Shown here: in pieces, positions 1 through 64,000 of the stretch
Layout: the number at the start of each line of letters is the position of its first letter
Numbering within the stretch: the stretch's first letter is position 1
Assembly (NCBI RefSeq): GCF_013112245.1
Contig: NZ_WVRN01000001.1
Location: forward strand, 98,501 to 162,500
Length of the DNA: 64,000 bases
From: Ruegeria sp. HKCCD4315
GTDB taxonomy: Bacteria; Pseudomonadota; Alphaproteobacteria; Rhodobacterales; Rhodobacteraceae
Direction of reading: 5' to 3'
Made by a program: the position numbers and the translations under genes
Notes under the pieces: model-generated
What the model was told of the DNA's origin: nothing
The model's database searches: none
The model's input: the letters and a program-made list of their open reading frames with translations, nothing else

Positions 1-1
1 C

Positions 2-298
2 ATCGGTGGGCATTCGCGCGGGTTGCAATGTGTTCGCGTAAGAACGGCAGCCGGGTGGATGGTGCTCGCCTCTGATGCCTCGCATTACTACGAGAATTTC
101 ATGGCGCGCAAAGCCTTTCCCATCGTCGTCGATTTGCAGGACATGATGGATGGTTTCGAGACACTCGAGAGGTTGGCTTCGCATCCTCGACTTATCGTGC
201 CCGGCCATGATCCACTTGTGCGTGAGATTTTTCCCGTCGGTGCTGCACCGCACATCCATAGGCTGGATCCAGGGCCGATGCGGGACATTGAACTATGA
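2..298 (+). CDS. MBL-fold metallo-hydrolase, C-terminal part (AHL-lactonase-like)
   Basis: The gene runs in from the left edge, so only its last 98 codons are visible. The visible part starts in a segment reading GGHSRGLQ, followed by a V-L-A-S-D-A-S-H-Y stretch. This matches the second half of the metallo-beta-lactamase fold as seen in N-acyl-homoserine lactonase-type hydrolases: a metal-binding His after a Gly-rich turn, then the bridging Asp of SDA. A further His lies in VPGHDP near residue 60 of the visible part. The stop codon overlaps the ATG of otnK (ATGA), so the genes are translationally coupled. The real substrate is uncertain; in an otn-type cluster it could be a sugar lactone rather than an acyl-homoserine lactone. 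The N-terminal HxHxDH motif lies outside the window. Confidence 0.8.
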   Translation: MGGHSRGLQCVRVRTAAGWMVLASDASHYYENFMARKAFPIVVDLQDMMDGFETLERLASHPRLIVPGHDPLVREIFPVGAAPHIHRLDPGPMRDIEL

Positions 299-1572
299 AA
301 ATCGGTGTCATAGCGGACGACTTCACTGGTGCGAGTGATATTGCGAACACCTTGGCGAAGGGCGTTGAGCCGGAGGGTGGATTACGAACGGCACAGTTCC
401 CAAGTATTCCAACGACCCCAGCCGACGATGAGATCGAAGCGGGTGTGATCTCACTCAAGAGCCGCACCGCACCGACTGAGGAAGCGGTAGCGGACAGCTT
501 GCGGGCCCTGCGGTGGCTTAAGGATCAAGGATGCAAGCAGTTCATCTTCAAGTATTGCTCCACCTTTGATTCCACGATGGAGGGAAATATCGGTCCCGTT
601 GCGGAAGCGTTGGCCAAAGAACTGGGCGCGCAAAAAGTGATTTTCTGCCCGACCTTTCCGACCACGGGTCGCACTGTTTATCACGGCCATCTTTTTGTGC
701 TCGGCAAGCCGTTGAACGAGTCCGGGATGGAAAACCACCCACTTACTCCGATGACGGATGCCAACATCAGGCGATGGTTGCAGCATCAGACCGAAGAAGA
801 AGTTGGGTTGGTGCCAGTTGACACCGTGAAGCAAGGATCGGAGGCGATTACTGCTGCTTTGCAGAACGCCGACGAACGCTTTGTGATCGGCGACGCGATT
901 TCGGATGAAGATTTGTTGGCCTGGGGCGAAGCTCTAAAGGATGCCAAACTGATTACCGGAGGATCTGGGATAGCACTGGGGCTACCCAGAAACGTCCTGA
1001 GAGAGACTTCGTCCCAAAATACTGGCGATGCAATCTCTGGTATCGCAGGGTCTGCCGCGATACTTGCAGGATCATGTTCAGGTGCGACACGCGGGCAGAT
1101 CGATGTTCATGCGGAATTCAATCCAACCTTCGCCATTGATGTTCCAGCCGTCATGTCCGGGGATGTGAACACGCAAACGCTTCTGGATTTCTTTGAAAAG
1201 CATTCAGGTGAGACCCCCCTCGCTTACTCATCAGGAAGCCCGGAAGAGGTGCGCGCGATCCAAAGTCAATTCGGTCAGGAAGCTGTGGCGGAAAAGCTGG
1301 ACAATCTCTTTGCTGAAACTGCCCGAGAACTTGTCCAAACGGGCTATAAGCGCCTTGTCGTTGCCGGAGGGGAGACGTCGGGAGCTGTCGCCAAGGTCGT
1401 ATCTGAGGCACTGGGGTCTCCTGCCATGTCAATTGGTCCAGAGATCGACCCGGGCGTACCTGTCCTGAGCGTCGGAAAAACTGAACCCATTGCGCTGGCT
1501 CTAAAATCTGGAAACTTTGGCGCTCCGGACTTTTTCGCGAAGGCGCTCAGAATGATGGAGGCAGGCAAATGA
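295..1572 (+). CDS. otnK: 3-oxo-tetronate kinase OtnK (four-carbon acid sugar kinase, DUF1537 family)
   Basis: This 425-residue protein has the family's N-terminal signature (GVIADDFTGASD at residues 4-15) and the C-terminal nucleotide-binding glycine motif (VAGGETSGAV, about residue 354). The length is normal for the family. OtnK enzymes phosphorylate 3-oxo-tetronate (from L-threonate or D-erythronate) at C4 in the cytoplasm. The ATG overlaps the stop of the preceding hydrolase gene, and its own stop overlaps the start of the aldolase-family decarboxylase gene in another ATGA. This kinase and decarboxylase pair is the standard pair of the tetronate pathway. The dehydrogenase and isomerase of the pathway would be expected left of the window. 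The family call is firm; the exact tetronate isomer is not determinable. Confidence 0.92.
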   Translation: MKIGVIADDFTGASDIANTLAKGVEPEGGLRTAQFPSIPTTPADDEIEAGVISLKSRTAPTEEAVADSLRALRWLKDQGCKQFIFKYCSTFDSTMEGNIGPVAEALAKELGAQKVIFCPTFPTTGRTVYHGHLFVLGKPLNESGMENHPLTPMTDANIRRWLQHQTEEEVGLVPVDTVKQGSEAITAALQNADERFVIGDAISDEDLLAWGEALKDAKLITGGSGIALGLPRNVLRETSSQNTGDAISGIAGSAAILAGSCSGATRGQIDVHAEFNPTFAIDVPAVMSGDVNTQTLLDFFEKHSGETPLAYSSGSPEEVRAIQSQFGQEAVAEKLDNLFAETARELVQTGYKRLVVAGGETSGAVAKVVSEALGSPAMSIGPEIDPGVPVLSVGKTEPIALALKSGNFGAPDFFAKALRMMEAGK

Positions 1573-2210
1573 GTTCGGATGAATCGGCTTTGCGGCAGCA
1601 GATGTCAGAGCTATGCGCCTCGCTGTTTGTGCGTGGATTTTCCGTCGGCACTGCGGGCAATGTCTCGGCACATCTTGATGACGGGATCCTCATGACACCA
1701 ACCAACTCCACCTTGGGGAATATCGATCCCGAGCGCATCGCCAAGATTGATTTGGATGGGCACCACGTCTCCGGCGACAAGCCGACCAAGGAGGTCTTTC
1801 TGCACCAAGCCTTCTATGAGACGCGGCCAGAAGCGGGCGCCGTGGTTCATCTGCATTCGACTTGTGCCACTGCTCTGTCCTGCCTGGAAGACACCGATCC
1901 CAATGACTGTATTCCACCGCTTACACCATACGTGGTCATGCGTGTAGGCACGGTCAAACTTGTTCCATACGTTAAGCCGGGTGATCCGAAGTCCGGTGAT
2001 TTGATCCGCGAACTGGGTGGGAAATTTAGTGCGGTTCTGTTGGCCAATCACGGGCCTGTCGTTTCAGGGAAGGATCTGTTCTCAGCGGTCTGTGCAGCAG
2101 AAGAGCTGGAAGAAACAGCCAAGTTACTCTTGGCACTGCGAGGTATGCCAACCCGAATGCTGGATGTAGCTCAAGCCGCAGAACTCAAAGATACTTTCGG
2201 AAGGATGTAA
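1569..2210 (+). CDS. otnC: 3-oxo-tetronate 4-phosphate decarboxylase OtnC (class II aldolase/adducin family)
   Basis: A 213-residue class II aldolase-fold protein. Zinc-ligand histidines appear in VVHLHST (about residues 92-98), and a third in LANHGPV (about residue 160). The segment GTAGNVSA near residue 24 is the usual phosphate/substrate loop. Next to otnK this is best read as the decarboxylase that converts 3-oxo-tetronate 4-phosphate to dihydroxyacetone phosphate and CO2. The gene overlaps otnK by four bases (ATGA). It is the last gene of the run: about 980 bases without a convincing gene follow. L-fuculose-phosphate aldolase is the main alternative, but the OtnK partner argues against it. 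Confidence 0.88.
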   Translation: MSSDESALRQQMSELCASLFVRGFSVGTAGNVSAHLDDGILMTPTNSTLGNIDPERIAKIDLDGHHVSGDKPTKEVFLHQAFYETRPEAGAVVHLHSTCATALSCLEDTDPNDCIPPLTPYVVMRVGTVKLVPYVKPGDPKSGDLIRELGGKFSAVLLANHGPVVSGKDLFSAVCAAEELEETAKLLLALRGMPTRMLDVAQAAELKDTFGRM

Positions 2211-2230
2211 TTGGTCACCCTGGGGGTGTG

Positions 2231-2558
2231 TGCAAACTTTTGGGAAAATCGTGCAAAATTATGCGCAAACGTTGCACAAAGTTATGGGCGAGCACACTTG
2301 AATTTCATAAATGAAATCAATAGCAGAAGCGTAGCGTTATGCGCACCTCATAAGTTTGCGTTGTTCGCCAAAAGTTTTGCGCTGCGCATTTGGCTGCAAA
2401 AGCGAGGAATTCAATCAGTTTTGGCGTAATCGTTGCGTTTATGGCGCTTTACGGCGCTCAACCCCGCAAAGAGCCTCCCTGAGGAACCTTGGGTTCGGCC
2501 CATTAGCTTGGATTCTCGCGAAGGTCTGCGATGCGTTTGCAGCAGGCTTTGCAAAGTT
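2231..2558. repeat. Long dispersed repeat, copy 1
   Basis: This stretch matches 25932-26260 along its whole length with scattered substitutions and small indels. Shared blocks include a GTGCAAA-ATGCGCAA segment at the left, AATGAAATCAAT in the middle, CATAAGTTTGCGT, TTTTGCGCTGCGC, and GGATTCTCGCGAAGGTCTGCGA near the right end. No plausible protein is encoded in either copy. Both copies follow the 3' end of a plus-strand gene. The function is unknown: it may be a decayed mobile element or a repeated intergenic element. Confidence 0.8.
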
Positions 2559-3189
2559 CGATCTGCGATCCAGAGACGTCTTTTAGTTTCTGCGCTTGCA
2601 GCCCAGATAGCGGCCTTTGCAAATTTACAAGAACGGATCAAAGGAAATTGCCTTTCACCAAACAACGAACATGCGGAGGTGAGGGCAATGAACTTTACCA
2701 GCAGGTGGCTCACTTCAATATCGTCAAACAAGGCGCCAGGTTGCACGAGAAGGTCTCGTGTTGGAAATAACTCAATGGCTACAACACAGGTGCGTGACTG
2801 CCACTTCCAGCTTGCAGCTGCATTTGGCGGGATCTAATCGCCTTATTCGGCCGATTGTCACCAAGTGTCGTCAGAACCTTCCTGGATACAGACTCATCAT
2901 GGTCTGCACGTCCAGTTCACTCGAAAACGCAGCGGGATCACTCCAGATCACGTCATTAATATAGTCGCGTTCCGCGTGAAGATCGTTGGCTGTAGGCTGC
3001 GGCTTACGGGTTTCGGGGCAGGCTCTTTTGGTCCAACCGAACAGTCCATCAAATACGGTCCAGATGCTGGGTGACATTGTATGGGAAGCCATCTCATGGT
3101 CCTTTCCGAGTTACTTGCGGTGTCGCAACAACAGTAACTTTTCACCTGTTTTTCTGGTATCCGGCACAAAATTGTGCTGTTCTACAAAA
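2559..3189. other. Intergenic region with a short dispersed repeat
   Basis: No convincing gene is seen here. The segment 2612-2676 is similar to 8739-8806 (shared ACGGATCAAAGGAAATTGCC / ACGGCTCAAATGAAATTGCC and TTTCACCAA-CGAACAT). Reading frames in this interval have no recognisable domain and no good ribosome-binding site. The last ~100 bases precede the LysR-type regulator and presumably carry its promoter. Confidence 0.5.
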
Positions 3190-4077
3190 ATGAAGAACGG
3201 GTTCCGAAATTGGTCGGATATTCGTGTGTTCCTCTCTGTCTTCAGAGAAGGGTCGACGCTTGCGGCCTCTAGAAAGCTAAAGGTCTCCCAACCAACGGTT
3301 GCCCGACGCATTGATGTTCTCGAAAGAGAAACAGGCTTAATGCTTTTTGAGCGCGGTACGCACGGGTTCAAACCAACCCCAGAAGCCCTTCGCCTCGTTC
3401 CTCTCGCCGAAGCAATCGAGGCTTCAGTCCTTGAATTTGCCGATTGCGCGAAAGTTTTGACGTCGACACAACCCATCCGTATCACCGCTTATTCGGCAAA
3501 TTTCTCCGCACGCATGATCAAAATCGTAAACGAGTTTTCCGCCGACAATCAGGATGTCGCATTCGAGTTTTTATCCAGCGTTCGAGCGCTGGACCTGACG
3601 GCCGGAGAGGCCGACATTGCTTTGCGCCTTGCAAGAACCGATCCTGATCCCGATCTTATCTGCCGGAAAATCAGCACGGCTCGCTGGTCTTTGTTCGGCG
3701 GTAGAAATTACGCGGACAAGTTTGGCTTACCGAGGTCAACGAATGATCTGGCCGGGCATCAGTTTGTTACCTTTCAGCGGGACGATGTACCGAATGTATT
3801 CCACGAATGGTTGACCAATCACGTAGAGCTGGACCAGATCGTCATGTCTTTCACTGAACTGGAACTAATGCATGCGGCGATCAGGTCAGGGCAAGGCCTT
3901 GGGATCAGCAATGTCAAGCTGGTTGAAACAGACACGTCTTTTATCCGATGTTTCGACGAAATCCCCGAACTTGCGGTGCCGCACCTAATGCTCATTTCGC
4001 CAGAAGCTTATCGTCGGCCAGAGGTTAGAGCCTTCGTCAAGTTCTTCGCACCTCGCTATGCGGCAATCTACAAGTAA
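3190..4077 (+). CDS. LysR-family transcriptional regulator
   Basis: A 295-residue protein with an N-terminal winged helix-turn-helix (about residues 8-65; SRKLKVSQPTVARRIDVLE is the recognition region) and a C-terminal periplasmic-binding-protein-like effector domain. The frame is open further upstream, but translation most likely starts at the ATG at 3190 (MKNGFRNW). That start places the helix-turn-helix at the usual distance from the N terminus. The gene stands alone: the upstream 600 bases are non-coding, and downstream genes are on the opposite strand. It could control the minus-strand sulfurtransferase/methyltransferase/MaoC genes that converge on it, but LysR regulators usually act on divergent genes, so the target is open. 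Confidence 0.9.
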   Translation: MKNGFRNWSDIRVFLSVFREGSTLAASRKLKVSQPTVARRIDVLERETGLMLFERGTHGFKPTPEALRLVPLAEAIEASVLEFADCAKVLTSTQPIRITAYSANFSARMIKIVNEFSADNQDVAFEFLSSVRALDLTAGEADIALRLARTDPDPDLICRKISTARWSLFGGRNYADKFGLPRSTNDLAGHQFVTFQRDDVPNVFHEWLTNHVELDQIVMSFTELELMHAAIRSGQGLGISNVKLVETDTSFIRCFDEIPELAVPHLMLISPEAYRRPEVRAFVKFFAPRYAAIYK

Positions 4078-4231
4078 TGGTTAAGGCATAAGGGCTGCGG
4101 GTACGCTCTTTTGCATGTACGCCACGACCGCAATTGCGAATAGAAGCCTTATGTAGCAAGCCCAAGGATACACTTGAAGATGACAATAGGAGTTCAAATT
4201 GATCGCCGCGCCCAAGTCGCTGCAAACTGCC

Positions 4232-4681
4232 TTAACTCCGATATGCCATCACGTGGTGCATAACCAGGTTAAGAACTTCAACATCGTTCTGGTTAAATGT
4301 CAGGTATCGGAATTTGACCGTTCCCCGGTCTGGCTTCGAACGTGATGGTGTAATCGCCTCAACCGTGACGCGCACGCTGATCGTGTCGCCTGAATACACC
4401 GGGGCCAGCCACCGTACCTCGTCCATACCATGTCCACCCAGGTTGGTGCCGGTAAGTACACCAGTGTCGCGGAACAACCTGAAAGTAAGCGCTATTGTCT
4501 GAAATCCACTGGCTATGAGACCGCCAAAACTCGACTCTGTGGCAGCCACTTTGTTAACGTGGAAGGGCTGCGGGTCATGAACCAGTGCGAAGTCAATAAT
4601 CGCTCCCTCGGTCAGCGTAACACCTCCGGTTTCGAAGGTTTCGCCAACCGACAAGTCGTCGATGTATTTTCCGCTGGCCAT
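4232..4681 (-). CDS. MaoC-like dehydratase (hot-dog fold)
   Basis: A 149-residue single hot-dog domain protein. It carries the hydratase-2 signature around residues 36-43 (DPQPFHVN), giving the catalytic Asp and His in the expected spacing. A GGLIASGFQT segment follows and fits the central helix of MaoC proteins. The start was set at 4681 (MASGKYIDD); the frame is open 33 codons further, but that extension has no family character. Such proteins hydrate trans-2-enoyl-CoA thioesters. It lies last in a minus-strand row after a methyltransferase (126 bases away), so it may be co-transcribed. The substrate is unknown. Confidence 0.85.
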   Translation of the reverse strand: MASGKYIDDLSVGETFETGGVTLTEGAIIDFALVHDPQPFHVNKVAATESSFGGLIASGFQTIALTFRLFRDTGVLTGTNLGGHGMDEVRWLAPVYSGDTISVRVTVEAITPSRSKPDRGTVKFRYLTFNQNDVEVLNLVMHHVMAYRS

Positions 4682-4807
4682 GGCAAAAGTATAGTTTGAT
4701 GCAGACTCAAGCGTCAACTCGGAGCCACGCTGGGCCGCCACTAATGCCGCATTGTCACTTGACCATGGTAAAGATCGCAATGGAGAACTGAGTCAGTGGT
4801 CGCTGAC

Positions 4808-5599
4808 CTATGCCGCGGCGACAAAGAGGTGCGCTTCTTGCGGTACGTGCAATACGCCTTCTTTGTCATATCTAGACAAAGCGTCTGCAACCTCTTCCAC
4901 GACCTTGTTGGTGACGTCAGCACCTGCATCCCTAAGATCGGTTTCGATTGGCAGCGCCATGATTTGCGCGCGAAGATTAATAAATCTTCGCTCAAGTACC
5001 AATGGCTCGTGACGAGCTATCTTGAAGCCTGCGTCAACCAACAAGTTCGAAATGAGGTCCCCATCTCGAAACGAAAAAGGCGCTCTGGCTTTTACTGCGG
5101 CATCTGTTCCAACATGCCGTTCGAGAGCTTTTGCAAGCGCTCCATTGAAGGGCGACACTGCGCGCCAACATGTCAAAAATAGCTGACCGTCATTGCGTAA
5201 GATCCTATGAACTTCCTGCAAAGCGGTGGATTTGTCGGGGAAGAACTGAAGCCCCTGTTGTATGAAGGCATAGTCAAACGTAGCATTTTCGAAAGGTAAC
5301 TCGGTTACATCTGCTGCATACCACTCGAGCACATGACGACAATCCGGCTGATTGGACTGCGCGACTTCAATCATAGTTTCGTTCAGATCTACGCCAACAA
5401 CCCGGCCTTTGCCCGTCAGTTTCCTTGCAATCTCTCGCGTCAAAGCCCCGGTGCCGCATGCGATGTCGATAACACAAGTGCCGCTTCGAAGCTGAACCTT
5501 CTGCATTGTTGCTTCAGCCAATGGGCCGAACATCGCAGGCACACTATGGTTATTGTACTTCTGCGCAGCCTCTTTGGTCAGCCGGAAATTGTCCGTCAT
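4808..5599 (-). CDS. Class I SAM-dependent methyltransferase
   Basis: A 263-residue Rossmann-fold methyltransferase. Motif I (VIDIACGTGAL, about residues 43-53) binds S-adenosylmethionine, and the acidic end of strand 2 (VVGVDLNE) follows about 25 residues later. The ATG at 5599 was chosen because a perfect AGGAGG lies eight bases upstream. The shape (domain type 11, UbiE/COQ5-like) suggests a small-molecule substrate, which cannot be named. It lies 63 bases downstream of the sulfurtransferase gene on the same strand and may share its transcript. Confidence 0.88.
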   Translation of the reverse strand: MTDNFRLTKEAAQKYNNHSVPAMFGPLAEATMQKVQLRSGTCVIDIACGTGALTREIARKLTGKGRVVGVDLNETMIEVAQSNQPDCRHVLEWYAADVTELPFENATFDYAFIQQGLQFFPDKSTALQEVHRILRNDGQLFLTCWRAVSPFNGALAKALERHVGTDAAVKARAPFSFRDGDLISNLLVDAGFKIARHEPLVLERRFINLRAQIMALPIETDLRDAGADVTNKVVEEVADALSRYDKEGVLHVPQEAHLFVAAA

Positions 5600-5662
5600 C
5601 AAAATATCCTCCTAGCAACGCGTCAATAATTGGACCACCCAAAGTGACCCAAAATCGTAATC

Positions 5663-6583
5663 TCACGAGGTTTCAACCGGAAGGCTCTCATCGGCGCTCC
5701 ACTCAGCCCATGAACCATCGTACAGGCGGGACTTTTCGAACCCCATTTGGCGCAACGCAAGGAGCCCACAAGAAGCAGCTATGCCACGGCCGCAATAGGC
5801 GATGACCTCATCGTCAGTTTGAATTCCCTTGTCCTGATAGTGCTTGAGGAGCTTGGAATGATCCGCCAACTTGAATGAACCACGTTCCTTTAGTTTAGCT
5901 GCACGTTCGGCAATGGGTATGTGTGCCAAATCCGGATCGATGTTCGATATCGCCGGTATGTTGACGGCACTGGGAATATGTCCCGAGCGACCTCCCCATG
6001 TGTGAACTCCGTCGCCTCGGAAGAGGTTGTTTGGTAGAAAGTCCACAATTCTGACTCCGGGCTTACCCATCGCATCCAAGACATCAGCTTTGCGGGCAAT
6101 CCAATTGCTCTGCACTGTTGGTTCAAAGTCACCATGCTCAACGGTTAGATCGCCAGTTTCAGTGGGTCGACCTTCGAGTTTCCATTGCTGCAAGCCGCCG
6201 TCCAAGACCTGCACGTTTTTATGGCCATAGTGCGAGAGTGCCCACCAAAGACGCGCAGACGCCAATGGAAGCCCGGAGTCATCGTAGACCACGACATGAC
6301 TGTCGTCGGAAACACCCAACTCACGCATCCTTTCCCCGAAGTCCTCTGGGCCGAGCATCATGTCGGGAGTGTTCTGAGTGCTGTCTGCAAGCTCCGTCGA
6401 CATGCCAACATACACGGCGCCAGGAATGTGCTCGGCCTGGAACTCGCTCCTATCGTCATAGGCTACGCCCTTGCCGTTTTCCTCCCTAAACTTCCAGCGA
6501 ACATCAATGATGCGTAGTTTCGGGTTAGTCAGGTTATCTGCCAACCAAGCCGTATCAATGAGCGGGCGAGTTTGGGTTGTCAT
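5663..6583 (-). CDS. sseA: 3-mercaptopyruvate/thiosulfate sulfurtransferase (two rhodanese domains)
   Basis: A 306-residue tandem rhodanese protein. The N-terminal domain is catalytically silent. The C-terminal domain carries the active-site loop CGRGIAAS with the nucleophilic cysteine near residue 264, and ends with the typical YDGSWAEW motif. The loop is closer to the CGSGVTA of mercaptopyruvate sulfurtransferases than to the CRKGVT of thiosulfate rhodaneses. That favours 3-mercaptopyruvate as sulfur donor, though an Arg in the loop leaves this open. The start at 6583 is backed by AGGAGA eight bases upstream; the longer open frame (to 6703) has no such support. Confidence 0.88.
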   Translation of the reverse strand: MTTQTRPLIDTAWLADNLTNPKLRIIDVRWKFREENGKGVAYDDRSEFQAEHIPGAVYVGMSTELADSTQNTPDMMLGPEDFGERMRELGVSDDSHVVVYDDSGLPLASARLWWALSHYGHKNVQVLDGGLQQWKLEGRPTETGDLTVEHGDFEPTVQSNWIARKADVLDAMGKPGVRIVDFLPNNLFRGDGVHTWGGRSGHIPSAVNIPAISNIDPDLAHIPIAERAAKLKERGSFKLADHSKLLKHYQDKGIQTDDEVIAYCGRGIAASCGLLALRQMGFEKSRLYDGSWAEWSADESLPVETS

Positions 6584-6849
6584 ACCTACTTTCTCCTCTA
6601 ACCGGACGCGGGGCGAGCCGTACGGAATAATCCCCAAAATTGCTTTCGGAGTCCAATTTTGGAAAATCGGGATTTGATAAAGTAAATATGATTTAAACGG
6701 CATGTTGATGATTTCATGAGACTTCTGAAAGAAACGGATGCTGAAATCATGGCGCCTCGTAACGTCGATTTCCTTTGACTCGTTTATGGGTAGGCATGCT
6801 CATATAGCTCACTGACGGACAGGTTTGGTACAGAAAGTGGAAGGTTTGG

Positions 6850-8130
6850 ATGCTTGAAGATCGGTACGGAAGCCCGCTAACGACCACATCACAAACTGCG
6901 CGAGACGCCTACGTTGAAGGCATCGACCGATTTCTGGGTGCTTTTGATGATGTTGAAGAAGCTTACCGTTCTGCAATGCAGGCAGATGATAGCTTTGCCA
7001 TGCCCCATGTCGGGCTTGCGCGCTACCTTGTTACTGTCGGGCGTGCACAAGATGCAAAGCGTGAAATAGCCGTCGCAAAGGAACTGTCGCATGGCGTCAG
7101 CCCGCGCGAAGCCGCGCAGATCGACATTATCAGCGATCTCATTGAGGGGCGTGCACCGCAGGCCTACAGGCGCATCCGAGATCACGTCACAGACCATCCG
7201 CGAGATATTTTGCTTGCTCAGACATGTACCAGCGTATTTGGCTTAATAGGGTTTTCAGGTCAGGCTGGACGCGAGGCGGAGCAGCTTGCGTACACAACCA
7301 TGTTGAAGCCGCACTATGGCGACGACTGGTGGTTTCTCTGCCAGCATGCATTTGCCCAGATGGAGGCCGGACAGATCGGCCCGGCCGCGGAAAACATCGA
7401 GCGCGCGCTTGAGTTGAAGCCAGACAGCGCACACAGTGCACATGTCAGGGCCCATCTCTACTATGAGAACGGGGAGACGGACGCTGGCTACGCTTATCTG
7501 CGCGAATTCTGGCAAGACTATCCCTTCACGGCGTATCTGCACTGCCATCTCAGTTGGCACGTCGCTCTGTGGGCGCTTGAGAGCGGCGATGTGGCAGGTA
7601 TGTGGAAGCTGTTCGATGATTATGTTTCCCCCGACCGACCTCCTGCGCCGCCACTTAACGTTTTGACTGATAGTGTGGCAATAGTTCACCGCGCCTTTTT
7701 GGCTGGCGAGCAAATTCCTCAGGAGCGTTGGCAACAACTCAGCGACTATGCTGTTCAGTTCTTTCCTTCACCTGGCTTGGCTTTTGCGGATGTTCACGCT
7801 GCTCTTGCGCATGCGATGGCTGGAAACAGAGAGCGTCTGGAAGCAACCATTGAAGGCGCAAAGGGACCCGCAGGCCCCACCGTTGCTTTGGTAGCAGGCG
7901 CATTCCGTGCGTTGGCGGATGGAAATGCGGACGAAGCGATTGAGAAATTCGTAAGTGTCATGTCTGAGCACGAACGCCTTGGTGGTAGCCGGGCGCAACG
8001 CGACATTTTTGAGTTTTCATTGGCGCATGCGCTGGCAATATCGGGACAATCGAATGAAGCTCGACGTATCCTCAACATGCATCGACCGCATACCTCTCAC
8101 GACCATGCAGTTGCCACGCTAGAAGGGTAG
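6850..8130 (+). CDS. Tetratricopeptide-repeat protein of the TTC38 family
   Basis: A 426-residue protein with no signal peptide and repeated paired helices of TPR type throughout. Examples are AYRSAMQADDSFAMPHVGLARYL near residues 37-59 and IERALELKPDSAHSAHVRAHL near 184-204. The start TSQTARDAYVEGIDRFL resembles the beginning of TTC38-like proteins. GGAAGG precedes the ATG at 6850 at proper spacing. The family is found in bacteria and animals, and its biochemical role is not established; a scaffolding function is likely. It is divergent from the sulfurtransferase gene and monocistronic as far as can be seen. Confidence 0.8.
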   Translation: MLEDRYGSPLTTTSQTARDAYVEGIDRFLGAFDDVEEAYRSAMQADDSFAMPHVGLARYLVTVGRAQDAKREIAVAKELSHGVSPREAAQIDIISDLIEGRAPQAYRRIRDHVTDHPRDILLAQTCTSVFGLIGFSGQAGREAEQLAYTTMLKPHYGDDWWFLCQHAFAQMEAGQIGPAAENIERALELKPDSAHSAHVRAHLYYENGETDAGYAYLREFWQDYPFTAYLHCHLSWHVALWALESGDVAGMWKLFDDYVSPDRPPAPPLNVLTDSVAIVHRAFLAGEQIPQERWQQLSDYAVQFFPSPGLAFADVHAALAHAMAGNRERLEATIEGAKGPAGPTVALVAGAFRALADGNADEAIEKFVSVMSEHERLGGSRAQRDIFEFSLAHALAISGQSNEARRILNMHRPHTSHDHAVATLEG

Positions 8131-8261
8131 CGTGCCCGTGTATTTGACGCCCGCAATGTGCGCTAGTTACATGTTTTCAACGCCACTTAAAACGGAAGCT
8201 GTCGCACGACGCTGCTAGGCCCCAAAAGTGTTAGTTGGCGGAAAAGTCCAATCTGACTGCT

Positions 8262-8494
8262 GACATCATGGATATTGCCCATGGGGTACTTAAGAACCGT
8301 TTTTTGACTTCATCTAACACATCAGCCAATGGCGTCGGTTCTACAGGAAAAGTGGTCAGAAATCTTGTACGCACCCCTTCCGGTATTTCAGACCAAACGG
8401 GACGATCTCGAACGTCTCGTGTATGGTCAATAGCGACATCCACAATCTGATGTGCTTGCTCACGCGTGTTCTCCCATTTTGGTGGGTCAAACTC
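8262..8494 (-). pseudogene. Remnant of a group II PLP-dependent (aromatic-L-amino-acid) decarboxylase, N-terminal part
   Basis: Read on the minus strand from 8494, the frame gives the start of a decarboxylase: WENTREQAHQIVD, then DVRDRPVWSEIPEGV and PTPLADVLDEV. This matches the opening helices of the family. At about 8294 the reading must shift by one base to recover the conserved YPMGNIH segment; after that the similarity stops. A stop codon (TGA) lies directly upstream of 8494, so the true N terminus is also lost. The catalytic lysine region is absent. This is a truncated, frameshifted relic. Confidence 0.7.
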
Positions 8495-8738
8495 TCAAAC
8501 AATGACCTTTCCGACATAAATCAATTCCTCCCAAAAGCACTTTTGGCACGAGTTCTCGACAGGGCGTCCAAAGACCATGCTTAGTGAGGGCTGCATTTGC
8601 AATCCAATAGCCTCGTAAGAGGCACGGAGTGAGACTGGAAGCGGAAACGGTCATACATATGATCAGTTGTAGCGGCGGCTTCGCCCGCAACACGGAAATC
8701 ACCACGCTTGGATGTGAAGCTCCGGTTTGGAACTAACC

Positions 8739-8806
8739 CGGACATTGCAGACTTACGAGAACGGCTCAAATGAAATTGCCTTTCACCAATCGACGAACAT
8801 CCTGCG
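8739..8806. repeat. Short dispersed repeat (partner of 2612-2676)
   Basis: This segment is about 80 percent identical by eye to 2612-2676, including the block GAAATTGCCTTTCACCAA and CGAACAT. It lies in non-coding sequence and the function is unknown. Confidence 0.6.
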
Positions 8807-8946
8807 GTGTCGTCAGGCAAACCTGCTGTTTGCAGGCTTCCAGCAGAATCTCTGTGCGGAACCCGGAATTGCTTTAAGGTTGCGTAAACACCGTTGGTTC
8901 CTCACGGGAGACGAGGATTTCCAAAGCAAGATTGAAAGAGAATTGA

Positions 8947-9519
8947 ATGAAACGCCTGTTTCCATCTCTGCCGGAGAACGCGACACTGGGAAGTGTCTAT
9001 CAAGCCTTTCCAGACAAACTTTCTCCACTTTGTGTGTACGAAAGCCTTGTGATGAGGGGCGAGAGCGACCTCTCGGTTGCTGAACGTGAACACATTGCGG
9101 CCTATGTCTCGGGATTGAATGCTTGTGCGTATTGCCATGGGGCGCACATCGTTTTCGCCAAAGCCTACGGTATTGAAGTCGAGACAATCGACGCACTGAT
9201 GGAAGACCGCGATACGGCGCCCGTCGAGGATCACCTCAAACCGTTGCTGGCATACATTGAAAAGCTCACTGTCTCGCCATCCCGAATGACAGAAGCCGAC
9301 GCTAGAGCAGTCTACGCGGCAGGCTGGTCGGAGAGTGCGCTGTTCGATGCTATCCAAGTTTGCGGTGTCTTTAATCTCGTGAACCGCTTCATAGAAGGAA
9401 CAGGTGTCCAAAGCGCTGGCACCGACCCAAGAGAAGCGGACGAAGCCACTTTAAACCGATGCCGCAGTGACAGCTTCTATACCGATTTCGGACGAGAGAA
9501 CGGCCTCGACATCCCTTGA
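8947..9519 (+). CDS. AhpD-like peroxidase-related / carboxymuconolactone decarboxylase family protein
   Basis: A 190-residue all-helical protein with the AhpD-type redox motif: Cys60, Cys63 and His67 in CAYCHGAH, preceded by an acidic S-x-x-E-R-E helix (about residue 45). This arrangement is that of alkylhydroperoxidase-D-like 'peroxidase-related' enzymes, where the cysteine pair cycles between thiol and disulfide. The ATG at 8947 has a GAGA-type purine stretch upstream. It stands before two methyltransferase genes on the same strand, at distances (130 and 150 bases) that make a shared operon uncertain. Physiological substrate unknown. Confidence 0.85.
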   Translation: MKRLFPSLPENATLGSVYQAFPDKLSPLCVYESLVMRGESDLSVAEREHIAAYVSGLNACAYCHGAHIVFAKAYGIEVETIDALMEDRDTAPVEDHLKPLLAYIEKLTVSPSRMTEADARAVYAAGWSESALFDAIQVCGVFNLVNRFIEGTGVQSAGTDPREADEATLNRCRSDSFYTDFGRENGLDIP

Positions 9520-9649
9520 ATTGATGTTGTTCTAACGTTCGAAACGCCACGAAAAGCTGGTCCGATAGAGCGGCAGATGCATCCTTCGCTCTCGGGGTTA
9601 AATCATTCGTCGGATCAAGTCGGCGCAGTGAATTTTTGTTGGTGGATCC

Positions 9650-10522
9650 ATGTTCAAGCCTAAACGATCCATCCTGCTTTTCGTAGATAACTCAATTTCT
9701 GATAAGGTTTTGGGGGCATGTGGGCTTTGTAAGGGTGGAGAGTTGCTTAAATTTGACGCTGAAACGACGAAATTACTTGAAATCGCCTATCAAGGCGCAG
9801 AACTGACGCGGCGAAGACAGGCTTCATTTGATGCGCTGTGCCCGGCTCCTGGTGAAACTATTTTGGACATCGGTTGTGGCAACGGGATGTTAACAGTTGA
9901 GTTGGCCCGGGCAGTTGGCTCGGATGGCTATATCATCGGGATCGACCCAAGCGCTGACATGACGGCAGCTGCTAGAGAACGGGGCAGCGACTACGCAAAC
10001 GTGGAGTTTCGTGCTGGTGCCGCAAATAGCTTGCCCATTGAGGATGAGAGTGCTGACAAGGCCGTCTCGGTACAGGTCTTTGAGTACATCGAAGACGTAG
10101 ACGGTGCGTTGGCTGACACGCTGCGGTGCGTCAAACCCGGCGGGCGGCTTGTAATCAGCGATCTACACTTTGGCAGCTTGATCTGGTTCAGCGATGAGCC
10201 CGACAGAATGCAAAAGATGCTGACATCCTGGAACCAGCACTTTGTGAGTGGTTCCGTCCCGGAAAGACTGCCTGCACTGATAAAGGCTCGCGGTGACCAT
10301 GTGGAAGATGTTTTGTCGTTCACAATGACGGATCACCAATTGAAGCCTGATGGCCTCGCAATCATGATGATGCACCTTATCCAGCAATACGCTGTTGCAA
10401 ATGACCATGTTGATCCCACTGTTGCGCAATCGTGGTTCGACGAGCAACACAGCCTTGCAAAAGTTGGGCGCTTCTTCTTTTCGATGACCCAATTTATCGT
10501 CGTGGTGCGCAAAAAGGGTTGA
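9650..10522 (+). CDS. SAM-dependent methyltransferase (domain type 11)
   Basis: A 290-residue protein with a clear methyltransferase core. Motif I is ILDIGCGNGML (about residues 72-82), the acidic residue of IIGIDPSADM follows strand 2, and LRCVKPGGRLVISD is the post-motif III region. The first ~40 residues (with a CGLC pair) precede the expected start of the domain. Translation might begin further in, since only a weak GGTGGA lies before 9650. The C-terminal half may form a substrate lid, but the substrate cannot be told. Confidence 0.82.
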   Translation: MFKPKRSILLFVDNSISDKVLGACGLCKGGELLKFDAETTKLLEIAYQGAELTRRRQASFDALCPAPGETILDIGCGNGMLTVELARAVGSDGYIIGIDPSADMTAAARERGSDYANVEFRAGAANSLPIEDESADKAVSVQVFEYIEDVDGALADTLRCVKPGGRLVISDLHFGSLIWFSDEPDRMQKMLTSWNQHFVSGSVPERLPALIKARGDHVEDVLSFTMTDHQLKPDGLAIMMMHLIQQYAVANDHVDPTVAQSWFDEQHSLAKVGRFFFSMTQFIVVVRKKG

Positions 10523-10672
10523 TGGTTCTACAATACTACCACTTTGACCTTGGCCGTATACGTAACCCGTATCATCTCATCGCTTATGCGAGATTGGACG
10601 CCCCCATCTTTGACTTGGACAAAAATAGATGACCTCTAAAACCCTTGATACTAAAGTCGTGGGGAAACCACT

Positions 10673-11599
10673 GTGTTCTATGTTCCAGAAACAACCCAAC
10701 GCGGCTTGAGCCGAACGGCCCTCGGCGTCTGTGCCTTTTGCGCGATGGTGAATAGAAATCCGGCCTATCGCGATGTCTTTTACGATCCTTTTGCGGAGCG
10801 GCTTTTTGCCGAGGGGGCGGTCCATGGTCAGCGCATTCTAGACGGATTGACCGACTGGCCATCCGTGCTCACTTTCGCAGACGAAAAGGGTATAGCTCGA
10901 CGACTTATAGCCTCCGTTTTGTGGCGCAAGACTTTCATGCAGAGCCGGGCCGAACAAGCTATGGCCGACGGTGCTCAACAAATCGTGGTCCTTGGTTCCG
11001 GACTTGACACAATTGGCCTGCGCTTGTTCGGCAGCTATAGCCAAGTCCCTGTGTTTGAAGTTGATCGGCCTGAAACGATAGACGCTAAACGCATGCTGAT
11101 TTCTCAAAACTTCGGTGTTCCGCCGAATATCCGCTATACCGCAGTTGATTTTGCACGTGAGACGACACTGAAAAAACTTTTGGAACTCGGCTATGACCAC
11201 AACGCCGGAACCGTATTTATCGCGGAAGTCTCACTGGAGTATGTCCCGCCTGCTGAGGTCGCTGAAGTCTATCAGATGGTGAGATCCAACCGGTCGCGTG
11301 CGACCCGGTTTCTGACAAGTTTTGCGTTTGCCGCAAGTGTTTCCCAGTCGATGGGCGAAAGCGACGACATCGGAAATGCTGTTGCGGGTGCGGGAGAACC
11401 GTTCCTGTTCAATGTGGCCCCCGAAGAGGTATCCGACTTTGCTACTGAGCAGGGCTTTTCTGTGCTCGAACACCTTTATGGTAGCGCGCGCATCGGAGAC
11501 TACGTGAAAGCGCTGGGGCTCAGCATTGATGCATTGGACTTTCCCATTGAACAGCTCGACGCCTCTTCGTTTTCTCTCTGCCAATTAAAACCACATTGA
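10673..11599 (+). CDS. Class I SAM-dependent methyltransferase of the leucine-carboxyl-methyltransferase-like (PPM1/LCMT) family
   Basis: A 308-residue protein. Its N terminus (ETTQRGLSRTALGVC) and glycine motif (VVLGSGLDTIGLRL, about residues 103-116) followed by VFEVDRPETI fit the LCMT-type bacterial methyltransferases. These methylate carboxyl or hydroxyl groups on small molecules. The only plausible start is a GTG at 10673; no Shine-Dalgarno sequence is obvious. It follows another methyltransferase gene by 150 bases. The substrate is unknown, and a role in secondary metabolism is only a guess. Confidence 0.82.
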   Translation: MFYVPETTQRGLSRTALGVCAFCAMVNRNPAYRDVFYDPFAERLFAEGAVHGQRILDGLTDWPSVLTFADEKGIARRLIASVLWRKTFMQSRAEQAMADGAQQIVVLGSGLDTIGLRLFGSYSQVPVFEVDRPETIDAKRMLISQNFGVPPNIRYTAVDFARETTLKKLLELGYDHNAGTVFIAEVSLEYVPPAEVAEVYQMVRSNRSRATRFLTSFAFAASVSQSMGESDDIGNAVAGAGEPFLFNVAPEEVSDFATEQGFSVLEHLYGSARIGDYVKALGLSIDALDFPIEQLDASSFSLCQLKPH

Positions 11600-11921
11600 G
11601 TTCTTTGATACAGCACAGTTTGAAGGTTGTTTAGTAAAGTGGCGTTCAGCTTTTTCATTTCCTCACGTATCGCGAACTATGGGCACAGCGGGCATTCGAA
11701 ACGATGCGAAGAACGGCAACAATGCCCGCATATCGCAGGTCACCACGCTTGGACTAAAAGGTCTACTTTGGGCTTCGGGTGGCCAATTTTGACTACCGCA
11801 GAGAACGGCAGCACGGAGCCCCAAGTGGACCTGCGGGCTTCGCCAAAGCTATCGCAATTTAGAGGCGCAAGTGTATGTTGTCAGCGGGCGCTTTAAGTGG
11901 CTTACTTCTGTCAGCCCCAGT
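11600..11921. other. Intergenic region with short repeat motifs
   Basis: No gene is supported here. The segment around 11800-11825 (AGAGAACGGCAGCA-GGAGCCC) recurs near 14378-14400. The segment near 11737-11750 (GTCACCACGCTTGGA) recurs near 8697. Both look like members of short, degenerate intergenic repeats. Confidence 0.5.
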
Positions 11922-12070
11922 TCAGATTGGTTTCTTTGCGGCGGCGGTCTCGGGTCCAAAGATGTTTTTTATCTCGACCACCAAGTCGGCGGAAAACCCT
12001 CCATTCTTAGCGTGACTATAGATTGCCTCGGCATTGTCGGCTTCATGGGCGTGTCCGTCGTCAGGGATTT
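11922..12070 (-). pseudogene. C-terminal fragment of an unidentified gene, cut at the IS element
   Basis: On the minus strand the bases directly left of the IS read as protein-like sequence: IPDDGHAHEADNAEAI, then NGGFSADLVVEI and FGPETAAAKKPI before a TGA at 11922-11924. The biased amino-acid composition and natural C terminus suggest a real coding remnant of about 48 codons. The upstream part of the gene is not found on the far side of the IS, so the junction is not a simple insertion. I do not recognise the family. Confidence 0.45.
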
Positions 12071-12125
12071 TGGGACAGATGGCCGCCTGAGCTAAGAGAG
12101 GATCTGGCGCATCTGTTTAGTTTGA

Positions 12126-13105
12126 TTATGCGGCGGATTTGCGGTGGAGCAAGCGCCGGGTTTCGATTGTCTTCCGTTTGATCCTTTCTCGTTGTTTCAA
12201 AATGGTGTGGCCGCGCTCGAAGTAGACATCGGCCGGGGTGAGGTTTTGCAGGCTCTCGTGATAGCGCCGGTGGTTATAGTGATCGACGAAAGCATCGATC
12301 TGCTGCCTGAGATCACCGGGCAGGTAGTAGTTTTCCAGCAAGATGCGGTTCTTCAAGGTCTGGTGCCAGCGCTCGATCTTTCCCTGAGTTTGCGGATGGT
12401 ATGGTGCCCCTCAGACATGATCCATTTCCTGATCTTCCAGCCATTCAGCAAGTTCACCAGAGATATAACTGGATCCGTTATCACTGAGCAGCCGTGGCTT
12501 GTGGAAGACGGTCGCCTGGGCACAGCCCGAAGCCTGCAAAGCCAGGTCCAGCGTATCGGTGACATCACCGGCCTTCATCGTCGTGCAGAGCTTCCAGGCG
12601 ATGATGTAGCGGCTGTAATCATCGAGGATGGTCGATAGATAGAACCAGCCCCAGCCGATGACCTTCAGGTAAGTGAAGTCGGTCTGCCAGAGTTGGTTCG
12701 GCCGAGTAGTTTTGTCCCGGAACTCGTCGGCCGCCGATAGAACACATAGGCCGGGCTGGTGATCAGGTCGTAAGACTTGAGGATGCGATAGACCGAAGCC
12801 TCTGACACAAAGTACTTTTCTGTGTCGGAGAAGCGAACAGCCAACTCACGCGGGGAAAGCTCACTTTCCTTCAAGGCCAGATCCTTGATCTTCTCGCGCA
12901 CTGGCGCGGGAATGCGGTTCCAGACCCGTGATGGCTTGGGACTACGATCCTCAAGTGCCTCAGGACCACCCGACAGATACCGGTCGTACCAGCGATAGAA
13001 GGTTGACTTCGGGATGCTCAGCTTTTCCAAAGTGCGCTTGGTCGGGAGATGCGAACCTTCGACGAGGCGGATGATCTCCAGTTTTTCGGATGCGGTATAC
13101 CTCAT
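12126..13105 (-). pseudogene. IS3-family transposase OrfB (DDE integrase), frameshifted and interrupted
   Basis: The frame from 13105 (MRYTASEKLEI) encodes the helix-turn-helix and linker but shifts at about 12743. From there the proper reading (AADEF, then QTDFTYLKVIGWGW and STILDDYSRYI) lies one frame away. Further on the motif APYHPQTQGKIERWH, which contains the catalytic Glu, is preceded by an in-frame TGA at 12411-12413 right after DHV. The last part, from 12356 (KNRILLENYYLPGD) to the stop at 12126, is open. All three catalytic residues are still encoded, but not in one frame. Confidence 0.85.
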
Positions 13106-13467
13106 TCGTCGTCGCCCCCATCCGCGATCATGCTTTTTTTGAGCAGGCGCAGTTCCAGGGCCTGTTCTGCCACAACTTCTTTCAGATCGCGGGCCACACG
13201 GCGCAGGCCTTTGACCTCGGTCGATGTCGCAGCACGTGCCGTGTCGCCTGCCAGACGTTTCTTGCCGGCTTCCAGAAAATCCTTGGACCAGCTGTAGTAC
13301 AGACTCTGGGCGATGCCCTCTCGACGGCACAGCTCCGCAATGCTGTCCTCGCCCTTCAGACCGTCCAGCACGATCCTGATCTTCTCTTCAGCTGTATATT
13401 GCTTGCGCGTCGCGCGGCGGATGTCTTTGACAACTTTATCGCCGTGGCTCTGCTTGGTTCCGGTCAT
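13102..13467 (-). CDS. IS3-family transposase OrfA (helix-turn-helix protein)
   Basis: A 121-residue intact OrfA. The N-terminal helix-turn-helix (RKQYTAEEKIRIVLDGL then SIAELCRREGIAQSLYYSW) binds the IS ends, and a C-terminal leucine-rich coiled coil (VAEQALELRLLKKSM) mediates multimerisation. Its stop overlaps the orfB ATG (ATGA). A run of seven adenines on the coding strand (13134-13140) followed by G sits in the LLKKS codons. A -1 slip there would enter the orfB frame, which is open from before the slip site; this is the normal way IS3 elements make the OrfAB transposase. Confidence 0.88.
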   Translation of the reverse strand: MTGTKQSHGDKVVKDIRRATRKQYTAEEKIRIVLDGLKGEDSIAELCRREGIAQSLYYSWSKDFLEAGKKRLAGDTARAATSTEVKGLRRVARDLKEVVAEQALELRLLKKSMIADGGDDE

Positions 13468-13585
13468 GCGCTACATTTGATCCACTGGATCAAATGCTTA
13501 ACGCTTTGACCTATCTCATCTGCACTCCTTGGCGTTTACGATGAGCCAGAAACCCTCTCTTATCAAATCGACCTAAACTGTCCCA

Positions 13586-13660
13586 TTGGTGCTGACGTCA
13601 GACAAGCCAATAAAGGTCGCTCATGTCATCACTCCGTTTTTGGAGCCGTGAATCACGCCG
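13586..13660 (-). pseudogene. Remnant of an IS5-type transposase start
   Basis: Read on the minus strand from an ATG at 13624 with GGAGTGATGAC just before it, the sequence gives MSDLYWL. After a one-base shift come L-T-S-A-P-M, close to the MSDLYWLTDAQM start common to IS5-group transposases. The IS3 end follows directly. The bases upstream (GTGATTCACGGCTCC in inverse) may be the old IS5 terminus. Only a few codons remain, so this is a weak call. Confidence 0.4.
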
Positions 13661-13813
13661 CGCAGCGAAAATCTATGCATCCTGATCCTAAGAGCATTGG
13701 TGTAGTCCGCCTTGGACTTAGAGCGGTTATTCGTTGTTTCTTGGTAATGTCGGCACCTGCCCAACGCAGCCCAGTGCAGTGTTCTTTAGCGTACTCAAAT
13801 GCTGATCAGAACT

Positions 13814-14242
13814 TCACGGAACATAACGTTCCGGCTTCGGAGACTGAATACTCTCCAAATACTCAGCAACTTCGATAAGTCTGGAAGGAATACGCGTAAC
13901 CAAACCATTCCCCGTATCGAATTCGACAGTAGGGCCGTCATTCAACTTAGTGATTATGGGCACGTCATCGCGAGGTTCTTGAACTTTCAAATAACCGTCC
14001 AAGATCGACATGACCTCCAACATGGGCCACACGCCCCCCCTGCGTTCGGAAATCTTTGTTAAATCAGCAGGCTGTGTTTTCAATTCATTGGCGTCAGACC
14101 CTTTTCCTGTTGCATCGAATCCGTGACATCTGGCGCAATGCTCAACAAAGAGGTCTTTGCCAAGATCCGAAAACTTATCGGCCGTAGATACCGTTGCAAC
14201 CGAAGAAATGCCAATGCTTGCAACGATCAAAAAGTGCCTCAT
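13814..14242 (-). CDS. Small secreted mono-haem cytochrome c
   Basis: A 142-residue protein with an N-terminal signal peptide (RHFLIVASIGISSVATVSTA) and one haem-binding CARCH motif (Cys36, Cys39, His40). The rest (GKGSDANELKTQPADLTKI) fits class I cytochrome c. Met residues in VWPMLEVM could give the sixth haem ligand. The start at 14242 was preferred because the signal peptide begins directly there. It should act in the periplasm as an electron carrier. Neighbours (an IS element and an EamA transporter) give no hint of a partner. Confidence 0.85.
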   Translation of the reverse strand: MRHFLIVASIGISSVATVSTADKFSDLGKDLFVEHCARCHGFDATGKGSDANELKTQPADLTKISERRGGVWPMLEVMSILDGYLKVQEPRDDVPIITKLNDGPTVEFDTGNGLVTRIPSRLIEVAEYLESIQSPKPERYVP

Positions 14243-14371
14243 AAGCCGGAGGTCCTTTGCTAAACGAAAGTTCACTACAACAAAATGGACCGACATCTTC
14301 CCCCGGTCAACGTCGGTCCTTTAGCACATAACGTTCGCTACCCGCTTCGAGCCGCAAGCAGCCAGTGATGC

Positions 14372-15331
14372 TCACCTCAGAGAACGGCAGCACCGAGCCC
14401 AGTACCACCGCCTTGGTGATTTTGCGAGCACGGTAGATACGGTGCGCGTCTTTCTACTCCTTGTGATCGCGATTGCGCCCAGCACTAAGGCACATGCAAA
14501 AGCCTGAGAAAAGGAGATGGCTTCGCCAAAGGCAAGACATCCCACTGCAAACATCGTGGGTAATTCGATGCTTCCGACGACCGCAGTTTGGGAAGCCCCA
14601 ATAACAGGTGAGCATATCGTGTAGATAAGCTGGGGCACGAAAGCGGTCACCAGACCAATACCAACAATGAAAAGCCAATCGGATTGTTCCCTTGGGAGAA
14701 GTTCTCCAACCTCAGCACCAAGGATGAGCGGTGCGAGGCCCAGTACAGACCCGAGAGAAACTGACGCGATACGTGCCAACGGCGTAATCCGTGACAACCT
14801 GTGGACCAGGACGCAAATTCCGAAGCCAAACCCAAATGGGGCGGCAAGGGATAGCAGCAGTTTTGGTAGGTGTTCCGCAGCCAATGACGCAGGCGAGCCA
14901 GCAATAACGGCTGCCACCACAATCAGACCAGCGGCCAACATGGCGCGTCGCGTGGGTGCATCGCCAAACACAGCCCAAGCAATAACTAAGGTGAACACCG
15001 GATAGGTCATGTAGAGCACACCTACTGTCGATGCGGGCAGCGTCTCCAGCGCCGTTACATATCCGATCCAGCCAAGCCCCATTACGGCTCCGGCGGAGAG
15101 ACCCCAAATGATCTCTCGCCATTCTTTTCGATGCACAATGAGAACAGGAAGCAGAAGAAGAGCCGCAACAATGTATCGGTAGAATGCGACCGCATAGGGT
15201 GCAACGCCCTGATCGGTCAGGCTGCGGCTGAAGTAGGGAACCAGCCCGAAACAGATTGAAGCAAAAAGAACACCAATAACCGCAAATGCGTAAGGTATGG
15301 GCGTTCGATTTCGCGCAGATGTCGTGGCCAT
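14372..15331 (-). CDS. EamA-family (DMT superfamily) transporter
   Basis: A 319-residue inner-membrane protein with about ten predicted hydrophobic helices arranged as two EamA repeats. Repeat 1 includes FASICFGLVPYF and the second ends with ELPTMFAVGCLAFGEAIS, the E-P-(x)n-G-E pattern typical of the family. The C-terminal tail of about 30 residues is basic and not family-like. The downstream end overlaps a dispersed repeat motif (AGAACGGCAGCACCGAGCCC near 14380), so the last codons may have been replaced by repeat sequence. Substrate unknown (drugs or metabolites). Confidence 0.87.
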   Translation of the reverse strand: MATTSARNRTPIPYAFAVIGVLFASICFGLVPYFSRSLTDQGVAPYAVAFYRYIVAALLLLPVLIVHRKEWREIIWGLSAGAVMGLGWIGYVTALETLPASTVGVLYMTYPVFTLVIAWAVFGDAPTRRAMLAAGLIVVAAVIAGSPASLAAEHLPKLLLSLAAPFGFGFGICVLVHRLSRITPLARIASVSLGSVLGLAPLILGAEVGELLPREQSDWLFIVGIGLVTAFVPQLIYTICSPVIGASQTAVVGSIELPTMFAVGCLAFGEAISFSQAFACALVLGAIAITRSRKTRTVSTVLAKSPRRWYWARCCRSLR

Positions 15332-15387
15332 AACCTGGAGCTATCACGCATTTGCATCTTCGTCTTTAGAGATTCTACGAATGACTG

Positions 15388-15434
15388 CTTTGTCCGCATT
15401 GCAATCATTGAGCGGAATTGAGCGAACGTCTGCC
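15388..15434. repeat. Short dispersed repeat (partner of 18670-18716)
   Basis: 47 bases with about 80 percent identity by eye to 18670-18716 (shared CTTTGT-CGCATT, TCATT and GCGAACGTCTGCC). The following TGAGCCCAAAGCG also resembles CGAGCCCAAAGCG at 21618-21630. The locus lies between two genes and does not encode a protein. Confidence 0.6.
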
Positions 15435-15561
15435 TTGAGCCCAAAGCGAACAAACTTTGGTGCTCAGTCTATTGCTCCGATCCAAACTCTTGAAAAACAA
15501 TCTGTGGATAGGCCAATCTCAGCTGCAAGGATAATCCGAAGCGCCATTTATGGAACCCTGA

Positions 15562-17103
15562 ATGCGGCTAATCAGAATATGTTTGATTTTGGTGGCGATG
15601 ATGGCCGTGGCCATAGCCGGGTTAAAGTGGACCTTTCCACTTCCTGATGAAAATTTTTCTGAGCCAACGTTTAAGCAAGATGCCGATTGGGACGGGCCAC
15701 TTGGTGCAACAATTAAAAATGCACTTGAACGTAACCCTGGGCTCGACGGTGTAAGGCCTTTGGGCAATGGACGCGCAGCTTTTGCGGCCCGAGCGATCCT
15801 CGCGAGAGAAGCAACATCCTCAATCGATGCTCAGTACTACATCTGGCAAGATGACGTTACCGGCCTGATGCTTCTGGAAGAGCTTAGGGCAGCAGCAGAA
15901 CGCGGCGTGCGCGTCAGATTGCTGGTCGACGATAACGGCATTTCCGGGTTGGATGGTTTTCTTGCCGAACTGGACGCCTTGCCACATGCAAATGTACGCA
16001 TTTTCAATCCGTTCACTTTGAGGAACCCAAAACTTCTGTCCTATGCATTTGACTTTGGTCGCCTGAACCGGCGGATGCACAACAAGTCAATGACTGTTGA
16101 CGGGGTCGCCACGATAGTTGGGGGACGCAACATTGGTGACATCTATTTCGATTACGGGGCGGGAACGCACTACCTAGATGTAGACGCGATAGCCATCGGC
16201 CCGATTGTGGATGAGGTATCGCAATCCTTCGACGCATATTGGAACAGTGCCTCCTCGTACGACGCCGAGCTCTTTTTGGCACCTCATGTGGAGCAAAGTC
16301 TGAAAGCAAAGGCAGACGCCGCGCGCCAGACTGCGGTTGGCGCAGGTTATCAAAGGGCAATTCAGGATAATGAACTGGCCGACCGGATAGCGGCACATGA
16401 TCTGAAGTTCGAGTGGAGCGAAGTCACGCTTTTTGTCGACGACCCGTCAAAAGGGTTGGGCGAAGTCGAAAGAGAAGACCTGATTGTCGAACAACTTATC
16501 GAGTTCGCCAAAACCTCTCAAATCTCATTGGACTTGGTCTCTGCGTATTTCATTCCGGGGGAACGAGGGGCGGAGGTTCTGGAAGGGTTGGCAAAGTCCG
16601 GAGTGAAGGTCCGCGTCTTAACCAATTCACTGGATGCCACGGATGTAATGCCCGTTCATGCGGCCTATATGCGTTACAGGGAAGACTTGCTCAACAGTGG
16701 TGTAGAACTACTTGAGCTTCGAGCTTTGCGGCGTGAGCATCGCGAGCGCAGCCTGCCCGAGATGCTGGCTGGATCGGCGTCCGGGCTACACGCAAAAGTC
16801 TTTGGATCGGATGGAGAACGGATCTTTATAGGCTCTTACAACCTCGACCCCAGGTCCGCGCGGCTGAATACAGAAATGGGTCTTATGATCGAAAGCCCAA
16901 CTATAACTAAGGCGCTTGCGGAGCAATTGAACCGGCCTGAGTTTTCTTATCGCGTCGAACTTAACGACAGCGGCGAGATGATCTGGCTGCAAGTAGAGCA
17001 GGATGGGACAGTCACCATTCATACCGCGGATCCAGAAACCAACAATTTACAGCGTGCCCTGACGGCCGTGGTCAGGTGGCTGCCGGTCGAATGGATGCTC
17101 TAG
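15562..17103 (+). CDS. Phospholipase D family protein, ClsC (YmdC)-like cardiolipin synthase
   Basis: A 513-residue protein with an N-terminal membrane anchor (about residues 3-22) and two HKD motifs. The first is HNKSMTVDG with GGRNIGD (about residues 173-190), the second HAKVFGSDG with GSYNLDPRS (about 410-430). The segment SIDAQYYIWQDDVTGLML near residue 92 is very like E. coli ClsC, which makes cardiolipin from phosphatidylglycerol and phosphatidylethanolamine. A second, clearly related gene lies at 33330-34862. No neighbour such as a YmdB-like protein is present. Phosphodiesterase activity is certain by motif, but the cardiolipin role is inference. Confidence 0.85.
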   Translation: MRLIRICLILVAMMAVAIAGLKWTFPLPDENFSEPTFKQDADWDGPLGATIKNALERNPGLDGVRPLGNGRAAFAARAILAREATSSIDAQYYIWQDDVTGLMLLEELRAAAERGVRVRLLVDDNGISGLDGFLAELDALPHANVRIFNPFTLRNPKLLSYAFDFGRLNRRMHNKSMTVDGVATIVGGRNIGDIYFDYGAGTHYLDVDAIAIGPIVDEVSQSFDAYWNSASSYDAELFLAPHVEQSLKAKADAARQTAVGAGYQRAIQDNELADRIAAHDLKFEWSEVTLFVDDPSKGLGEVEREDLIVEQLIEFAKTSQISLDLVSAYFIPGERGAEVLEGLAKSGVKVRVLTNSLDATDVMPVHAAYMRYREDLLNSGVELLELRALRREHRERSLPEMLAGSASGLHAKVFGSDGERIFIGSYNLDPRSARLNTEMGLMIESPTITKALAEQLNRPEFSYRVELNDSGEMIWLQVEQDGTVTIHTADPETNNLQRALTAVVRWLPVEWML

Positions 17104-17162
17104 TCACCAAACGACCGACAATCCATTGACCTGCGGCCAGAGATGCCAGTGCTTGATCCGAC

Positions 17163-18503
17163 TTACAGAGAAGTCACAATGGCCCTAGCGTAGGCTTCCA
17201 TGTCGATACTGGCACCTCCGGTTGCGTACCAAACCATGACGGCATCTTTTCCTGGCGAGACATAAATTCCTTGGCCATTCATCCCACTTTTGTAGAAATC
17301 GCCATCGGCAAAAACGGCATCCCATTGGTATGCGTTTGCCATCGGTTGTTCACGGAATGCGTCAGAAAGGTGTGGGCCAAGTGTTCCCTTCATGTAGTTT
17401 TCGGCGACACCCGCTGTTTGGATCGTGTCGTTCATCTTTTCAGATACAACGCGGTCTGACGCTGTCTTGTCCCAGCTTGGCGTGTAGAGCAGACCAATCT
17501 TTGCCATGTCGATCAATCGGCTGCTGATCAGGCCGTGTATTATGCCGTTTCCTTGAGGTGACAACGCCAGGGTGGCATCGCCAGTCATTCCAGCTTTGCT
17601 CCAGACCCGCTCCGTGATCGCTTCACCAAGTCGCTGGTTCGTAACGGCTTCAATGACAAGACCAAGCATTTGTGTGTTTGCAGAGGAGTATTCGAAAGCC
17701 TCAGCCGGTTCCCGCAGTTTGGGTATAGCAAACAGGGCGTCGTTATGAGTTTGCAGAACGCCTTCTTCGTTCGGAACACCAACCTCAGCCCTGACAAAGC
17801 GCCCATATGGTGTATCGCCTCTGCGTGAGAGGGGGTTCTCTTCCAGATCTAAACCAGACTGCATGTTCAGGACGTCGATGACCTTTATGTTCTCCCAAGC
17901 TGTTCCCTTGGTGCCATCTACAAAATCGCCAACAGTTTTCTGAACGTCGATTTTACCCTCATCTTCCAATTGACCGATCAGCAAGCTCGAGAGAATCTTT
18001 GCATTGGACATCCAAACGTGGTTGTCCGTCCGGCGCATTCCTGGGTAGGCCTCGTAAGCTATTTCGCCGTTGTGAAGAACCATAACGCCCTGCACTGTGG
18101 AATCGTCGGCATTAATCATCTCGTCGAGCGAGACAGCATTGCCGTCAGCGCCCGGGACGCTCGTCGTGCCTATGGCATCGTTAAGGTTTGTCGCAAGCAT
18201 CGCGACGGCCCCATCGCGGCGAATAACCGAACTCGGCAGGAACTCGGCGAGGTTCATGTATGAAAACGCCCCGGCTTCGGTGATGTCGAGAAACTTCTGC
18301 AAATTCCATTCAGAACTCAGGTCGTAGGCTTGCTCGGCTGTGTAACCATTTCGCAGATTACGGATGGAAAAGTCTTCTCGCGGCGTCGCGTATGGGTCGT
18401 CTTCAGCATGTGCAGGAGATGTTCCAAGGCTTTGCATAATCAAACCTCCAATAAGCGCAAAAACTGGAAAATTGGACTTTGAAAGTAATGAAGTGTTTGG
18501 CAT
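17163..18503 (-). CDS. Secreted serine hydrolase, beta-lactamase class C family
   Basis: A 446-residue protein with a signal peptide ending at PAHAEDD. The nucleophile motif SxxK appears as SNAK (Ser166, Lys169), and the second motif as YSSAN (about residue 255). This fold covers esterases, penicillin-binding proteins and 6-aminohexanoate-dimer hydrolases, and the sequence does not allow a choice. The start at 18503 removes nine codons that precede the signal peptide. A protein of the same broad family is encoded at 43022-44368. The gene is alone on its strand. Confidence 0.87.
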   Translation of the reverse strand: MPNTSLLSKSNFPVFALIGGLIMQSLGTSPAHAEDDPYATPREDFSIRNLRNGYTAEQAYDLSSEWNLQKFLDITEAGAFSYMNLAEFLPSSVIRRDGAVAMLATNLNDAIGTTSVPGADGNAVSLDEMINADDSTVQGVMVLHNGEIAYEAYPGMRRTDNHVWMSNAKILSSLLIGQLEDEGKIDVQKTVGDFVDGTKGTAWENIKVIDVLNMQSGLDLEENPLSRRGDTPYGRFVRAEVGVPNEEGVLQTHNDALFAIPKLREPAEAFEYSSANTQMLGLVIEAVTNQRLGEAITERVWSKAGMTGDATLALSPQGNGIIHGLISSRLIDMAKIGLLYTPSWDKTASDRVVSEKMNDTIQTAGVAENYMKGTLGPHLSDAFREQPMANAYQWDAVFADGDFYKSGMNGQGIYVSPGKDAVMVWYATGGASIDMEAYARAIVTSL

Positions 18504-18866
18504 GGCAGTATCGCTCCAAATGAGTTGCAACTGAAGTACGGCCGCGGACGGCTTATCAAAATCTGATTTTCAAAGAACTGAACACCGTAGTTTTGCCCGG
18601 CAAAGCATAGTCCGATTTATCGGGAATTCGACAATTAATGCCGTTCTCCGTTGCCTGGTGAAATATACACTTTGTTCGCATTACAGTCATTCTGTGAATT
18701 TGGGCGAACGTCTGCCACGAGACTACAGCGGGCAACGTAAGTCGCCTTCAAGTTTATGTTGCTCAGTCAGTATTGAGTGATTGACGGCTTAGGTTGACAC
18801 ATCACAGACCGGCCTGCTCTGATCGAAGCAATTTATTCATGTCCGTAATCCCATTCGGAGGCATCA
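18504..18866. other. Divergent intergenic region with a short dispersed repeat
   Basis: This region separates the minus-strand hydrolase gene from the plus-strand amidohydrolase gene, so both promoters should lie here. The segment 18670-18716 is a copy of the repeat at 15388-15434. No gene is seen. Confidence 0.55.
18670..18716. repeat. Short dispersed repeat (partner of 15388-15434)
   Basis: 47 bases similar to 15388-15434, ending in the exactly shared GCGAACGTCTGCC. Function unknown. Confidence 0.6.
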
Positions 18867-20828
18867 ATGAAGTTCTTTAAGTCTCTCACAGTATTCGTTT
18901 TCGCATTCATGCCGCTTCATAGCGCTGCACAGTCCCCCTCATTGCAAGACGCCTTCGACCGTTTTCCTGAGTTTCCCGGCACAACTGTCTACGTCGGTGG
19001 AGAAGTTCTCACAATGAACCCGGACGCCCCGTTGGCCGAGGCAGTGGCTGTCAGAAACGGTCGAATTACTGACGTCGGAACCCTGGAGGAAATCGAGGGC
19101 CGCCTACCTGAAGGTAGCTATGCAATTGAGCGCAGTTTTGAAGACAAAGTCATTGTGCCTGGGTTCATTGAACAGCATTTACACCCGCTTCTGGGCGCGC
19201 TTGCGATGATGTCGGATGCCATCATTTCCATTGAGGACTGGCAATCGCCGGCCGGATTTGCGCCTCTTGCCAATAGCGAAGAGGAATTTCGCGCGCGCCT
19301 GTCCGAGGTAATCAACACATATGATCCCAGCAGCGGGCGGCCGTTGATGGTCTGGGGGTATCATGCGTCATGGCATGGCGACATGAGTCGCGCGATTTTG
19401 GACGAACTAGCCCCCGACATTCCGCTGGCTGTATGGCAACGCTCCACCCACGAGATGTACTTCAACTCCGTGGCCCTCGAACAACTGGAAATCACCGAAG
19501 AATACATTGCCAGCTGGTCGAGCGAGTTGGCTAGGTCTCAAGCCAACCTTGAACAAGGCCTCTTCCTTGAAGCCGCATTCTGGGAGCATGTGTTCTTTGA
19601 GAAGTTTGCTCCGGCCTATGCGTCTATCGACAGGGTCATGGAGGCGCTGGAGTTCACAGAGGACTATTATCATCGCAGCGGGATCACGACCCTTGCAGAG
19701 CCTGCTGGCCCTGTGGATCAGAACGCCCAAGCACTCGTAGCAGAAGCGTTCGGGCCAGACGACACACCTTTCAACTTTTACTTTATTCCGGACGGTCGGA
19801 CGCTTGGCGGTTTGTTTCTGAACACAGAGGGCCCCGAAAAAGTACTAGCCGAAACCGAAGCCATGCTGGCGTGGAGCGAAGGCCGAACCCAGTTCCTACC
19901 TAAGCAGGTCAAGCTGCTGTTGGATGGAGCGATCTTCAGTGAATTAATGATCATGCGCGACGGCTACCTGGACGGGCATGAAGGTCAATGGATTATGACG
20001 CCCGATTTCTTCAAACAGGTTTTCGACCTTTATTGGGACGCAGGCTTTCAGGTCCATGTTCACAATCTGGGAGACGGCGGCCTAGACATTCTTCTGGATG
20101 CCCTCGAAGCAGCCATGCAGCGCAATCCGCGATATGACCATCGCACCGTCGTCGTGCACTTTGGCTACGCTCAACCTGATCAGATCGCACGCATTAAACG
20201 TCTTGGCGCGATTGTCAGCGGCAATTCCGTTTATACGCCGACGCTCGCAGATCGCTATGCCGCAGGCAGCGTCGGTAGCGAGCGTACAGAGCGCATGGTG
20301 CCTTTAGGCGATGCCATTCGAGCAGGTATCCCCTTCTCGATGCACTCGGACATGCCGATGGCTCCTGCGGAGCCGTTGAAATACATGTGGGCTGCTGTCA
20401 ATCGGATATCCACGAGCGGTCGCGTCGTCGGTCCGGACCAGCGCATCAGTGCCGAAGACGCTTTGGAAGGTATCACCATCGGCGCAGCCTATTCCCTGCA
20501 ATTGGAGGATGAGATCGGTTCCATTGAGCCCGGCAAACTAGCCAACTTCACAATCCTCGAGGAAAACCCGCTAACTGTGGATCCTTTGAAGCTGGCCGAT
20601 ATCAAAGTGTGGGGCACTGTGCTTGAAGGCCGTCTTCAGCCCGCTCCTCCCGCAGCAGATGCAGACCTTGACGAAGCCGATTCAAGCCAACGCATCAATA
20701 ATCCGGAACGTGTACTGATGGCGTCACTACGCCACGCACGCAGTAAGGCCCACTACCACGATCACTCGCAAACGACGCGGTCTAACATCTATGATCCACT
20801 TGGAGTTTCGACCTTCGATTCTCGTTGA
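18867..20828 (+). CDS. Secreted amidohydrolase (amidohydrolase_3 / YtcJ-like)
   Basis: A 653-residue protein with a Sec signal peptide (residues 1-21, ending HSAAQS). An N-terminal beta-sandwich half (VYVGGEVLTMNPDAPLAEA) precedes the TIM barrel, whose first metal motif is HLHP (about residues 103-106). HVHNLGDGG (about residue 395) gives further metal-site histidines, and SMHSDMPM carries the late Asp. The C-terminal sandwich ends with GSIEPGKLANFTILEENP, the classical closing motif. GGAGG sits six bases before the ATG at 18867. The ~60 residues after the domain are histidine-rich and of unclear role. The substrate is unknown. Confidence 0.88.
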   Translation: MKFFKSLTVFVFAFMPLHSAAQSPSLQDAFDRFPEFPGTTVYVGGEVLTMNPDAPLAEAVAVRNGRITDVGTLEEIEGRLPEGSYAIERSFEDKVIVPGFIEQHLHPLLGALAMMSDAIISIEDWQSPAGFAPLANSEEEFRARLSEVINTYDPSSGRPLMVWGYHASWHGDMSRAILDELAPDIPLAVWQRSTHEMYFNSVALEQLEITEEYIASWSSELARSQANLEQGLFLEAAFWEHVFFEKFAPAYASIDRVMEALEFTEDYYHRSGITTLAEPAGPVDQNAQALVAEAFGPDDTPFNFYFIPDGRTLGGLFLNTEGPEKVLAETEAMLAWSEGRTQFLPKQVKLLLDGAIFSELMIMRDGYLDGHEGQWIMTPDFFKQVFDLYWDAGFQVHVHNLGDGGLDILLDALEAAMQRNPRYDHRTVVVHFGYAQPDQIARIKRLGAIVSGNSVYTPTLADRYAAGSVGSERTERMVPLGDAIRAGIPFSMHSDMPMAPAEPLKYMWAAVNRISTSGRVVGPDQRISAEDALEGITIGAAYSLQLEDEIGSIEPGKLANFTILEENPLTVDPLKLADIKVWGTVLEGRLQPAPPAADADLDEADSSQRINNPERVLMASLRHARSKAHYHDHSQTTRSNIYDPLGVSTFDSR

Positions 20829-20883
20829 TCGTCGGTAGAACAAGTCGGACGATTGTCCCAGCTCGCTCCGATAGGCGCAGTGC

Positions 20884-21570
20884 TTATTCTGTTTTTTTGC
20901 GCAGGCGCAGAACCGTCACATCCGATGCGTTCCTGAGCGCCAGGTTTGTTCCGTTTGTCACGTAGCCCACTGCCGCGGACAAGGCTTTGATCGTATCTGC
21001 CTCAAGCTTTTCCCGCTCCTCAGGGCACGCCATCTTCGTTCCTGCGAAGTTGTCCAGCATGCTGAACTTACCATTGGCTGCGTCAAGGGTTCCTGTAAAC
21101 CGGTTACACCCACCGTACAGGCCAAACTGGCCATCTTGTTCAACTGTCAATGAAGGAGGGTTCTCAGCAATGAGCATACGCCCTGCGATCTCGTAAATTT
21201 CCCAAGCGGTATCGTAGATCGATTGGTCTGGGTCGTTGCCCGCGGCTCTCCTGGGCATCATCTCTAAAACGAGTTCAGCAGAATCTGGTTCGCCACGGGT
21301 CAGCACAGGTGTCGCTGTCGTTGAACGAAACATCACGTGATCGTCGGAAATGATCCTGGCAGCCACTGTGTAGTTATGGCGCTCATCGATGAGATCTGTG
21401 TCGAAGGCAATTTCAACTGTTCTGGGGACACCCGCAAGTTTGAACCTCTGGGAAGACAGCCGAACCGAAGGTGTATCTGCACGCGAAGTATCCAGGAGTT
21501 CAACTTCCAATACGGCATGAGGTGGAAGAGCGATCCGCTCCCGGTAGGTCACAGTGGTTTTCACATGCAT
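20884..21570 (-). CDS. YbaY domain plus META domain envelope protein
   Basis: A 228-residue protein joining an N-terminal YbaY domain (TVTYRERIALPPHAVLEVEL) with a C-terminal META/HslJ-like domain (QFGLYGGCNRFTGTL and NFAGTKMACPEE). Such fusions are normally exported lipoproteins. Here the only standard start codon (ATG 21570) comes right at the beginning of the mature domain. The frame continues upstream as a hydrophobic, signal-peptide-like stretch (FVVRFGLGAAVL then SSGVAET) up to a TAG at 21688-21690, but this has no ATG, GTG or TTG. Either a rare start codon (CTG at 21684) is used, or the original 5' end was lost. A short dispersed repeat motif lies exactly in that upstream stretch. Confidence 0.75.
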   Translation of the reverse strand: MHVKTTVTYRERIALPPHAVLEVELLDTSRADTPSVRLSSQRFKLAGVPRTVEIAFDTDLIDERHNYTVAARIISDDHVMFRSTTATPVLTRGEPDSAELVLEMMPRRAAGNDPDQSIYDTAWEIYEIAGRMLIAENPPSLTVEQDGQFGLYGGCNRFTGTLDAANGKFSMLDNFAGTKMACPEEREKLEADTIKALSAAVGYVTNGTNLALRNASDVTVLRLRKKTE

Positions 21571-21687
21571 TGTCTCAGCGACTCCAGACGAAGCGATAGA
21601 GTGCAGAACAGCTGCTCCGAGCCCAAAGCGGACGACGAAAAGATGGCCAATCGATAATTGGTATCTATTGCGTTTTCCAAACAGCGG

Positions 21688-22545
21688 CTACTCAATTGCC
21701 GTGCGAAATGTTGCGGTCAGCCGTTTGTTCAAACCGTGATGGGGTTCGGCTGAAGAACCGTAGTGCAACTCCGCCAAAGCAGCGATGTCATTGAAAATGA
21801 CTACCGAGCCACCTTCTTCATGCGCGTAAACCAATAGTTTTTGACAAAAGGCATCCAAACCAATTGCCGGAAACCCCGCCATTGCTACGCCACCGGGCGC
21901 GGGGCCTCCGAACAGCAAGAGAACCGTATCCGGCAGCTCCACCCCTAGTAGGGACGCTTCGGTCGCAAAATCAATCTCCCCAAACCAGACCGTATCGTTC
22001 TGCTCCATCACGGTCGCCCTGAGACGTTTCACTGCCTCTGTTACGCTGAGCTGAGATCGCAGTTCGATGATGCCATAGTTAGTATTCAATCCGTTGGTCG
22101 GCGCTGGTGCTGCATCTGAGTCCTTAAGAACTTCGAGCAACTTGCTCTGAAACGAATTCAACGCCTGGGTGTTATTCAGATCATGCCGAACTTTGATAAA
22201 CTGAGAGTCTGTGTAGACGATCTGCGGGCGACCATCCTGATCGAATGAAAGAACGCGAAACGGAAGGTCCAGACCTGCTCGTACGTTCTCTTCCAGTACA
22301 GGTGTGTTTATCTCCGGATCAGAGAAAATGAGTACACGAGACGCTGGCATTTCTACGCCTTCGGCTTTGGCCAGACGCGAATGATCTATCGATGCGATTG
22401 GAGTAGCTCCCGCTTCGTCAACGGCAGTCTCTAGCTCTAAGAGGTTGTCGTCCACCGCGGTCTGGACAGATGACGATTGTGCCAGAGCGGATGTCGAAAC
22501 TGTTATAGTTGCAATCATCGAGAAAACAAAGCCTAACCTCACCAT
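21688..22545 (-). CDS. Secreted protein with two DUF302 domains
   Basis: A 285-residue protein with a Sec signal peptide (MVRLGFVFSMIATITV, cut after SALAQ). Two DUF302-type halves follow. Each has the family's pattern of a helix, then a strand with N/D-G-nonpolar residues and a segment such as MPASRVLIFSDPEINTPVL or LPDTVLLLFGGPAPG. The start was placed at 22545, where the signal peptide begins; this overlaps the end of the DUF4345 gene by seven bases, so the two are coupled. DUF302 proteins are small envelope proteins of unknown role. Confidence 0.82.
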   Translation of the reverse strand: MVRLGFVFSMIATITVSTSALAQSSSVQTAVDDNLLELETAVDEAGATPIASIDHSRLAKAEGVEMPASRVLIFSDPEINTPVLEENVRAGLDLPFRVLSFDQDGRPQIVYTDSQFIKVRHDLNNTQALNSFQSKLLEVLKDSDAAPAPTNGLNTNYGIIELRSQLSVTEAVKRLRATVMEQNDTVWFGEIDFATEASLLGVELPDTVLLLFGGPAPGGVAMAGFPAIGLDAFCQKLLVYAHEEGGSVVIFNDIAALAELHYGSSAEPHHGLNKRLTATFRTAIE

Positions 22546-22937
22546 TTTACCACTTCCGTTTTTATCGTACTTTTTTTCAGGGAAACCGCGGCCAGAGCCG
22601 CAAAAGCTATCTCGGCCGCTAGGTAAAACAGAAGTAGCCCGTTCGGAACTCCATCGATAAGAATGCTTAGTATGCGTCCAACGGCCAGTCCCGACATAAA
22701 TAAAAAAAGAACCCACAGCGCGGGACGTTGTAATTCTGGTTTCGAAGCGGCCGCCAACCAAAACAACGCGTTTGCCAGGTAAAGACCCATAATTGCTCGG
22801 AACACGTGGGTTTGGTTCGTCCCTTCCACCGGAAATCCTAGCAAAACTGGGATCGAACTGCCGGGCATCAGGCCATATGATAACGCAATTGGCACGAGGC
22901 CGACGGCAGCAAGCAGAAGGACTAGTCTAGCACTCAT
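22539..22937 (-). CDS. DUF4345 family membrane protein
   Basis: A 132-residue inner-membrane protein with four predicted helices (LVLLLAAVGLVPIALSYG, then AIMGLYLANALFWLAAA, LWVLFLFMSGLAVGRIL, and LLFYLAAEIAFAALAAV). The order and the conserved R-A-x-x-G-x-Y motif in the second helix fit DUF4345. The ATG at 22937 has AAGGAG seven bases upstream. It is translationally coupled to the downstream DUF302 gene. Function unknown. Confidence 0.82.
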   Translation of the reverse strand: MSARLVLLLAAVGLVPIALSYGLMPGSSIPVLLGFPVEGTNQTHVFRAIMGLYLANALFWLAAASKPELQRPALWVLFLFMSGLAVGRILSILIDGVPNGLLLFYLAAEIAFAALAAVSLKKSTIKTEVVKW

Positions 22938-23119
22938 GGGGGACTCCTTCTCGTAGAGGTTTCGCTTTTTTCGCAAATCCTAATCGGTTTTTGGGGCATC
23001 CGGTGATCCGAGACGGATGCCCACGCTGCGCTCTGAAAGGCGTATACGACAGGCCAAGTCGAGTTTTCTGAAGAGCAAGCCGGTGCTGCGCAGCCGATTT
23101 CGGCTACGCGACAGACTAC

Positions 23120-23419
23120 TCACAGTGCGCCTTCGTCGCCCAGAAACTCGATACCAGCTGTCGCGCCATCAGTGTAAGCAATGCAATTCCAAGGAGCACG
23201 ATCCTCACCAACACCGACAGTGACTTGTGTTCCCGCCTCGCTAAACGCGGATGAGAGAACCACGACTTGTGAATTGTTTGTTGTGCTTGCTACATCTCGC
23301 AAACACGCCTGCTGAGCCGGCGTGAGCTCGGCGGACGCACTGGATGTACCCGTGTCGTCACAGGCCGCTAGCAGTGTGAAACAAGTTGCGCCCGCAATCA
23401 TCACCATCTTGTTGGTCAT
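23120..23419 (-). CDS. Small lipoprotein of unknown function
   Basis: A 99-residue protein with a type II signal peptide (lipobox LLAAC, Cys20). The mature part starts with an acidic and Ser-rich linker and has two further cysteines in positions that could bridge (QACLRD, WNCIAY). GGGAG lies eight bases before the ATG. It probably sits at the outer membrane. No homologous family was recognised. Next gene on the same strand: DUF4345, 180 bases downstream. Confidence 0.75.
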   Translation of the reverse strand: MTNKMVMIAGATCFTLLAACDDTGTSSASAELTPAQQACLRDVASTTNNSQVVVLSSAFSEAGTQVTVGVGEDRAPWNCIAYTDGATAGIEFLGDEGAL

Positions 23420-23989
23420 TTTCTTCTCCCTCTGAGTCTGTTGAAATTAACGAAATTGGATACGCTTGTTTGAGGCTCTCGCGTTTGGGCACCGACAGAA
23501 CACACAACGTTCCTGTGACGACCTTTCCCAAAACTTGCCAAGGGAGGCTTGGCGGGCAGATCACTATTACGTTGACTGCCAAGACCTCCAACAACGTGGG
23601 ATGGCCGAATGAAATCACTGGCAAAAGCTAGAGCAAACTCTGGAAAGAGGGCGAGTACGTTAAGTCTAAGCATCGCGCTCTCCCAAAGACTGATCCGTGT
23701 AAAGTGCCTTCCGGCTGCCAGCACTCACTCCAGCGACCGGAAGGGCTCGGCAAAGCGAGCAGCAACGACAACAACGGAGGTAAAATGAAAGTTGCGTCGA
23801 ATTCGCATGTTTGAATCTAATTTTTAATAAATCAATATTTTTTCCGCGCGTAAACTTCGCTACCTTTTCATAGGATAGTTTTTTGGCGTTCAAACACAAA
23901 AGGAAGGTGGGAAAACCCGGAAGGGCAAGTTTGTTCTTTTAGGTAGCGAGGCGTTCTGAGGCCACACAGAAACTTAGAAAGGGTTGAAA
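23420..23989. other. Intergenic region, AT-rich in part
   Basis: Nothing that looks like a gene could be supported here. The stretch about 23815-23880 is markedly AT-rich compared with its surroundings. The last bases hold the ribosome-binding site (GAAAGGG) of the following gene. Confidence 0.5.
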
Positions 23990-24505
23990 ATGGGGTTTGT
24001 GGAAGCAGTTAAAACGTGTTTCTCGAAATACTTCCAGTTTTCCGGTCGGGCTATACGCTCAGAATACTGGTGGTTCTTCTTGTTTGTGGTTCTCGTGAGT
24101 GCGGCTTTAGCGGTGCTGGATACGATCCTATTCGGGACCAACCCTGAAACGGGGCAGGGATCACGGGTTTTGTCCTCTGTTTTCCAACTGGCCGTTCTCA
24201 TACCTATGCTGGCCGCCGGTTGGCGGAGGCTGCACGATACAGGACGACCTGGCTGGTACTTGCTACTGCCGATGGCGCTCAGCATTGTAACTCTTTTTGT
24301 TATGCTGGGTGGGGTGGCGTTCTTCTCGGTATTGGAGCAAGGGACCGAAAACCCCGATGCATTGCGAGGACCTGCGGCCGTCCTGGGCGTGACCGGCATT
24401 GTTGTTGTCTCAATTCTTCAATTGGTTCTGTCCATCCTGATGATCTGGTGGCTGACGCGACCTTCCCAAGAAGGCGCAAACGAATACGGCGCACCTGTTT
24501 CCTAA
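23990..24505 (+). CDS. DUF805 family membrane protein
   Basis: A 171-residue inner-membrane protein. The N terminus FSKYFQFSGRAIRSEYWWFFLF is the typical DUF805 start (F-x-G-R-x-x-R-x-E-Y-W). It is followed by four hydrophobic helices and the loop GWRRLHDTGRPGW between helices two and three, which is diagnostic for the family. The ATG at 23990 follows GAAAGGG. The function of DUF805 is not known. The two genes downstream on the same strand encode secreted proteins. Confidence 0.88.
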   Translation: MGFVEAVKTCFSKYFQFSGRAIRSEYWWFFLFVVLVSAALAVLDTILFGTNPETGQGSRVLSSVFQLAVLIPMLAAGWRRLHDTGRPGWYLLLPMALSIVTLFVMLGGVAFFSVLEQGTENPDALRGPAAVLGVTGIVVVSILQLVLSILMIWWLTRPSQEGANEYGAPVS

Positions 24506-24579
24506 CCTGGTTGCCCGAGTAACGGGCCGGAAACTCTGGCTGAATGACAGTACGAACCACAACACCATGGAGAGAGAAA

Positions 24580-25350
24580 ATGAGTTTCAAATCGATTTCC
24601 ATTGGAATGCTACTGATGGCAGGAGCGACCACAGCATCAGCGGAGTGGTCGTTCAACTCCGGGCCTAATCCCAATGCGTTTATTCAGACCGGAAACATGA
24701 CCCTGGAACTTCAGTGTAACCGTATCCGCTTCGCTCCGGCTGGATATGAGGACAGCCAGGACATTGTGGAAAAGCAGGGGCTCTCCATTCGATTTTTAAA
24801 GAACGGCACCACCGAAGTTGGGGCATTTCAGGTTGGCTCAGAAAACGCTGCCGTGCAGATCGTCGACAACTATCCCGTCGAGGTCAGTTTCAATAGTCAA
24901 GAGGACTATGGTTTTGTACTGGACCAGCTTGCGGCCAATGCATCGGTTAATCTGTCGATGATTGATCAAGATGTCAGCTACGGAATCTTTGACTTGAAGG
25001 GTTCCAGCGCGGCAATTCGGTCCCTTCGTTCCGCCTGCGATTCAGGTGCTAACCAAGGGGCCTCCTACAAAGCACCCGAAGGCATTGTCTATTGTGGTGG
25101 CGGAGCGATAAAACGCCAAATCGAATATGTAATTCTGGACAATCCAGAGGGGGAGTGGGACGCGCGAGTAACGGTCAATGGCGAGCCGATCAGAGCCATG
25201 ACGGCCTACAGTTACTTCGGAAACTATGAGCCGCCCGCCGGATTTGTCGTCGCCCTGCTTGGGGAGGACAGGTCCGAGTTTCTGATTTTTAGCGAAGGCT
25301 CGGCAAACTGGCTGGAATATGGGGACTACAGGTATGATCAGTGCAATTGA
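24580..25350 (+). CDS. Secreted protein of unknown function
   Basis: A 256-residue protein with a Sec signal peptide (MSFKSISIGMLLMAGATTASA). The mature chain looks beta-rich with a repeated S/T-V-N pattern, and has four cysteines (QCNRI, SACDS, VYCGG, and the end DQCN) that may form two disulfides. GAGAGA stands before the ATG at 24580. The frame is open 12 codons further, but that part lacks a signal peptide. The next gene starts 38 bases downstream. No family was recognised. Confidence 0.75.
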   Translation: MSFKSISIGMLLMAGATTASAEWSFNSGPNPNAFIQTGNMTLELQCNRIRFAPAGYEDSQDIVEKQGLSIRFLKNGTTEVGAFQVGSENAAVQIVDNYPVEVSFNSQEDYGFVLDQLAANASVNLSMIDQDVSYGIFDLKGSSAAIRSLRSACDSGANQGASYKAPEGIVYCGGGAIKRQIEYVILDNPEGEWDARVTVNGEPIRAMTAYSYFGNYEPPAGFVVALLGEDRSEFLIFSEGSANWLEYGDYRYDQCN

Positions 25351-25387
25351 TACCTCCTTCCAACCAGCTTCCCAAATAGCGCGTCAG

Positions 25388-25870
25388 ATGAAATGTTTGC
25401 TCGCCGGGGTTATGCTTGCTTCGGGCCTTGTCTGGACCTCACCAGCTGTCGCGGCTGATGTATCGCAACTTCCGCCCGGTTTGCAGGCGAAGGTTGATCT
25501 GGCGGCACAGGCCTGCGCGGAGTTCAACGACGGCCAGTTTGACTTAGATTGGGGTGCGGTTGAGAGGGTAGATCTCGACGGAGATCTACAACGCGACTGG
25601 GTTCTGAATGAATCTGGTTTCGCGTGTTCCAGCGCCGCATCTCTTTTTTGCGGAACTGGCGGTTGCATGTCGCACTTTTGGGTAAGCGAAGAGGTGCACT
25701 CCTTGCTTAACCAAGGCTGGACGGTCGTTGATTTTGGGCGTCAACGCGTTGTTGTGGCAGATATTCATGGATCCAATTGCGACGGAATAAACCCGACGCC
25801 TTGTGTCACCGCCAGTGTTTGGGATGCGGACGCTAAGGCGTGGCGCTCGTCTGCTGGCGATTGGGAATAA
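25388..25870 (+). CDS. Secreted protein of unknown function
   Basis: A 160-residue protein with a signal peptide ending SPAVAADV. Four to six cysteines are present (AQACAE, FACSSA, LFCGTGGCM, SNCDG, TPCVT), suggesting disulfides in the periplasm. The segment VDLDGDLQRDWVL looks like a calcium-binding D-x-D-G-D loop of the VCBS/FG-GAP kind. The start at 25388 gives the best signal peptide; an earlier ATG at 25334 would overlap the upstream gene. I could not assign a family. Confidence 0.72.
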   Translation: MKCLLAGVMLASGLVWTSPAVAADVSQLPPGLQAKVDLAAQACAEFNDGQFDLDWGAVERVDLDGDLQRDWVLNESGFACSSAASLFCGTGGCMSHFWVSEEVHSLLNQGWTVVDFGRQRVVVADIHGSNCDGINPTPCVTASVWDADAKAWRSSAGDWE

Positions 25871-26443
25871 GTTGCATTTGAGAATTGCAGATAAGCCATA
25901 GGAGCTGGTTTGTTCGATGGGTTCCTTGTGGGACGCAAACTTATGGGCAAATCGTGCAAAGTTATGCGCAAGCTTTCAACATTTTCTTCAATGAAATCAA
26001 TGTTGGGAATGCTGCGCTAGGAGCGCACCTACATCGAGTTGTAGGTTTGCGCATAAGACTTCGCGCACCCCATAAGTTTGCGTAGTTCGCCCATAGTTTT
26101 GCGCTGCGCGATTGTCTGCCTTAGCGATGAATTCAATTAGTATATGGCTTAGTCGTTGCGGTTATGGCGCTTTGCGTTGCTCTGTCCCGCAAAGGGCCAC
26201 CCTAAGGAACCTTGGATTCTCGCGAAGGTCTGCGACGCGCAGATAGCAGACTTTGCAAAGTGCAGCAGACTGCTCAAACCGGGCATTCCTTCCAATAGCA
26301 GCTTATGCGGCTATGAGCAGGAAGCGGATTTCACGGTTGCGCCCCGACAACTTGGGTACCGATGAAGCTTCTTCTGCATCGTTTGATTGATTTTGCTTGA
26401 TCGTTAGGATGGGTAATCCTTCAAAACTAATCCGGAGTCGAAA
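25871..26443. other. Intergenic region holding a long repeat copy
   Basis: No gene is seen. Most of the interval is the second copy of the long dispersed repeat (25932-26260). The end carries the ribosome-binding site (GGAG) of the next gene. Confidence 0.6.
25932..26260. repeat. Long dispersed repeat, copy 2
   Basis: The partner of 2231-2558 in the same orientation. The two share many blocks of 10-25 bases in the same order (for example AATCGTGCAAA-TTATGCGCAA, TGAAATCAAT, GGATTCTCGCGAAGGTCTGCGA). The copies differ by point changes and a few insertions, such as TAGGAGCGCACCTACATCGAG in this copy. Both copies are non-coding. Confidence 0.8.
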
Positions 26444-26944
26444 ATGAACAAGAATGTGCTGACAACATTGGCTTTGTGTTGTGCAACCGTTCTTCATGCC
26501 GCTGGGATGGAACGGTGGGGTGAATCCGGGGACTGGACAATCCTGATTGATCCCGAAAAGGGAAATGGCTGTCTTGCTTGGAAACCTTTTGAAAATGAAA
26601 TGACTGTTGAAATCGGCGCGGCACCCAATCAGGCTGGCGGCTTTTTTGCAGCCTATAATCCGGCCTGGGTGCAGATCGAGGACGGGGCGACCGGGATCGT
26701 ACAGTTCGATTTTGGTGATGCAAGATTCGAAGGCGAGGCGGTTGGAGTCTTCAAGAATGGCGTGCCCGGCGGCTACGCCTTTTTCGACAACCCGGCGTTT
26801 GTAACCGAGTTTGGAAAACGCCAGAGTGTTACGATCATTGGCGAAAGCGGGGCTGAGGTTGAACTCGATCTAAGCGGGTCTGCAAAAGCCATTGAAGCCG
26901 TTCTGGCGTGTCAGGCCGAACAGCCGGAACCACTGAAGAACTAG
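26444..26944 (+). CDS. Secreted protein of unknown function
   Basis: A 166-residue protein with a probable signal peptide (NVLTTLALCCATVLHAAG). The mature part has a beta-rich look with W and G residues at regular intervals (WTILIDPEKGNGCLAW). Only two cysteines remain in the mature chain. CGGAG precedes the ATG by eight bases. The gene converges with the large AsmA gene. No family was recognised. Confidence 0.72.
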   Translation: MNKNVLTTLALCCATVLHAAGMERWGESGDWTILIDPEKGNGCLAWKPFENEMTVEIGAAPNQAGGFFAAYNPAWVQIEDGATGIVQFDFGDARFEGEAVGVFKNGVPGGYAFFDNPAFVTEFGKRQSVTIIGESGAEVELDLSGSAKAIEAVLACQAEQPEPLKN

Positions 26945-26955
26945 GTGGCGTCCGA

Positions 26956-29700
26956 CTACTGCAATTGATTGATGTCCGGCACACAGGGTTGCCTGTCGGC
27001 AGGCATAGCATCAGCGCCTTCCGGGGCCTTGTTTCTGGACCCGCCCACATCCAGCTTGAACTTTGGCGACGAAAGCTGGCCCGTCACATCAAAGGGCCAA
27101 GCGCTTCGGGACAGGGGTTTGCCAACGCGCCGAGGCTCCGCTCTGAGCGCTATGCTATCGTTCAGCCAGTCCACTTGTCCTCTGGCCACCAATTGAACTG
27201 ACCCCGTTTCAATGACGATGGAGTTTGAACTGACTCGCCCGGCCTGAATTTCAACCGGAGCAACCACGCAAGTGATGTCGGTGTAGCCCTGTCTGAACTC
27301 TTCTGAAAACAGCCAAGGGAAAATGCCCAGCCCCGCCAGTTCCAATAGGCTGGTACTGATGTAACCCTGCGACATCGACAAAGACGCATTACCGCGCATG
27401 GAGTTGATGAAGGCCTTGCCCGAGGCGGTACTGCCAGAAACGTTGAACTTACCGCTCAAACGTCCATAGGCATCAATACCAATTCCCAACTCATCAAGGA
27501 TCTCACCGAATTCCCATCCCGAAGTTGATCCCGACAATGAAAGCCAATCAGGTGAGTCAATCAGGTCCATGACCGCACGCAGGCTGAAGTTTCCGCCGCC
27601 ATAAGCCATCTGGAGAGGGCCGAAATCCACGGTTCCGTCTTTTGCAGACAGTTGGCTTGAAACAGAAGTTACGCCTTGCTGGCCTACAATCTCTTTGAAA
27701 TCGATTTGTACCTCGACGTCAGCTTCTCGCAGCACGCGCTGCACATCCAGAAGATCGGCAGGCTTCCCTTTTTCCTTTGGCAACACCAAGGGCTGGACGT
27801 CTGTCTCTTTCGGCAAAACCAAAGGCTGAACTTCGGTTTCAGGTTCTTTTGATGCCTCGCCTACCAAGCTTTTCAGTTGGTCCAGCACGGCAGTCAGGTT
27901 CTTCAGGTCGTTGAGATCGAGCCTCTCGCTGTTAATGTTGCCACGGACGACGGGCGAACCTTCGGGAAACCGCGCATCCAAAGCAGCAAGAAGATCAGAA
28001 GACCCGGCTTCGAACTTGATTGCGGCATCAAAGTCTTCACCCTGCCTGGAGGTTTCAGCATCGATAGCGAGTGCTCCGATTTCGACAGGTTGCAGCTTGA
28101 GCGCGGTCAGAAACTGGGCACCTTCGTCGACATCCAGTTTCACGTCGAAATCGAGACCGGCTAGCCCTTTTAGCTCGTTGACAGATAGCGCAAGATCAAG
28201 CGCCCAGAGATCAGTGTCGTAAGTAGCCGCGTTAAACCTGTTGAGTGAAACCGGCCCGCCCGCATTGGATATGTTGAAATCGGCCATGATGCCGCCGAAT
28301 TGGTCAACATAGTCGTCATCGAGGTTGGGCAAAATCAACTTAGCGGGCCCGTTCAGCACACCATCGAATGTTACGTCCTGAAGCTGAAGCAGATCAAGGA
28401 TTTCACCTTCGGCTTTCAGGACAGGCTCTTCAATTGGCCCGGCTTGCAGCGCAATGCCCAGCATGGCGAGCCGTCCGTCTGGCATGCGGCGAATACTTTC
28501 GATGGATGCTGGGCCGATTACGTCCAACCCCTGGTCAAATGCATTGGTTTGGAACAGCAACTTCTCGAATTCGAAGGAAACCAAAGATCCAACCATATGC
28601 ATTTCAAAGCCCGTGAACTTCAGTTCCTGTATACTTTTTGCTGCTGGCGGCGGCTGTCCTTCCGGATGAAGCCGCGCGTTGAAAAGCAGATCGACGCCCT
28701 GGGCAGTGTAGAGGTCATCTATTGAACCTTCAGCTTCGAGTTTCTGCCCATCCTCCAGGCTTACGGTGGTTGTAAACGCTTCGATTTTCAGAACGTCCTG
28801 AGACACGAGTTCAGCCTGTAACTGACCATTGCCTTCTAAAACGCGTTCCAGCCCGATGACATCTAGAAAATCACCGAATTCCCCGGTGTCCATCTCCAAG
28901 ATTGCGCGATAACCGCCACCTTCGTCTTCCGAGAAAGGCTCACCATCGTAGCTTACGGTCATTTCTCCGAAACTGGCCCGCGTCGTAAATGGCGCGTCAT
29001 GGGGGTAATCGCCTTCGATTTGGAAACCCTGACCGTTGACGGAGCCGGAACCAGAGACCTTCGTTCTTTTTCCATGATCCGCTTGTTCAAGAGCGAGTGA
29101 CTTTAGGTCAAACACAAACGAGAAGCCTGAGACCTTGTCGTCGATGTTTAGCCCGATCGACTTAAAGCTGACGTTCTTGTCGCTCAGAAAGTTCAGGATT
29201 CCACTGCTTTCGGTGTCGATCTCATCGATACTATCAGCGCTCGCGACGTCTTTTTGATCATCCGCCGATACTGTTTCCTCGGAAGCTGGCTCGGGTGTTG
29301 GCCCGTCTTTTCGCCAGCTTGTTGTGCCGTCTTCTGCTGTCAGAAGATTTGCTTGGAGCCCTTCTACGGCGAGATTGTCAAAATGCAGACGCCCGTTGGT
29401 CAAGGCGACAATATCCAACTCCAATTCCAACAGGTTCAATTCTACAAGAGGTGACTCCGGCATTGTCAGGCTCGGGATGACCACCCCACCGACATATATG
29501 TGACTAATGCGGCCAGGCGCGACGCTTACATCATCGTTCACCAAAAGGGGACGACCAATTTGTTCCGAAAGAACTCTTTCAACAAGGTTGCGGCGCATGT
29601 CCGAGAACATCGGAGACGCAAGCAACAACCAAACAAAAGCGACTGCTGCGAATGCGAGTAATGCGACAAGCCCAATTATTCTAAATAGCCAAACCCTCAT
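26956..29700 (-). CDS. AsmA-family envelope protein
   Basis: A 914-residue protein anchored by an N-terminal helix (IIGLVALLAFAAVAFVWLLL). The first ~100 residues (RRNLVERVLSEQIGRPLLVNDDVSV then VGGVVIPSL) and the C-terminal part (LSGKFNVSGSTASGKAFINSM, and GQLSSPKFKLDVGG near the end) fit AsmA, a relative of bridge-like lipid-transfer proteins spanning the periplasm. The beta-groove repeats between them are typical. A 12-residue segment reading ETxVQPLVLPKE is duplicated in tandem in the linker (about 27780-27840). AsmA proteins have been linked to outer-membrane lipid homeostasis. Confidence 0.88.
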   Translation of the reverse strand: MRVWLFRIIGLVALLAFAAVAFVWLLLASPMFSDMRRNLVERVLSEQIGRPLLVNDDVSVAPGRISHIYVGGVVIPSLTMPESPLVELNLLELELDIVALTNGRLHFDNLAVEGLQANLLTAEDGTTSWRKDGPTPEPASEETVSADDQKDVASADSIDEIDTESSGILNFLSDKNVSFKSIGLNIDDKVSGFSFVFDLKSLALEQADHGKRTKVSGSGSVNGQGFQIEGDYPHDAPFTTRASFGEMTVSYDGEPFSEDEGGGYRAILEMDTGEFGDFLDVIGLERVLEGNGQLQAELVSQDVLKIEAFTTTVSLEDGQKLEAEGSIDDLYTAQGVDLLFNARLHPEGQPPPAAKSIQELKFTGFEMHMVGSLVSFEFEKLLFQTNAFDQGLDVIGPASIESIRRMPDGRLAMLGIALQAGPIEEPVLKAEGEILDLLQLQDVTFDGVLNGPAKLILPNLDDDYVDQFGGIMADFNISNAGGPVSLNRFNAATYDTDLWALDLALSVNELKGLAGLDFDVKLDVDEGAQFLTALKLQPVEIGALAIDAETSRQGEDFDAAIKFEAGSSDLLAALDARFPEGSPVVRGNINSERLDLNDLKNLTAVLDQLKSLVGEASKEPETEVQPLVLPKETDVQPLVLPKEKGKPADLLDVQRVLREADVEVQIDFKEIVGQQGVTSVSSQLSAKDGTVDFGPLQMAYGGGNFSLRAVMDLIDSPDWLSLSGSTSGWEFGEILDELGIGIDAYGRLSGKFNVSGSTASGKAFINSMRGNASLSMSQGYISTSLLELAGLGIFPWLFSEEFRQGYTDITCVVAPVEIQAGRVSSNSIVIETGSVQLVARGQVDWLNDSIALRAEPRRVGKPLSRSAWPFDVTGQLSSPKFKLDVGGSRNKAPEGADAMPADRQPCVPDINQLQ

Positions 29701-29808
29701 GCGCTCCCCTATCGCCGCTTTCGCCGTTCAGTCTCTCAAAAGCAGATGTCCAACCTATCAAGTCGAACGCCGGTTCTGAACCATAGCTAAGGCAACTGGG
29801 CCGTGTCA

Positions 29809-30049
29809 CTATTCGTCTTTGATAGCCCCGTCAGTCGCTTTTATTCTTCCCATCAGTACGCTTGCCCTATTGGTAGTAGCCCCTTTGGAAGTTTGGGTTG
29901 GTCCAAAAGTCTGAACGTCATCGACCTCTAAAGTAAACGCAGCCTTCATGAGGACGGGACCATCAACAACCAGCATTTCCTTCTGCGTCGGCTCGATCCT
30001 GATTTGACCAGTTACAACGATGGGCTCGTAGACTGTCGATGGCGCTCAG
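29809..30049 (-). pseudogene. Remnant of an ABM-domain (quinol monooxygenase-like) protein
   Basis: An open minus-strand stretch of about 75 codons without a start codon. It begins YEPIVVTGQIRIEP and has VVDGPVLMKA, like the first strand and helix of antibiotic-biosynthesis-monooxygenase domain proteins. After that (from AFTLEVDDV) the similarity is lost. A TGA lies just upstream. The assignment rests on two short segments and is weak. Confidence 0.35.
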
Positions 30050-30266
30050 GAATCACTCAGGCGCATACGCACCATCTGGTTCGGAGGCGGAGGCGGTAAG
30101 CGCGCCAACTCTGGTCTTTGTCGCTGCTGCCTATGCCAAGTTGGGAAACAGGTCAGAAGCAGAAAAAACTGTCCGGGAACTTCAAGAAACCTATCCTGGA
30201 TTTGATCCACAGCAAGTGTTCTCAAACTGCTACCAAGACCCTTCTCATGCGGATACTCACGCTTGA
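30039..30266 (+). pseudogene. C-terminal TPR-like fragment, probably from an adenylate-cyclase-type protein
   Basis: The frame encodes about 75 residues containing LVFVAAAYAKLGNRSEAEKT and TYPGFDPQQVF. This is the kind of terminal tetratricopeptide segment found at the C terminus of class III cyclases in these bacteria. It has no good start and ends at TGA 30264. It overlaps the catalytic fragment in another frame, so the natural order (cyclase first, TPR last) is reversed here, which points to rearrangement. Confidence 0.5.
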
Positions 30267-30613
30267 TGGGCGCAGACGAGATTGGCGTCTTGAACGCTCT
30301 AAAAGCACTTCGTTCGGAGCTGTTCGATCCGCAGGTCGAGAAACATCATGGTCGCATCGTTAAGCTAATGGGTGACGGAACGCTCGTTGAGTTTGCTTCG
30401 GTCATTGATTCAGTGAATTTCGCGACTGATATCTAAGCGAAGCTGGCGAAGCGAAACGAGGACCTGCCGCCCGAAAAGCGACTTGAACTGAGGATCGGCA
30501 TAAATCTTGGCGACGTGATGATCGACGGCGATGATCTTTACGGTGACGGTGTCAATGTCGCAGCACGACTTGAGGAGTTAGCAGAGCCGGGCAGCGTTTG
30601 CGGTGATGGCTAA
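30242..30613 (+). pseudogene. Class III adenylate/guanylate cyclase catalytic-domain fragment
   Basis: The frame reads GYSRLMGADE, then GRIVKLMGDGTLVEFAS and RIGINLGDVMIDGDD with GDGVNVAARLE, all hallmark motifs of class III cyclases. It is interrupted by TAA at 30434-30436 and ends at TAA 30611. The metal-binding Asp that should precede GYS is replaced, and everything after GSVC is lost. It is a clear, non-functional remnant. Confidence 0.8.
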
Positions 30614-30891
30614 AACCCAAAACGGCTGTTCATTCGTAGTTGCGTCTTCCTACAAGGAAGAGCGGGAAATCGAAGCTTCAGCTTCGATGGCAGACAACCT
30701 ACCTTGGTGCCGTCAACTTCGGATGCTCGACAATGAGTATGCGGTACTAGCAAGGGTAATAAGATCGGTTCAGGTAAGGCGCTCGACGTTATCTTGGACA
30801 ACTGGTCTCTCAAAATTGCCTTAGAACTGTTTACCTCTGACTAGGGATGAAATTTTTCGGCCGGAGTGAACTTTTGATTATGGATGAGCGT

Positions 30892-31749
30892 CTAAGGAAG
30901 CGCTTCGAACCAGTCGAGCACCGCGTCTCGCCAGCCCTCTGGAACTCCGTGCCCACCTTTGGTGACTTTAAACCGGATGGAGCCGGCAGCGCAGTCCATC
31001 CAATCCTTCTGCATCGAGCCATCGTCGCCAAAGCTGTTTTCCGCGCTTCCCAAGCAGGCGTTTTCGCGGCGCCAGACATCCAAGCCCTTCATGACGTTAC
31101 CCTGGTGAAAATCGACACCCTCCCATGTCAGCTCTCGGCCTTCGAACGGCACCATTCTGTCTTTGAAGCCATGTACGTGAAACAGGTGAACTGGCGCATC
31201 GCACTCAGTGGTCATAGGCTCCCAGAACGCCCCAGCCGCAGCGGCAAAGCCTCTTGCCATCTCTGGCGCTTGGCATGCAATGTCCCAGGCCATCGAGCCG
31301 CCGCGGGAGAAGCCTGCGATCAGTATTCGCGACGGGTCAATACCAAAGCGCTCCACCGCGTCGGCGCGCACGGCGTTGATGAAGGCGACATCATCGCGCT
31401 CCAGGTCATACCCGTCAGCTACGCCCCAATCGAGGTCTTTGACATTAATACTGGGCTGCCCGCTCGGCATAATCACAGCGTAGCCGCGCCGGATGAAAGG
31501 GTCGACATAGGCGGCATTCTGGATCATCGCCTTACCAGACCGTCCATAACCGTGCAGCCAAATAACAGCGGGCGGATCATCTAGAACCTCTGGCATGGCC
31601 ACGTAGTACTCACCGCTTTCCAGTTTGCAAGGCGCATCTGGCACGCCACACTCTCCGTAAGAAGCATGGGCAGCGTTCGGCTTCGCAGCAGTCAGAACAA
31701 TGGCAATACCGAGCGTCAAAATGCGATCGCGCGTTTCAGGTCGCATCAT
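30892..31749 (-). CDS. Secreted alpha/beta-hydrolase esterase (PHB depolymerase / LpqC-like)
   Basis: A 285-residue protein with a signal peptide (ending NAAHAS). Catalytic elements are visible: nucleophile elbow GFSRGG, acid in HVHGFKDRMVPF, and histidine in KGGHGVPEGW close to the C terminus. The oxyanion segment is WLHGYGRSG. Cysteine pairs (CGVPDAPC and later ones) suggest disulfides. This fits the feruloyl-esterase/polyhydroxybutyrate-depolymerase-like family of small secreted esterases; the substrate is not predictable. Two ATGs, 31749 and 31746, are possible starts. Confidence 0.85.
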   Translation of the reverse strand: MMRPETRDRILTLGIAIVLTAAKPNAAHASYGECGVPDAPCKLESGEYYVAMPEVLDDPPAVIWLHGYGRSGKAMIQNAAYVDPFIRRGYAVIMPSGQPSINVKDLDWGVADGYDLERDDVAFINAVRADAVERFGIDPSRILIAGFSRGGSMAWDIACQAPEMARGFAAAAGAFWEPMTTECDAPVHLFHVHGFKDRMVPFEGRELTWEGVDFHQGNVMKGLDVWRRENACLGSAENSFGDDGSMQKDWMDCAAGSIRFKVTKGGHGVPEGWRDAVLDWFEALP

Positions 31750-31937
31750 AAGTGTACATCTGTCGCTAGATCACAGAAATCATAGCACAGCGTTACGCAT
31801 CTCCGAAGGCACAGGCCTAAATGTCTGGGAACACCTCTACCGCTTATGTCATAGGCTACGAGTGATCACTCCGAACCCTTAACACCCAAACTCGCGCCGT
31901 GATATGTTGAGCCTATCATCAATGCCGAGACAACTTC

Positions 31938-32369
31938 ATGACGCTATCTGATCAAATTAAGCGACTTTACCACGAAGTATGGAACGCGGCGGACACCGAC
32001 TGCGCCCGAGAAATCATACACCCGGAGTTCGATTTTCGTGGGAGCCTTGGGCCGAAACGCTCGGGTCCGGATGAGTTCATTCGTTACACGGAAGAAGTTC
32101 GAGAGGCTCTTCCGGATTTTCAATGCAATATCGTTGAAATCGTCGATGCCGAAGAAAAAGCCGCTGCGCGAATATCCTTCGTCGGCACGCACCATGGTGT
32201 ATTCTTCGGGGTAGACGGAACGCAGCAACGGATCGAATGGTCCGGGGCGGCGTTCTTCACAATACGGGAACAAAAAATCGGGAGTCTCTGGGTTTTGGGT
32301 GACATTGATTCAATCAAGAGACAATTGAATGCCCACCCAAAAGTTGCGTTTCTAGATCCATATGCATAG
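31938..32369 (+). CDS. SnoaL-like ester-cyclase family protein
   Basis: A 143-residue single-domain protein with the cone-shaped SnoaL-like fold, seen in the pattern IKRLYHEVWNAAD, then FDFRGSLGP and GTHHGVFFGVDGTQQRI. Members labelled 'ester cyclase' act on polyketides, but most bacterial ones are of unknown function. The ATG at 31938 has only a weak ribosome-binding site. The next gene starts 102 bases on and could be co-transcribed. Confidence 0.82.
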   Translation: MTLSDQIKRLYHEVWNAADTDCAREIIHPEFDFRGSLGPKRSGPDEFIRYTEEVREALPDFQCNIVEIVDAEEKAAARISFVGTHHGVFFGVDGTQQRIEWSGAAFFTIREQKIGSLWVLGDIDSIKRQLNAHPKVAFLDPYA

Positions 32370-32471
32370 CGGCGTCTTTGGTTGCGAAGGTAGACCTCAA
32401 CGTGACGTGCGCTGCAAGGTGGGTAGTTTTGATGGATTAAGGGCGCTATCCCCCGCGGGAAAGGACATGCT

Positions 32472-33098
32472 ATGAAACAAAATACCAAGTCCCGCCGTAA
32501 ACTTTTAGGCGGCATAGTAGGATTAATGGGTGTCGGTTCGATAGGTGCAAGGGCCGCTGCGGCTGTGCTAACACCAAGCGCCGCAGAAGGGCCGTATTAT
32601 CCAACGCCAGCCATGCGGACGCCCGATACAGACAATGACCTCGTTAAGATCAGAGGACGTGTCGAAGACGCCGGCGGCGAAGTCTTTACACTGCGTGGGA
32701 AGCTTATGCGGACCAATGGACAACCCCTTGCCAGACATCGCATCGAAATCTGGCAATGCGACATGGATGGCAACTATATGCATCCGCGCGACCGTCGCAG
32801 TGTCAATTTTGATCAGGCTTTCCAGGGCTTTGGCCATGACGTAACCGACAACGGCGGGAACTATGTGTTTCGTACGATAAAACCCACGATTTACCCAGGA
32901 CGTACACCACATATTCATGTAAAGGTGTTTGACGGAAGTCGCGAGCTGTTGACGACGCAGTTTTACATTAAAGGTCATCCGAACAATTCCCGCGATGGGT
33001 TATTCAACCGCATGTCCAGGGCAGAGGCCGCTGCAGTGTCTATGGAATTTTCTCTGGGCGCGACTGGAACTGAAGCGACCATCAATGTTGTCGTCTAA
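32472..33098 (+). CDS. Intradiol ring-cleavage dioxygenase-like protein with Tat signal
   Basis: A 208-residue protein starting with a twin-arginine type leader (SRRKLLGGIVGLMGVGSIG). The core has the iron ligands of protocatechuate 3,4-dioxygenase-type enzymes: Tyr in GNYMHP, Tyr in TIYPGRTPHIH and the two histidines of that motif. The fold's family marker AEGPYYP is present near residue 39. Exported, short members of this family are common, but their substrates are mostly unknown; they need not cleave catechols. AAGGA precedes the ATG. Confidence 0.83.
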   Translation: MKQNTKSRRKLLGGIVGLMGVGSIGARAAAAVLTPSAAEGPYYPTPAMRTPDTDNDLVKIRGRVEDAGGEVFTLRGKLMRTNGQPLARHRIEIWQCDMDGNYMHPRDRRSVNFDQAFQGFGHDVTDNGGNYVFRTIKPTIYPGRTPHIHVKVFDGSRELLTTQFYIKGHPNNSRDGLFNRMSRAEAAAVSMEFSLGATGTEATINVVV

Positions 33099-33329
33099 AG
33101 AGGAAGCTTCAGTCCGTAAAGTTGAAGTTGCACAGCTTGCTGTCAGAGGTCCGCTTTAAAGTTGCTAGCGCCCTAGCCCACCACGCCATTCGCAGAACAC
33201 GCCGGAATCGGTGGCGATGCGTAAGGTTCGAAACGGTGATCTTTCCGCAGATACATCGTCCCAATTGGGCGAGCAGGACACCAAAACCCTCTTACCCACG
33301 ACACGTCGTCGAACTATTTCTCAATAAAC

Positions 33330-34862
33330 CTAAAGCTGAGACCCGATTGGCAAAATACTCAAAAAACCGGCAACTATGTGGTCCCAGGCTGATCCCGTCG
33401 GCTCGGATTGATATTCAAGAACTTCGCCATCATTGCTTCGTGTCGTCCATTTAAGCTGACCAGCTTGCTCAAGGGTTACACTGTAAGTGTATGCGGGTAG
33501 CGCGTCGTCCAACGCACCCATGGTTTGTGTGGTCAATGCGGGCGAGTCTATCAGAATTCCCATCTCTGTGTTGATTTTGACTGACCTCGGATCCCAATTG
33601 AACGATCCCACGAACAAGTACCGGTCATCAACGGCGAATGCCTTGGAGTGTAAGCCGGATCTGGACTGAGCCCAGTTTATGCCACGACGCTGGACTTGAT
33701 AGGCGTCGGGTCGCAACTCGTAGAGTTCCACTCCTCCGCGCAAAAGCGCTCGGCGTTTTTTGGCATAATGCGCGTAAACGGGTGCAACGTCGTTGGAGGC
33801 CAGCGAATTGGTTACCACCTTTACCTCGACACCACGACGTTCAAGTTCGGTCAGCCATTTCACACCGTTGTTGCGTGGTACGAAATAGGCAGAAACGATA
33901 TTCACCTCACTGCTGGCATTCTCAAAATACGGAAGCAATTGCGATGCAAGAATGGGGTCTGAAGCTTCAAGTCCGGCCGCTTTTGAAGGCGGATCGGCAT
34001 AAAGCTTCGCGGGCAGCCAATCCAGTGAAAAGGCCCCATCTGCGAAGTTCTCTTGTGCTGACTTTCTAAGGGCCACGCCATACTGTGTTTGCTTTGCTTC
34101 CTCGACCAGTTCATTCAACCTGCTTCGCGCATCGCTCAGGTCAAAATCTTCGGGCTCTCCCACAACCACGCGGGCGGGGACTGCGAATTCGCTGTTCCAA
34201 TATGCGTCGAAGCTCTGTGAAACTTCACGCACAACAGGTCCAGCGGCCAACACGTCCAGATCGGCGTAGTTCATTTCTTTCCGCGCAAGAAAATACTCGG
34301 CACCGATATTCCTTCCACCCACAATCGTAAACACGTTGTCAGCTGTCATGGATTTGTTGTGCATTCTGCGATTGATGCGCTTGAAGTCCGTCAGTCCAGC
34401 GACCAGCAGGCTTTGGTCCCGCCAGAACGGATTGAACAGCCTGATCTCAATGTTTTTGTGATGGTCCAATGCGGCGGTCATCGCGTCGTAGCTGGACGTA
34501 TCCATGTCATCCAACAACAGCCGGACACGAACCCCCCGATCTGCGGCCTGCAACAGACTGGCTGCAAAAAGATGTCCTGTCGGGTCGTCATGCAGAAGGT
34601 AGTACTGAGCGTCTAACGTTCTTTCGGCGGCGGCGGCCATCAACAGCCGTGAGGCAAGCGCTTCTTCGCCATCACTGATCAGCTTGACACCTGACCGGCC
34701 GTCTTTGGGATCCCCCAGGCGATTGGTCAACTGACTCAGAGCCGTGCCCGAATAGGCGGGCAATGCAGCTGATACCGTCTTTTCGTAAGTGCGGGTTTTA
34801 GGAGCACAAGCGGCAAGTACCAGCGCGCTCCAAACACAAATCGCAAACTTCCAACGCGCCAT
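33330..34862 (-). CDS. Phospholipase D family lipoprotein, ClsC-like
   Basis: A 510-residue lipoprotein (lipobox LVLAAC, Cys19) with two HKD motifs. The first is HNKSMTADN with GGRNIGAEYF, the second HSKAFAVDD with GSFNWDPRS. The middle part (TLDAQYYLLHDDPTGHLF) matches the ClsC-type protein at 15562-17103, including the shared phrase VREVSQSFDAYWNS / VDEVSQSFDAYWNS. The two are paralogues with different membrane attachment (helix versus lipid). GGAGG lies before the ATG at 34862. Probably acts on phospholipids at the periplasmic face. Confidence 0.86.
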   Translation of the reverse strand: MARWKFAICVWSALVLAACAPKTRTYEKTVSAALPAYSGTALSQLTNRLGDPKDGRSGVKLISDGEEALASRLLMAAAAERTLDAQYYLLHDDPTGHLFAASLLQAADRGVRVRLLLDDMDTSSYDAMTAALDHHKNIEIRLFNPFWRDQSLLVAGLTDFKRINRRMHNKSMTADNVFTIVGGRNIGAEYFLARKEMNYADLDVLAAGPVVREVSQSFDAYWNSEFAVPARVVVGEPEDFDLSDARSRLNELVEEAKQTQYGVALRKSAQENFADGAFSLDWLPAKLYADPPSKAAGLEASDPILASQLLPYFENASSEVNIVSAYFVPRNNGVKWLTELERRGVEVKVVTNSLASNDVAPVYAHYAKKRRALLRGGVELYELRPDAYQVQRRGINWAQSRSGLHSKAFAVDDRYLFVGSFNWDPRSVKINTEMGILIDSPALTTQTMGALDDALPAYTYSVTLEQAGQLKWTTRSNDGEVLEYQSEPTGSAWDHIVAGFLSILPIGSQL

Positions 34863-35130
34863 AGGCTTCCTCCGACCTCCTATGGCCTAGGTGACTATGC
34901 CAGCGCACGCGATTGCAAGAGTGTTCTTTGAAGCCTGAGGTTGTTTGGGTCGTCAGCGTTGGTTTCGCACAACCCTCAACTGCCAAGTTATTGGTTCGCG
35001 ACTTAACGCAACACCGTCTCAATCGTTCCCCGGCAGAACCCAAATGCGTCGAAGCGCTGGGGAATGCGTGCCTGATGACAGCGGCGTCGCTTAACCAAAA
35101 CACCGGACGCGGGCGTTGCCTTGGCCTGGG

Positions 35131-36234
35131 TTATATCCAGAACGTTTCCTTGACCGTGGCCTGTCGGTCACCGGTTGGGGTTAGGACCGTCAGAACAGAA
35201 CCAGCATCCCAGTGTCCGGCATCGACCATGCCAATAGCGACATTGGTTTTAAAATCCGGTGACCAGGCAGCGGACGTGACCTGACCAACCCGTTTTCCAT
35301 CCTTGAGCAGTGGCCAAGCTGAGCGGGCAGGTGATACGGGATCACCGGGAATTGAAATTGCGCGGATCTGTCGGGCCAGACCGGATGCGGCCTCGCGCGC
35401 AAGTGCTTGCTTGCCTATGTGGTCACTGTCTTCGCCCGGTTTGCAGAATTTGCCCAAACCACACTCCAGCGGGGAGTTTTCCATGGTCATATCGTTACCA
35501 TAGCTCAACAGCCCGCCTTCGATCCGTTCGATCAGGTTTGGACATCCCGGACGAACGTTCAGATCCATTCCGGCTTCGAACAGCGCATTCCACAGCGGCA
35601 TCCCGTAGGCACCGTTTTCGACATAGATCTCAAACCCACCCTGTTTCGAGTAACCAGAGCGTGCGACCAAAAAAGACGTGTCCTGAAAAACCATCCGTTT
35701 GTAACGGAAAAAGCGAATGTCGCGCACTTCGTCTCCAAAGACGTGGGCCATCAGATCATCCGACTTTGGCCCTTGAACGGCCAGCGGTGAAACGTCTGGC
35801 TCAAAAACCCGCACATCCATGTCCGCGCCGACTGCAAGGCCCTTGACCCACAGCAACAGGTCGCTGTCGGCGATTGAGATCCACCAGCGATCCGCGCTGT
35901 GTTTGATCGCCACCGGATCGTTCAGCATGCCGCCGTTTTCATCGACAATTGGAACGTAGTAACATTGATCTTCCTGCATTTTTTCCAGGTTGCGGGGGGT
36001 CAACCGCCGCATCAGACGACCTGCATCCGGCCCATTCAGCTCGATCTGCCGCTCACAAGACACATCCCAGACCTGCACATGAGATTTGAGGTGCCGGTAA
36101 TCGGCCTCGACGCTCTCGAACATTGTGGGCAGCAGCATCCGGTTATAGACGGTGTAGGCAGTAACGCCTTTATCCTCGACCCCTTCGGAAAAAGGTGTTT
36201 GGCGCAGGCGGCGGGATTGGGACAGCAGACGCAT
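35131..36234 (-). CDS. dmdA: Dimethylsulfoniopropionate demethylase (DmdA family, GcvT fold)
   Basis: A 367-residue protein of the aminomethyltransferase (GcvT) fold with the features of DmdA: SRRLRQTPFSEGVED at the start, TVYNRMLLP, then VWDVSCERQ, YYVPIVDENGGMLNDP and EPDVSPLAVQGP. It has GLLSYGNDMT with the ECGLGKFC segment near residue 280. Length and motif order agree with roseobacter DmdA, which transfers a methyl group from DMSP to tetrahydrofolate, leaving methylmercaptopropionate. The start at 36234 lies one base after the stop of the acyl-CoA ligase gene, so these genes are tightly coupled. Many DmdA-like paralogues exist, so a related methyl donor is the alternative. Confidence 0.8.
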   Translation of the reverse strand: MRLLSQSRRLRQTPFSEGVEDKGVTAYTVYNRMLLPTMFESVEADYRHLKSHVQVWDVSCERQIELNGPDAGRLMRRLTPRNLEKMQEDQCYYVPIVDENGGMLNDPVAIKHSADRWWISIADSDLLLWVKGLAVGADMDVRVFEPDVSPLAVQGPKSDDLMAHVFGDEVRDIRFFRYKRMVFQDTSFLVARSGYSKQGGFEIYVENGAYGMPLWNALFEAGMDLNVRPGCPNLIERIEGGLLSYGNDMTMENSPLECGLGKFCKPGEDSDHIGKQALAREAASGLARQIRAISIPGDPVSPARSAWPLLKDGKRVGQVTSAAWSPDFKTNVAIGMVDAGHWDAGSVLTVLTPTGDRQATVKETFWI

Positions 36235-36235
36235 T

Positions 36236-37849
36236 TCAAAGGTCCATTGCTTTGGCGCGGTCCCGAAGTTGGAACTTCTGGATTTTGCCTGTGGAAGTTT
36301 TGGGAAGGGACTCGAAGACAACGGCTTTGGGCGCTTTGAACCCCGCCAGATGGTCACGGCAGAAGGCGATGATCTCGTCAGACGTTGTTTCGGAACCTTC
36401 GCGCAGTTCGACAAAAGCGCAGGGGACTTCTCCCCACTTCTCGTGGGGCATCGCCACAACCGCTGCGGCCTGAACTGCTTCATGACGGTACAATACGGCT
36501 TCGACCTCGACGGACGAGATATTCTCGCCGCCCGAAATGATCACGTCCTTCAGGCGGTCGCGTATTTGAATATAGCCGTTTTGGTGAATGACCGCGCCGT
36601 CGCCGGACCAGAACCAACCGTCTTCGAAAGCTGTCGTGGTGGCCGCTGGGTCCTTGTAATAGCCTGCCATCACCGTGTTGCCGCGAATGGCGATCTCGCC
36701 TTGGGTCGAACCGTCACGCGCAACCGGTTCTCCGGTTTCGCGGTCGATCACTGTGACCTGTTCGACCATTGGAAAGGCAATACCTTGCTGTGCCTGCAAT
36801 TCCGCTTGTTCAGCCGGGCTGAGTTCATCCCAGTCGTCCTGCCAAAGACACTGAGAGATGTGGCCGTAGGTCTCTGTCAGCCCATAAACCTGCATGACGT
36901 CAAACCCCATTGCACTGGTCTTTTCCAGCACTGAAGGTGGTGGTGGTGCACCCGCGGTCAACACACGGATTGCAGGATCAAATGGGGTCGCGCCACTTTC
37001 GGCTTCGGCCAGCATCTGCAGCACGATAGGCGCGGCACCGAAATGCGTTACGCCATGGGTGCGGATCGCGCCCAGAATGCGGTCAGCGGCTGGAGCGCGC
37101 GTGAACACAACTTTTGCCCCAAGCATAGCCATCAACCAAGGGTGTCCCCAGCCATTGCAGTGGAACATCGGCACCACCGACAGATAGACGGGATAGGGGG
37201 GCATCTGCCATGCCGTCCCGGTGCCAAGAGCCATCAGATAAGCGCCGCGATGGTGATAAACCACGCCTTTTGGGCGCCCGGATGTGCCGGACGTGTAGTT
37301 CAACGCAATGGCATCCCACTCATCTTCCGGTAATTCGATCGACAGGGGCGCGGCTTTGGTCAGCGCTTCATAGGTCTGACCACCAAGGCTCTCTCCTGTA
37401 ACAGCAGGATCAGCGATTTCGACCACCGGCAGAGTTCGACCGAGCAGGTCGAAAGCTTTGGACAGAAGCGGCACAAGCTCCCGGTCCACGATCACCAGCT
37501 TGGTGTCCGCGTGATCCAGGATGTAGGCGATGGTTTCCGGTTCCAGACGCGTGTTCAGCGTGTTGAGCACTGCGCCGGTCAAAGGCAGGGCAAAGTGCAA
37601 CTCAAAGAGCTCTGGGATGTTCGGGCTGAGCACCGAAACAGTGTCGCCTTTCTGCACGCCAAGTTCGACCAGCCCACCGGCAACTGCGCGAATGCGGTTT
37701 GCAGTTTCGGCCCATGTTCTATGGATATCGCCATAAATCACTGCTGTTCGCGCACCGTGTAAGCTTTCGGCGCGGTTCAGGAAGGACAATGGTGACAAGG
37801 GGACATGGTTCGCCCGCGTCTTCTGAAGAGCCTCGAAATGATGGCGCAT
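36236..37849 (-). CDS. dmdB: Acyl-CoA synthetase, DmdB-like (methylmercaptopropionate-CoA ligase)
   Basis: A 537-residue AMP-forming acyl-CoA ligase. The P-loop motif YTSGTSGRPKG (about residue 180), the YGLTETYG motif, and the late K-V/D-I-I-S-G-G-E-N-I-S-S-V-E motif are intact, with the lysine of SLPKTSTGKIQK close to the end. Such enzymes activate medium-size acids. Placed between the DmdD-like and DmdA genes it most likely forms methylmercaptopropionyl-CoA. The start at 37849 was selected because the family begins here; it is 16 bases from the stop of the hydratase gene. A medium-chain fatty-acid role is possible instead. Confidence 0.82.
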   Translation of the reverse strand: MRHHFEALQKTRANHVPLSPLSFLNRAESLHGARTAVIYGDIHRTWAETANRIRAVAGGLVELGVQKGDTVSVLSPNIPELFELHFALPLTGAVLNTLNTRLEPETIAYILDHADTKLVIVDRELVPLLSKAFDLLGRTLPVVEIADPAVTGESLGGQTYEALTKAAPLSIELPEDEWDAIALNYTSGTSGRPKGVVYHHRGAYLMALGTGTAWQMPPYPVYLSVVPMFHCNGWGHPWLMAMLGAKVVFTRAPAADRILGAIRTHGVTHFGAAPIVLQMLAEAESGATPFDPAIRVLTAGAPPPPSVLEKTSAMGFDVMQVYGLTETYGHISQCLWQDDWDELSPAEQAELQAQQGIAFPMVEQVTVIDRETGEPVARDGSTQGEIAIRGNTVMAGYYKDPAATTTAFEDGWFWSGDGAVIHQNGYIQIRDRLKDVIISGGENISSVEVEAVLYRHEAVQAAAVVAMPHEKWGEVPCAFVELREGSETTSDEIIAFCRDHLAGFKAPKAVVFESLPKTSTGKIQKFQLRDRAKAMDL

Positions 37850-37865
37850 CCCGATTCCGCCTGAC

Positions 37866-38675
37866 TTAGCTGTTTGGCCGCACACGGGCGGCAGTTTTAT
37901 TTGCAAAGGCTTCAAGGCGCGCCCGAGCGGCGGGTTGGGTGTTGACCACTCCGCCTACCACAGCCTCGGCATAGGCTGCGTCCATGCCTGACATGTTGTT
38001 CAAGTGGCTGATCGCCGAGCAGATTGCAAAATTGGTCAGCGGCAGGTTCTGCGCGATTTGTTCTGCCAGCTCCATCGCCTTGGCCATGCTGCCGCCGTCT
38101 TCGGTGATGTATTGCGCCAGCCCCAGATCGACGGCCTCTTGCCCCTGGTAAACGCGACCCGTCAGGATCATGTCGATCATGCGATACTTGCCGATCATGT
38201 CGGACACTCGGATTGTCGCGCCACCACCGGTGAAAATCCCACGTTGGCCTTCAGGCAAGGCGAAATAGGTGCCGGGGTCAATGACCCGGATATGCGCCGC
38301 ACTGGCAAGTTCCAGCCCTCCGCCCACGACCGCACCTTTTAGTGCAGCGATGATCGGCACACCGCCATACTCCATCTTGTTGAACGCTTCATGCCAGCGC
38401 AGGCAAACATGCATGAAGTCATCCGGGCTGCGGTCGGCCTTCCAATGCTCGACCAGATCAAGACCCGCGCAGAAGTGGTCACCTTCACCAGCAAGCACCA
38501 CAGCTTTGACACCGGCCATACGGGCACCACTGAAAAAGCGGATCAGCTCTTCGATAGTGGCCACATCCAGCGCGTTGCGCTTTGAAGGACGGTTCAATGT
38601 AACGATATACAAGCCGTTCTCGCGCTCTGAAATCGCCAGGTTCTCATATGTGTCGGGGTTCACGACGTGATTCAT
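37866..38675 (-). CDS. dmdD: Enoyl-CoA hydratase family protein, DmdD-like (methylthioacryloyl-CoA hydratase)
   Basis: A 269-residue crotonase. The CoA-binding segment [10 protein letters not shown] and the oxyanion/catalytic segment [14 protein letters not shown] (about residues 114-127) are complete, and [16 protein letters not shown] holds a second catalytic Glu. The overall sequence resembles the roseobacter DmdD proteins that hydrate methylthioacryloyl-CoA to release methanethiol and acetaldehyde. The ATG at 38675 follows AAAGGA. It is 21 bases downstream of the DmdC-like gene and 16 bases upstream of the ligase gene, all on one strand. Confidence 0.82.
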
Positions 38676-38696
38676 GGGTCGGGTCCTTTGGAGGAG

Positions 38697-40460
38697 TTAT
38701 TCGGGGAAATGCGCGTCAAGCAGGCTGCGCGCGCCCAGCAGGATACGGCTGTGTTCTGTGGTGCATTCGGGCAGAATGTGTTGTGCAAAGAAAAGCGCAG
38801 TCGCGATTTTCTGAGCCATGAATTGAGCGTCCTGCTCGGCGTCCAGTGATGATTGCGCAGCCAAAGCGCCCTTTGCCAGTTTCCAACCTGCCGCCAGGGT
38901 TCCTGCAAGCATAAGAAAGGGGACAGAGCCGGCAAATGCTGCGTCGATGTCCTTGCGGCTGTTTTCCAACAACCAGTTCAGCGCCGATTCAAACGCTTCG
39001 CGTGCTTGCGCAAGGCTTGCACCTATCGCTTGAGCATTTGCGTCACCTCTCGCCAGTTGTGCTTCGGTTTCAGCAATCCGGGCAGCAAAGAGACGGGCGG
39101 TTTCGCCACCGTCGCGCATCACCTTGCGCCCTAAAAGGTCGTTGGCTTGAATGGCGGTGGTGCCTTCGTAAATCGGTAGAATACGGGCATCGCGATAGTG
39201 CTGCGCGGCACCGGTTTCCTCGATAAAACCCATACCACCGTGGATCTGAACACCTAACGAGGCAACCTCGACTGCGCGCTCTGAACAAAAGCCTTTGACC
39301 AGCGGAACCATGAATTCGGCCAGAGCAGCCATCTCTGGATTGTCCTGATGGTGTGCGATGTCCAGCAACCCCGCAGTCGCCGCCGCCATTGCGCGCCCAC
39401 CTTCGGTCAGGCCGCGCATCCGCATCAGCATGCGGCGCACGTCCGGGTGTTCGATGATGGCGACAGCATCTTTGGTCTGACCGTTGACAGGGCGGCTTTG
39501 CACGCGCTCACGCGCATAGGTAAGCGCACGTTGATAGGCCCGCTCTGACGTCGCAATACCCTGTACACCAACGGAAAATCGCGCAGCGTTCATCATGATG
39601 AACATGTATTCTAGCCCGCGATTTTCTTCGCCGATCAAGAATCCAGTGGCCTGTTTGTACTCCAAAACAGCCGTCGGGCTGGCGCGAACGCCCAGCTTGT
39701 GCTCAATGCTCACGCAGTTGACTGTGTTTTCGGTCCCGACCGTTCCATCTGCGTCGACCAGTTTCTGCGGTACGATAAACAGGCTCAAACCTTTTGGCCC
39801 GGCAGGTGCGTCAGGCGTGCGGGCCAACACCAAATGGATGATGTTCTCGGTCAGGTTATGGGCACCATAGGTGATGAAAATCTTGGTGCCCGACACGTCA
39901 TAGCTGCCATCCTCACGCTGCACCGCCTTTGTTGCCACCCGGCCCAGATCGCTGCCCGCTTGCGGTTCAGTCAGGTTCATCGTGCCAGACCAACGGCCTG
40001 CAATCAGCGGCTCAAGATAAGTGGCTTTCTGTTCGTCAGACCCGGTCAGCAGCAATGCCTCAATGGCCCCGTCGGTCAGCAAAGGGCAGAGGCCAAAGCT
40101 CATATCGGCGGCATTCAGCATCTCGACCGCGGCCGCGCCGACGGTCTTCGGCAACCCCATGCCACCATATTCCACTGGGTGAGTCAGGGCTTGCCATCCC
40201 ATTTCGACAAACTGAGCGTAAGCCTGGGCATCGCCTTCAGGCATGGTCACGCGCCCGTTGTCAAACCGGGCCCCCAGCGTGTCGCCGATATGTGACAAGG
40301 GTGCGATCTGCTCGCTGCAGAACCGGGCATAGCCTTCCAGTACAGCGCCAATATCGGCCAGGTCATAGTCTGAATACACTGCGAAGGAAGACACCTGTTC
40401 CCAATGAGACAAATGCTCGACGCAAAACATCAAATCCTGAACGGGCGGCTGATAGGACAT
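38697..40460 (-). CDS. dmdC: Acyl-CoA dehydrogenase, DmdC-like (methylmercaptopropionyl-CoA dehydrogenase)
   Basis: A 587-residue FAD-dependent acyl-CoA dehydrogenase with the long C-terminal extension of the DmdC/AidB-like group. MNLTEPQAGSDLG and ITYGAHNL lie in the FAD/substrate region. The catalytic Glu should be in the YEGTTAIQ motif (about residue 430), and QIHGGMGFIEE precedes it. The C-terminal ~130 residues are helical. DmdC oxidises methylmercaptopropionyl-CoA to methylthioacryloyl-CoA. It is the first gene of the four-gene operon; an AraC-type regulator gene lies divergently 112 bases away. Confidence 0.85.
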   Translation of the reverse strand: MSYQPPVQDLMFCVEHLSHWEQVSSFAVYSDYDLADIGAVLEGYARFCSEQIAPLSHIGDTLGARFDNGRVTMPEGDAQAYAQFVEMGWQALTHPVEYGGMGLPKTVGAAAVEMLNAADMSFGLCPLLTDGAIEALLLTGSDEQKATYLEPLIAGRWSGTMNLTEPQAGSDLGRVATKAVQREDGSYDVSGTKIFITYGAHNLTENIIHLVLARTPDAPAGPKGLSLFIVPQKLVDADGTVGTENTVNCVSIEHKLGVRASPTAVLEYKQATGFLIGEENRGLEYMFIMMNAARFSVGVQGIATSERAYQRALTYARERVQSRPVNGQTKDAVAIIEHPDVRRMLMRMRGLTEGGRAMAAATAGLLDIAHHQDNPEMAALAEFMVPLVKGFCSERAVEVASLGVQIHGGMGFIEETGAAQHYRDARILPIYEGTTAIQANDLLGRKVMRDGGETARLFAARIAETEAQLARGDANAQAIGASLAQAREAFESALNWLLENSRKDIDAAFAGSVPFLMLAGTLAAGWKLAKGALAAQSSLDAEQDAQFMAQKIATALFFAQHILPECTTEHSRILLGARSLLDAHFPE

Positions 40461-40572
40461 TCCAGGCTCTCTGTCGGAAACTATGGGTTTACGTCATTTA
40501 CCTGTCGACCGATTTGCCGATAAGCTCATATTTTGCCAAAATACTATCCGATCACGCCACTCTGAGGTTCCT

Positions 40573-41586
40573 GTGACCCGTCATGACCCTATCTCGCTGA
40601 CGACCGTCTCAGCAGAATTCATTCAGGATTGGCTGGACGCACTTAGGTCCCGTTGCACCCCGGAAGAAATGACTTCACTGCTAGAGCGCGCTGGTCTTCA
40701 GGCCGGTCCAATGGCACCAAATCATCGTGTTACCCTCAATGAAATTGCGCAGCTTTACCAGCTTGCTGCGCCTGAAACCGGGGACGAAATGATGGGGCTT
40801 TGGAGCCGCCCGATCCGGCCCCGCGCCCTGCAGCATCTTGTGACGGTGCAGCGCGGAGCAAGCAGCCTGACCTCGGCCCTTTATCGTTTCTCGACGTTCT
40901 GGAATCTGCTTTTGGATGACTTTTGTTTTGACCTGCGCAGCAGGCCAAATGAGGTGAAACTGGCTTTGGTGCCTTACTTGGGCGAAACCCAGCCGCAGCG
41001 CTTTGGCCACATGTTGATTCTGAAACTGGCGCACGGTTTGTTGTCCTGGCTCAGCGGGTCGGAAACGCCAGTTCAATTGGTTTGCTTTGCCTTTCCCCGC
41101 CCGGAATTCGCTGCGGACTATTCGGTTGTCTTCCCGTGTCCTGTCGAATTCGACGCCCCGCAAACCAGCATTCGTTTTGACCCTCGCCAATTCACCCGCC
41201 CGATCACCCGCAGCCCTGAGGAGGCGTCGGTGTTTCTTGAGCGCGCGCCGCTGGATTGGATATTCACGGGCTCCCGGGTGCATACAAACAGCCTTCGCGT
41301 CCGGGCTTTTCTTTACGGAGCAACATGGCAGTCTTGCCAGCTTACGGATGCAGCCCGAGCGTTGAAAATGACGCCTCGGACATTGAACAGACGCTTGAAA
41401 GTCGAAGGAACATCCTTTCAGGACATCAAGGATGCCCTGCGCCGTGACATCGCGATCCGTGCACTACAGCAAAGCACGGACAGTATCGATCAAATCGCCT
41501 TTGACACGGGCTTTTCGGCCCCTGCGAATTTCCACAGAGCGTTCCGAAAGTGGACAAACCGGACACCGGGATCATACCGGATGTGA
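40573..41586 (+). CDS. AraC-family transcriptional regulator next to the dmd-type operon
   Basis: A 337-residue regulator with an arabinose-binding-like domain (about residues 10-200) and a C-terminal AraC double helix-turn-helix (DAARALKMTPRTLNRRLKVE then IDQIAFDTGFSAPANFHRAF). The best start is GTG 40573, with TGAGG six bases upstream; the frame stays open for another 30 codons, but these lack a Shine-Dalgarno sequence. Its divergent placement next to the DmdC-like gene makes it the likely regulator of the operon. The effector may be DMSP or a degradation product, which is inference. Confidence 0.87.
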   Translation: MTRHDPISLTTVSAEFIQDWLDALRSRCTPEEMTSLLERAGLQAGPMAPNHRVTLNEIAQLYQLAAPETGDEMMGLWSRPIRPRALQHLVTVQRGASSLTSALYRFSTFWNLLLDDFCFDLRSRPNEVKLALVPYLGETQPQRFGHMLILKLAHGLLSWLSGSETPVQLVCFAFPRPEFAADYSVVFPCPVEFDAPQTSIRFDPRQFTRPITRSPEEASVFLERAPLDWIFTGSRVHTNSLRVRAFLYGATWQSCQLTDAARALKMTPRTLNRRLKVEGTSFQDIKDALRRDIAIRALQQSTDSIDQIAFDTGFSAPANFHRAFRKWTNRTPGSYRM

Positions 41587-41686
41587 GCTCGATTTCTGTG
41601 GGAAAACGCTTTTTTCTGGGTCGTCAGAGAAAGGCAGAAAACCCGTCATGGGCGGCTACCGTCGCCGTATCTGCCAGTGGTGATGC

Positions 41687-42673
41687 CTAATAACGACGAT
41701 GCACTCTTTTTCGAGTAATCACGTTCTTCTCTTTCTGGCGCTCGCGCAAAAAGACAAACAAACCAGATCCCAAGATCAGCACGATACCAGTCGCGACAGG
41801 CAGATTTGGCAGTTCGCCCCAAATCGCCCATCCCCAAAACACTGCCAAAGGAAGACCGACATATTCGAACGGTGCCACCGTGGCGGCGTCGGCCATACGG
41901 TAAGCCTGACCCAGACAATACCCAATGATTGCCGAATTGAACCCCAGCCCGACAAACAACCATCGATCAGTGCCTTCTGGCCAAACCCAAGCCCTTAGCA
42001 AGAAGATCAAGCTTTCATTTTCGAATGCATCGGCAAAGCGCCCGTCCCCTGCCACAGACCAGAACAGCAAGCTGACAACGATAAAACACGCCTGAATATA
42101 GACAGCCATCGCTGATGCTTTGGATTTGGCACCAAGCAAGCGGGTGAGCACGTTGTTGAGGGCATAGGTGAATGCTGCCACTACGGGCAGGGCATACATC
42201 AAAAGACTGACGTCGCGCGCGCCACCAGCTTCCCATGGGCGGGTCATAATTGCCACGCCGAGGAAACCCACAATCACCGCGCCGATGCGCATGGGGCCAA
42301 CTTTTTCCCCAAGCAAGGGAATGCTGAGCAAAGTGATCATCAGTGGCGCAACGAAGAATACTGCGGTTGCTTCGGCCAGAGGCATGACAGCCAATGCCGT
42401 AAAGAATGTCAGATTGGCAACAACGATGAGAACGCCGCGCAAAAGATGAAGCCCGGGTTGATCGGTTTTCAAGATGCGCCAACCGCCTTCCATCTGCACC
42501 AAAGCCAGGCTGAACCCGATTCCGATCAGTGATCTGGTGAATACCATTTGATGCAGGGGGTAACCGCCAGACAGGAACTTGATCAGCATATCGTTGATAG
42601 AAATCGCCAAAATTCCTATCAGAATGAATGCAATACCTGCTGTTGGGTTTTGCAGCTTTACGTCTGCTGTCAT
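41687..42673 (-). CDS. EamA-family (DMT superfamily) transporter
   Basis: A 328-residue membrane protein with ten hydrophobic helices in two EamA repeats (GIAFILIGILAISINDMLIKFL in repeat 1 and YCLGQAYRMADAATVAPFEYV in repeat 2). The E-x-x-x-x-P/A-L-x-x-V/G-E pattern is present in both halves. The start at 42673 has AAAGGGC before it; an alternative ATG at 42688 is possible. It is unrelated in detail to the EamA protein at 14372-15331. A role in export of small metabolites is assumed from the family only. Confidence 0.85.
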   Translation of the reverse strand: MTADVKLQNPTAGIAFILIGILAISINDMLIKFLSGGYPLHQMVFTRSLIGIGFSLALVQMEGGWRILKTDQPGLHLLRGVLIVVANLTFFTALAVMPLAEATAVFFVAPLMITLLSIPLLGEKVGPMRIGAVIVGFLGVAIMTRPWEAGGARDVSLLMYALPVVAAFTYALNNVLTRLLGAKSKASAMAVYIQACFIVVSLLFWSVAGDGRFADAFENESLIFLLRAWVWPEGTDRWLFVGLGFNSAIIGYCLGQAYRMADAATVAPFEYVGLPLAVFWGWAIWGELPNLPVATGIVLILGSGLFVFLRERQKEKNVITRKRVHRRY

Positions 42674-43021
42674 GAGGTGCCCTTTCATGGGGCCACTAAC
42701 ACGTGCCAGCAAACGGGTCACGTCACTTTGCGACGTTCTTTGGTCGCCGCGTGCTGAAGTGAAACTCGATTTGCATTGAGCGTAATGGCGACTTTGTTTT
42801 TGAGGATTACCTAACCCGGCAGAATGGCCATGTCATTGAAACCCCAAGTCCCGCGAGATTTAGTCGCTTGGGTCAGTTCTGAAGTGGCACCCCTAGGGTG
42901 ACGCGCAACGCATTGGATCTGATTTTAAGTACCTGACTTCTACGTAACGGAAGTGTGGCAAACTCAGCCACGTTGCCTCTAACGTCACAGGGCACAATGA
43001 CAATAGGGGCGGTGCAGTCGG
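42674..43021. other. Intergenic region
   Basis: About 350 bases between the divergent transporter and hydrolase genes. No gene or clear repeat was seen. It should contain both promoters. Confidence 0.5.
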
Positions 43022-44368
43022 ATGTTCGGGAAAGTAGCGAAATCAATTGGCGGTTTAGTGATCGTGGGTGGCGTGGGGCTGGTAAGTTACCTGCTGATTG
43101 CGCCACCCGATCTGCTGAAGGTTGGTACAAATTACTCGGCCAAAATTGTCTGTTCGAACGTTTTCATTGTAGGACGTGATCCCGATGAGGTGCTGGCCGC
43201 AGACGTTCAAGCGCCGGGACATCCGCTGCTGAAACACGTGTCGATCGAGGTCGATCAAGAGGCGCAAACAGTGCACGCCCGGCTTTTTCGGTTTTTTGCC
43301 CCCGCAACCTCACAGTACCGCGACGGGCTTGGTTGCACCAACGTTCATGACGTTGCTCTAAGCGCAGAAACGCTTATGGCGCTCGATCCTTTGCCTGCGG
43401 GCCTTTGGCCAAAAGGCAACGATGTAGCTCTTTCGCAGGATGCAAAGGTTCAGACCGTCATGTCTGATGAAAGCTTGCTTGGTGAAGGATACCGCGCGGT
43501 CGTGGTGGTTCGAAACGGGCGCATTGTTGCCGAACGCTATGCTGAAGGGTTTGACGCGCAAACCCCTTTGCTGGGGTGGTCCATGACCAAAACCGTTACG
43601 ACCGGGTTGATTGGAACTTTAGTTGAAACAGGTCAGATGAGCATAACGGACAATCTGGTAGATAGCTTTCCGGACTGGGCCGAGGACTCTCGTCGTGACA
43701 TTTCCTTGGCTGAAATGCTGTCCATGACCAGCGGATTGAACTGGGATGAAGAATATGGCGATGTCTCTGATGTGACCCGAATGCTGTATCTCAGCAATGA
43801 TATGGCTGGCTTTGCGGCGGATCGAGCGCCTGAAGCCGAAACCGGTACGGATTTCAATTATTCTTCTGGAACAACCACTGTTTTGTCCCGTGTTTGGCAG
43901 GACCAGTTGCCGGATGGCGGGCTGACCTATCCGCAAACTGCGCTGTTTGAGCCGCTGGGCATGACCTCAGCGATCCTTGAGACGGATGCCAACGATACGT
44001 TTATCGGGTCCAGTTATATGTATGCCACGGCCCGCGATTGGGCCCGGTTTGGCCAGCTTTTGTTGCAAAAGGGTGTTTGGAACAATACCCGGGTCCTGCC
44101 GGAAGGCTTTGTGGACTGGATGGTCGAACCGGTGGCTGCCTCAAACGGGCGCTATGCCAAGGGGCACCTTTGGCTGGAATCTCCAGGAGATTTTCCGCCC
44201 TTTGAAGACGCATACTGGCTACAGGGGCATGACGGCCAGTTCATCGGTGTGTTCCCGTCTCATGACATGATCGTTTTGCGGATGGGATTGACCCCGTCTC
44301 GGTTGGGTTACTCTTCCTTGCCGTTGGCGCAAGCGTTGATTACAGCCTTTGGGGACGATCCGTCTTAA
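43022..44368 (+). CDS. Membrane-anchored serine hydrolase, beta-lactamase class C family
   Basis: A 448-residue protein with an N-terminal uncleaved helix (IGGLVIVGGVGLVSYLL). The nucleophile motif is SMTK (about residues 189-192), followed by YSSGTT as the Y-x-N/S motif near residue 280 and HDGQFIGV near the end. This is the same broad family as the 17163-18503 protein, with a different anchor. It may be a penicillin-binding-protein-like esterase or 6-aminohexanoate-dimer-hydrolase-like enzyme. The exact substrate is unknown. Confidence 0.87.
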   Translation: MFGKVAKSIGGLVIVGGVGLVSYLLIAPPDLLKVGTNYSAKIVCSNVFIVGRDPDEVLAADVQAPGHPLLKHVSIEVDQEAQTVHARLFRFFAPATSQYRDGLGCTNVHDVALSAETLMALDPLPAGLWPKGNDVALSQDAKVQTVMSDESLLGEGYRAVVVVRNGRIVAERYAEGFDAQTPLLGWSMTKTVTTGLIGTLVETGQMSITDNLVDSFPDWAEDSRRDISLAEMLSMTSGLNWDEEYGDVSDVTRMLYLSNDMAGFAADRAPEAETGTDFNYSSGTTTVLSRVWQDQLPDGGLTYPQTALFEPLGMTSAILETDANDTFIGSSYMYATARDWARFGQLLLQKGVWNNTRVLPEGFVDWMVEPVAASNGRYAKGHLWLESPGDFPPFEDAYWLQGHDGQFIGVFPSHDMIVLRMGLTPSRLGYSSLPLAQALITAFGDDPS

Positions 44369-44547
44369 CTGACCTCTTCATCCCGCTCCTGCAAGGGTAG
44401 CGACTTTGGCAGGCTGCAACCGGCTCAGGACACCGGGTCGCAGGTCTGGGACTTGCATGTGGCACAGTTTTAGTATACCGCCGCATACAAATTGAAAGTG
44501 CCGGCCTTTTGACTGCCGGTACACCCAGCTAAATGGTCGGACCCGTC

Positions 44548-47337
44548 ATGAGCCTCTATACTGATTACCTGAATGAAATCGAAACCCGCAAAGAGCAGGG
44601 CCTGAGCCCAAAACCCATCGATGATGGGGCTTTGGCGAAGGAAATCATTGATCAGATCCGTGATCCCCAGAACGAACATCGCGCAGACTCGCTGAACTAT
44701 TTCATCTACAATACGCTGCCCGGCACAACCAGCGCGGCTGGCGAAAAGGCCAGCTTTCTGAAAGAGGTCATTCTGGGCGAAGCTGACGTCGAAGAAATCT
44801 CGCAGGACTTTGCGTTCGATCTGTTGTCGCATATGAAAGGTGGCCCCTCGGTCGAGGTTCTTCTGGACCTTGCGCTGGGCGATGACGCCGCAGTTGCTGG
44901 CAAAGCGGCGGAAGTGCTGAAAACACAAGTCTTCCTGTACGACGCCGACACCGACCGACTGAAGGCCGCGCTCAAGGGCGGCAACACCGTCGCGCGGGAT
45001 ATCTTGGAAAGCTATGCCAAGGCCGAGTTTTTCACCAAGCTGCCCGACATCGACGAGGAAATCGAAATCGTCACATATGTTGCTGCCGAAGGTGACATTT
45101 CCACAGACCTTCTGTCGCCGGGCAATCAGGCACACTCGCGCGCCGACCGCGAACTGCACGGCAAGTGCCTGATCTCGGAAAAGGCGCAGCAGGAAATTCA
45201 GGATCTGAAGCTTCAGCACCCCGGCAAACGTGTCATGCTGATCGCTGAAAAAGGAACCATGGGTGTTGGTTCTTCACGTATGTCCGGCGTAAACAATGTG
45301 GCGCTTTGGACCGGTAAGCAAGCCAGCCCCTATGTGCCGTTTGTCAACTTTGCCCCAATCGTCGCGGGTACGAATGGCATCTCTCCGATCTTCCTGACCA
45401 CCGTCGGTGTAACCGGTGGCATCGGTCTGGACCTGAAGAACTGGGTTAAAAAGGTGGACGAGTACGGCAATGCGATCCTGAACAATGACGGCAACCCGAT
45501 CTTGGAAGAGAAGTACTCGGTCGCCACAGGCACGGTTCTGAAGATCAACACCAAAGACCACAAACTGCTGAGCGAAGATGGCGATGAGTTGGTCGACGTA
45601 TCCTCGTCCTTTACCCCGCAAAAAGTGGAATTCATGAAGGCCGGGGGCTCTTACGCCATTGTCTTTGGAAAGAAGCTGCAAACATTTGCGGCCGAGACGC
45701 TGGGTGTCGAAGCACCTTTGGTCTTTGCCCCGTCCAAGGAAATCAGCCACGAAGGCCAGGGCCTGACCGCAGTCGAGAAGATCTTTAACAAGAACGCATT
45801 GGGCACCACGCCGGGCAAAACCCTGCACGCGGGTTCGGACGTTCGCGTGAAGGTCAACATTGTCGGCTCGCAAGACACCACCGGTCTGATGACCATGCAG
45901 GAACTTGAGGCGATGGCCGCGACCGTTGTGGCGCCCAGCGTTGATGGGGCTTATCAGTCCGGCTGCCACACTGCATCGGTCTGGGATGCCAAGGCGCAGG
46001 CCAACACGCCACGCCTGATGAAGTTCATGAATGACTTCGGACTTGTCACCGGACGTGACCCCAAAGGCGTCTATCATTCGATGACCGACGTGATCCACAA
46101 GGTGCTGAACGACATCACCGTGGATGACTGGTCGGTCATTATCGGCGGTGACAGCCACACCCGCATGTCCAAAGGCGTCGCCTTTGGCGCGGACTCGGGC
46201 ACTGTTGCGCTGGCACTGGCGACCGGTGAAGCCTCGATGCCGATCCCGGAGTCGGTCAAGGTGACCTTCAAAGGCAAAATGGCCGATCACATGGACTTCC
46301 GCGATGTGGTGCATGCAACCCAGGCGCAAATGCTGGACCAGCACGGCGACAACGTGTTCCAGGGTCGTGTGATCGAAGTGCATATTGGCACGCTGCTGGC
46401 GGATCAGGCCTTCACCTTCACCGACTGGACAGCCGAGATGAAGGCCAAGGCATCGGTCTGTATCTCGAATGATGAGACCCTGATCGGTTCGCTGGAATTG
46501 GCCAAGTCGCGCATCCAGATCATGATCGACAAGGGCATGGAGCATGAAAACGGCATGCTGCAAAAGCTGATCAACATCGCGGACGCGCGCATCGCCGAGA
46601 TCAAATCGGGTGAAAAACCCGCGCTGCAGCCGGATGACAACGCGAAATACTTCGCTGAAGTCGTCGTCGATCTGGATCAGATTGTTGAACCGATGATCGC
46701 CGACCCGGATGTTCACAATGCCGATGTTTCCAAGCGCTATACCCACGACACGATCCGCCCGATCTCGTACTACAAAGCCGAAAAGCATGTCGATCTGGGC
46801 TTTGTTGGTTCGTGCATGGTGCATAAGGGGGACATCAAGATTGTCGCCCAGATGTTGAAGAACCTTGAGAAGGAAGCCGGTAAGGTCGAATTCAAGGCGC
46901 CGCTGGTCGTCGCGGCCCCAACCTACAACATCATCGACGAGTTGAAAGAAGAGGGTGACTGGGAAGTGCTTGAGAAATACTCGGGCTTCGAATTCGACGA
47001 TCTTTTCCCGAAACAGAATGCCCGCACCGAGTACGAAAACATCCTCTACTTGGAACGTCCGGGTTGTAACCTGTGCATGGGCAACCAGGAAAAAGCCGCC
47101 AAGGGGGATACGGTTCTGGCCACCTCGACCCGCCTGTTCCAGGGCCGTGTCGTGGCGGATGCGCCAGACAAGAAGGGTGAAAGTCTGCTGGCCTCGACCC
47201 CGGTTGTCGTGCTGTCGGCTATCTTGGGCCGCACCCCAAATATCGACGAGTACAAGACCGCTGTTGAAGGCATCGACTTGACCAAATTCGCGCCTTCGAC
47301 TGAAAAGCCAGCGGGCACGAAGTCAGCGCACTTCTAA
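44548..47337 (+). CDS. acnB: Aconitate hydratase B (AcnB)
   Basis: A 929-residue bifunctional aconitase/2-methylisocitrate dehydratase of the AcnB type: helical domain and swivelling domain first, then the catalytic domain. The three 4Fe-4S cysteines are visible: one in GSCMVHKGD (about residue 756) and two in CNLCMGNQ (about 841 and 844). RADRELHGKC and GDSHTRMSKGVAFG are substrate-site motifs. AcnB isomerises citrate to isocitrate in the TCA cycle. The ATG at 44548 was chosen by alignment to the family's start. A strong hairpin terminator follows at 47365. Confidence 0.95.
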   Translation: MSLYTDYLNEIETRKEQGLSPKPIDDGALAKEIIDQIRDPQNEHRADSLNYFIYNTLPGTTSAAGEKASFLKEVILGEADVEEISQDFAFDLLSHMKGGPSVEVLLDLALGDDAAVAGKAAEVLKTQVFLYDADTDRLKAALKGGNTVARDILESYAKAEFFTKLPDIDEEIEIVTYVAAEGDISTDLLSPGNQAHSRADRELHGKCLISEKAQQEIQDLKLQHPGKRVMLIAEKGTMGVGSSRMSGVNNVALWTGKQASPYVPFVNFAPIVAGTNGISPIFLTTVGVTGGIGLDLKNWVKKVDEYGNAILNNDGNPILEEKYSVATGTVLKINTKDHKLLSEDGDELVDVSSSFTPQKVEFMKAGGSYAIVFGKKLQTFAAETLGVEAPLVFAPSKEISHEGQGLTAVEKIFNKNALGTTPGKTLHAGSDVRVKVNIVGSQDTTGLMTMQELEAMAATVVAPSVDGAYQSGCHTASVWDAKAQANTPRLMKFMNDFGLVTGRDPKGVYHSMTDVIHKVLNDITVDDWSVIIGGDSHTRMSKGVAFGADSGTVALALATGEASMPIPESVKVTFKGKMADHMDFRDVVHATQAQMLDQHGDNVFQGRVIEVHIGTLLADQAFTFTDWTAEMKAKASVCISNDETLIGSLELAKSRIQIMIDKGMEHENGMLQKLINIADARIAEIKSGEKPALQPDDNAKYFAEVVVDLDQIVEPMIADPDVHNADVSKRYTHDTIRPISYYKAEKHVDLGFVGSCMVHKGDIKIVAQMLKNLEKEAGKVEFKAPLVVAAPTYNIIDELKEEGDWEVLEKYSGFEFDDLFPKQNARTEYENILYLERPGCNLCMGNQEKAAKGDTVLATSTRLFQGRVVADAPDKKGESLLASTPVVVLSAILGRTPNIDEYKTAVEGIDLTKFAPSTEKPAGTKSAHF

Positions 47338-47364
47338 ACGCCGCCGTCGACGCTGAGAATACTT

Positions 47365-47397
47365 CGCCCGGGCACCCTGCAGGTGACCGGGCGTTTT
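47365..47397 (+). terminator. Rho-independent terminator after acnB
   Basis: A 7-base GC stem (CGCCCGG / CCGGGCG) is followed by TTTT. It stands 28 bases after the acnB stop codon, as expected for an intrinsic terminator. Confidence 0.8.
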
Positions 47398-47448
47398 CAT
47401 TCGTTGAATTCAAGCTGCGGTTGCGTTTGCCGAAAAGGCGATCCGCAT

Positions 47449-47907
47449 TCAAAGAATAGGCAACGGTCCACGGGTCTTGGTTTGGCGAAGTACAAAATTG
47501 CTGCGCGTGTCGCGGACCAGCCCGGACTTCAAGAGTCGTTGCATGATGAAGACCTCCAGATCTTCGGGCGTTTTCGCATAGACTTTCAGTATGAAATCGT
47601 GATCCCCGGTGATCGATGCACATTCAACAATCTGCGGTTCGGTTTCGACCAAACGCAGGAAATCTGCAATGCTCTTTTCCTGGTGATCCTTAAGCGCAAC
47701 ATGGACATACGCGATGGCGTTTAGCCCAACGGCCTTGGCGGGCACTTGCGCGCGATAGCCTGTAACAACTCCGGACGCTTCAAGATCGCGAACACGCCGC
47801 CAGCATTGCGAGGCCGATAACCCGGTTCGGTCCGCCAGCTCCTGCATAGACAGACGTCCACTGATCTGAAGCTCGCGCAGGATATCGATGTCAGCAGGAT
47901 GAAGCAT
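47449..47907 (-). CDS. Lrp/AsnC-family transcriptional regulator
   Basis: A 152-residue protein with an N-terminal helix-turn-helix (DIDILRELQISGRLSMQELADRTGLS) and a C-terminal RAM effector domain (VNLDAI-type segment AVGLNAIAYVHVAL, then the GDHDFILKVYAK motif). It is divergent from phhA with a 119-base gap. Lrp-type regulators of phenylalanine/tyrosine metabolism are often placed so, and this one probably senses an aromatic amino acid and controls phhA. The pairing is strong evidence for a link, but the direction of control is not shown. Confidence 0.9.
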   Translation of the reverse strand: MLHPADIDILRELQISGRLSMQELADRTGLSASQCWRRVRDLEASGVVTGYRAQVPAKAVGLNAIAYVHVALKDHQEKSIADFLRLVETEPQIVECASITGDHDFILKVYAKTPEDLEVFIMQRLLKSGLVRDTRSNFVLRQTKTRGPLPIL

Positions 47908-48026
47908 ATGTTTCGCAAACTTAAGTTTTCCGATCTATTTCAATCAAATTAGCGAGAAATAGTCAGTAATCAAAACAAATCTCCCACGTGTGACGCGGTA
48001 TCCTGTTCCTCAGCAGGAGGAAGCGG

Positions 48027-48827
48027 ATGCCAAAATCGACCAAATACGTCGCCAAAGTCGCCGACGCGCGTGGCCATATCGCCTATACGGATGAAGAAAA
48101 CGCCGTTTGGGCCGATCTATACGCAGCGCAGGAGGATAATGTTCAGCGCTATATGGCACGCGAATATCTGGACGGGCTGGCGCGTCTTGAGTTGCCAAAG
48201 ACCAAGGTGCCGTCTTGCGCTGATATCTCGGATCGGCTTCTGGACCTGACGGGGTGGCGGGTGCAGCCGGTTCCGGCCCTGATCGGCTTCAAGACGTTCT
48301 TTGGTATGCTCGCGGATCGCGTGTTTCCGGCAGCCTCGTTCATTCGGTCGCGCGAGGACTTCGACTATATCGAAGAGCCGGATATTTTTCATGAGATCTT
48401 CGGCCACACCCCGCTGCTCAGTGACCCACGTTTTGCCGCGTTCAGCCACGCCATCGGCAAGGCAGGCCAGCAGGCGACGGATGCAGATTACGCCTGGCTG
48501 ATCAGGCTATACTGGTTTTCCATCGAATTTGGGCTTCGCCGACAGGACGGTCAGATCAAGGCTTTGGGATCGGGGCTGGCGTCGTCGCCGACTGAACTGG
48601 TTTATGCCGTAACCAGTGACATCCCGGATCGCGACGCGTTTGACATCCTGACAATTCTGCGCACGCCTTATCGGATCGACATGCACCAGATGGGGTATTT
48701 TGTGCTCGACGACCCAGAGGATTTGTTCGAAGCTGCCGAGCGGGACCTGTTGGCCGATGTCCGGCACGCGCGTCGTCTGGGGTTGTTACCAAACAAGTTT
48801 CCGGAAAAGGTTACGGCAGCAGAATAG
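48027..48827 (+). CDS. phhA: Phenylalanine 4-monooxygenase
   Basis: A 266-residue monomeric bacterial phenylalanine hydroxylase. The iron site is clear: HEIFGHTPLL (about residues 122-131) gives both histidines, and Glu in FSIEFG (about 167) is the third ligand. The motif DLTGWRVQPVPALI and the segment PDIFHEIFGH are diagnostic. The enzyme makes tyrosine from phenylalanine with tetrahydropterin and oxygen. A perfect AGGAGG is spaced six bases before the ATG at 48027. The Lrp-type regulator gene lies divergently. Confidence 0.94.
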   Translation: MPKSTKYVAKVADARGHIAYTDEENAVWADLYAAQEDNVQRYMAREYLDGLARLELPKTKVPSCADISDRLLDLTGWRVQPVPALIGFKTFFGMLADRVFPAASFIRSREDFDYIEEPDIFHEIFGHTPLLSDPRFAAFSHAIGKAGQQATDADYAWLIRLYWFSIEFGLRRQDGQIKALGSGLASSPTELVYAVTSDIPDRDAFDILTILRTPYRIDMHQMGYFVLDDPEDLFEAAERDLLADVRHARRLGLLPNKFPEKVTAAE

Positions 48828-48842
48828 CCGCGTCGCCCATCT

Positions 48843-49364
48843 TCAGACGGACAGGTCTTTGTACATGTACGTGGTCGGTTCCAAACTGGGTTCGAACGGA
48901 TTGCGGCAATAATTCGGTATTTCCCCTGCAATTTGAAACCCGAGGCTTTGGTACAGCATCCGTGAGGGATCGCTGCTGCGCGTATCCAGCACCAGCATCG
49001 TGCGGTGCAAGCTGCGGGCGTGTTGAAAAAGCGCCGCCATCAAAGCGCGGCCATACCCGCGACGCCGCGCGTTTGGATGAACCAGCAGCTTTGCGACATC
49101 CGCACGGTGAGGTTGGTTGGGCATGGCTGCCGGGACAAGTTGCACGGTACCTAAAACGCGCGCGCCGTCATAGGCCGCGAAGATCTCTAAAGCGCCCGCG
49201 TTTAATCCCGGCCGCACGTTCTGCTGCCAATAGTTTCGCGCGTCTTCCTGCGCAAAGGGCAGGATAAACCCAATACTGGCCCCGTCATGGACACAGGCGT
49301 GCAAAATCTCTGCCAGATCATCTAAGGCGGCATCGAATTCTGAACAAATCAGACGTGTGATCAT
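48843..49364 (-). CDS. GNAT-family N-acetyltransferase
   Basis: A 173-residue GNAT protein. The CoA-binding motif A is RRRGYGRALMAAL (about residues 100-112), preceded by the strand VAKLLVHPNA and followed by a Tyr in LYQSLGF. Acetyl acceptor unknown. The first codons overlap the stop of the XRE-cupin regulator gene in an ATGA arrangement, so the two form an operon. In this kind of pair the regulator often controls the enzyme. Confidence 0.88.
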   Translation of the reverse strand: MITRLICSEFDAALDDLAEILHACVHDGASIGFILPFAQEDARNYWQQNVRPGLNAGALEIFAAYDGARVLGTVQLVPAAMPNQPHRADVAKLLVHPNARRRGYGRALMAALFQHARSLHRTMLVLDTRSSDPSRMLYQSLGFQIAGEIPNYCRNPFEPSLEPTTYMYKDLSV

Positions 49365-49915
49365 ACCAGCACCAGTAGATACCGTGCGCCTCGTTCAGCG
49401 CCTGTTTCAAACCGGGTCGGACCAGATAGATGATAACGCAGACAATCCCCTGCGCTCAGATCGTGTGGCGTTCCGTCAACCGTCAACGTCAGCGCGCCAT
49501 CGATCAGGATCAGGTGATGTTCTTGCCCCGACTTGGGCGGCGTCTCGTACGTGATCACGGTGTTACGCGGCAGGTGGCCCTCCACGACCTCAGCGTTCAG
49601 ACCGTTCGCAGGAGGAGACACGGCGCGGCGGGTGTATCCCGTTTCGGGATCGCTCCATTCCGTCTGATGTTCAAACGGAACCTTGGGGTCAAAACTGTCT
49701 TCGACCATCATCAACAGGCGTGACATCGGTAAATCGTATGCGGCACATAAACGACCAAGGTTTTCTGCCGTAGGGCTGACGTCGCCCTTCTCCATCCGAG
49801 ACAAGGTGGCGCGACTGATGCCACTGTGCTCAGACAATTGGTCCAGAGACCATCCACGCCCGCGGCGGAGTTCATTCAATCGGCTGGCAAGGCGGTTCGA
49901 GAGCGTGTCGAGCAT
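49361..49915 (-). CDS. XRE-family regulator with C-terminal cupin
   Basis: A 184-residue protein with an XRE helix-turn-helix at residues 12-65 (WSLDQLSEHSGISRATLSRME) and a C-terminal cupin (about 105-180, KSGQEHHLILIDGALTLTV then LSAGDCLRY). Such regulators bind small-molecule effectors in the cupin pocket. The upstream 118 bases are AT-rich with TATAATAG near 49921, which looks like a promoter -10 box. It is translationally coupled to the acetyltransferase gene. Confidence 0.9.
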   Translation of the reverse strand: MLDTLSNRLASRLNELRRGRGWSLDQLSEHSGISRATLSRMEKGDVSPTAENLGRLCAAYDLPMSRLLMMVEDSFDPKVPFEHQTEWSDPETGYTRRAVSPPANGLNAEVVEGHLPRNTVITYETPPKSGQEHHLILIDGALTLTVDGTPHDLSAGDCLRYHLSGPTRFETGAERGARYLLVLV

Positions 49916-49980
49916 AAATCATATAATAGAAAAAATTCCAGATATGAGAAAGATATTCCAAAACAAATAAACTGTAAATG

Positions 49981-50010
49981 AAAAAAGGGTGCGGAAACCT
50001 CGCACCCTTT
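49981..50010 (-). terminator. Rho-independent terminator of the iron-binding protein gene
   Basis: A perfect 10-base stem (AAAGGGTGCG / CGCACCCTTT) with a 7-base loop, followed on the minus strand by a run of T. It ends about 24 bases past the stop codon of the gene at 50034-51050. Confidence 0.9.
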
Positions 50011-50033
50011 GTGGTTTGCGTCGAATTGGAAGG

Positions 50034-51050
50034 TTACTTCCAGCCAACCTCGTTAAAGATCTTTTGCGCTTCGGGAATGTTCTTGGCAACTTCGGATAGG
50101 TTCACTTCGTCAGCCTTGAACTCGCCCAAGGTAGCGACAGACTCGGCCAGCGCGACACTAGGTACAGCCGGGTATTCGTCATTACCTGCCGAGAAATATT
50201 GCTGCGCCTGATCGCCTGCCAGATACTCAAGGAAGAGGATCGCGTTTTCTTTGTTCGGCGCGTTTGCCGCAACGCCGCCGCCTGACAGATTCATGTGGGC
50301 TCCATAACCTTCCTGGTTCGGGAAGACCCAGCCGATCATGTCACGGTCAGCAGACAGGCCTTTAACATCTTTGCGGATTGCCCGCGCAAAGTAATAGGTG
50401 TTCGAGACTGCGATGTCACATTCACCCGATGCGATGCCACGCAGTTGGTCGGTGTCGCCGCCCTGTGGATCACGCGCCATGTTGGCGACAATGCCTTCGG
50501 CCCAGGTTTTCGCGGCGTCGGCGCCTTGGTGGGTGATGATCGAGGCCAACAGGGTCTGGTTGTACGTGTTGGTCGACGAGCGGATGCAGATCAGGCCCTT
50601 ATACTCTGGCTTGGCCAAATCGGCATAAGTGGCCGGTGGGTTGGTGACGTTTTCTTTGTTGTAAAAGATAATCCGACCGCGCTGCGAAAAGCCAAACCAC
50701 TGGTTGTCGCTGTCTTGCAGATTTGCGGGGATGCGCTCTTCCAGGGTTGCGCTTTCGATGGCCTGCAAGATGCCTGCGTCCTTGGCGCGAGCTAGGCGCG
50801 AAGTGTCAACGGTCAGCATCACGTCTGCGGGCGAGTTTGTGCCTTCGGCTTCCATCCGCGCGATCAATTCGTCGGCTTTGCCTTCGATGCGATTGATCTT
50901 GATGCCGGTTGCGTCTTCGAAATCGGTATACAGACGTTCATCGGTGTCATAGTGGCGCGACGAATAAAGGTTCAGTTCCCCTTCAGCGACGGCGGAGGTG
51001 GCAATCAATGCCGACAGTGCGGCGACGATGCAGGTGGAGGAGTTCAGCAT
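50034..51050 (-). CDS. Ferric-iron ABC transporter substrate-binding protein (FbpA/AfuA family)
   Basis: A 338-residue periplasmic binding protein with signal peptide (MLNSSTCIVAALSALIATSAVAEG). The mature start NLYSSRHYDTDERLY is the typical first strand of FbpA-like iron binders, with Tyr and His that may touch iron. The Tyr pair in VSNTYYFARAIR (about residue 230) is the classical ferric-ion site. The permease and ATPase genes are not adjacent. The start is at 51050 or 51062 (four codons longer); the first has GGGA upstream. A TTGATCAA palindrome lies near 51098 and could be an iron-regulator site. Confidence 0.88.
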   Translation of the reverse strand: MLNSSTCIVAALSALIATSAVAEGELNLYSSRHYDTDERLYTDFEDATGIKINRIEGKADELIARMEAEGTNSPADVMLTVDTSRLARAKDAGILQAIESATLEERIPANLQDSDNQWFGFSQRGRIIFYNKENVTNPPATYADLAKPEYKGLICIRSSTNTYNQTLLASIITHQGADAAKTWAEGIVANMARDPQGGDTDQLRGIASGECDIAVSNTYYFARAIRKDVKGLSADRDMIGWVFPNQEGYGAHMNLSGGGVAANAPNKENAILFLEYLAGDQAQQYFSAGNDEYPAVPSVALAESVATLGEFKADEVNLSEVAKNIPEAQKIFNEVGWK

Positions 51051-51299
51051 GATGCGTCCCATTGTTGAATTCAGAGAGTGGACATTAATCCGACTGATTT
51101 GATCAATTATACGATTCCCGGCGGGATGCAAGGAAATCCGACGAAAATAGTTGGGTAAATGTCAGAAAGAGGTATTGGGTGAAACTTGAAACACTTTTTT
51201 GCACGTATTGGCCGCAGGGGCCGAGCGAGTTAGTTTGGCATTACAGCTTTTCTGCGACAGGCAGAGTCGGATTGAGTAGTGCACGAAAAGGATCAGTTG

Positions 51300-51623
51300 A
51301 TGCCCGAAACACTTGCGGAAAAACTGGAAAAATCAAACCTTGGACATTGGATGGCCCGCTACGAAAGCTTCATGGTTTTTGTAGGTGTCGTCGGACCATT
51401 TGCGACCCTGCCGCAACTGATGAAGCTCTATTTTACGCATACAGAACACGCGACTGGCCAGTCTTTGGTGTCATGGTCGCTGTATGCCGCTGTCTCATTC
51501 CTGTGGTTCGCTTACGGTTTGATTGTTGGGAAGCTGCCGATCTATGTCGGCAATGGCATTTCAATGGTTCTGAACATCTTGATGGTGATCGGGATTCTGA
51601 TTCACGCCGGGGTCACGTTCTAA
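51300..51623 (+). CDS. SemiSWEET-like (PQ-loop) membrane protein
   Basis: A 107-residue protein with a short cytosolic N terminus and three hydrophobic helices (FMVFVGVVGPFATLPQLMKLY, SWSLYAAVSFLWFAYGLI, GNGISMVLNILMVIGIL). The P-Q pair in ATLPQ in helix one is the PQ-loop signature of SemiSWEET sugar transporters, which work as dimers of three-helix units. The start was placed at 51300 because of AAAAGGA; an earlier in-frame codon at 51279 is less supported. Sugar specificity unknown. Confidence 0.8.
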   Translation: MPETLAEKLEKSNLGHWMARYESFMVFVGVVGPFATLPQLMKLYFTHTEHATGQSLVSWSLYAAVSFLWFAYGLIVGKLPIYVGNGISMVLNILMVIGILIHAGVTF

Positions 51624-51792
51624 AAAGCGCCGGGCGCAGGTAACCCCCGCCAAACGGTGCAGTTCCCTACATCTTTTTTCGGGTCAACCGCCGATGTTCG
51701 TGGAGCTGGCGCTGCGTCATGCCGGGCGCGAAATTGCCGCCTTTGCGACGTGCCGCCCTGTATTCTGACAATCTGAACTGCCCACGACTAAG

Positions 51793-52350
51793 CTACTGTC
51801 GTTTCTTTGATTGTTTTCCAGCCTGGCGAGGCTGTGGGGCCGGCTCAGGCTCTGGGTCGGGGTCTTCACCCATGACCGGATTTTCGGCAAGCATCGCCGC
51901 AGTCACGGCCTCCATATATTTCTGAAGCAGAATAGGGGGGTCCGCAGGTGCCAGTTTGATGGTCAACCTGCTCGCGCCTTCCTGGCTGTATGCGTAGCGA
52001 GAGGAATAGCTGGCATTGACCTGTGCGGCCACCGGACCCCAGCCACCTTTGACGGATGCACTGCCTGACTTTTCCTTTTGTTTCGTCATCGAGATCGCCA
52101 TTTTCACTTCGATCTCAGCTTCCTGAACGGCATAAAACGCGGGAAGAAAACCCATCGAAACAAGGCTGAATTCTTTGCCGGGTCCACTTGGGTTGGACAG
52201 GTCGGGCAGCATAATCTTCTGATCGGCCATGTATTTGGCAACATCGGTCGAGTGACGATCCAGTTCTGATTGCGACTCGGCGACGGAAAGGGCCAGTTTT
52301 TGAACCATTTCCGCAAAGGGGACGTTTAGCAATTCCTGCCCGATACTCAT
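51793..52350 (-). CDS. Uncharacterised protein, distant relative of the 52873-53250 gene product
   Basis: A 185-residue protein. The first half is helical (PFAEMVQKLALSVAESQSELD). Near residues 68-86 is the strand FLPAFYAVQEAEIEVKMA, followed by GGWGPVAAQVNASYSSRYAYS and the C-terminal helix. The very C terminus is Pro/Glu/Lys-rich and disordered. The organisation recalls DUF2589-type proteins (strand with alternating acidic residues, W-G-P, A-S-Y-S), but this is a loose impression. It has an AGGAG ribosome-binding site. It is the last of three minus-strand genes, 26 bases from the middle one. Confidence 0.65.
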   Translation of the reverse strand: MSIGQELLNVPFAEMVQKLALSVAESQSELDRHSTDVAKYMADQKIMLPDLSNPSGPGKEFSLVSMGFLPAFYAVQEAEIEVKMAISMTKQKEKSGSASVKGGWGPVAAQVNASYSSRYAYSQEGASRLTIKLAPADPPILLQKYMEAVTAAMLAENPVMGEDPDPEPEPAPQPRQAGKQSKKRQ

Positions 52351-52376
52351 CTTCGAACTCCTGTTCCAAATTCAGT

Positions 52377-52880
52377 CTACTTGATAATTTTCGTGGGGGA
52401 CCGCCTCCTGACGGAAAATGTGACTTTTGAAGCGTTCTGGCTGATCACCTGCTTCTTTGCATTGGTCGCAATCTGGGCGGTTTCACCATCCTGACCCAAT
52501 CCAACAAAGGCTTCGACTTTCACGTTGTCGATGGTGAAATCGTCGCTGTCGTTAGATCCGGCCAGAATCTGTTCTCCCAGTGCTTGCGAGAATTTCTGCG
52601 CGTCGACGATCTGCGTGTCTTTATCGTCTGCCATCACCTCGGCGGCAGCACTGGCCAATGGGTTCGTCACGGGCGGCAAACCGGCCCCGACCATCATTTC
52701 ACCGCCATCCTCCAACTCATCAATCCTGTCTTCCAGGTCCGAGATGGTCTGCCTTAGTTCGTTTTCACGTGTCTCCATGGCGGTCAGCCTGTCCGAAAGA
52801 GACTTGAGCAAAAGCGTAAACGCTTCGGGCATTTCGGTAACCCGAACTTCTATCGGTTGCTTTCGATCGGAATCAGCCAT
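52377..52880 (-). CDS. Uncharacterised coiled-coil protein
   Basis: A 167-residue protein. Residues about 25-60 form a likely coiled coil (LSDRLTAMETRENELRQ then ISDLEDRIDELEDG). The C-terminal half has hydrophobic strands with several N-V/I pairs and a basic end (VRRRSPTKIIK). The start at 52880 has GGCAGG upstream and overlaps the preceding gene's end by eight bases, so both are coupled. The open frame extends further, but that part overlaps the upstream gene completely. No family is recognised. Confidence 0.6.
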   Translation of the reverse strand: MADSDRKQPIEVRVTEMPEAFTLLLKSLSDRLTAMETRENELRQTISDLEDRIDELEDGGEMMVGAGLPPVTNPLASAAAEVMADDKDTQIVDAQKFSQALGEQILAGSNDSDDFTIDNVKVEAFVGLGQDGETAQIATNAKKQVISQNASKVTFSVRRRSPTKIIK

Positions 52881-53250
52881 CTTCGGGCCTGCCGGTCTCA
52901 TCCTCGTGAACGGGTCCGGGGACAAAACGCATGCGCATGGTGGACGCGCTTTTTGAGTCGAGCGTATCGGTCTGCGTCAGCTTTGGGCCCCAAAGAAAGC
53001 TGAACAGCCTGTCTTCTTCCCCTTGCTCGCTGGACATTTCCATGACCACTTTCAGTTCAACGTCGACATCTTGCATATGATAAAAGACAGGCGGTATGCC
53101 CATGTCGCGCAGTTCCTGCGGATAGTTCTTAAGTGCTTCCAGCTGGTCTCTGCTCAGTTGTTCCGCAGCCTGGGCAACGCTTTTGCCGATATCGGCAACC
53201 ATGTCCGTCAGAGTTGTACCAAATATTGCATGAGGGTCATCGTTGGCCAA
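52873..53250 (-). CDS. Uncharacterised protein, first gene of a three-gene cassette
   Basis: A 125-residue protein that most likely starts with TTG at 53250, since AGGAGG is located six bases before it; an earlier start is possible but lacks a site. It shares with the 51793-52350 product the pattern P-x-F-Y-x-x-Q-x-x-x-(V/I)-E-(V/L)-K (here PPVFYHMQDVDVELKVVM), an N-terminal helical half and a Gly/Trp-Gly-Pro turn. This makes the two distant paralogues. Function unknown; no signal peptide is present, so it is probably cytoplasmic. Confidence 0.6.
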   Translation of the reverse strand: MANDDPHAIFGTTLTDMVADIGKSVAQAAEQLSRDQLEALKNYPQELRDMGIPPVFYHMQDVDVELKVVMEMSSEQGEEDRLFSFLWGPKLTQTDTLDSKSASTMRMRFVPGPVHEDETGRPEDG

Positions 53251-53407
53251 ATCAGACCTCCTGACATCATAAATCAATCAAACGTTAACACGAGAACGAC
53301 TTATAACAATGAGAAATGTCAGGTTAAGACTTCGCCGCTTTTGGCGAGCGAATTACAGCGGCAGCGCATGTTCGGCAGGCTCGCCATTCGCAGATTGTTG
53401 TCAGGCA

Positions 53408-53440
53408 CAAAAAAACCGCGCTGAAAAGCGCGGTTCTTTA
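53408..53440 (-). terminator. Rho-independent terminator after rpmJ
   Basis: An 8-base perfect stem (AACCGCGC / GCGCGGTT) with a TGAAAA loop and a run of T on the minus strand. It stands about 20 bases past the rpmJ stop codon. Confidence 0.88.
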
Positions 53441-53459
53441 AAAGATATTTAAGCAGTTC

Positions 53460-53585
53460 TTAGCCCTGACGAGCTTTGAACTTGCGCTGCGTCTTGTTGA
53501 TCACGTAGACGCGGCCTTTGCGACGCACAATACGGCAATCACGGTGCCGGTTCTTGAGCGAGCGGAGCGAGTTCTTGACCTTCAT
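53460..53585 (-). CDS. rpmJ: 50S ribosomal protein L36
   Basis: A 41-residue basic protein with the L36 pattern [17 protein letters not shown], then [21 protein letters not shown] split by IV. It is the cysteine-poor, zinc-independent form: only one Cys remains and the C-x-x-C ... H zinc ligands are missing. It belongs to the large ribosomal subunit. The true start is the internal ATG at 53585; the longer frame to 53720 runs through the tRNA gene and is not coding. Confidence 0.95.
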
Positions 53586-53675
53586 GGTCTGTCTCCAATC
53601 TGCGGCGCCTTCATCAAAGACGTGGCCAGCGCCTGGGTTAGTCGGGTGCCCCGGAAGCCCGGAACAGTGAATAGA

Positions 53676-53750
53676 TGGTGGGCGGTACAAGGATCGAACT
53701 TGTGACCCCTTCGATGTCAACGAAGTGCTCTACCGCTGAGCTAACCGCCC
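53676..53750 (-). tRNA. tRNA-Val (GAC anticodon)
   Basis: A complete cloverleaf on the minus strand: acceptor stem GGGCGGT / ACCGCCC, D-arm with AGCTCAGCGGTAGAGC, anticodon stem CTTCG / CGAAG with loop TTGACAT (anticodon GAC, valine), and T-arm with GTTCGATCC. The discriminator base is A and the CCA end is encoded. It lies about 90 bases upstream of rpmJ on the same strand. Confidence 0.96.
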
Positions 53751-53898
53751 ACTTTTCCTTTGCGTGCCCTGCCCCATAACGAAATGGGGCGCGGATCACC
53801 GCGCCGGTAGCGGGGTCTATAAAAGGAGTCGTTCAGGGGTTCAAGGGGTTTGGAAGAACAATTTTCCAGTCTATGTTGATTACGAACATGGAGTGATC

Positions 53899-54759
53899 AT
53901 GCAGAACGCAGCCTTTGTATTGGATATGCCCGAAAACCGCAGTTCATGCGTGGTTTTTTCATCCCCTCACAGCGGGCGAGAGTATCCTGAGGCCTTTCTA
54001 AAGCGTTCGGTGCTGAATCAAAACGTGATTCGGTCGTCGGAAGATGCCTTTGTGGATCAACTGTTTGCCCCTGCTGCTGAATACGGTGCACCCTTGATCA
54101 AGGCTGCCATGCCGCGTGCGTATCTGGATTTGAATCGCAGTCTGGATGAGCTTGACCCCGCCCTTATCAGCGGTGCGCGCAGACATGGGCACAACCCGCG
54201 AGTCGCTTCTGGGTTAGGGGTGATTCCCCGCGTCGTGGCCAACGGTCGGGCAATCTACAGCGGAAAGCTGACCATGGATGAAGCGCGGTTGCGTATCGAT
54301 ACCTACTGGCGTCCCTATCACGCACGATTGAAATCCCTGCTGGCCGAATCGCATGAGAAATTTGGTCAGGCAATATTGGTGGATTGCCACTCGATGCCGC
54401 ACGAGGCGGTTTCAATGGCCGGTACGGCGCGCAGCAAACGTCCGGATATTGTGTTAGGCGATCGGTTTGGCGCGTCAGCCTCTTCGGAAATCGTGGACCT
54501 TGTTGAATCGGCCTTTGCTGCGGCAGGATTGATCGTGGCGCGAAACGCGCCGTTCGCCGGGGCCTATGTCACCCAGACCTATGGCCGTCCGGGGCGCCAT
54601 CAGCACGCCATTCAGATCGAGATCGACCGCTCACTCTATATGAACGAAGAGAAGATCACGCCAAATGCCAATTTTATGGCATTTTCGAAGCTCTTGCGGC
54701 AGGTGGTGCGCGAAATCTCCAGCATCGGGTCGGAACCGGTTCGTTTGGCGGCCGAATAA
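53899..54759 (+). CDS. N-formylglutamate amidohydrolase family protein
   Basis: A 286-residue member of the FGase (HutG2-like) family. Zinc ligands are expected in FSSPHSGREYP (about residue 28) and LVDCHSMP (about 160). The AYLDLNRSLDELD and RPGRHQHAIQIEIDRSLYM motifs are also diagnostic; the latter holds the late catalytic residues. GGAGTGATC precedes the ATG at 53899, whereas the upstream open part overlaps the tRNA promoter side. It can hydrolyse N-formyl-glutamate in histidine degradation, but no hut genes are adjacent, so the substrate is uncertain. Confidence 0.88.
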   Translation: MQNAAFVLDMPENRSSCVVFSSPHSGREYPEAFLKRSVLNQNVIRSSEDAFVDQLFAPAAEYGAPLIKAAMPRAYLDLNRSLDELDPALISGARRHGHNPRVASGLGVIPRVVANGRAIYSGKLTMDEARLRIDTYWRPYHARLKSLLAESHEKFGQAILVDCHSMPHEAVSMAGTARSKRPDIVLGDRFGASASSEIVDLVESAFAAAGLIVARNAPFAGAYVTQTYGRPGRHQHAIQIEIDRSLYMNEEKITPNANFMAFSKLLRQVVREISSIGSEPVRLAAE

Positions 54760-54761
54760 CC

Positions 54762-56027
54762 TCAGCGCAGCGCGCGGCCTTTGACGATGGCATCCGAGCC
54801 AAACCTTTGTCGGATCTCGTCGGTGGCCCGTTCCGCCTGCGATCTGCGCGCAGCGCCCGGATCAAGCAGATCGCCCGAGATGTCGGCCTGATCCGCCGAG
54901 CACAGATCAGACAAACCACATCCCAAAAGCCGGTAAGGCCCCTGATCGCCCACCTGATCAAACAACCCTTTTGCTGTACGATAGATCCTATCGGCGATCT
55001 GGGTCGCATCGCGAAGTGACACGCGTCGGGTCAGGGTTTTGTGATTGGCCTTCTTCAGTTTGAGCGTGACAACCCGTCCGGCCAGATCTTTGGCCTTGGC
55101 CCGATCCGAAACTTTCAGTGCCATACGCCACAAATGCCCGTCCAGGATCTCGGGGTTGGCCGTATCTTCAGAAAATGTGGTCTCGTTGCTGATGGATTTC
55201 ATAGGCTCATGAGCCGAGACACGCCGTTTGTCCTGCCCCCGGGCCAGATGCCACAGGCGATACCCCATCGCGCCGAAGCGTTCCGTCAGCGCCTCTTGAT
55301 CCCAGCGCAGCAAATCGTTGAAGGTTCGTATCCCCGCCCGGTCCAGCGATTCTTGGGCCGCTGGGCCAATACCCCAGATCAGCCGCACGGGTTTGTCGTT
55401 CAGGAACGTTGCCGTCTCGGCCTTGCCGATCACCGAAAAACCACGCGGTTTGTCGAGGTCTGACGCAACCTTGGCGAGGAACTTGTTGTGGCTCAGCCCG
55501 ATGGACCCTGTCACGCCCAGCTCCTCCTTCATGCGTTTGACCAGGCGCGCCAGCATGACGGCGGGCGGCGCGCCGTGCAGGCGTTCAGTGCCTGACAGAT
55601 CCATGAACGCTTCGTCCAGAGACAGTGGTTCCACGACCGGCGTCAACTCATCCATCATGGCGCGGATGTGGCGCGACACTTCGGCGTAAACGGACATGCG
55701 TGGTTTGATTACCACCGCGTCCGGGCAGAGTTGCAGCGCTTTGAACATGGGCATCGCGGAACGCACCCCCCGGATCCGGGCCACGTAACACGCCGTTGAA
55801 ACCACACCCCGTTTCCCGCCACCAATGACGACAGGCTTGTCCGCAAGCTCGGGATTGTCGCGCTTTTCAACCGATGCATAGAAGGCGTCGCAATCCATAT
55901 GAGCGATGGACAGGTCAAAGAGCTCGGGGTGCAACTTGACCCTGGGGCTGCCGCAGACCGGACAGCGCCGTTCGTTTGTCAAAGGTGTCAGGCAATCTCG
56001 GCAAAGACCGGGCATCTGCGCCCTCAT
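54762..56027 (-). CDS. dinB: DNA polymerase IV (DinB), with N-terminal zinc-ribbon-like segment
   Basis: A 421-residue Y-family polymerase. Catalytic acidic residues are in AHMDCDAFYASVE (about residue 46) and PLSLDEAFMDLS (about 135). Helix-hairpin-helix (IWGIGPAAQESL) and little-finger segments follow. The first 30 residues hold four cysteines as CRDC ... CPVC, a zinc-ribbon-like addition found in alphaproteobacterial DinB2-type enzymes. It does error-prone lesion bypass, and no SOS box was searched with confidence. The stop is two bases from the end of the convergent gene. Confidence 0.93.
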   Translation of the reverse strand: MRAQMPGLCRDCLTPLTNERRCPVCGSPRVKLHPELFDLSIAHMDCDAFYASVEKRDNPELADKPVVIGGGKRGVVSTACYVARIRGVRSAMPMFKALQLCPDAVVIKPRMSVYAEVSRHIRAMMDELTPVVEPLSLDEAFMDLSGTERLHGAPPAVMLARLVKRMKEELGVTGSIGLSHNKFLAKVASDLDKPRGFSVIGKAETATFLNDKPVRLIWGIGPAAQESLDRAGIRTFNDLLRWDQEALTERFGAMGYRLWHLARGQDKRRVSAHEPMKSISNETTFSEDTANPEILDGHLWRMALKVSDRAKAKDLAGRVVTLKLKKANHKTLTRRVSLRDATQIADRIYRTAKGLFDQVGDQGPYRLLGCGLSDLCSADQADISGDLLDPGAARRSQAERATDEIRQRFGSDAIVKGRALR

Positions 56028-56366
56028 GCGTTCCGCAGTTGGCTAGGACATCACTTATACCAGCTTCGGCGCTGGATCAAAGCTCCGGTTTTTGCTGTGG
56101 GGCCTTCTGAAAAGAAGCCCCCCGCTGCGTGGCGGGGGGAAGTAACGAACCTCAGGAAGAAGCGGTTCGTTGGGGAGTATTGCCCCGAGAATCGCTGAAT
56201 TTCCCAAGTTTCGATAGGCCGATGACGGTTTCGCAAAAACTCGTAATTTGAATGTGTGTTTTCCGGCACAGGGACGATTTGGCGCGGTTTCCCCACAAAG
56301 TGACGCAAGGTCAACTTGTTATCTGGCAAACCGAACGTGCAAACCTGACGAATTGATCTGGTTCAG
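56028..56366. other. Intergenic region with a GC-rich hairpin
   Basis: About 340 bases between dinB and pyrF, both on the minus strand. At 56118-56139 an 8-base hairpin (CCCCCCGC / GCGGGGGG, loop TGCGTG) is present without a T tract. An open minus-strand frame (56051-56329) has no family signs and is not called. The pyrF end and dinB promoter must lie here. Confidence 0.5.
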
Positions 56367-57071
56367 TCAGTGAACTTTCAAAGAATTTAGCTCTGCCAGA
56401 ACGGCTTCGGCAGCGGCTTTCGGGTCTTGTGACTGATAAATCGGACGGCCAACCACGATGTGATCTGCACCATCCAGAATCGCACTGGCTGGCGTAGCCA
56501 CACGTTTCTGATCACCCAGCGCAGCACCGGCAGGGCGCACACCGGGGGTGACAATCAGGCGACCTTCGGCTTGGGGCAGCGCGCGGATCAGGGCGGCCTC
56601 CTGCGGGCTAGCGATGACGCCATCTGCTCCGGCTTCCAGCGCCTTGGCGGCGCGTTCGACAACCAAATCTTGCACGTCGCCGTCTTTCAGAAGGCTGGCG
56701 TCCAGATCGTCACGGTTCAGCGAAGTCAGGATCGTCACAGCGAGGATTTTCAGGTCTTTGCCCGAAGCCCCTTCTTTTGCGGCGCGCACCACATGCGGGT
56801 CGCCATGCACGGTCAGAAAATCCAGATCGAACTGCGCCAGCCCCCGTACGGCGTTTTCCACCGTATTGCCGATGTCGAACAGTTTCATGTCCAGAAAGAT
56901 GCGTTTGCCGTGGTCTTGTTTCAGTTCGTTGGCCAAAGCCAAACCACCACCGGTCAGCATACCCAAACCAATTTTATAAAAAGACACGCTGTCGCCCAAC
57001 CGTTCAGCCATGGCCAGACCTTGCAGGGCATTGGGGACATCGAGGGCTACGATCAGACGGTCATCGGACAT
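56367..57071 (-). CDS. pyrF: Orotidine 5'-phosphate decarboxylase
   Basis: A 234-residue TIM-barrel enzyme. The motif FLDMKLFDIGNTV (about residues 60-72) holds the catalytic D-x-K-x-x-D set. GADGVIASPQEA (about 143) and VTPGVRPAGAALGDQKRV (about 185) bind the phosphate. It makes UMP from OMP, the last step of pyrimidine synthesis. The start at 57071 has AAAGGAGC just upstream; the frame remains open to 57305 but overlaps the divergent lipoprotein gene. Confidence 0.94.
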   Translation of the reverse strand: MSDDRLIVALDVPNALQGLAMAERLGDSVSFYKIGLGMLTGGGLALANELKQDHGKRIFLDMKLFDIGNTVENAVRGLAQFDLDFLTVHGDPHVVRAAKEGASGKDLKILAVTILTSLNRDDLDASLLKDGDVQDLVVERAAKALEAGADGVIASPQEAALIRALPQAEGRLIVTPGVRPAGAALGDQKRVATPASAILDGADHIVVGRPIYQSQDPKAAAEAVLAELNSLKVH

Positions 57072-57211
57072 GGGGCGCTCCTTTTTGGCAAACGTCTGCG
57101 TCCTAACGGGTTCGGGCGGTTCTGTCCATCTTCGAGGCTGGGCGCGGACACGTTCATTTTGTGCTATCGTGCCGGGCATTGAGCACTTGATTTCAGAGTA
57201 AGGGACAGAAA

Positions 57212-57529
57212 ATGAAAAAGCTGGTTGTGCTGGGCGTATTGGTTGCGCTGGCTGCATGTGACGAAACCCCGCCCGAAACACCGGAAACCGGGGCTGCTCC
57301 TGCACCGGCGAATGATGATCTGCGTCTTGTGGGTGGCTACAGGTCCGAGGATGATTGGTGCCAGCTTACGGGCGAAACAGCCTTTACTGGCAATTTCCTG
57401 GATCACACGGCCGATCTGGTGTCGTGCCCGACGGGAAGTGCGGCGGCGCAGTCTTTGGTGGATGATCTGGGTGCGGTTCAGGTTGCCGAGACCGGGGGTT
57501 ACACCGTTTACACCATACAGCGCGAATAG
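57212..57529 (+). CDS. Small lipoprotein of unknown function
   Basis: A 105-residue lipoprotein (MKKLVVLGVLVALAAC, lipid-modified Cys16). A Pro/Glu/Ala-rich linker follows, then a compact domain with two cysteines (DDWCQL and LVSCPT) that may bridge. Proteins of this kind are found as short outer-membrane lipoproteins in roseobacters, and no function is known. AAGGGACAG is the ribosome-binding region. It is divergent from pyrF. Confidence 0.8.
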   Translation: MKKLVVLGVLVALAACDETPPETPETGAAPAPANDDLRLVGGYRSEDDWCQLTGETAFTGNFLDHTADLVSCPTGSAAAQSLVDDLGAVQVAETGGYTVYTIQRE

Positions 57530-57552
57530 CGGTGATTTCTGCGTCTTAGCCT

Positions 57553-57581
57553 CTTGAACCGGCAAAGATATTTCCCAGATT
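57553..57581 (+). promoter_or_regulatory. Heat-shock (RpoH)-type promoter before clpB
   Basis: CTTGAA at 57553-57558 and CCCAGATT at 57574-57581, with a 15-base spacer, agree well with the sigma-32 consensus (CTTGAA, 13-15 bases, CCCCATNT). The distance to the clpB ATG is about 75 bases. This is expected for a chaperone gene. Confidence 0.65.
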
Positions 57582-57655
57582 GAATGTGAGGCTTCGACCG
57601 ATATGTGCTGCCAAGCGGGCATGTCAAAACGGGGCGCTTGGAAAAGGAGAATATC

Positions 57656-60274
57656 ATGGACTTGAACAAGTTCACCGAGCGGGCACGGGGATTCGTGCAG
57701 GCTGCGCAGACCATTGCGCTGCGTGAGGGGCACCAGAGGCTGGAGCCCACACATATACTCAAAGCATTGATGGATGACGATCAGGGGCTGGCCAGCAACC
57801 TGATCACACGCGCAGGCGGCGCGCCAAACCGCGTGGTTGAAGCGCTGGACGCGGCCATGGGTAAGATCCCGAAGGTCAGCGGCGACGCGAGCCAGATTTA
57901 CATGGACGGCCAAACCGCCAAAGTTCTGGACGAGGCTGAGAAGATCGCCACCAAGGCGGGCGACAGCTTTGTGCCGGTCGAACGGGTGCTGATGGCGCTG
58001 TGTATGGTGACATCCAAAGCCAAGGACGCTTTGGAAGCAGGGGCTGTATCCGCCCAGAAGCTGAATGAAGCGATCAATGACATCCGCAAGGGTCGCACTG
58101 CTGACACGGCGTCGGCGGAAGAGGGCTATGACGCGCTCAAGAAATATGCGCGCGATCTGACTGAAGCTGCGGCTGAAGGTAAGATTGACCCGATCATTGG
58201 GCGGGATGAGGAAATCCGCCGCTCGATGCAGGTTCTGTCGCGCCGTACCAAGAACAACCCGGTTCTGATCGGGGAACCTGGCGTGGGTAAAACCGCGATT
58301 GCTGAAGGCATGGCCCTGCGCATCGTCAACGGCGACGTACCGGAATCGCTGAAGGACAAGAAGCTGCTCGCGCTCGACATGGGCGCGCTGATTGCTGGCG
58401 CGAAATACCGTGGTGAGTTCGAAGAACGACTCAAGGCCGTTCTGACCGAAGTGACCGAGGCCGCTGGTGAGATCATTCTGTTCATTGATGAGATGCATAC
58501 GCTGGTTGGGGCCGGGAAGTCCGACGGCGCGATGGATGCTGCCAACCTGATCAAGCCTGCGCTTGCCCGGGGTGAGCTGCATTGTATCGGCGCGACCACG
58601 CTGGACGAGTATCGTAAATACGTCGAAAAAGACGCGGCCCTTGCGCGCCGGTTCCAGCCTGTGATGGTGACCGAGCCAACCGTCGAGGATACGATCAGCA
58701 TCCTGCGGGGCATCAAGGAAAAGTACGAGCTGCACCATGGCGTACGCATCTCGGATTCGGCATTGGTGTCGGCGGCGACGCTCTCGCATCGCTATATCAC
58801 TGACAGGTTCCTGCCAGATAAAGCCATCGACCTTGTTGATGAGGCAGCGTCGCGCCTGCGGATGGAGGTTGACTCCAAGCCGGAAGAACTCGACCAGCTG
58901 GATCGCCAAATCCTGCAGATGCAGATCGAGGAAGAGGCGCTGAAGCTTGAAGATGACGCGGCCTCGAAGGATCGACTGGAAACCTTGCAAAAGGATCTGG
59001 CCGATCTGCAGGAGAAATCTGCCGAGATGACGGCTCAATGGCAGGCCGAACGCGACAAGCTGGCCGGTACCCGCGATCTGAAAGAGCAGCTCGACAAAGC
59101 GCGGGCTGATCTGGAAATCGCCAAGCGCGAAGGTAACCTGGCCAAGGCCGGTGAGCTGTCCTATGGCGTCATCCCCGAGCTGGAGAAAAAGCTGACCGAG
59201 GCCGAAAACGCCGAAAGCAACGCCATGATGGCCGAGGAAACGGTGCGCCCGACGCAGATCGCTGCTGTGGTCGAACGCTGGACGGGTATTCCGACCTCGA
59301 AAATGCTGGAAGGTGAGCGTGAAAAGTTGCTGCGGATGGAAGACGATCTGCATTCCCGCGTGATCGGTCAGGATGCTGCGGTGACCGCTGTCGCCAATGC
59401 CGTACGTCGCGCGCGTGCGGGCCTGAACGACGAAGGTCGCCCGCTGGGCTCGTTCCTGTTCCTCGGCCCGACCGGTGTGGGTAAGACAGAGCTGACCAAG
59501 GCCGTAGCGAACTTCCTGTTCGACGACGACAATGCGATGGTCCGTATCGACATGTCCGAGTTCATGGAGAAGCATGCCGTTGCCCGTCTGATCGGTGCCC
59601 CTCCGGGCTATGTCGGCTATGACGAAGGCGGTGTGCTGACCGAAGCCGTACGGCGCAGGCCCTATCAGGTTGTGCTGTTTGATGAGGTCGAAAAAGCGCA
59701 CCCGGATGTGTTCAACGTCCTTTTGCAGGTTCTCGACGATGGCGTGCTGACCGATGGTCAGGGCCGCACCGTGGATTTCAAGCAGACGCTGATCATCCTA
59801 ACGTCGAATCTTGGGTCTCAGGCGCTCAGCCAGTTGCCCGAAGGTGCGGACAGCGCGCAAGCACGACGGGATGTGATGGATGCGGTCCGGGCCCATTTCC
59901 GGCCCGAGTTCCTGAACCGTCTGGACGAGACGATCATCTTCGACCGCCTCAAGCGGGGTGATATGGATGGCATCGTCGAAATCCAGATGGCACGTCTGCA
60001 AAAACGTCTGGCCGCCCGCAAGATCGAGCTGGTGCTGGACGACGGTGCCAAGGAGTGGCTGGCCAATGAAGGCTATGATCCGGTCTTTGGTGCCCGACCG
60101 TTGAAGCGCGTGATCCAGCGCGCGCTTCAGAACCCGCTGGCCGAAGCGCTGCTGGCTGGTGAGATCAAGGATGGCGAGACCGTTCCCGTCACCGCGGGTC
60201 CAGACGGGCTGATCATAGGCGACCGGCTTGGGACGTCAGACCGACCCCGTCCTGATGATGCCGTGGTGCATTAA
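57656..60274 (+). CDS. clpB: ATP-dependent chaperone ClpB (disaggregase)
   Basis: An 872-residue Hsp100 chaperone with N-domain (about residues 1-145, [17 protein letters not shown]), nucleotide-binding domain 1 (Walker A GEPGVGKT, about 206), the coiled-coil M-domain (about 400-530) and domain 2 (Walker A GPTGVGKT, about 604). Both arginine-finger regions and the pore motif [11 protein letters not shown] are present. The M-domain separates ClpB from ClpA/C. It unfolds aggregated proteins with DnaK. AAAAGGAG precedes the ATG at 57656, with a heat-shock-like promoter upstream and a terminator downstream. Confidence 0.97.
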
Positions 60275-60287
60275 TTTCCCAACTCAG

Positions 60288-60314
60288 AAAACCCGCCATT
60301 CCGGCGGGTTTTTT
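60288..60314 (+). terminator. Rho-independent terminator after clpB
   Basis: An 8-base stem (AACCCGCC / GGCGGGTT) with loop ATTCC, followed by TTTT. It lies 13 bases after the clpB stop. Confidence 0.9.
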
Positions 60315-60400
60315 GTTATTCTGACTTAGCCGTCCGCATTATTCGGCTAGGGCGCGCGCAACTAATACTGTTTGAACCTTTTTTGCGAGTGAATTTTCTT

Positions 60401-61240
60401 ATGTCTCAGGAAGACGCGAACCAGAGATTGGACAAGATTGAAGACGCAATCGTCCTGCTTACGAAACTATCCACGCCCAAACCAAAGACCTTTTGGGATC
60501 GGCTTTCCACCGACAAAATTCGAGACGCCATCTACATCATCGGTATCCCGGCCCTGCTGTTCACAACCTATCTGGAATTCGACAAGTTCTATCTCAGCCG
60601 CGAGAACATCCGGCTCGAGGAAAAGCGTAATACGGCTATATCGCGACTGGACCAGCTACAGGATATCAACAGCGAGATTTATCAGCTTCAGACTCAGGGT
60701 GATGAAAATGTCGCCTTTGCGCTGATCGAAGCGAAACGCGGTCAGATCGCGCGTTTGACCGACACTGTTTATCTGACCTGGGTTGAACAGCCCGAGATGC
60801 TGAAGCGTCACGACCTCAATGCGTTGGCAGAGGCATTGTTGGTGCAGAGTCGGACTGATGACGCGTTGCGGGTTGCCAGTACAGTCGCGGTGGATGATTT
60901 GAAACCGATCGACGCGATTGACCAACAGATACTCAAGGCGCGGATTCAATTTGCGCAAGGCCCTGCTCAGGACATAGAAGCCGCGCGGCAGCACCTGCGA
61001 GAGGCTGTTCCGCTTGTTGAAGAAATCGAACGATCGGGCAGCCAGTTTCTGATGCAGGAAAAAATGTTGCAGGTGCGTCTGATTAACGAAGCCTGGCTAG
61101 GGGAGCCCTGCGAGACTTTGGCGCCAATGGCGGATGCGCTGGCAGAGCTGAGGGCGTTTAATCTGGAAGCAGGTTCTGTTGAGGATCAGTATCAATCCGC
61201 AGTCACCGTGCGTGCGGTTAGGTCCAAATGCCGTCCATGA
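60401..61240 (+). CDS. Membrane-anchored protein of unknown function
   Basis: A 279-residue protein. A short acidic N terminus is followed by a single transmembrane segment (DAIYIIGIPALLFTTYL, about residues 43-60). The rest is a helical, soluble domain, including EKRNTAISRLDQLQDINSEIYQLQ, which looks like a coiled coil, and later regions of TPR-like paired helices (ALAEALLVQSRTDDALRVAST). The ATG at 60401 has no clear Shine-Dalgarno. No family was recognised. It follows the clpB terminator, so it has its own promoter. Confidence 0.7.
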   Translation: MSQEDANQRLDKIEDAIVLLTKLSTPKPKTFWDRLSTDKIRDAIYIIGIPALLFTTYLEFDKFYLSRENIRLEEKRNTAISRLDQLQDINSEIYQLQTQGDENVAFALIEAKRGQIARLTDTVYLTWVEQPEMLKRHDLNALAEALLVQSRTDDALRVASTVAVDDLKPIDAIDQQILKARIQFAQGPAQDIEAARQHLREAVPLVEEIERSGSQFLMQEKMLQVRLINEAWLGEPCETLAPMADALAELRAFNLEAGSVEDQYQSAVTVRAVRSKCRP

Positions 61241-61293
61241 GGGCAAGAACACCACCAGGATGGTGGAGTTCTTTCAGTCATCATTCAGTGAGT

Positions 61294-62109
61294 TCAAACC
61301 AACGCAAAGATCCGCGCTGGGCCTCCTGTGCCACCTGCATGTTTTGGTGCGCCAATAACAAGTGTCGCGCCGGATGCCGGCACCCGATCCAGATTGGCCA
61401 GGCATTCAATCCCAAACCGACCTGAAGGCAGCCACGCATAATGGGTGGCAAAATCTGCTGACATGCCATGATCCAGCGACAGGGTATCCACAGCAATCGA
61501 TCGCGCGCCGGTGTCCTCCATCAGCATCTGCGCCGCTTCGACATGAAAGCCGGGATAGTGCTGCGCTTCGCCATCGAAGTTGCGGAATCCGTCTGTAGCG
61601 GTCTTGCTGCCCCAACCTGAATGCATCGCTACGCAGGCCCCATCGGGGATGTCTCCATTTGCTGCGATCCACGCTTTCAGATCGTCTGGTGTGACACGTG
61701 TGTCTGCATCGTCTGCCGCGCGGGCGGCGATATCCACGACGCACAATGGGGCCACCAGATCGTTGACAGGGATCTCATCAACCGAGGTGCCATCCGCCGA
61801 AAAGTGAAGCGGAGCGTCGATATGGGTGCCGGTATGTTCATTGATCGAAAGGTTGAACAGGTTGAAACCGTGATCTGCAAAGTTGAAAGGCTGTTCAGCC
61901 GAAATACCGGGATCCCCGCCCCATGTCGGAAACTCCGGGCTGAGCGTGTGGGTCATGTCCTGGACACTGCCATGTCCTGCGGCCAGAGCTGCAGGGGCCG
62001 TGCCACCGGTTGCGACGGCGGCAACGCTTGTTGCAGCCGCAGCTTTGAAGAACCCACGCCGAGACAGCATCCTCTCTTTGACGGCGCTCATTACACAGAT
62101 GTCACACAT
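61294..62109 (-). CDS. Cyclase-family (kynurenine formamidase-like) hydrolase with Tat signal
   Basis: A 271-residue protein with a twin-arginine leader (SRRGFFKAAAATSVAAVATGG). The metal motif HTGTHIDAPLHF (about residues 90-101) is the signature of the cyclase / kynurenine formamidase family, with His and Asp as metal ligands. A later SLDHG and catalytic H of this family are visible. Export by Tat is unusual for kynurenine formamidase, so the substrate may be another amide or cyclic ester. The start at 62109 has AGGAAG before it. Confidence 0.84.
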   Translation of the reverse strand: MCDICVMSAVKERMLSRRGFFKAAAATSVAAVATGGTAPAALAAGHGSVQDMTHTLSPEFPTWGGDPGISAEQPFNFADHGFNLFNLSINEHTGTHIDAPLHFSADGTSVDEIPVNDLVAPLCVVDIAARAADDADTRVTPDDLKAWIAANGDIPDGACVAMHSGWGSKTATDGFRNFDGEAQHYPGFHVEAAQMLMEDTGARSIAVDTLSLDHGMSADFATHYAWLPSGRFGIECLANLDRVPASGATLVIGAPKHAGGTGGPARIFALV

Positions 62110-62410
62110 AATTCTTCCTCCCTTTCTGCAGCGATACGGCTGCAATGGCAGGCAAGCAACGCGCAGGATCGCGTGCGATACCTGCGTGACAGAGTGCAGT
62201 CTGGTAGGCGCTTTTGTAAAGGTTTCCGGAAAACAGTTCGGCCAAAGCAGTCGTTAAGAACAGCTGTACAGGCAGAATACTCCGGTCTTTGCGAGGTGTC
62301 CGATTTGAGAACGTTACAGTCACTTCGCTCAATCGTTACGCCTGTTTCGCTGGCGCTATGCTATCAGCGCATTACGTCAACACAGACATAAGTACCTAAC
62401 GGAGACCCAT

Positions 62411-63313
62411 ATGGCGCATCGCTGGACCAATACTTTGACACAAGCCGACGTCACCCCGCAGGTGGCGTTCCTGAACCGGCGGCAGGTAATGGCCGGGCTG
62501 GCGGGTGTCGGACTGACCGCGATGGCGCGCCCGGCTGCGGCGCAAGACGCGCTGGAACCGAACACGTGGGAAGAGATCACCACCTACAACAACTATTATG
62601 AGTTCGGGACCGGTAAAGACGATCCTGCCAAATATGCCGGATCTCTGGTGACTGAGCCCTGGAGCGTCAAGATAGACGGTTTGGTGGATCGCCCGGGCGA
62701 GTATGACTTCAAGGACATTCTGTCAGAGATGACCGTCGAAGAGCGGATATACCGTTTCCGATGCGTCGAAGCCTGGTCCATGGTCATTCCGTGGAACGGG
62801 TTCGAGCTTGCCGACTTGCTGAATATGGCCGGTGTTCAGGAAGGCGCGAAATATGTGGCTTTCGAAACTGCATACCGCCCTGATGAAATGCCCGGAACCC
62901 GCTTCCCAATTCTCGAATGGCCGTATCGTGAGGGGTTGCGCCTGGATGAGGCGATGCACCCGCTGACGATCATGGCCACAGGAATTTACGGGAAAACAAT
63001 TCCGAACCAGAATGGCGCGCCTTTGCGTTTGGTGGTTCCATGGAAATATGGGTTCAAGTCGATCAAGTCGATTGTACGCATCACTCTGACCGACGTAGAG
63101 CCGCCCACAAGCTGGAACATGTCCAACCCGCGTGAATACGGATTTTACAGCAATGTGAATCCAAATGTAGATCACCCGCGTTGGTCTCAGGCGTCCGAGC
63201 GTCGCATTGGGGGCGGCCTGTTTGCCAAGCGAATCCCCACTCTGATGTTCAACGGTTATGAGGAAGAGGTCGCCAGCCTGTATGAAGGCTTGGATCTGGC
63301 CAAAAACTACTAA
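62411..63313 (+). CDS. msrP: Periplasmic methionine-sulfoxide reductase, molybdopterin subunit MsrP
   Basis: A 300-residue Tat-exported molybdoenzyme (leader [15 protein letters not shown]). The Mo-ligating Cys is in [11 protein letters not shown] (about residue 118), with YNNYYEFGT near residue 57 and [14 protein letters not shown] near 215, both characteristic of MsrP/YedY. It repairs oxidised methionines in envelope proteins. The membrane haem subunit MsrQ follows after four bases and delivers electrons. Confidence 0.95.
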
Positions 63314-63317
63314 GACC

Positions 63318-63932
63318 ATGCAGGCCGTGAACCAGATATTCCGCCGTATTCCGGTATGGGCCATTTACCTGCTTGGGGCGCTACCTGCGCCCTGGCTGTT
63401 CTATCTGGGACTGACCGGGGGGTTGGGCATCGACCCGATCGAAGCGTTGGAGCATCGCTATGGCGAACTGGCCCTGCAACTTCTGATCGCTGGTCTGGCA
63501 ATCACGCCACTGCGCCGGTTCACTGGTTTGAACCTTATGAAGTTCCGGCGTGCGATCGGAGTGCTGACATTTTCTTATGTAAGCCTGCATCTTTTGGTTT
63601 GGCTGATCTTGGATGTACAGCTTCCCAGTCAGATCTGGGCGGACATTCTCAAGCGTCCCTACATCACGGTTGGAATGGCGGCCTTCCTTCTTTTGGTGCC
63701 GCTGGCGGTGACATCCAACAATTGGTCGGTGCGCAGGTTAGGGCCGCGTTGGCGCAAGCTCCACCGTCTGGTGTACCCAATCGCGCTATTGGGTGCCTTG
63801 CACTACGTGATGTTGGCCAAAGGGTTCCAGATCGAGCCGCTGGTCTATCTGACGATCATTCTCGCACTTCTTGCCCTGCGCTTACCGATGCCGCGACTCG
63901 TTTCCGGATCAAAGACGGCCGATTCAGCCTGA
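63318..63932 (+). CDS. msrQ: Membrane haem subunit MsrQ
   Basis: A 204-residue inner-membrane b-type haem protein with about five or six helices. The family features are GELALQLLIAGLAITPLRR, the FRRAIGV motif, haem-ligand histidines in YVSLHLLVW and HYVMLAKG, and WRKLHRLVY. It passes electrons from the quinone pool or flavin reductase to MsrP. The start at 63318 is four bases after the msrP stop, so the pair is co-translated. The frame also overlaps upstream, but that part lies inside msrP. Confidence 0.93.
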   Translation: MQAVNQIFRRIPVWAIYLLGALPAPWLFYLGLTGGLGIDPIEALEHRYGELALQLLIAGLAITPLRRFTGLNLMKFRRAIGVLTFSYVSLHLLVWLILDVQLPSQIWADILKRPYITVGMAAFLLLVPLAVTSNNWSVRRLGPRWRKLHRLVYPIALLGALHYVMLAKGFQIEPLVYLTIILALLALRLPMPRLVSGSKTADSA

Positions 63933-64000
63933 CTCGGAAGCGAGTCTGTGGGTAACTGTTTGTACAAGGGTGCGGTGCTGCGAGTTTTGGGGTGTCGCAA

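Follow-up and report, generated by a model that had tools for sequence, protein, structure and literature searches.

Does a group of four genes in the marine bacterium Ruegeria sp. HKCCD4315 encode a complete DMSP demethylation pathway in a single operon, and is such an arrangement unusual? An earlier note, made from the sequence alone, had claimed both. We analysed these genes within a stretch of 64,000 nucleotides of contig NZ_WVRN01000001.1 (positions 98,501 to 162,500; called the window, with its own numbering). The genes lie on the minus strand and are transcribed in the order dmdC, dmdD, ligase, dmdA, and the positions and the gaps of 21, 16 and 1 bases are as the note gave them. They very probably form a DMSP demethylation unit, that is, an AraC-activated transcript that covers the full path and exists beside a dmdA-acuI locus. 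The gene order, the protein families, the upstream element and the DmdA clade are observed, and a matching operon of plasmid pPGA1_262 has been published. The features are as follows.

35131..36234, minus strand: dmdA, 367 aa, DMSP demethylase, at the distal end of the operon (NF009133, 3tfh, tree)
36236..37849, minus strand: AMP-forming acyl-CoA ligase of a DmdB1-like subfamily, 537 aa (NF006020/PRK08162, linkage)
37866..38675, minus strand: dmdD, methylthioacryloyl-CoA hydratase, 269 aa (4izb match, homologues)
38697..40460, minus strand: dmdC, 587 aa, 3-methylmercaptopropionyl-CoA dehydrogenase, leading the operon (Pfam domains, structure-sequence matches, orthologue)
40480..40508, minus strand: weak promoter-like pair TCGACA-17-CATAGT before dmdC, not above chance
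40535..40559, minus strand: predicted AraC operator, a 25-bp direct-repeat element in which two TGKC half-sites are spaced by 21 bp, starting about 98 bases before dmdC (conservation)
40573..41586, plus strand: regulator of the AraC family, divergent to the operon, probable start GTG 40573 (about 337 aa), longest ORF from 40483 (PF12625, PF12833)

The longest possible starts (559 aa for the ligase, 450 aa for dmdA) would overlap the preceding gene. The shorter dmdA start was preferred because its 367 aa agree with the 367-368 aa of most homologues. The location on one strand, the short gaps and the conserved order suggest a single dmdC-dmdD-dmdB-dmdA transcript. Terminator-like sites were not above chance (7 found against 5.8 expected; four are on the operon strand, inside genes), promoter-like sites in the region were at chance level (2 against 2.4 expected), and no RNA families were found in 33000-43000. 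The earlier note mentions neither the divergent AraC gene beside dmdC nor the second dmdA, which the genome carries at another place.

The unit could work in the following way. The AraC regulator, responding to a presumed inducer, would bind the 25-bp direct repeat and activate the dmdC-dmdD-dmdB-dmdA transcript. From DMSP, a sulfur compound of algae, DmdA would transfer a methyl group to tetrahydrofolate, leaving methylmercaptopropionate (MMPA). The ligase would convert MMPA to MMPA-CoA, DmdC would oxidise it to methylthioacryloyl-CoA, and DmdD would turn the latter into methanethiol and acetaldehyde. The DmdD reaction also releases CO2. The cassette would run alongside the dmdA-acuI locus of the same genome.

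A four-gene DMSP demethylation operon is not new, since it is described in Roseovarius mucosus and on pPGA1_262. The excerpt of PMC4511512 (2015) reports the same four genes of R. mucosus in the same order as a probable operon; calling the arrangement unusual was therefore too strong, and the idea that it is unknown in roseobacters was rejected on these two precedents. In R. mucosus DSM 17069, rosmuc_01718-01721 (dmdA, dmdB, dmdD, dmdC) share the order and the divergent araC with the window; the identity (locus L041) is 78% for araC, 85% for DmdC, 91% for DmdD and 86% for the ligase. Its operon DmdA belongs to a different DmdA subclade and is 67% identical to the window's, and this genome also has a second dmdA. 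The operon of Phaeobacter inhibens DSM 17395 is plasmid-borne (pPGA1_262, PGA1_RS19040-RS19020: araC, acyl-CoA dehydrogenase, dmdD, AMP-binding ligase, dmdA) and has the same order, with identities of 61% for AraC, 68% for DmdC, 83% for DmdD, 76% for the ligase and 75% for DmdA, the last of the same subclade as the window's. According to the available text of PMC11306105, PGA1_RS19020 (dmdA) is upregulated by DMSP, and its deletion abolishes the DMSP-dependent shortening of the lag. Together with the DmdA clade, this supports the note's main claim of one DMSP demethylation unit. A conserved dmdA operon is credited in the accessible part of PMC7487153 to Gonzalez et al. 2019. What is added here is the 25-bp element, the linkage of the ligase, the differing surroundings and the exchange of dmdA.

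The note also held that in R. pomeroyi these steps are scattered. This is correct for dmdA and dmdB; dmdC and dmdD are neighbours there. R. pomeroyi dmdC1-dmdD (SPO3804-SPO3805) has the same araC-dmdC-dmdD core and the 25-bp element (strain SZCCDBG043), and, unlike in the window, the ligase and dmdA are located elsewhere. Its dmdA-acuI arrangement (SPO1913-SPO1914) is present in the window's genome too. The numbers 3804/3805 follow a published table; in the portion of the source at hand, one figure legend reverses them.

All four proposed identities (DmdC, DmdD, a DmdB-like ligase and DmdA) were confirmed at the family level by profile and structure-sequence searches. DmdC has acyl-CoA dehydrogenase domains above the Pfam cut-offs and matches 6ijc, which we take to be a DmdC structure, with 432 bits and 8png with 478 bits. 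DmdD matches 4izb, presumably the DmdD structure, with 489 bits; the two catalytic residues, Glu121 and Glu141 of the 4izb chain, are conserved. E121 of DmdD is named in the excerpted literature. The DmdC orthologue adjoins dmdD in an R. pomeroyi strain (L079), where it is 67% identical and in the same place. For DmdD, the identity is 85% with the gene of the R. pomeroyi strain and 83% with the annotated dmdD of the P. inhibens plasmid. Both enzymes, DmdC and DmdD, have been characterised from R. pomeroyi (PMC5395565 and PMC4334477, both in excerpt).

The ligase passes NF006020/PRK08162 (778 bits, cut-off 677) and stays below the cut-off of NF005426, the curated model for 3-(methylthio)propionyl-CoA ligase (324 against 822 bits); the best NF005426 matches, 784 bits in the R. 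pomeroyi strain and 803 in this genome, are below the cut-off as well. The ligase downstream of TauA-/TauC-like genes in the R. pomeroyi strain shares 54% identity with it, and both proteins pass PRK08162. We presume this R. pomeroyi ligase to be SPO0677 (DmdB1) from gene order and from SPO0674-0676 being tauABC, with Tau matches below the curated cut-offs and tpa unconfirmed. Kinship to the PRK07008 type was rejected, as the identity to the PRK07008-type protein of this genome is 33%. The ligase clade adjoins DmdA or DmdD in 19 of the 23 family genomes that hold it. Its substrate would be MMPA.

By sequence, the operon demethylase is a true DmdA. It passes the DmdA equivalog NF009133 (610 bits, cut-off 410) and matches structure chain 3tfh with 363 bits. 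In the tree it falls into an 18-row clade with P. inhibens PGA1_RS19020 (support 100/98; row P0056 is this sequence from residue 2 on). The 38-row set that includes R. pomeroyi DmdA has 99/99, and the 39 rows with P. ubique DmdA have 96/84, the P. ubique row being a long branch and the wider 42-row split having 92/63. The row for R. pomeroyi comes from one of its strains; the gene is followed by an acuI-like gene and is taken as SPO1913. DmdA-like paralogues and GcvT fall outside the DmdA set. The phylogeny that the note suggested thus groups the protein with the DmdAs of R. pomeroyi and P. ubique, and a position outside the DmdA clade is ruled out by the NF009133 score and the tree.

The folate-site Glu and Tyr are present in the operon DmdA (SGYSKQGGFEIYV); the positions E178 and Y180 follow the alignment in the excerpt of PMC7487153 and were mapped here from residue spacing. 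The same excerpt calls Trp171 key for DMSP. The operon DmdA has Tyr at this position, not Trp. Trp is found in R. pomeroyi and P. ubique DmdA and Tyr in PGA1_RS19020; among 120 listed homologues of 7958, Tyr occurs in 118 and Phe in 2, and the motif of this region was not found or was misplaced in L083, L133 and L141-L144. We do not take Trp171 as defining, because PGA1_RS19020, which is needed in vivo, has Tyr, and so do most of the listed homologues. For the same reason Tyr was rejected as a sign of a new substrate. The Tyr could still be read, together with a paralogous cluster of a DmdA-like protein, hydratase and ligase on a P. inhibens plasmid, as pointing to a related sulfonium or betaine instead of DMSP as the substrate of the demethylase and the ligase. 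This is highly improbable. The operon contains DmdD, a hydratase with its highest efficiency on methylthioacryloyl-CoA (excerpt of PMC5395565), and its DmdA passed the equivalog. Moreover, the P. inhibens dmdA mutant, whose lost DmdA has the same Tyr, loses only the DMSP response and keeps those to betaine and stachydrine (PMC11306105, available text).

The second DmdA of the genome is 71% identical to the operon copy and is encoded at an ordinary dmdA-acuI locus, with a GntR-type gene upstream. The gene after it is of the AcuI family: it passes the YhdH/acrylyl-CoA reductase subfamily model and reaches 424 bits with the AcuI equivalog, just below the cut-off of 440. Does this copy make the operon dmdA a dispensable, mere paralogue? 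Their identity would fit such redundancy, but we find it improbable, since the two copies belong to separate clades (100/98 and 98/96) and the dmdC promoter is among the perfect matches of the AraC element and the dmdA-acuI locus is not. The cassette is probably regulated apart from that locus.

The AraC gene beside dmdC/dmdD is conserved across loci. Its start is probably GTG 40573, as indicated by homologues at loci other than L017-L019 and L028. The 25-bp element occurs with at most 1 mismatch in 56 of 59 araC-dmdC intergenic regions (shuffles never fell below 2), and a perfect site precedes dmdC in 7 of 7 genomes. AraC would bind the element as an activator. Against general induction by DMSP, dmdA stayed silent in one Ruegeria strain that has dmdD (excerpt of PMC13313319), and in Sulfitobacter D7 hardly any expression of DmdA was seen in minimal medium containing DMSP (excerpt of PMC9873259). 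Two-channel regulation of DMSP demethylation in this genome is possible. The two DmdAs are seemingly under different regulators, one with an acuI-type gene and the other with the rest of the path, which makes the choice between demethylation and cleavage testable by single-gene deletions. Widely, dmdA is used as a marker of DMSP demethylation.

The gene-order survey proposed in the note showed that, of 80 DmdD loci fetched, 12 have the C-D-B-A order with araC (in L051 about 1 kb separates dmdD and the ligase, and in L036 the end of the contig truncates dmdA); L037 adds a further case, its contig starting inside dmdC. Could the unit then serve chiefly MMPA or short-chain acids, with the ligase and dmdA as late optional add-ons and the DMSP flux mainly via dmdA-acuI? 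The araC-dmdC-dmdD core stands without ligase or dmdA in 39 of the 80 loci, and 4 more have the ligase without dmdA. DmdA is present in 24 of 59 family genomes with DmdD versus 101 of 236 without it, and in the remaining 35 of the 59 no DmdA reaches the threshold (E up to 1e-105); the pairing covered all 62 DmdD places together with every DmdA place in these genomes. In Ruegeria sp. R13_0 the cassette lacks dmdA, the sole copy being elsewhere, and DmdB and DmdC also act on fatty acids (excerpt of PMC5395565). Since the presence of DmdD and that of DmdA show no association within the family, the core probably also serves MMPA that does not come from DMSP demethylation. As an account of this operon, we nevertheless consider this reading rather unlikely: its dmdA is intact, with 367 aa, a sister lineage exchanged dmdA and did not lose it, and P. 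inhibens requires the dmdA of an operon of the same type for responding to DMSP (PMC11306105, in the text available). Counted against the preferred reading, a DMSP demethylation unit, were this non-association, the Tyr at the W171 position, the lack of general dmdA induction by DMSP noted above, and the ligase's failure with NF005426 and its 54% identity to the presumed DmdB1.

The surroundings of the cassette differ in four other Ruegeria, and dmdA was exchanged within otherwise matching operons (p-AU 1e-52). The cassette seems to be a self-contained module that relocates and exchanges components. Tentatively, and with a little less than even confidence, we propose a relocatable DMSP cassette with its own AraC and operator, a second channel independent of the acrylate-linked dmdA-acuI. 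In such a cassette DmdA would have been replaced in situ with the other three enzymes kept; in the lineage of the R. mucosus type the incoming copy would resemble the ordinary second dmdA. The ligase would represent a dedicated third type of DmdB that escapes the curated model. In the open-licence literature, with subscription journals mostly outside it, we found no published report of dmdA replacement and no published account of the cassette's AraC regulator. If the cassette moves as a unit, this would help to account for the uneven occurrence of complete demethylation in closely related bacteria. The cassette is ordinary in kind; its modular history and the possible two-channel regulation are moderately interesting. 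Positions 1999-3645 of locus L154 gave no family match. On plasmid pMaD9 of Marinovum algicola, a ligase (62% identical) directly precedes dmdA, as in the window; unlike in the window, no dmdC or dmdD is annotated within the 13 kb shown, and downstream of dmdA lie an acuI-like gene of the alcohol-dehydrogenase type and a gene for an SBP56 protein.

The four genes of the cassette and its regulator gene are arranged in the window as follows.
40460-38697, minus strand: dmdC, DmdC-type acyl-CoA dehydrogenase, 587 aa
38675-37866, minus strand: dmdD, 269 aa, matches 4izb
37849-36236, minus strand: ligase, 537 aa, PRK08162 acyl-CoA synthetase subfamily
36234-35131, minus strand: dmdA, 367 aa, passes the curated DmdA model
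Start near GTG 40573, divergent from dmdC: AraC-family gene, start placed from homologues

The coordinates that the earlier note had assigned to the four genes are correct: the open reading frames occupy 40460-35131 on the minus strand with gaps of 21, 16 and 1 bases. With GTG 40573 as the araC start, inferred from homologues, araC and dmdC are 112 bases apart. In a profile search, the 367-aa protein reached 610 bits against the curated DmdA model (cut-off 410), and it matched P. ubique DmdA 3tfh at 363 bits. The 269-aa protein matched 4izb, which we take to be DmdD, at 489 bits, with both active-site Glu residues conserved. The 587-aa protein was assigned to the acyl-CoA dehydrogenases of DmdC type. 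In a 51-row tree with verified DmdA, DmdA-like paralogues and GcvT, the window DmdA groups with the DmdAs of R. pomeroyi (99/99) and P. ubique (96/84), and the paralogues and GcvT fall outside; P. ubique sits on a long branch, and support for the wider 42-row split reaches no more than 92/63. This tree rules out a demethylase outside the true DmdA clade. Within the grouping, the window DmdA belongs to an 18-row clade (100/98) with the operon DmdAs of Ruegeria, Leisingera, Silicimonas and Rhizobiaceae and the plasmid DmdA of Phaeobacter inhibens (row P0056, the PGA1_RS19020 sequence from residue 2 on). The families of all four genes and the DmdA clade bear out the complete DMSP demethylation operon of the earlier note, which appears to be real and adds one more example to a type already in print. 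A comparison of GC content between the operon (57.4%), the window (54.3%) and three other loci of the same genome (56-57%) gave no clear signal of foreign origin. The motif SGYSKQGG in the window dmdA (35131-36234) has Tyr at a position held by Trp in P. ubique DmdA and in that of an R. pomeroyi strain. We mapped this site to W171 of PMC7487153; Tyr occupies it in 118 of the 120 homologues listed.

The single unit had been called unusual, which overstates the case. According to the accessible part of a 2015 paper (PMC4511512), Roseovarius mucosus carries the same four genes, rosmuc_01718-01721 (dmdA, dmdB, dmdD, dmdC), probably as one operon, and also a second dmdA. Plasmid pPGA1_262 of P. inhibens DSM 17395 carries araC, an acyl-CoA dehydrogenase gene, dmdD, an AMP-binding protein gene and dmdA in the order of the window. 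This dmdA is PGA1_RS19020. In the accessible text of PMC11306105, where the expression and deletion results concern dmdA among the operon genes, DMSP upregulates it, and a mutant lacking it no longer shortens its lag phase in response to DMSP but still responds to betaine and stachydrine. However, the available parts of two papers contain counter-results: a Ruegeria strain with dmdD did not express dmdA (PMC13313319), and in minimal medium with DMSP, Sulfitobacter D7 showed hardly any DmdA expression (PMC9873259). The window's genome also encodes a second DmdA, 71% identical to that of the operon; its gene is followed by an acrylyl-CoA-reductase-family gene and has a GntR-type gene upstream. 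The R. pomeroyi dmdA-acuI locus is induced by DMSP and acrylate and not by MMPA, as stated in the part of PMC3338564 available. The two dmdA copies may be regulated differently.

Our literature searches, in an open-licence library, gave no prior report of a conserved operator-like element, a ligase clade, dmdA exchange or a varying location. The operon arrangement is already published; these four points, each proposed from sequence comparison, would be the additions of this analysis.

In a DmdC+DmdD concatenate of 61 loci, the window and its Ruegeria kin stand beside the R. mucosus-type operons in a 30-row clade (100/100), and the operons of Leisingera ANG-Vp and Rhizobiaceae lie outside it. 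The ligase phylogeny gives the same picture, though weakly supported. The DmdA tree conflicts: operon DmdAs of the R. mucosus type cluster with that species' second DmdA (100/99), and the window-type DmdA joins the operons outside the 30-row clade. Constraining the two operon DmdA groups to unite cost 228 log units (p-AU 1.4e-52, a value too sharp for groups named after seeing the tree; the likelihood gap is large regardless). We infer that dmdA was exchanged within otherwise matching operons. Probably dmdA of the window type was there first and was replaced by that of the R. mucosus type; the reverse order is less likely.

The same gene order recurs in related genomes. Among the best 80 of 387 confirmed DmdD places, a sample biased to close relatives with some short contigs and classed by our own identity and distance limits, araC-dmdC-dmdD-ligase-dmdA occurs at 12 loci and araC-dmdC-dmdD only at 39. 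Other combinations are araC-dmdC-dmdD-ligase (4), araC-dmdC-dmdD-dmdA (2), the four genes without araC (1, on a contig starting inside dmdC), araC-dmdD-ligase-dmdA without dmdC (1), araC-dmdD-dmdA (1), araC-dmdD (7), dmdC-dmdD (4) and dmdD without the others (9, one of which, L088, has ligase and dmdA about 4-5 kb away on the opposite strand). Of these loci, 71 extend 2.9 kb or more before dmdD and 3 kb or more after it, and 11 of the 71 have the full set. We also surveyed 295 genomes of the family, nearly one per genus. DmdD was found in 59 (E up to 1e-90) and DmdA in 125 (E up to 1e-105). DmdA is present in 24/59 genomes with DmdD vs 101/236 without it, so there is no general association between them. 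In 7 genomes their genes are no more than 6 kb apart, and in 5 of these they share a strand (all 62 DmdD places compared with all 27 DmdA places of the DmdD genomes). The absence of DmdA, at the same E limit, from 35 of the 59 DmdD genomes suggests that DmdC-DmdD may have a role apart from DMSP.

The ligase passes the PRK08162 subfamily model (778, cut-off 677) and stays under the cut-off of the 3-(methylthio)propionyl-CoA ligase model (324 vs 822). Its identity to a ligase encoded downstream of TauA- and TauC-like genes in an R. pomeroyi strain is 54%; both Tau matches are below curated cut-offs. Since SPO0674-0676 are tauABC in the updated annotation (PMC4334477, accessible part), this gene order makes the R. 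pomeroyi ligase probably SPO0677, named DmdB1 in the available text of PMC5395565. In the family survey, the ligase occurs in 23/295 genomes (E up to 1e-205), within 600 bases of DmdA on the same strand in 13 and of DmdD in 7. It adjoins DmdA or DmdD in 19 (DmdD counted within 3 kb on either strand); at these limits, 4 have neither neighbour.

The stretches between araC and dmdC at 59 loci have in common a 25-bp element in which two TGKC half-sites are spaced 21 bp apart. Such a spaced pair is typical of AraC-type sites. The pattern TGKC-N3-WT-N2-GAWA-N5-TTGKC matches fully in 39 regions, with one mismatch in 17 and with three in 3; shuffled controls (plain base shuffles, 20 per sequence) never fell under two mismatches. 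Because the pattern was built from the same 59 sequences, these figures show conservation rather than function, and the element is a predicted operator. In seven genomes with the cassette or core, a perfect match stands upstream of dmdC in all seven. The sole other one is on the second replicon of the window's genome (C2:369173-369197), and this genome scan gave none at the second dmdA. With up to one mismatch allowed, the pattern hit 49 sites in the seven genomes and its reverse 22; many hits with one mismatch can therefore be taken as noise.

Only the cassette, from araC to dmdA, matches window 25-52 kb in four other Ruegeria loci of about 20 kb (at least 250 bases, E up to 1e-20); in one, L020, which has no dmdA, the match ends at the ligase. 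It is also the sole stretch of at least 300 bases shared among these loci, which points to a unit that may be movable. In G043, a congener that lacks DmdD, the sequences matching window 23.1-26.0 and 43.0-59.0 kb are separated by 2.7 kb, against 17 kb in the window. Thus, the cassette sits in a variable stretch, window 26033-43019. No transposase or integrase was found among the part of the neighbour ORFs scanned. The stretch also encodes phospholipase D-like and SnoaL-like proteins, a dioxygenase and an EamA transporter. Two phospholipase D-family proteins (15562-17103 and 33330-34862) are 39% identical; their genes are on opposite strands and 16 kb apart.

Paralogous DmdA-like/ligase clusters were seen at two fetched loci.
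L150:7956-12034: DmdA-like/ligase cluster
L153:6215-10297: DmdA-like/ligase cluster

A conjugative plasmid of P. inhibens carries a paralogous cluster of a DmdA-like gene (38% to the window DmdA), OsmC, an enoyl-CoA hydratase and a related ligase (49%). In R. pomeroyi, too, a gene of DmdA-like type (379 bits, cut-off 410) lies near a related ligase. On Marinovum algicola pMaD9 (L148:2956-9598), two genes annotated for DMSP breakdown, a ligase, dmdA, an alcohol-dehydrogenase-type gene and an SBP56 protein gene stand in a row.
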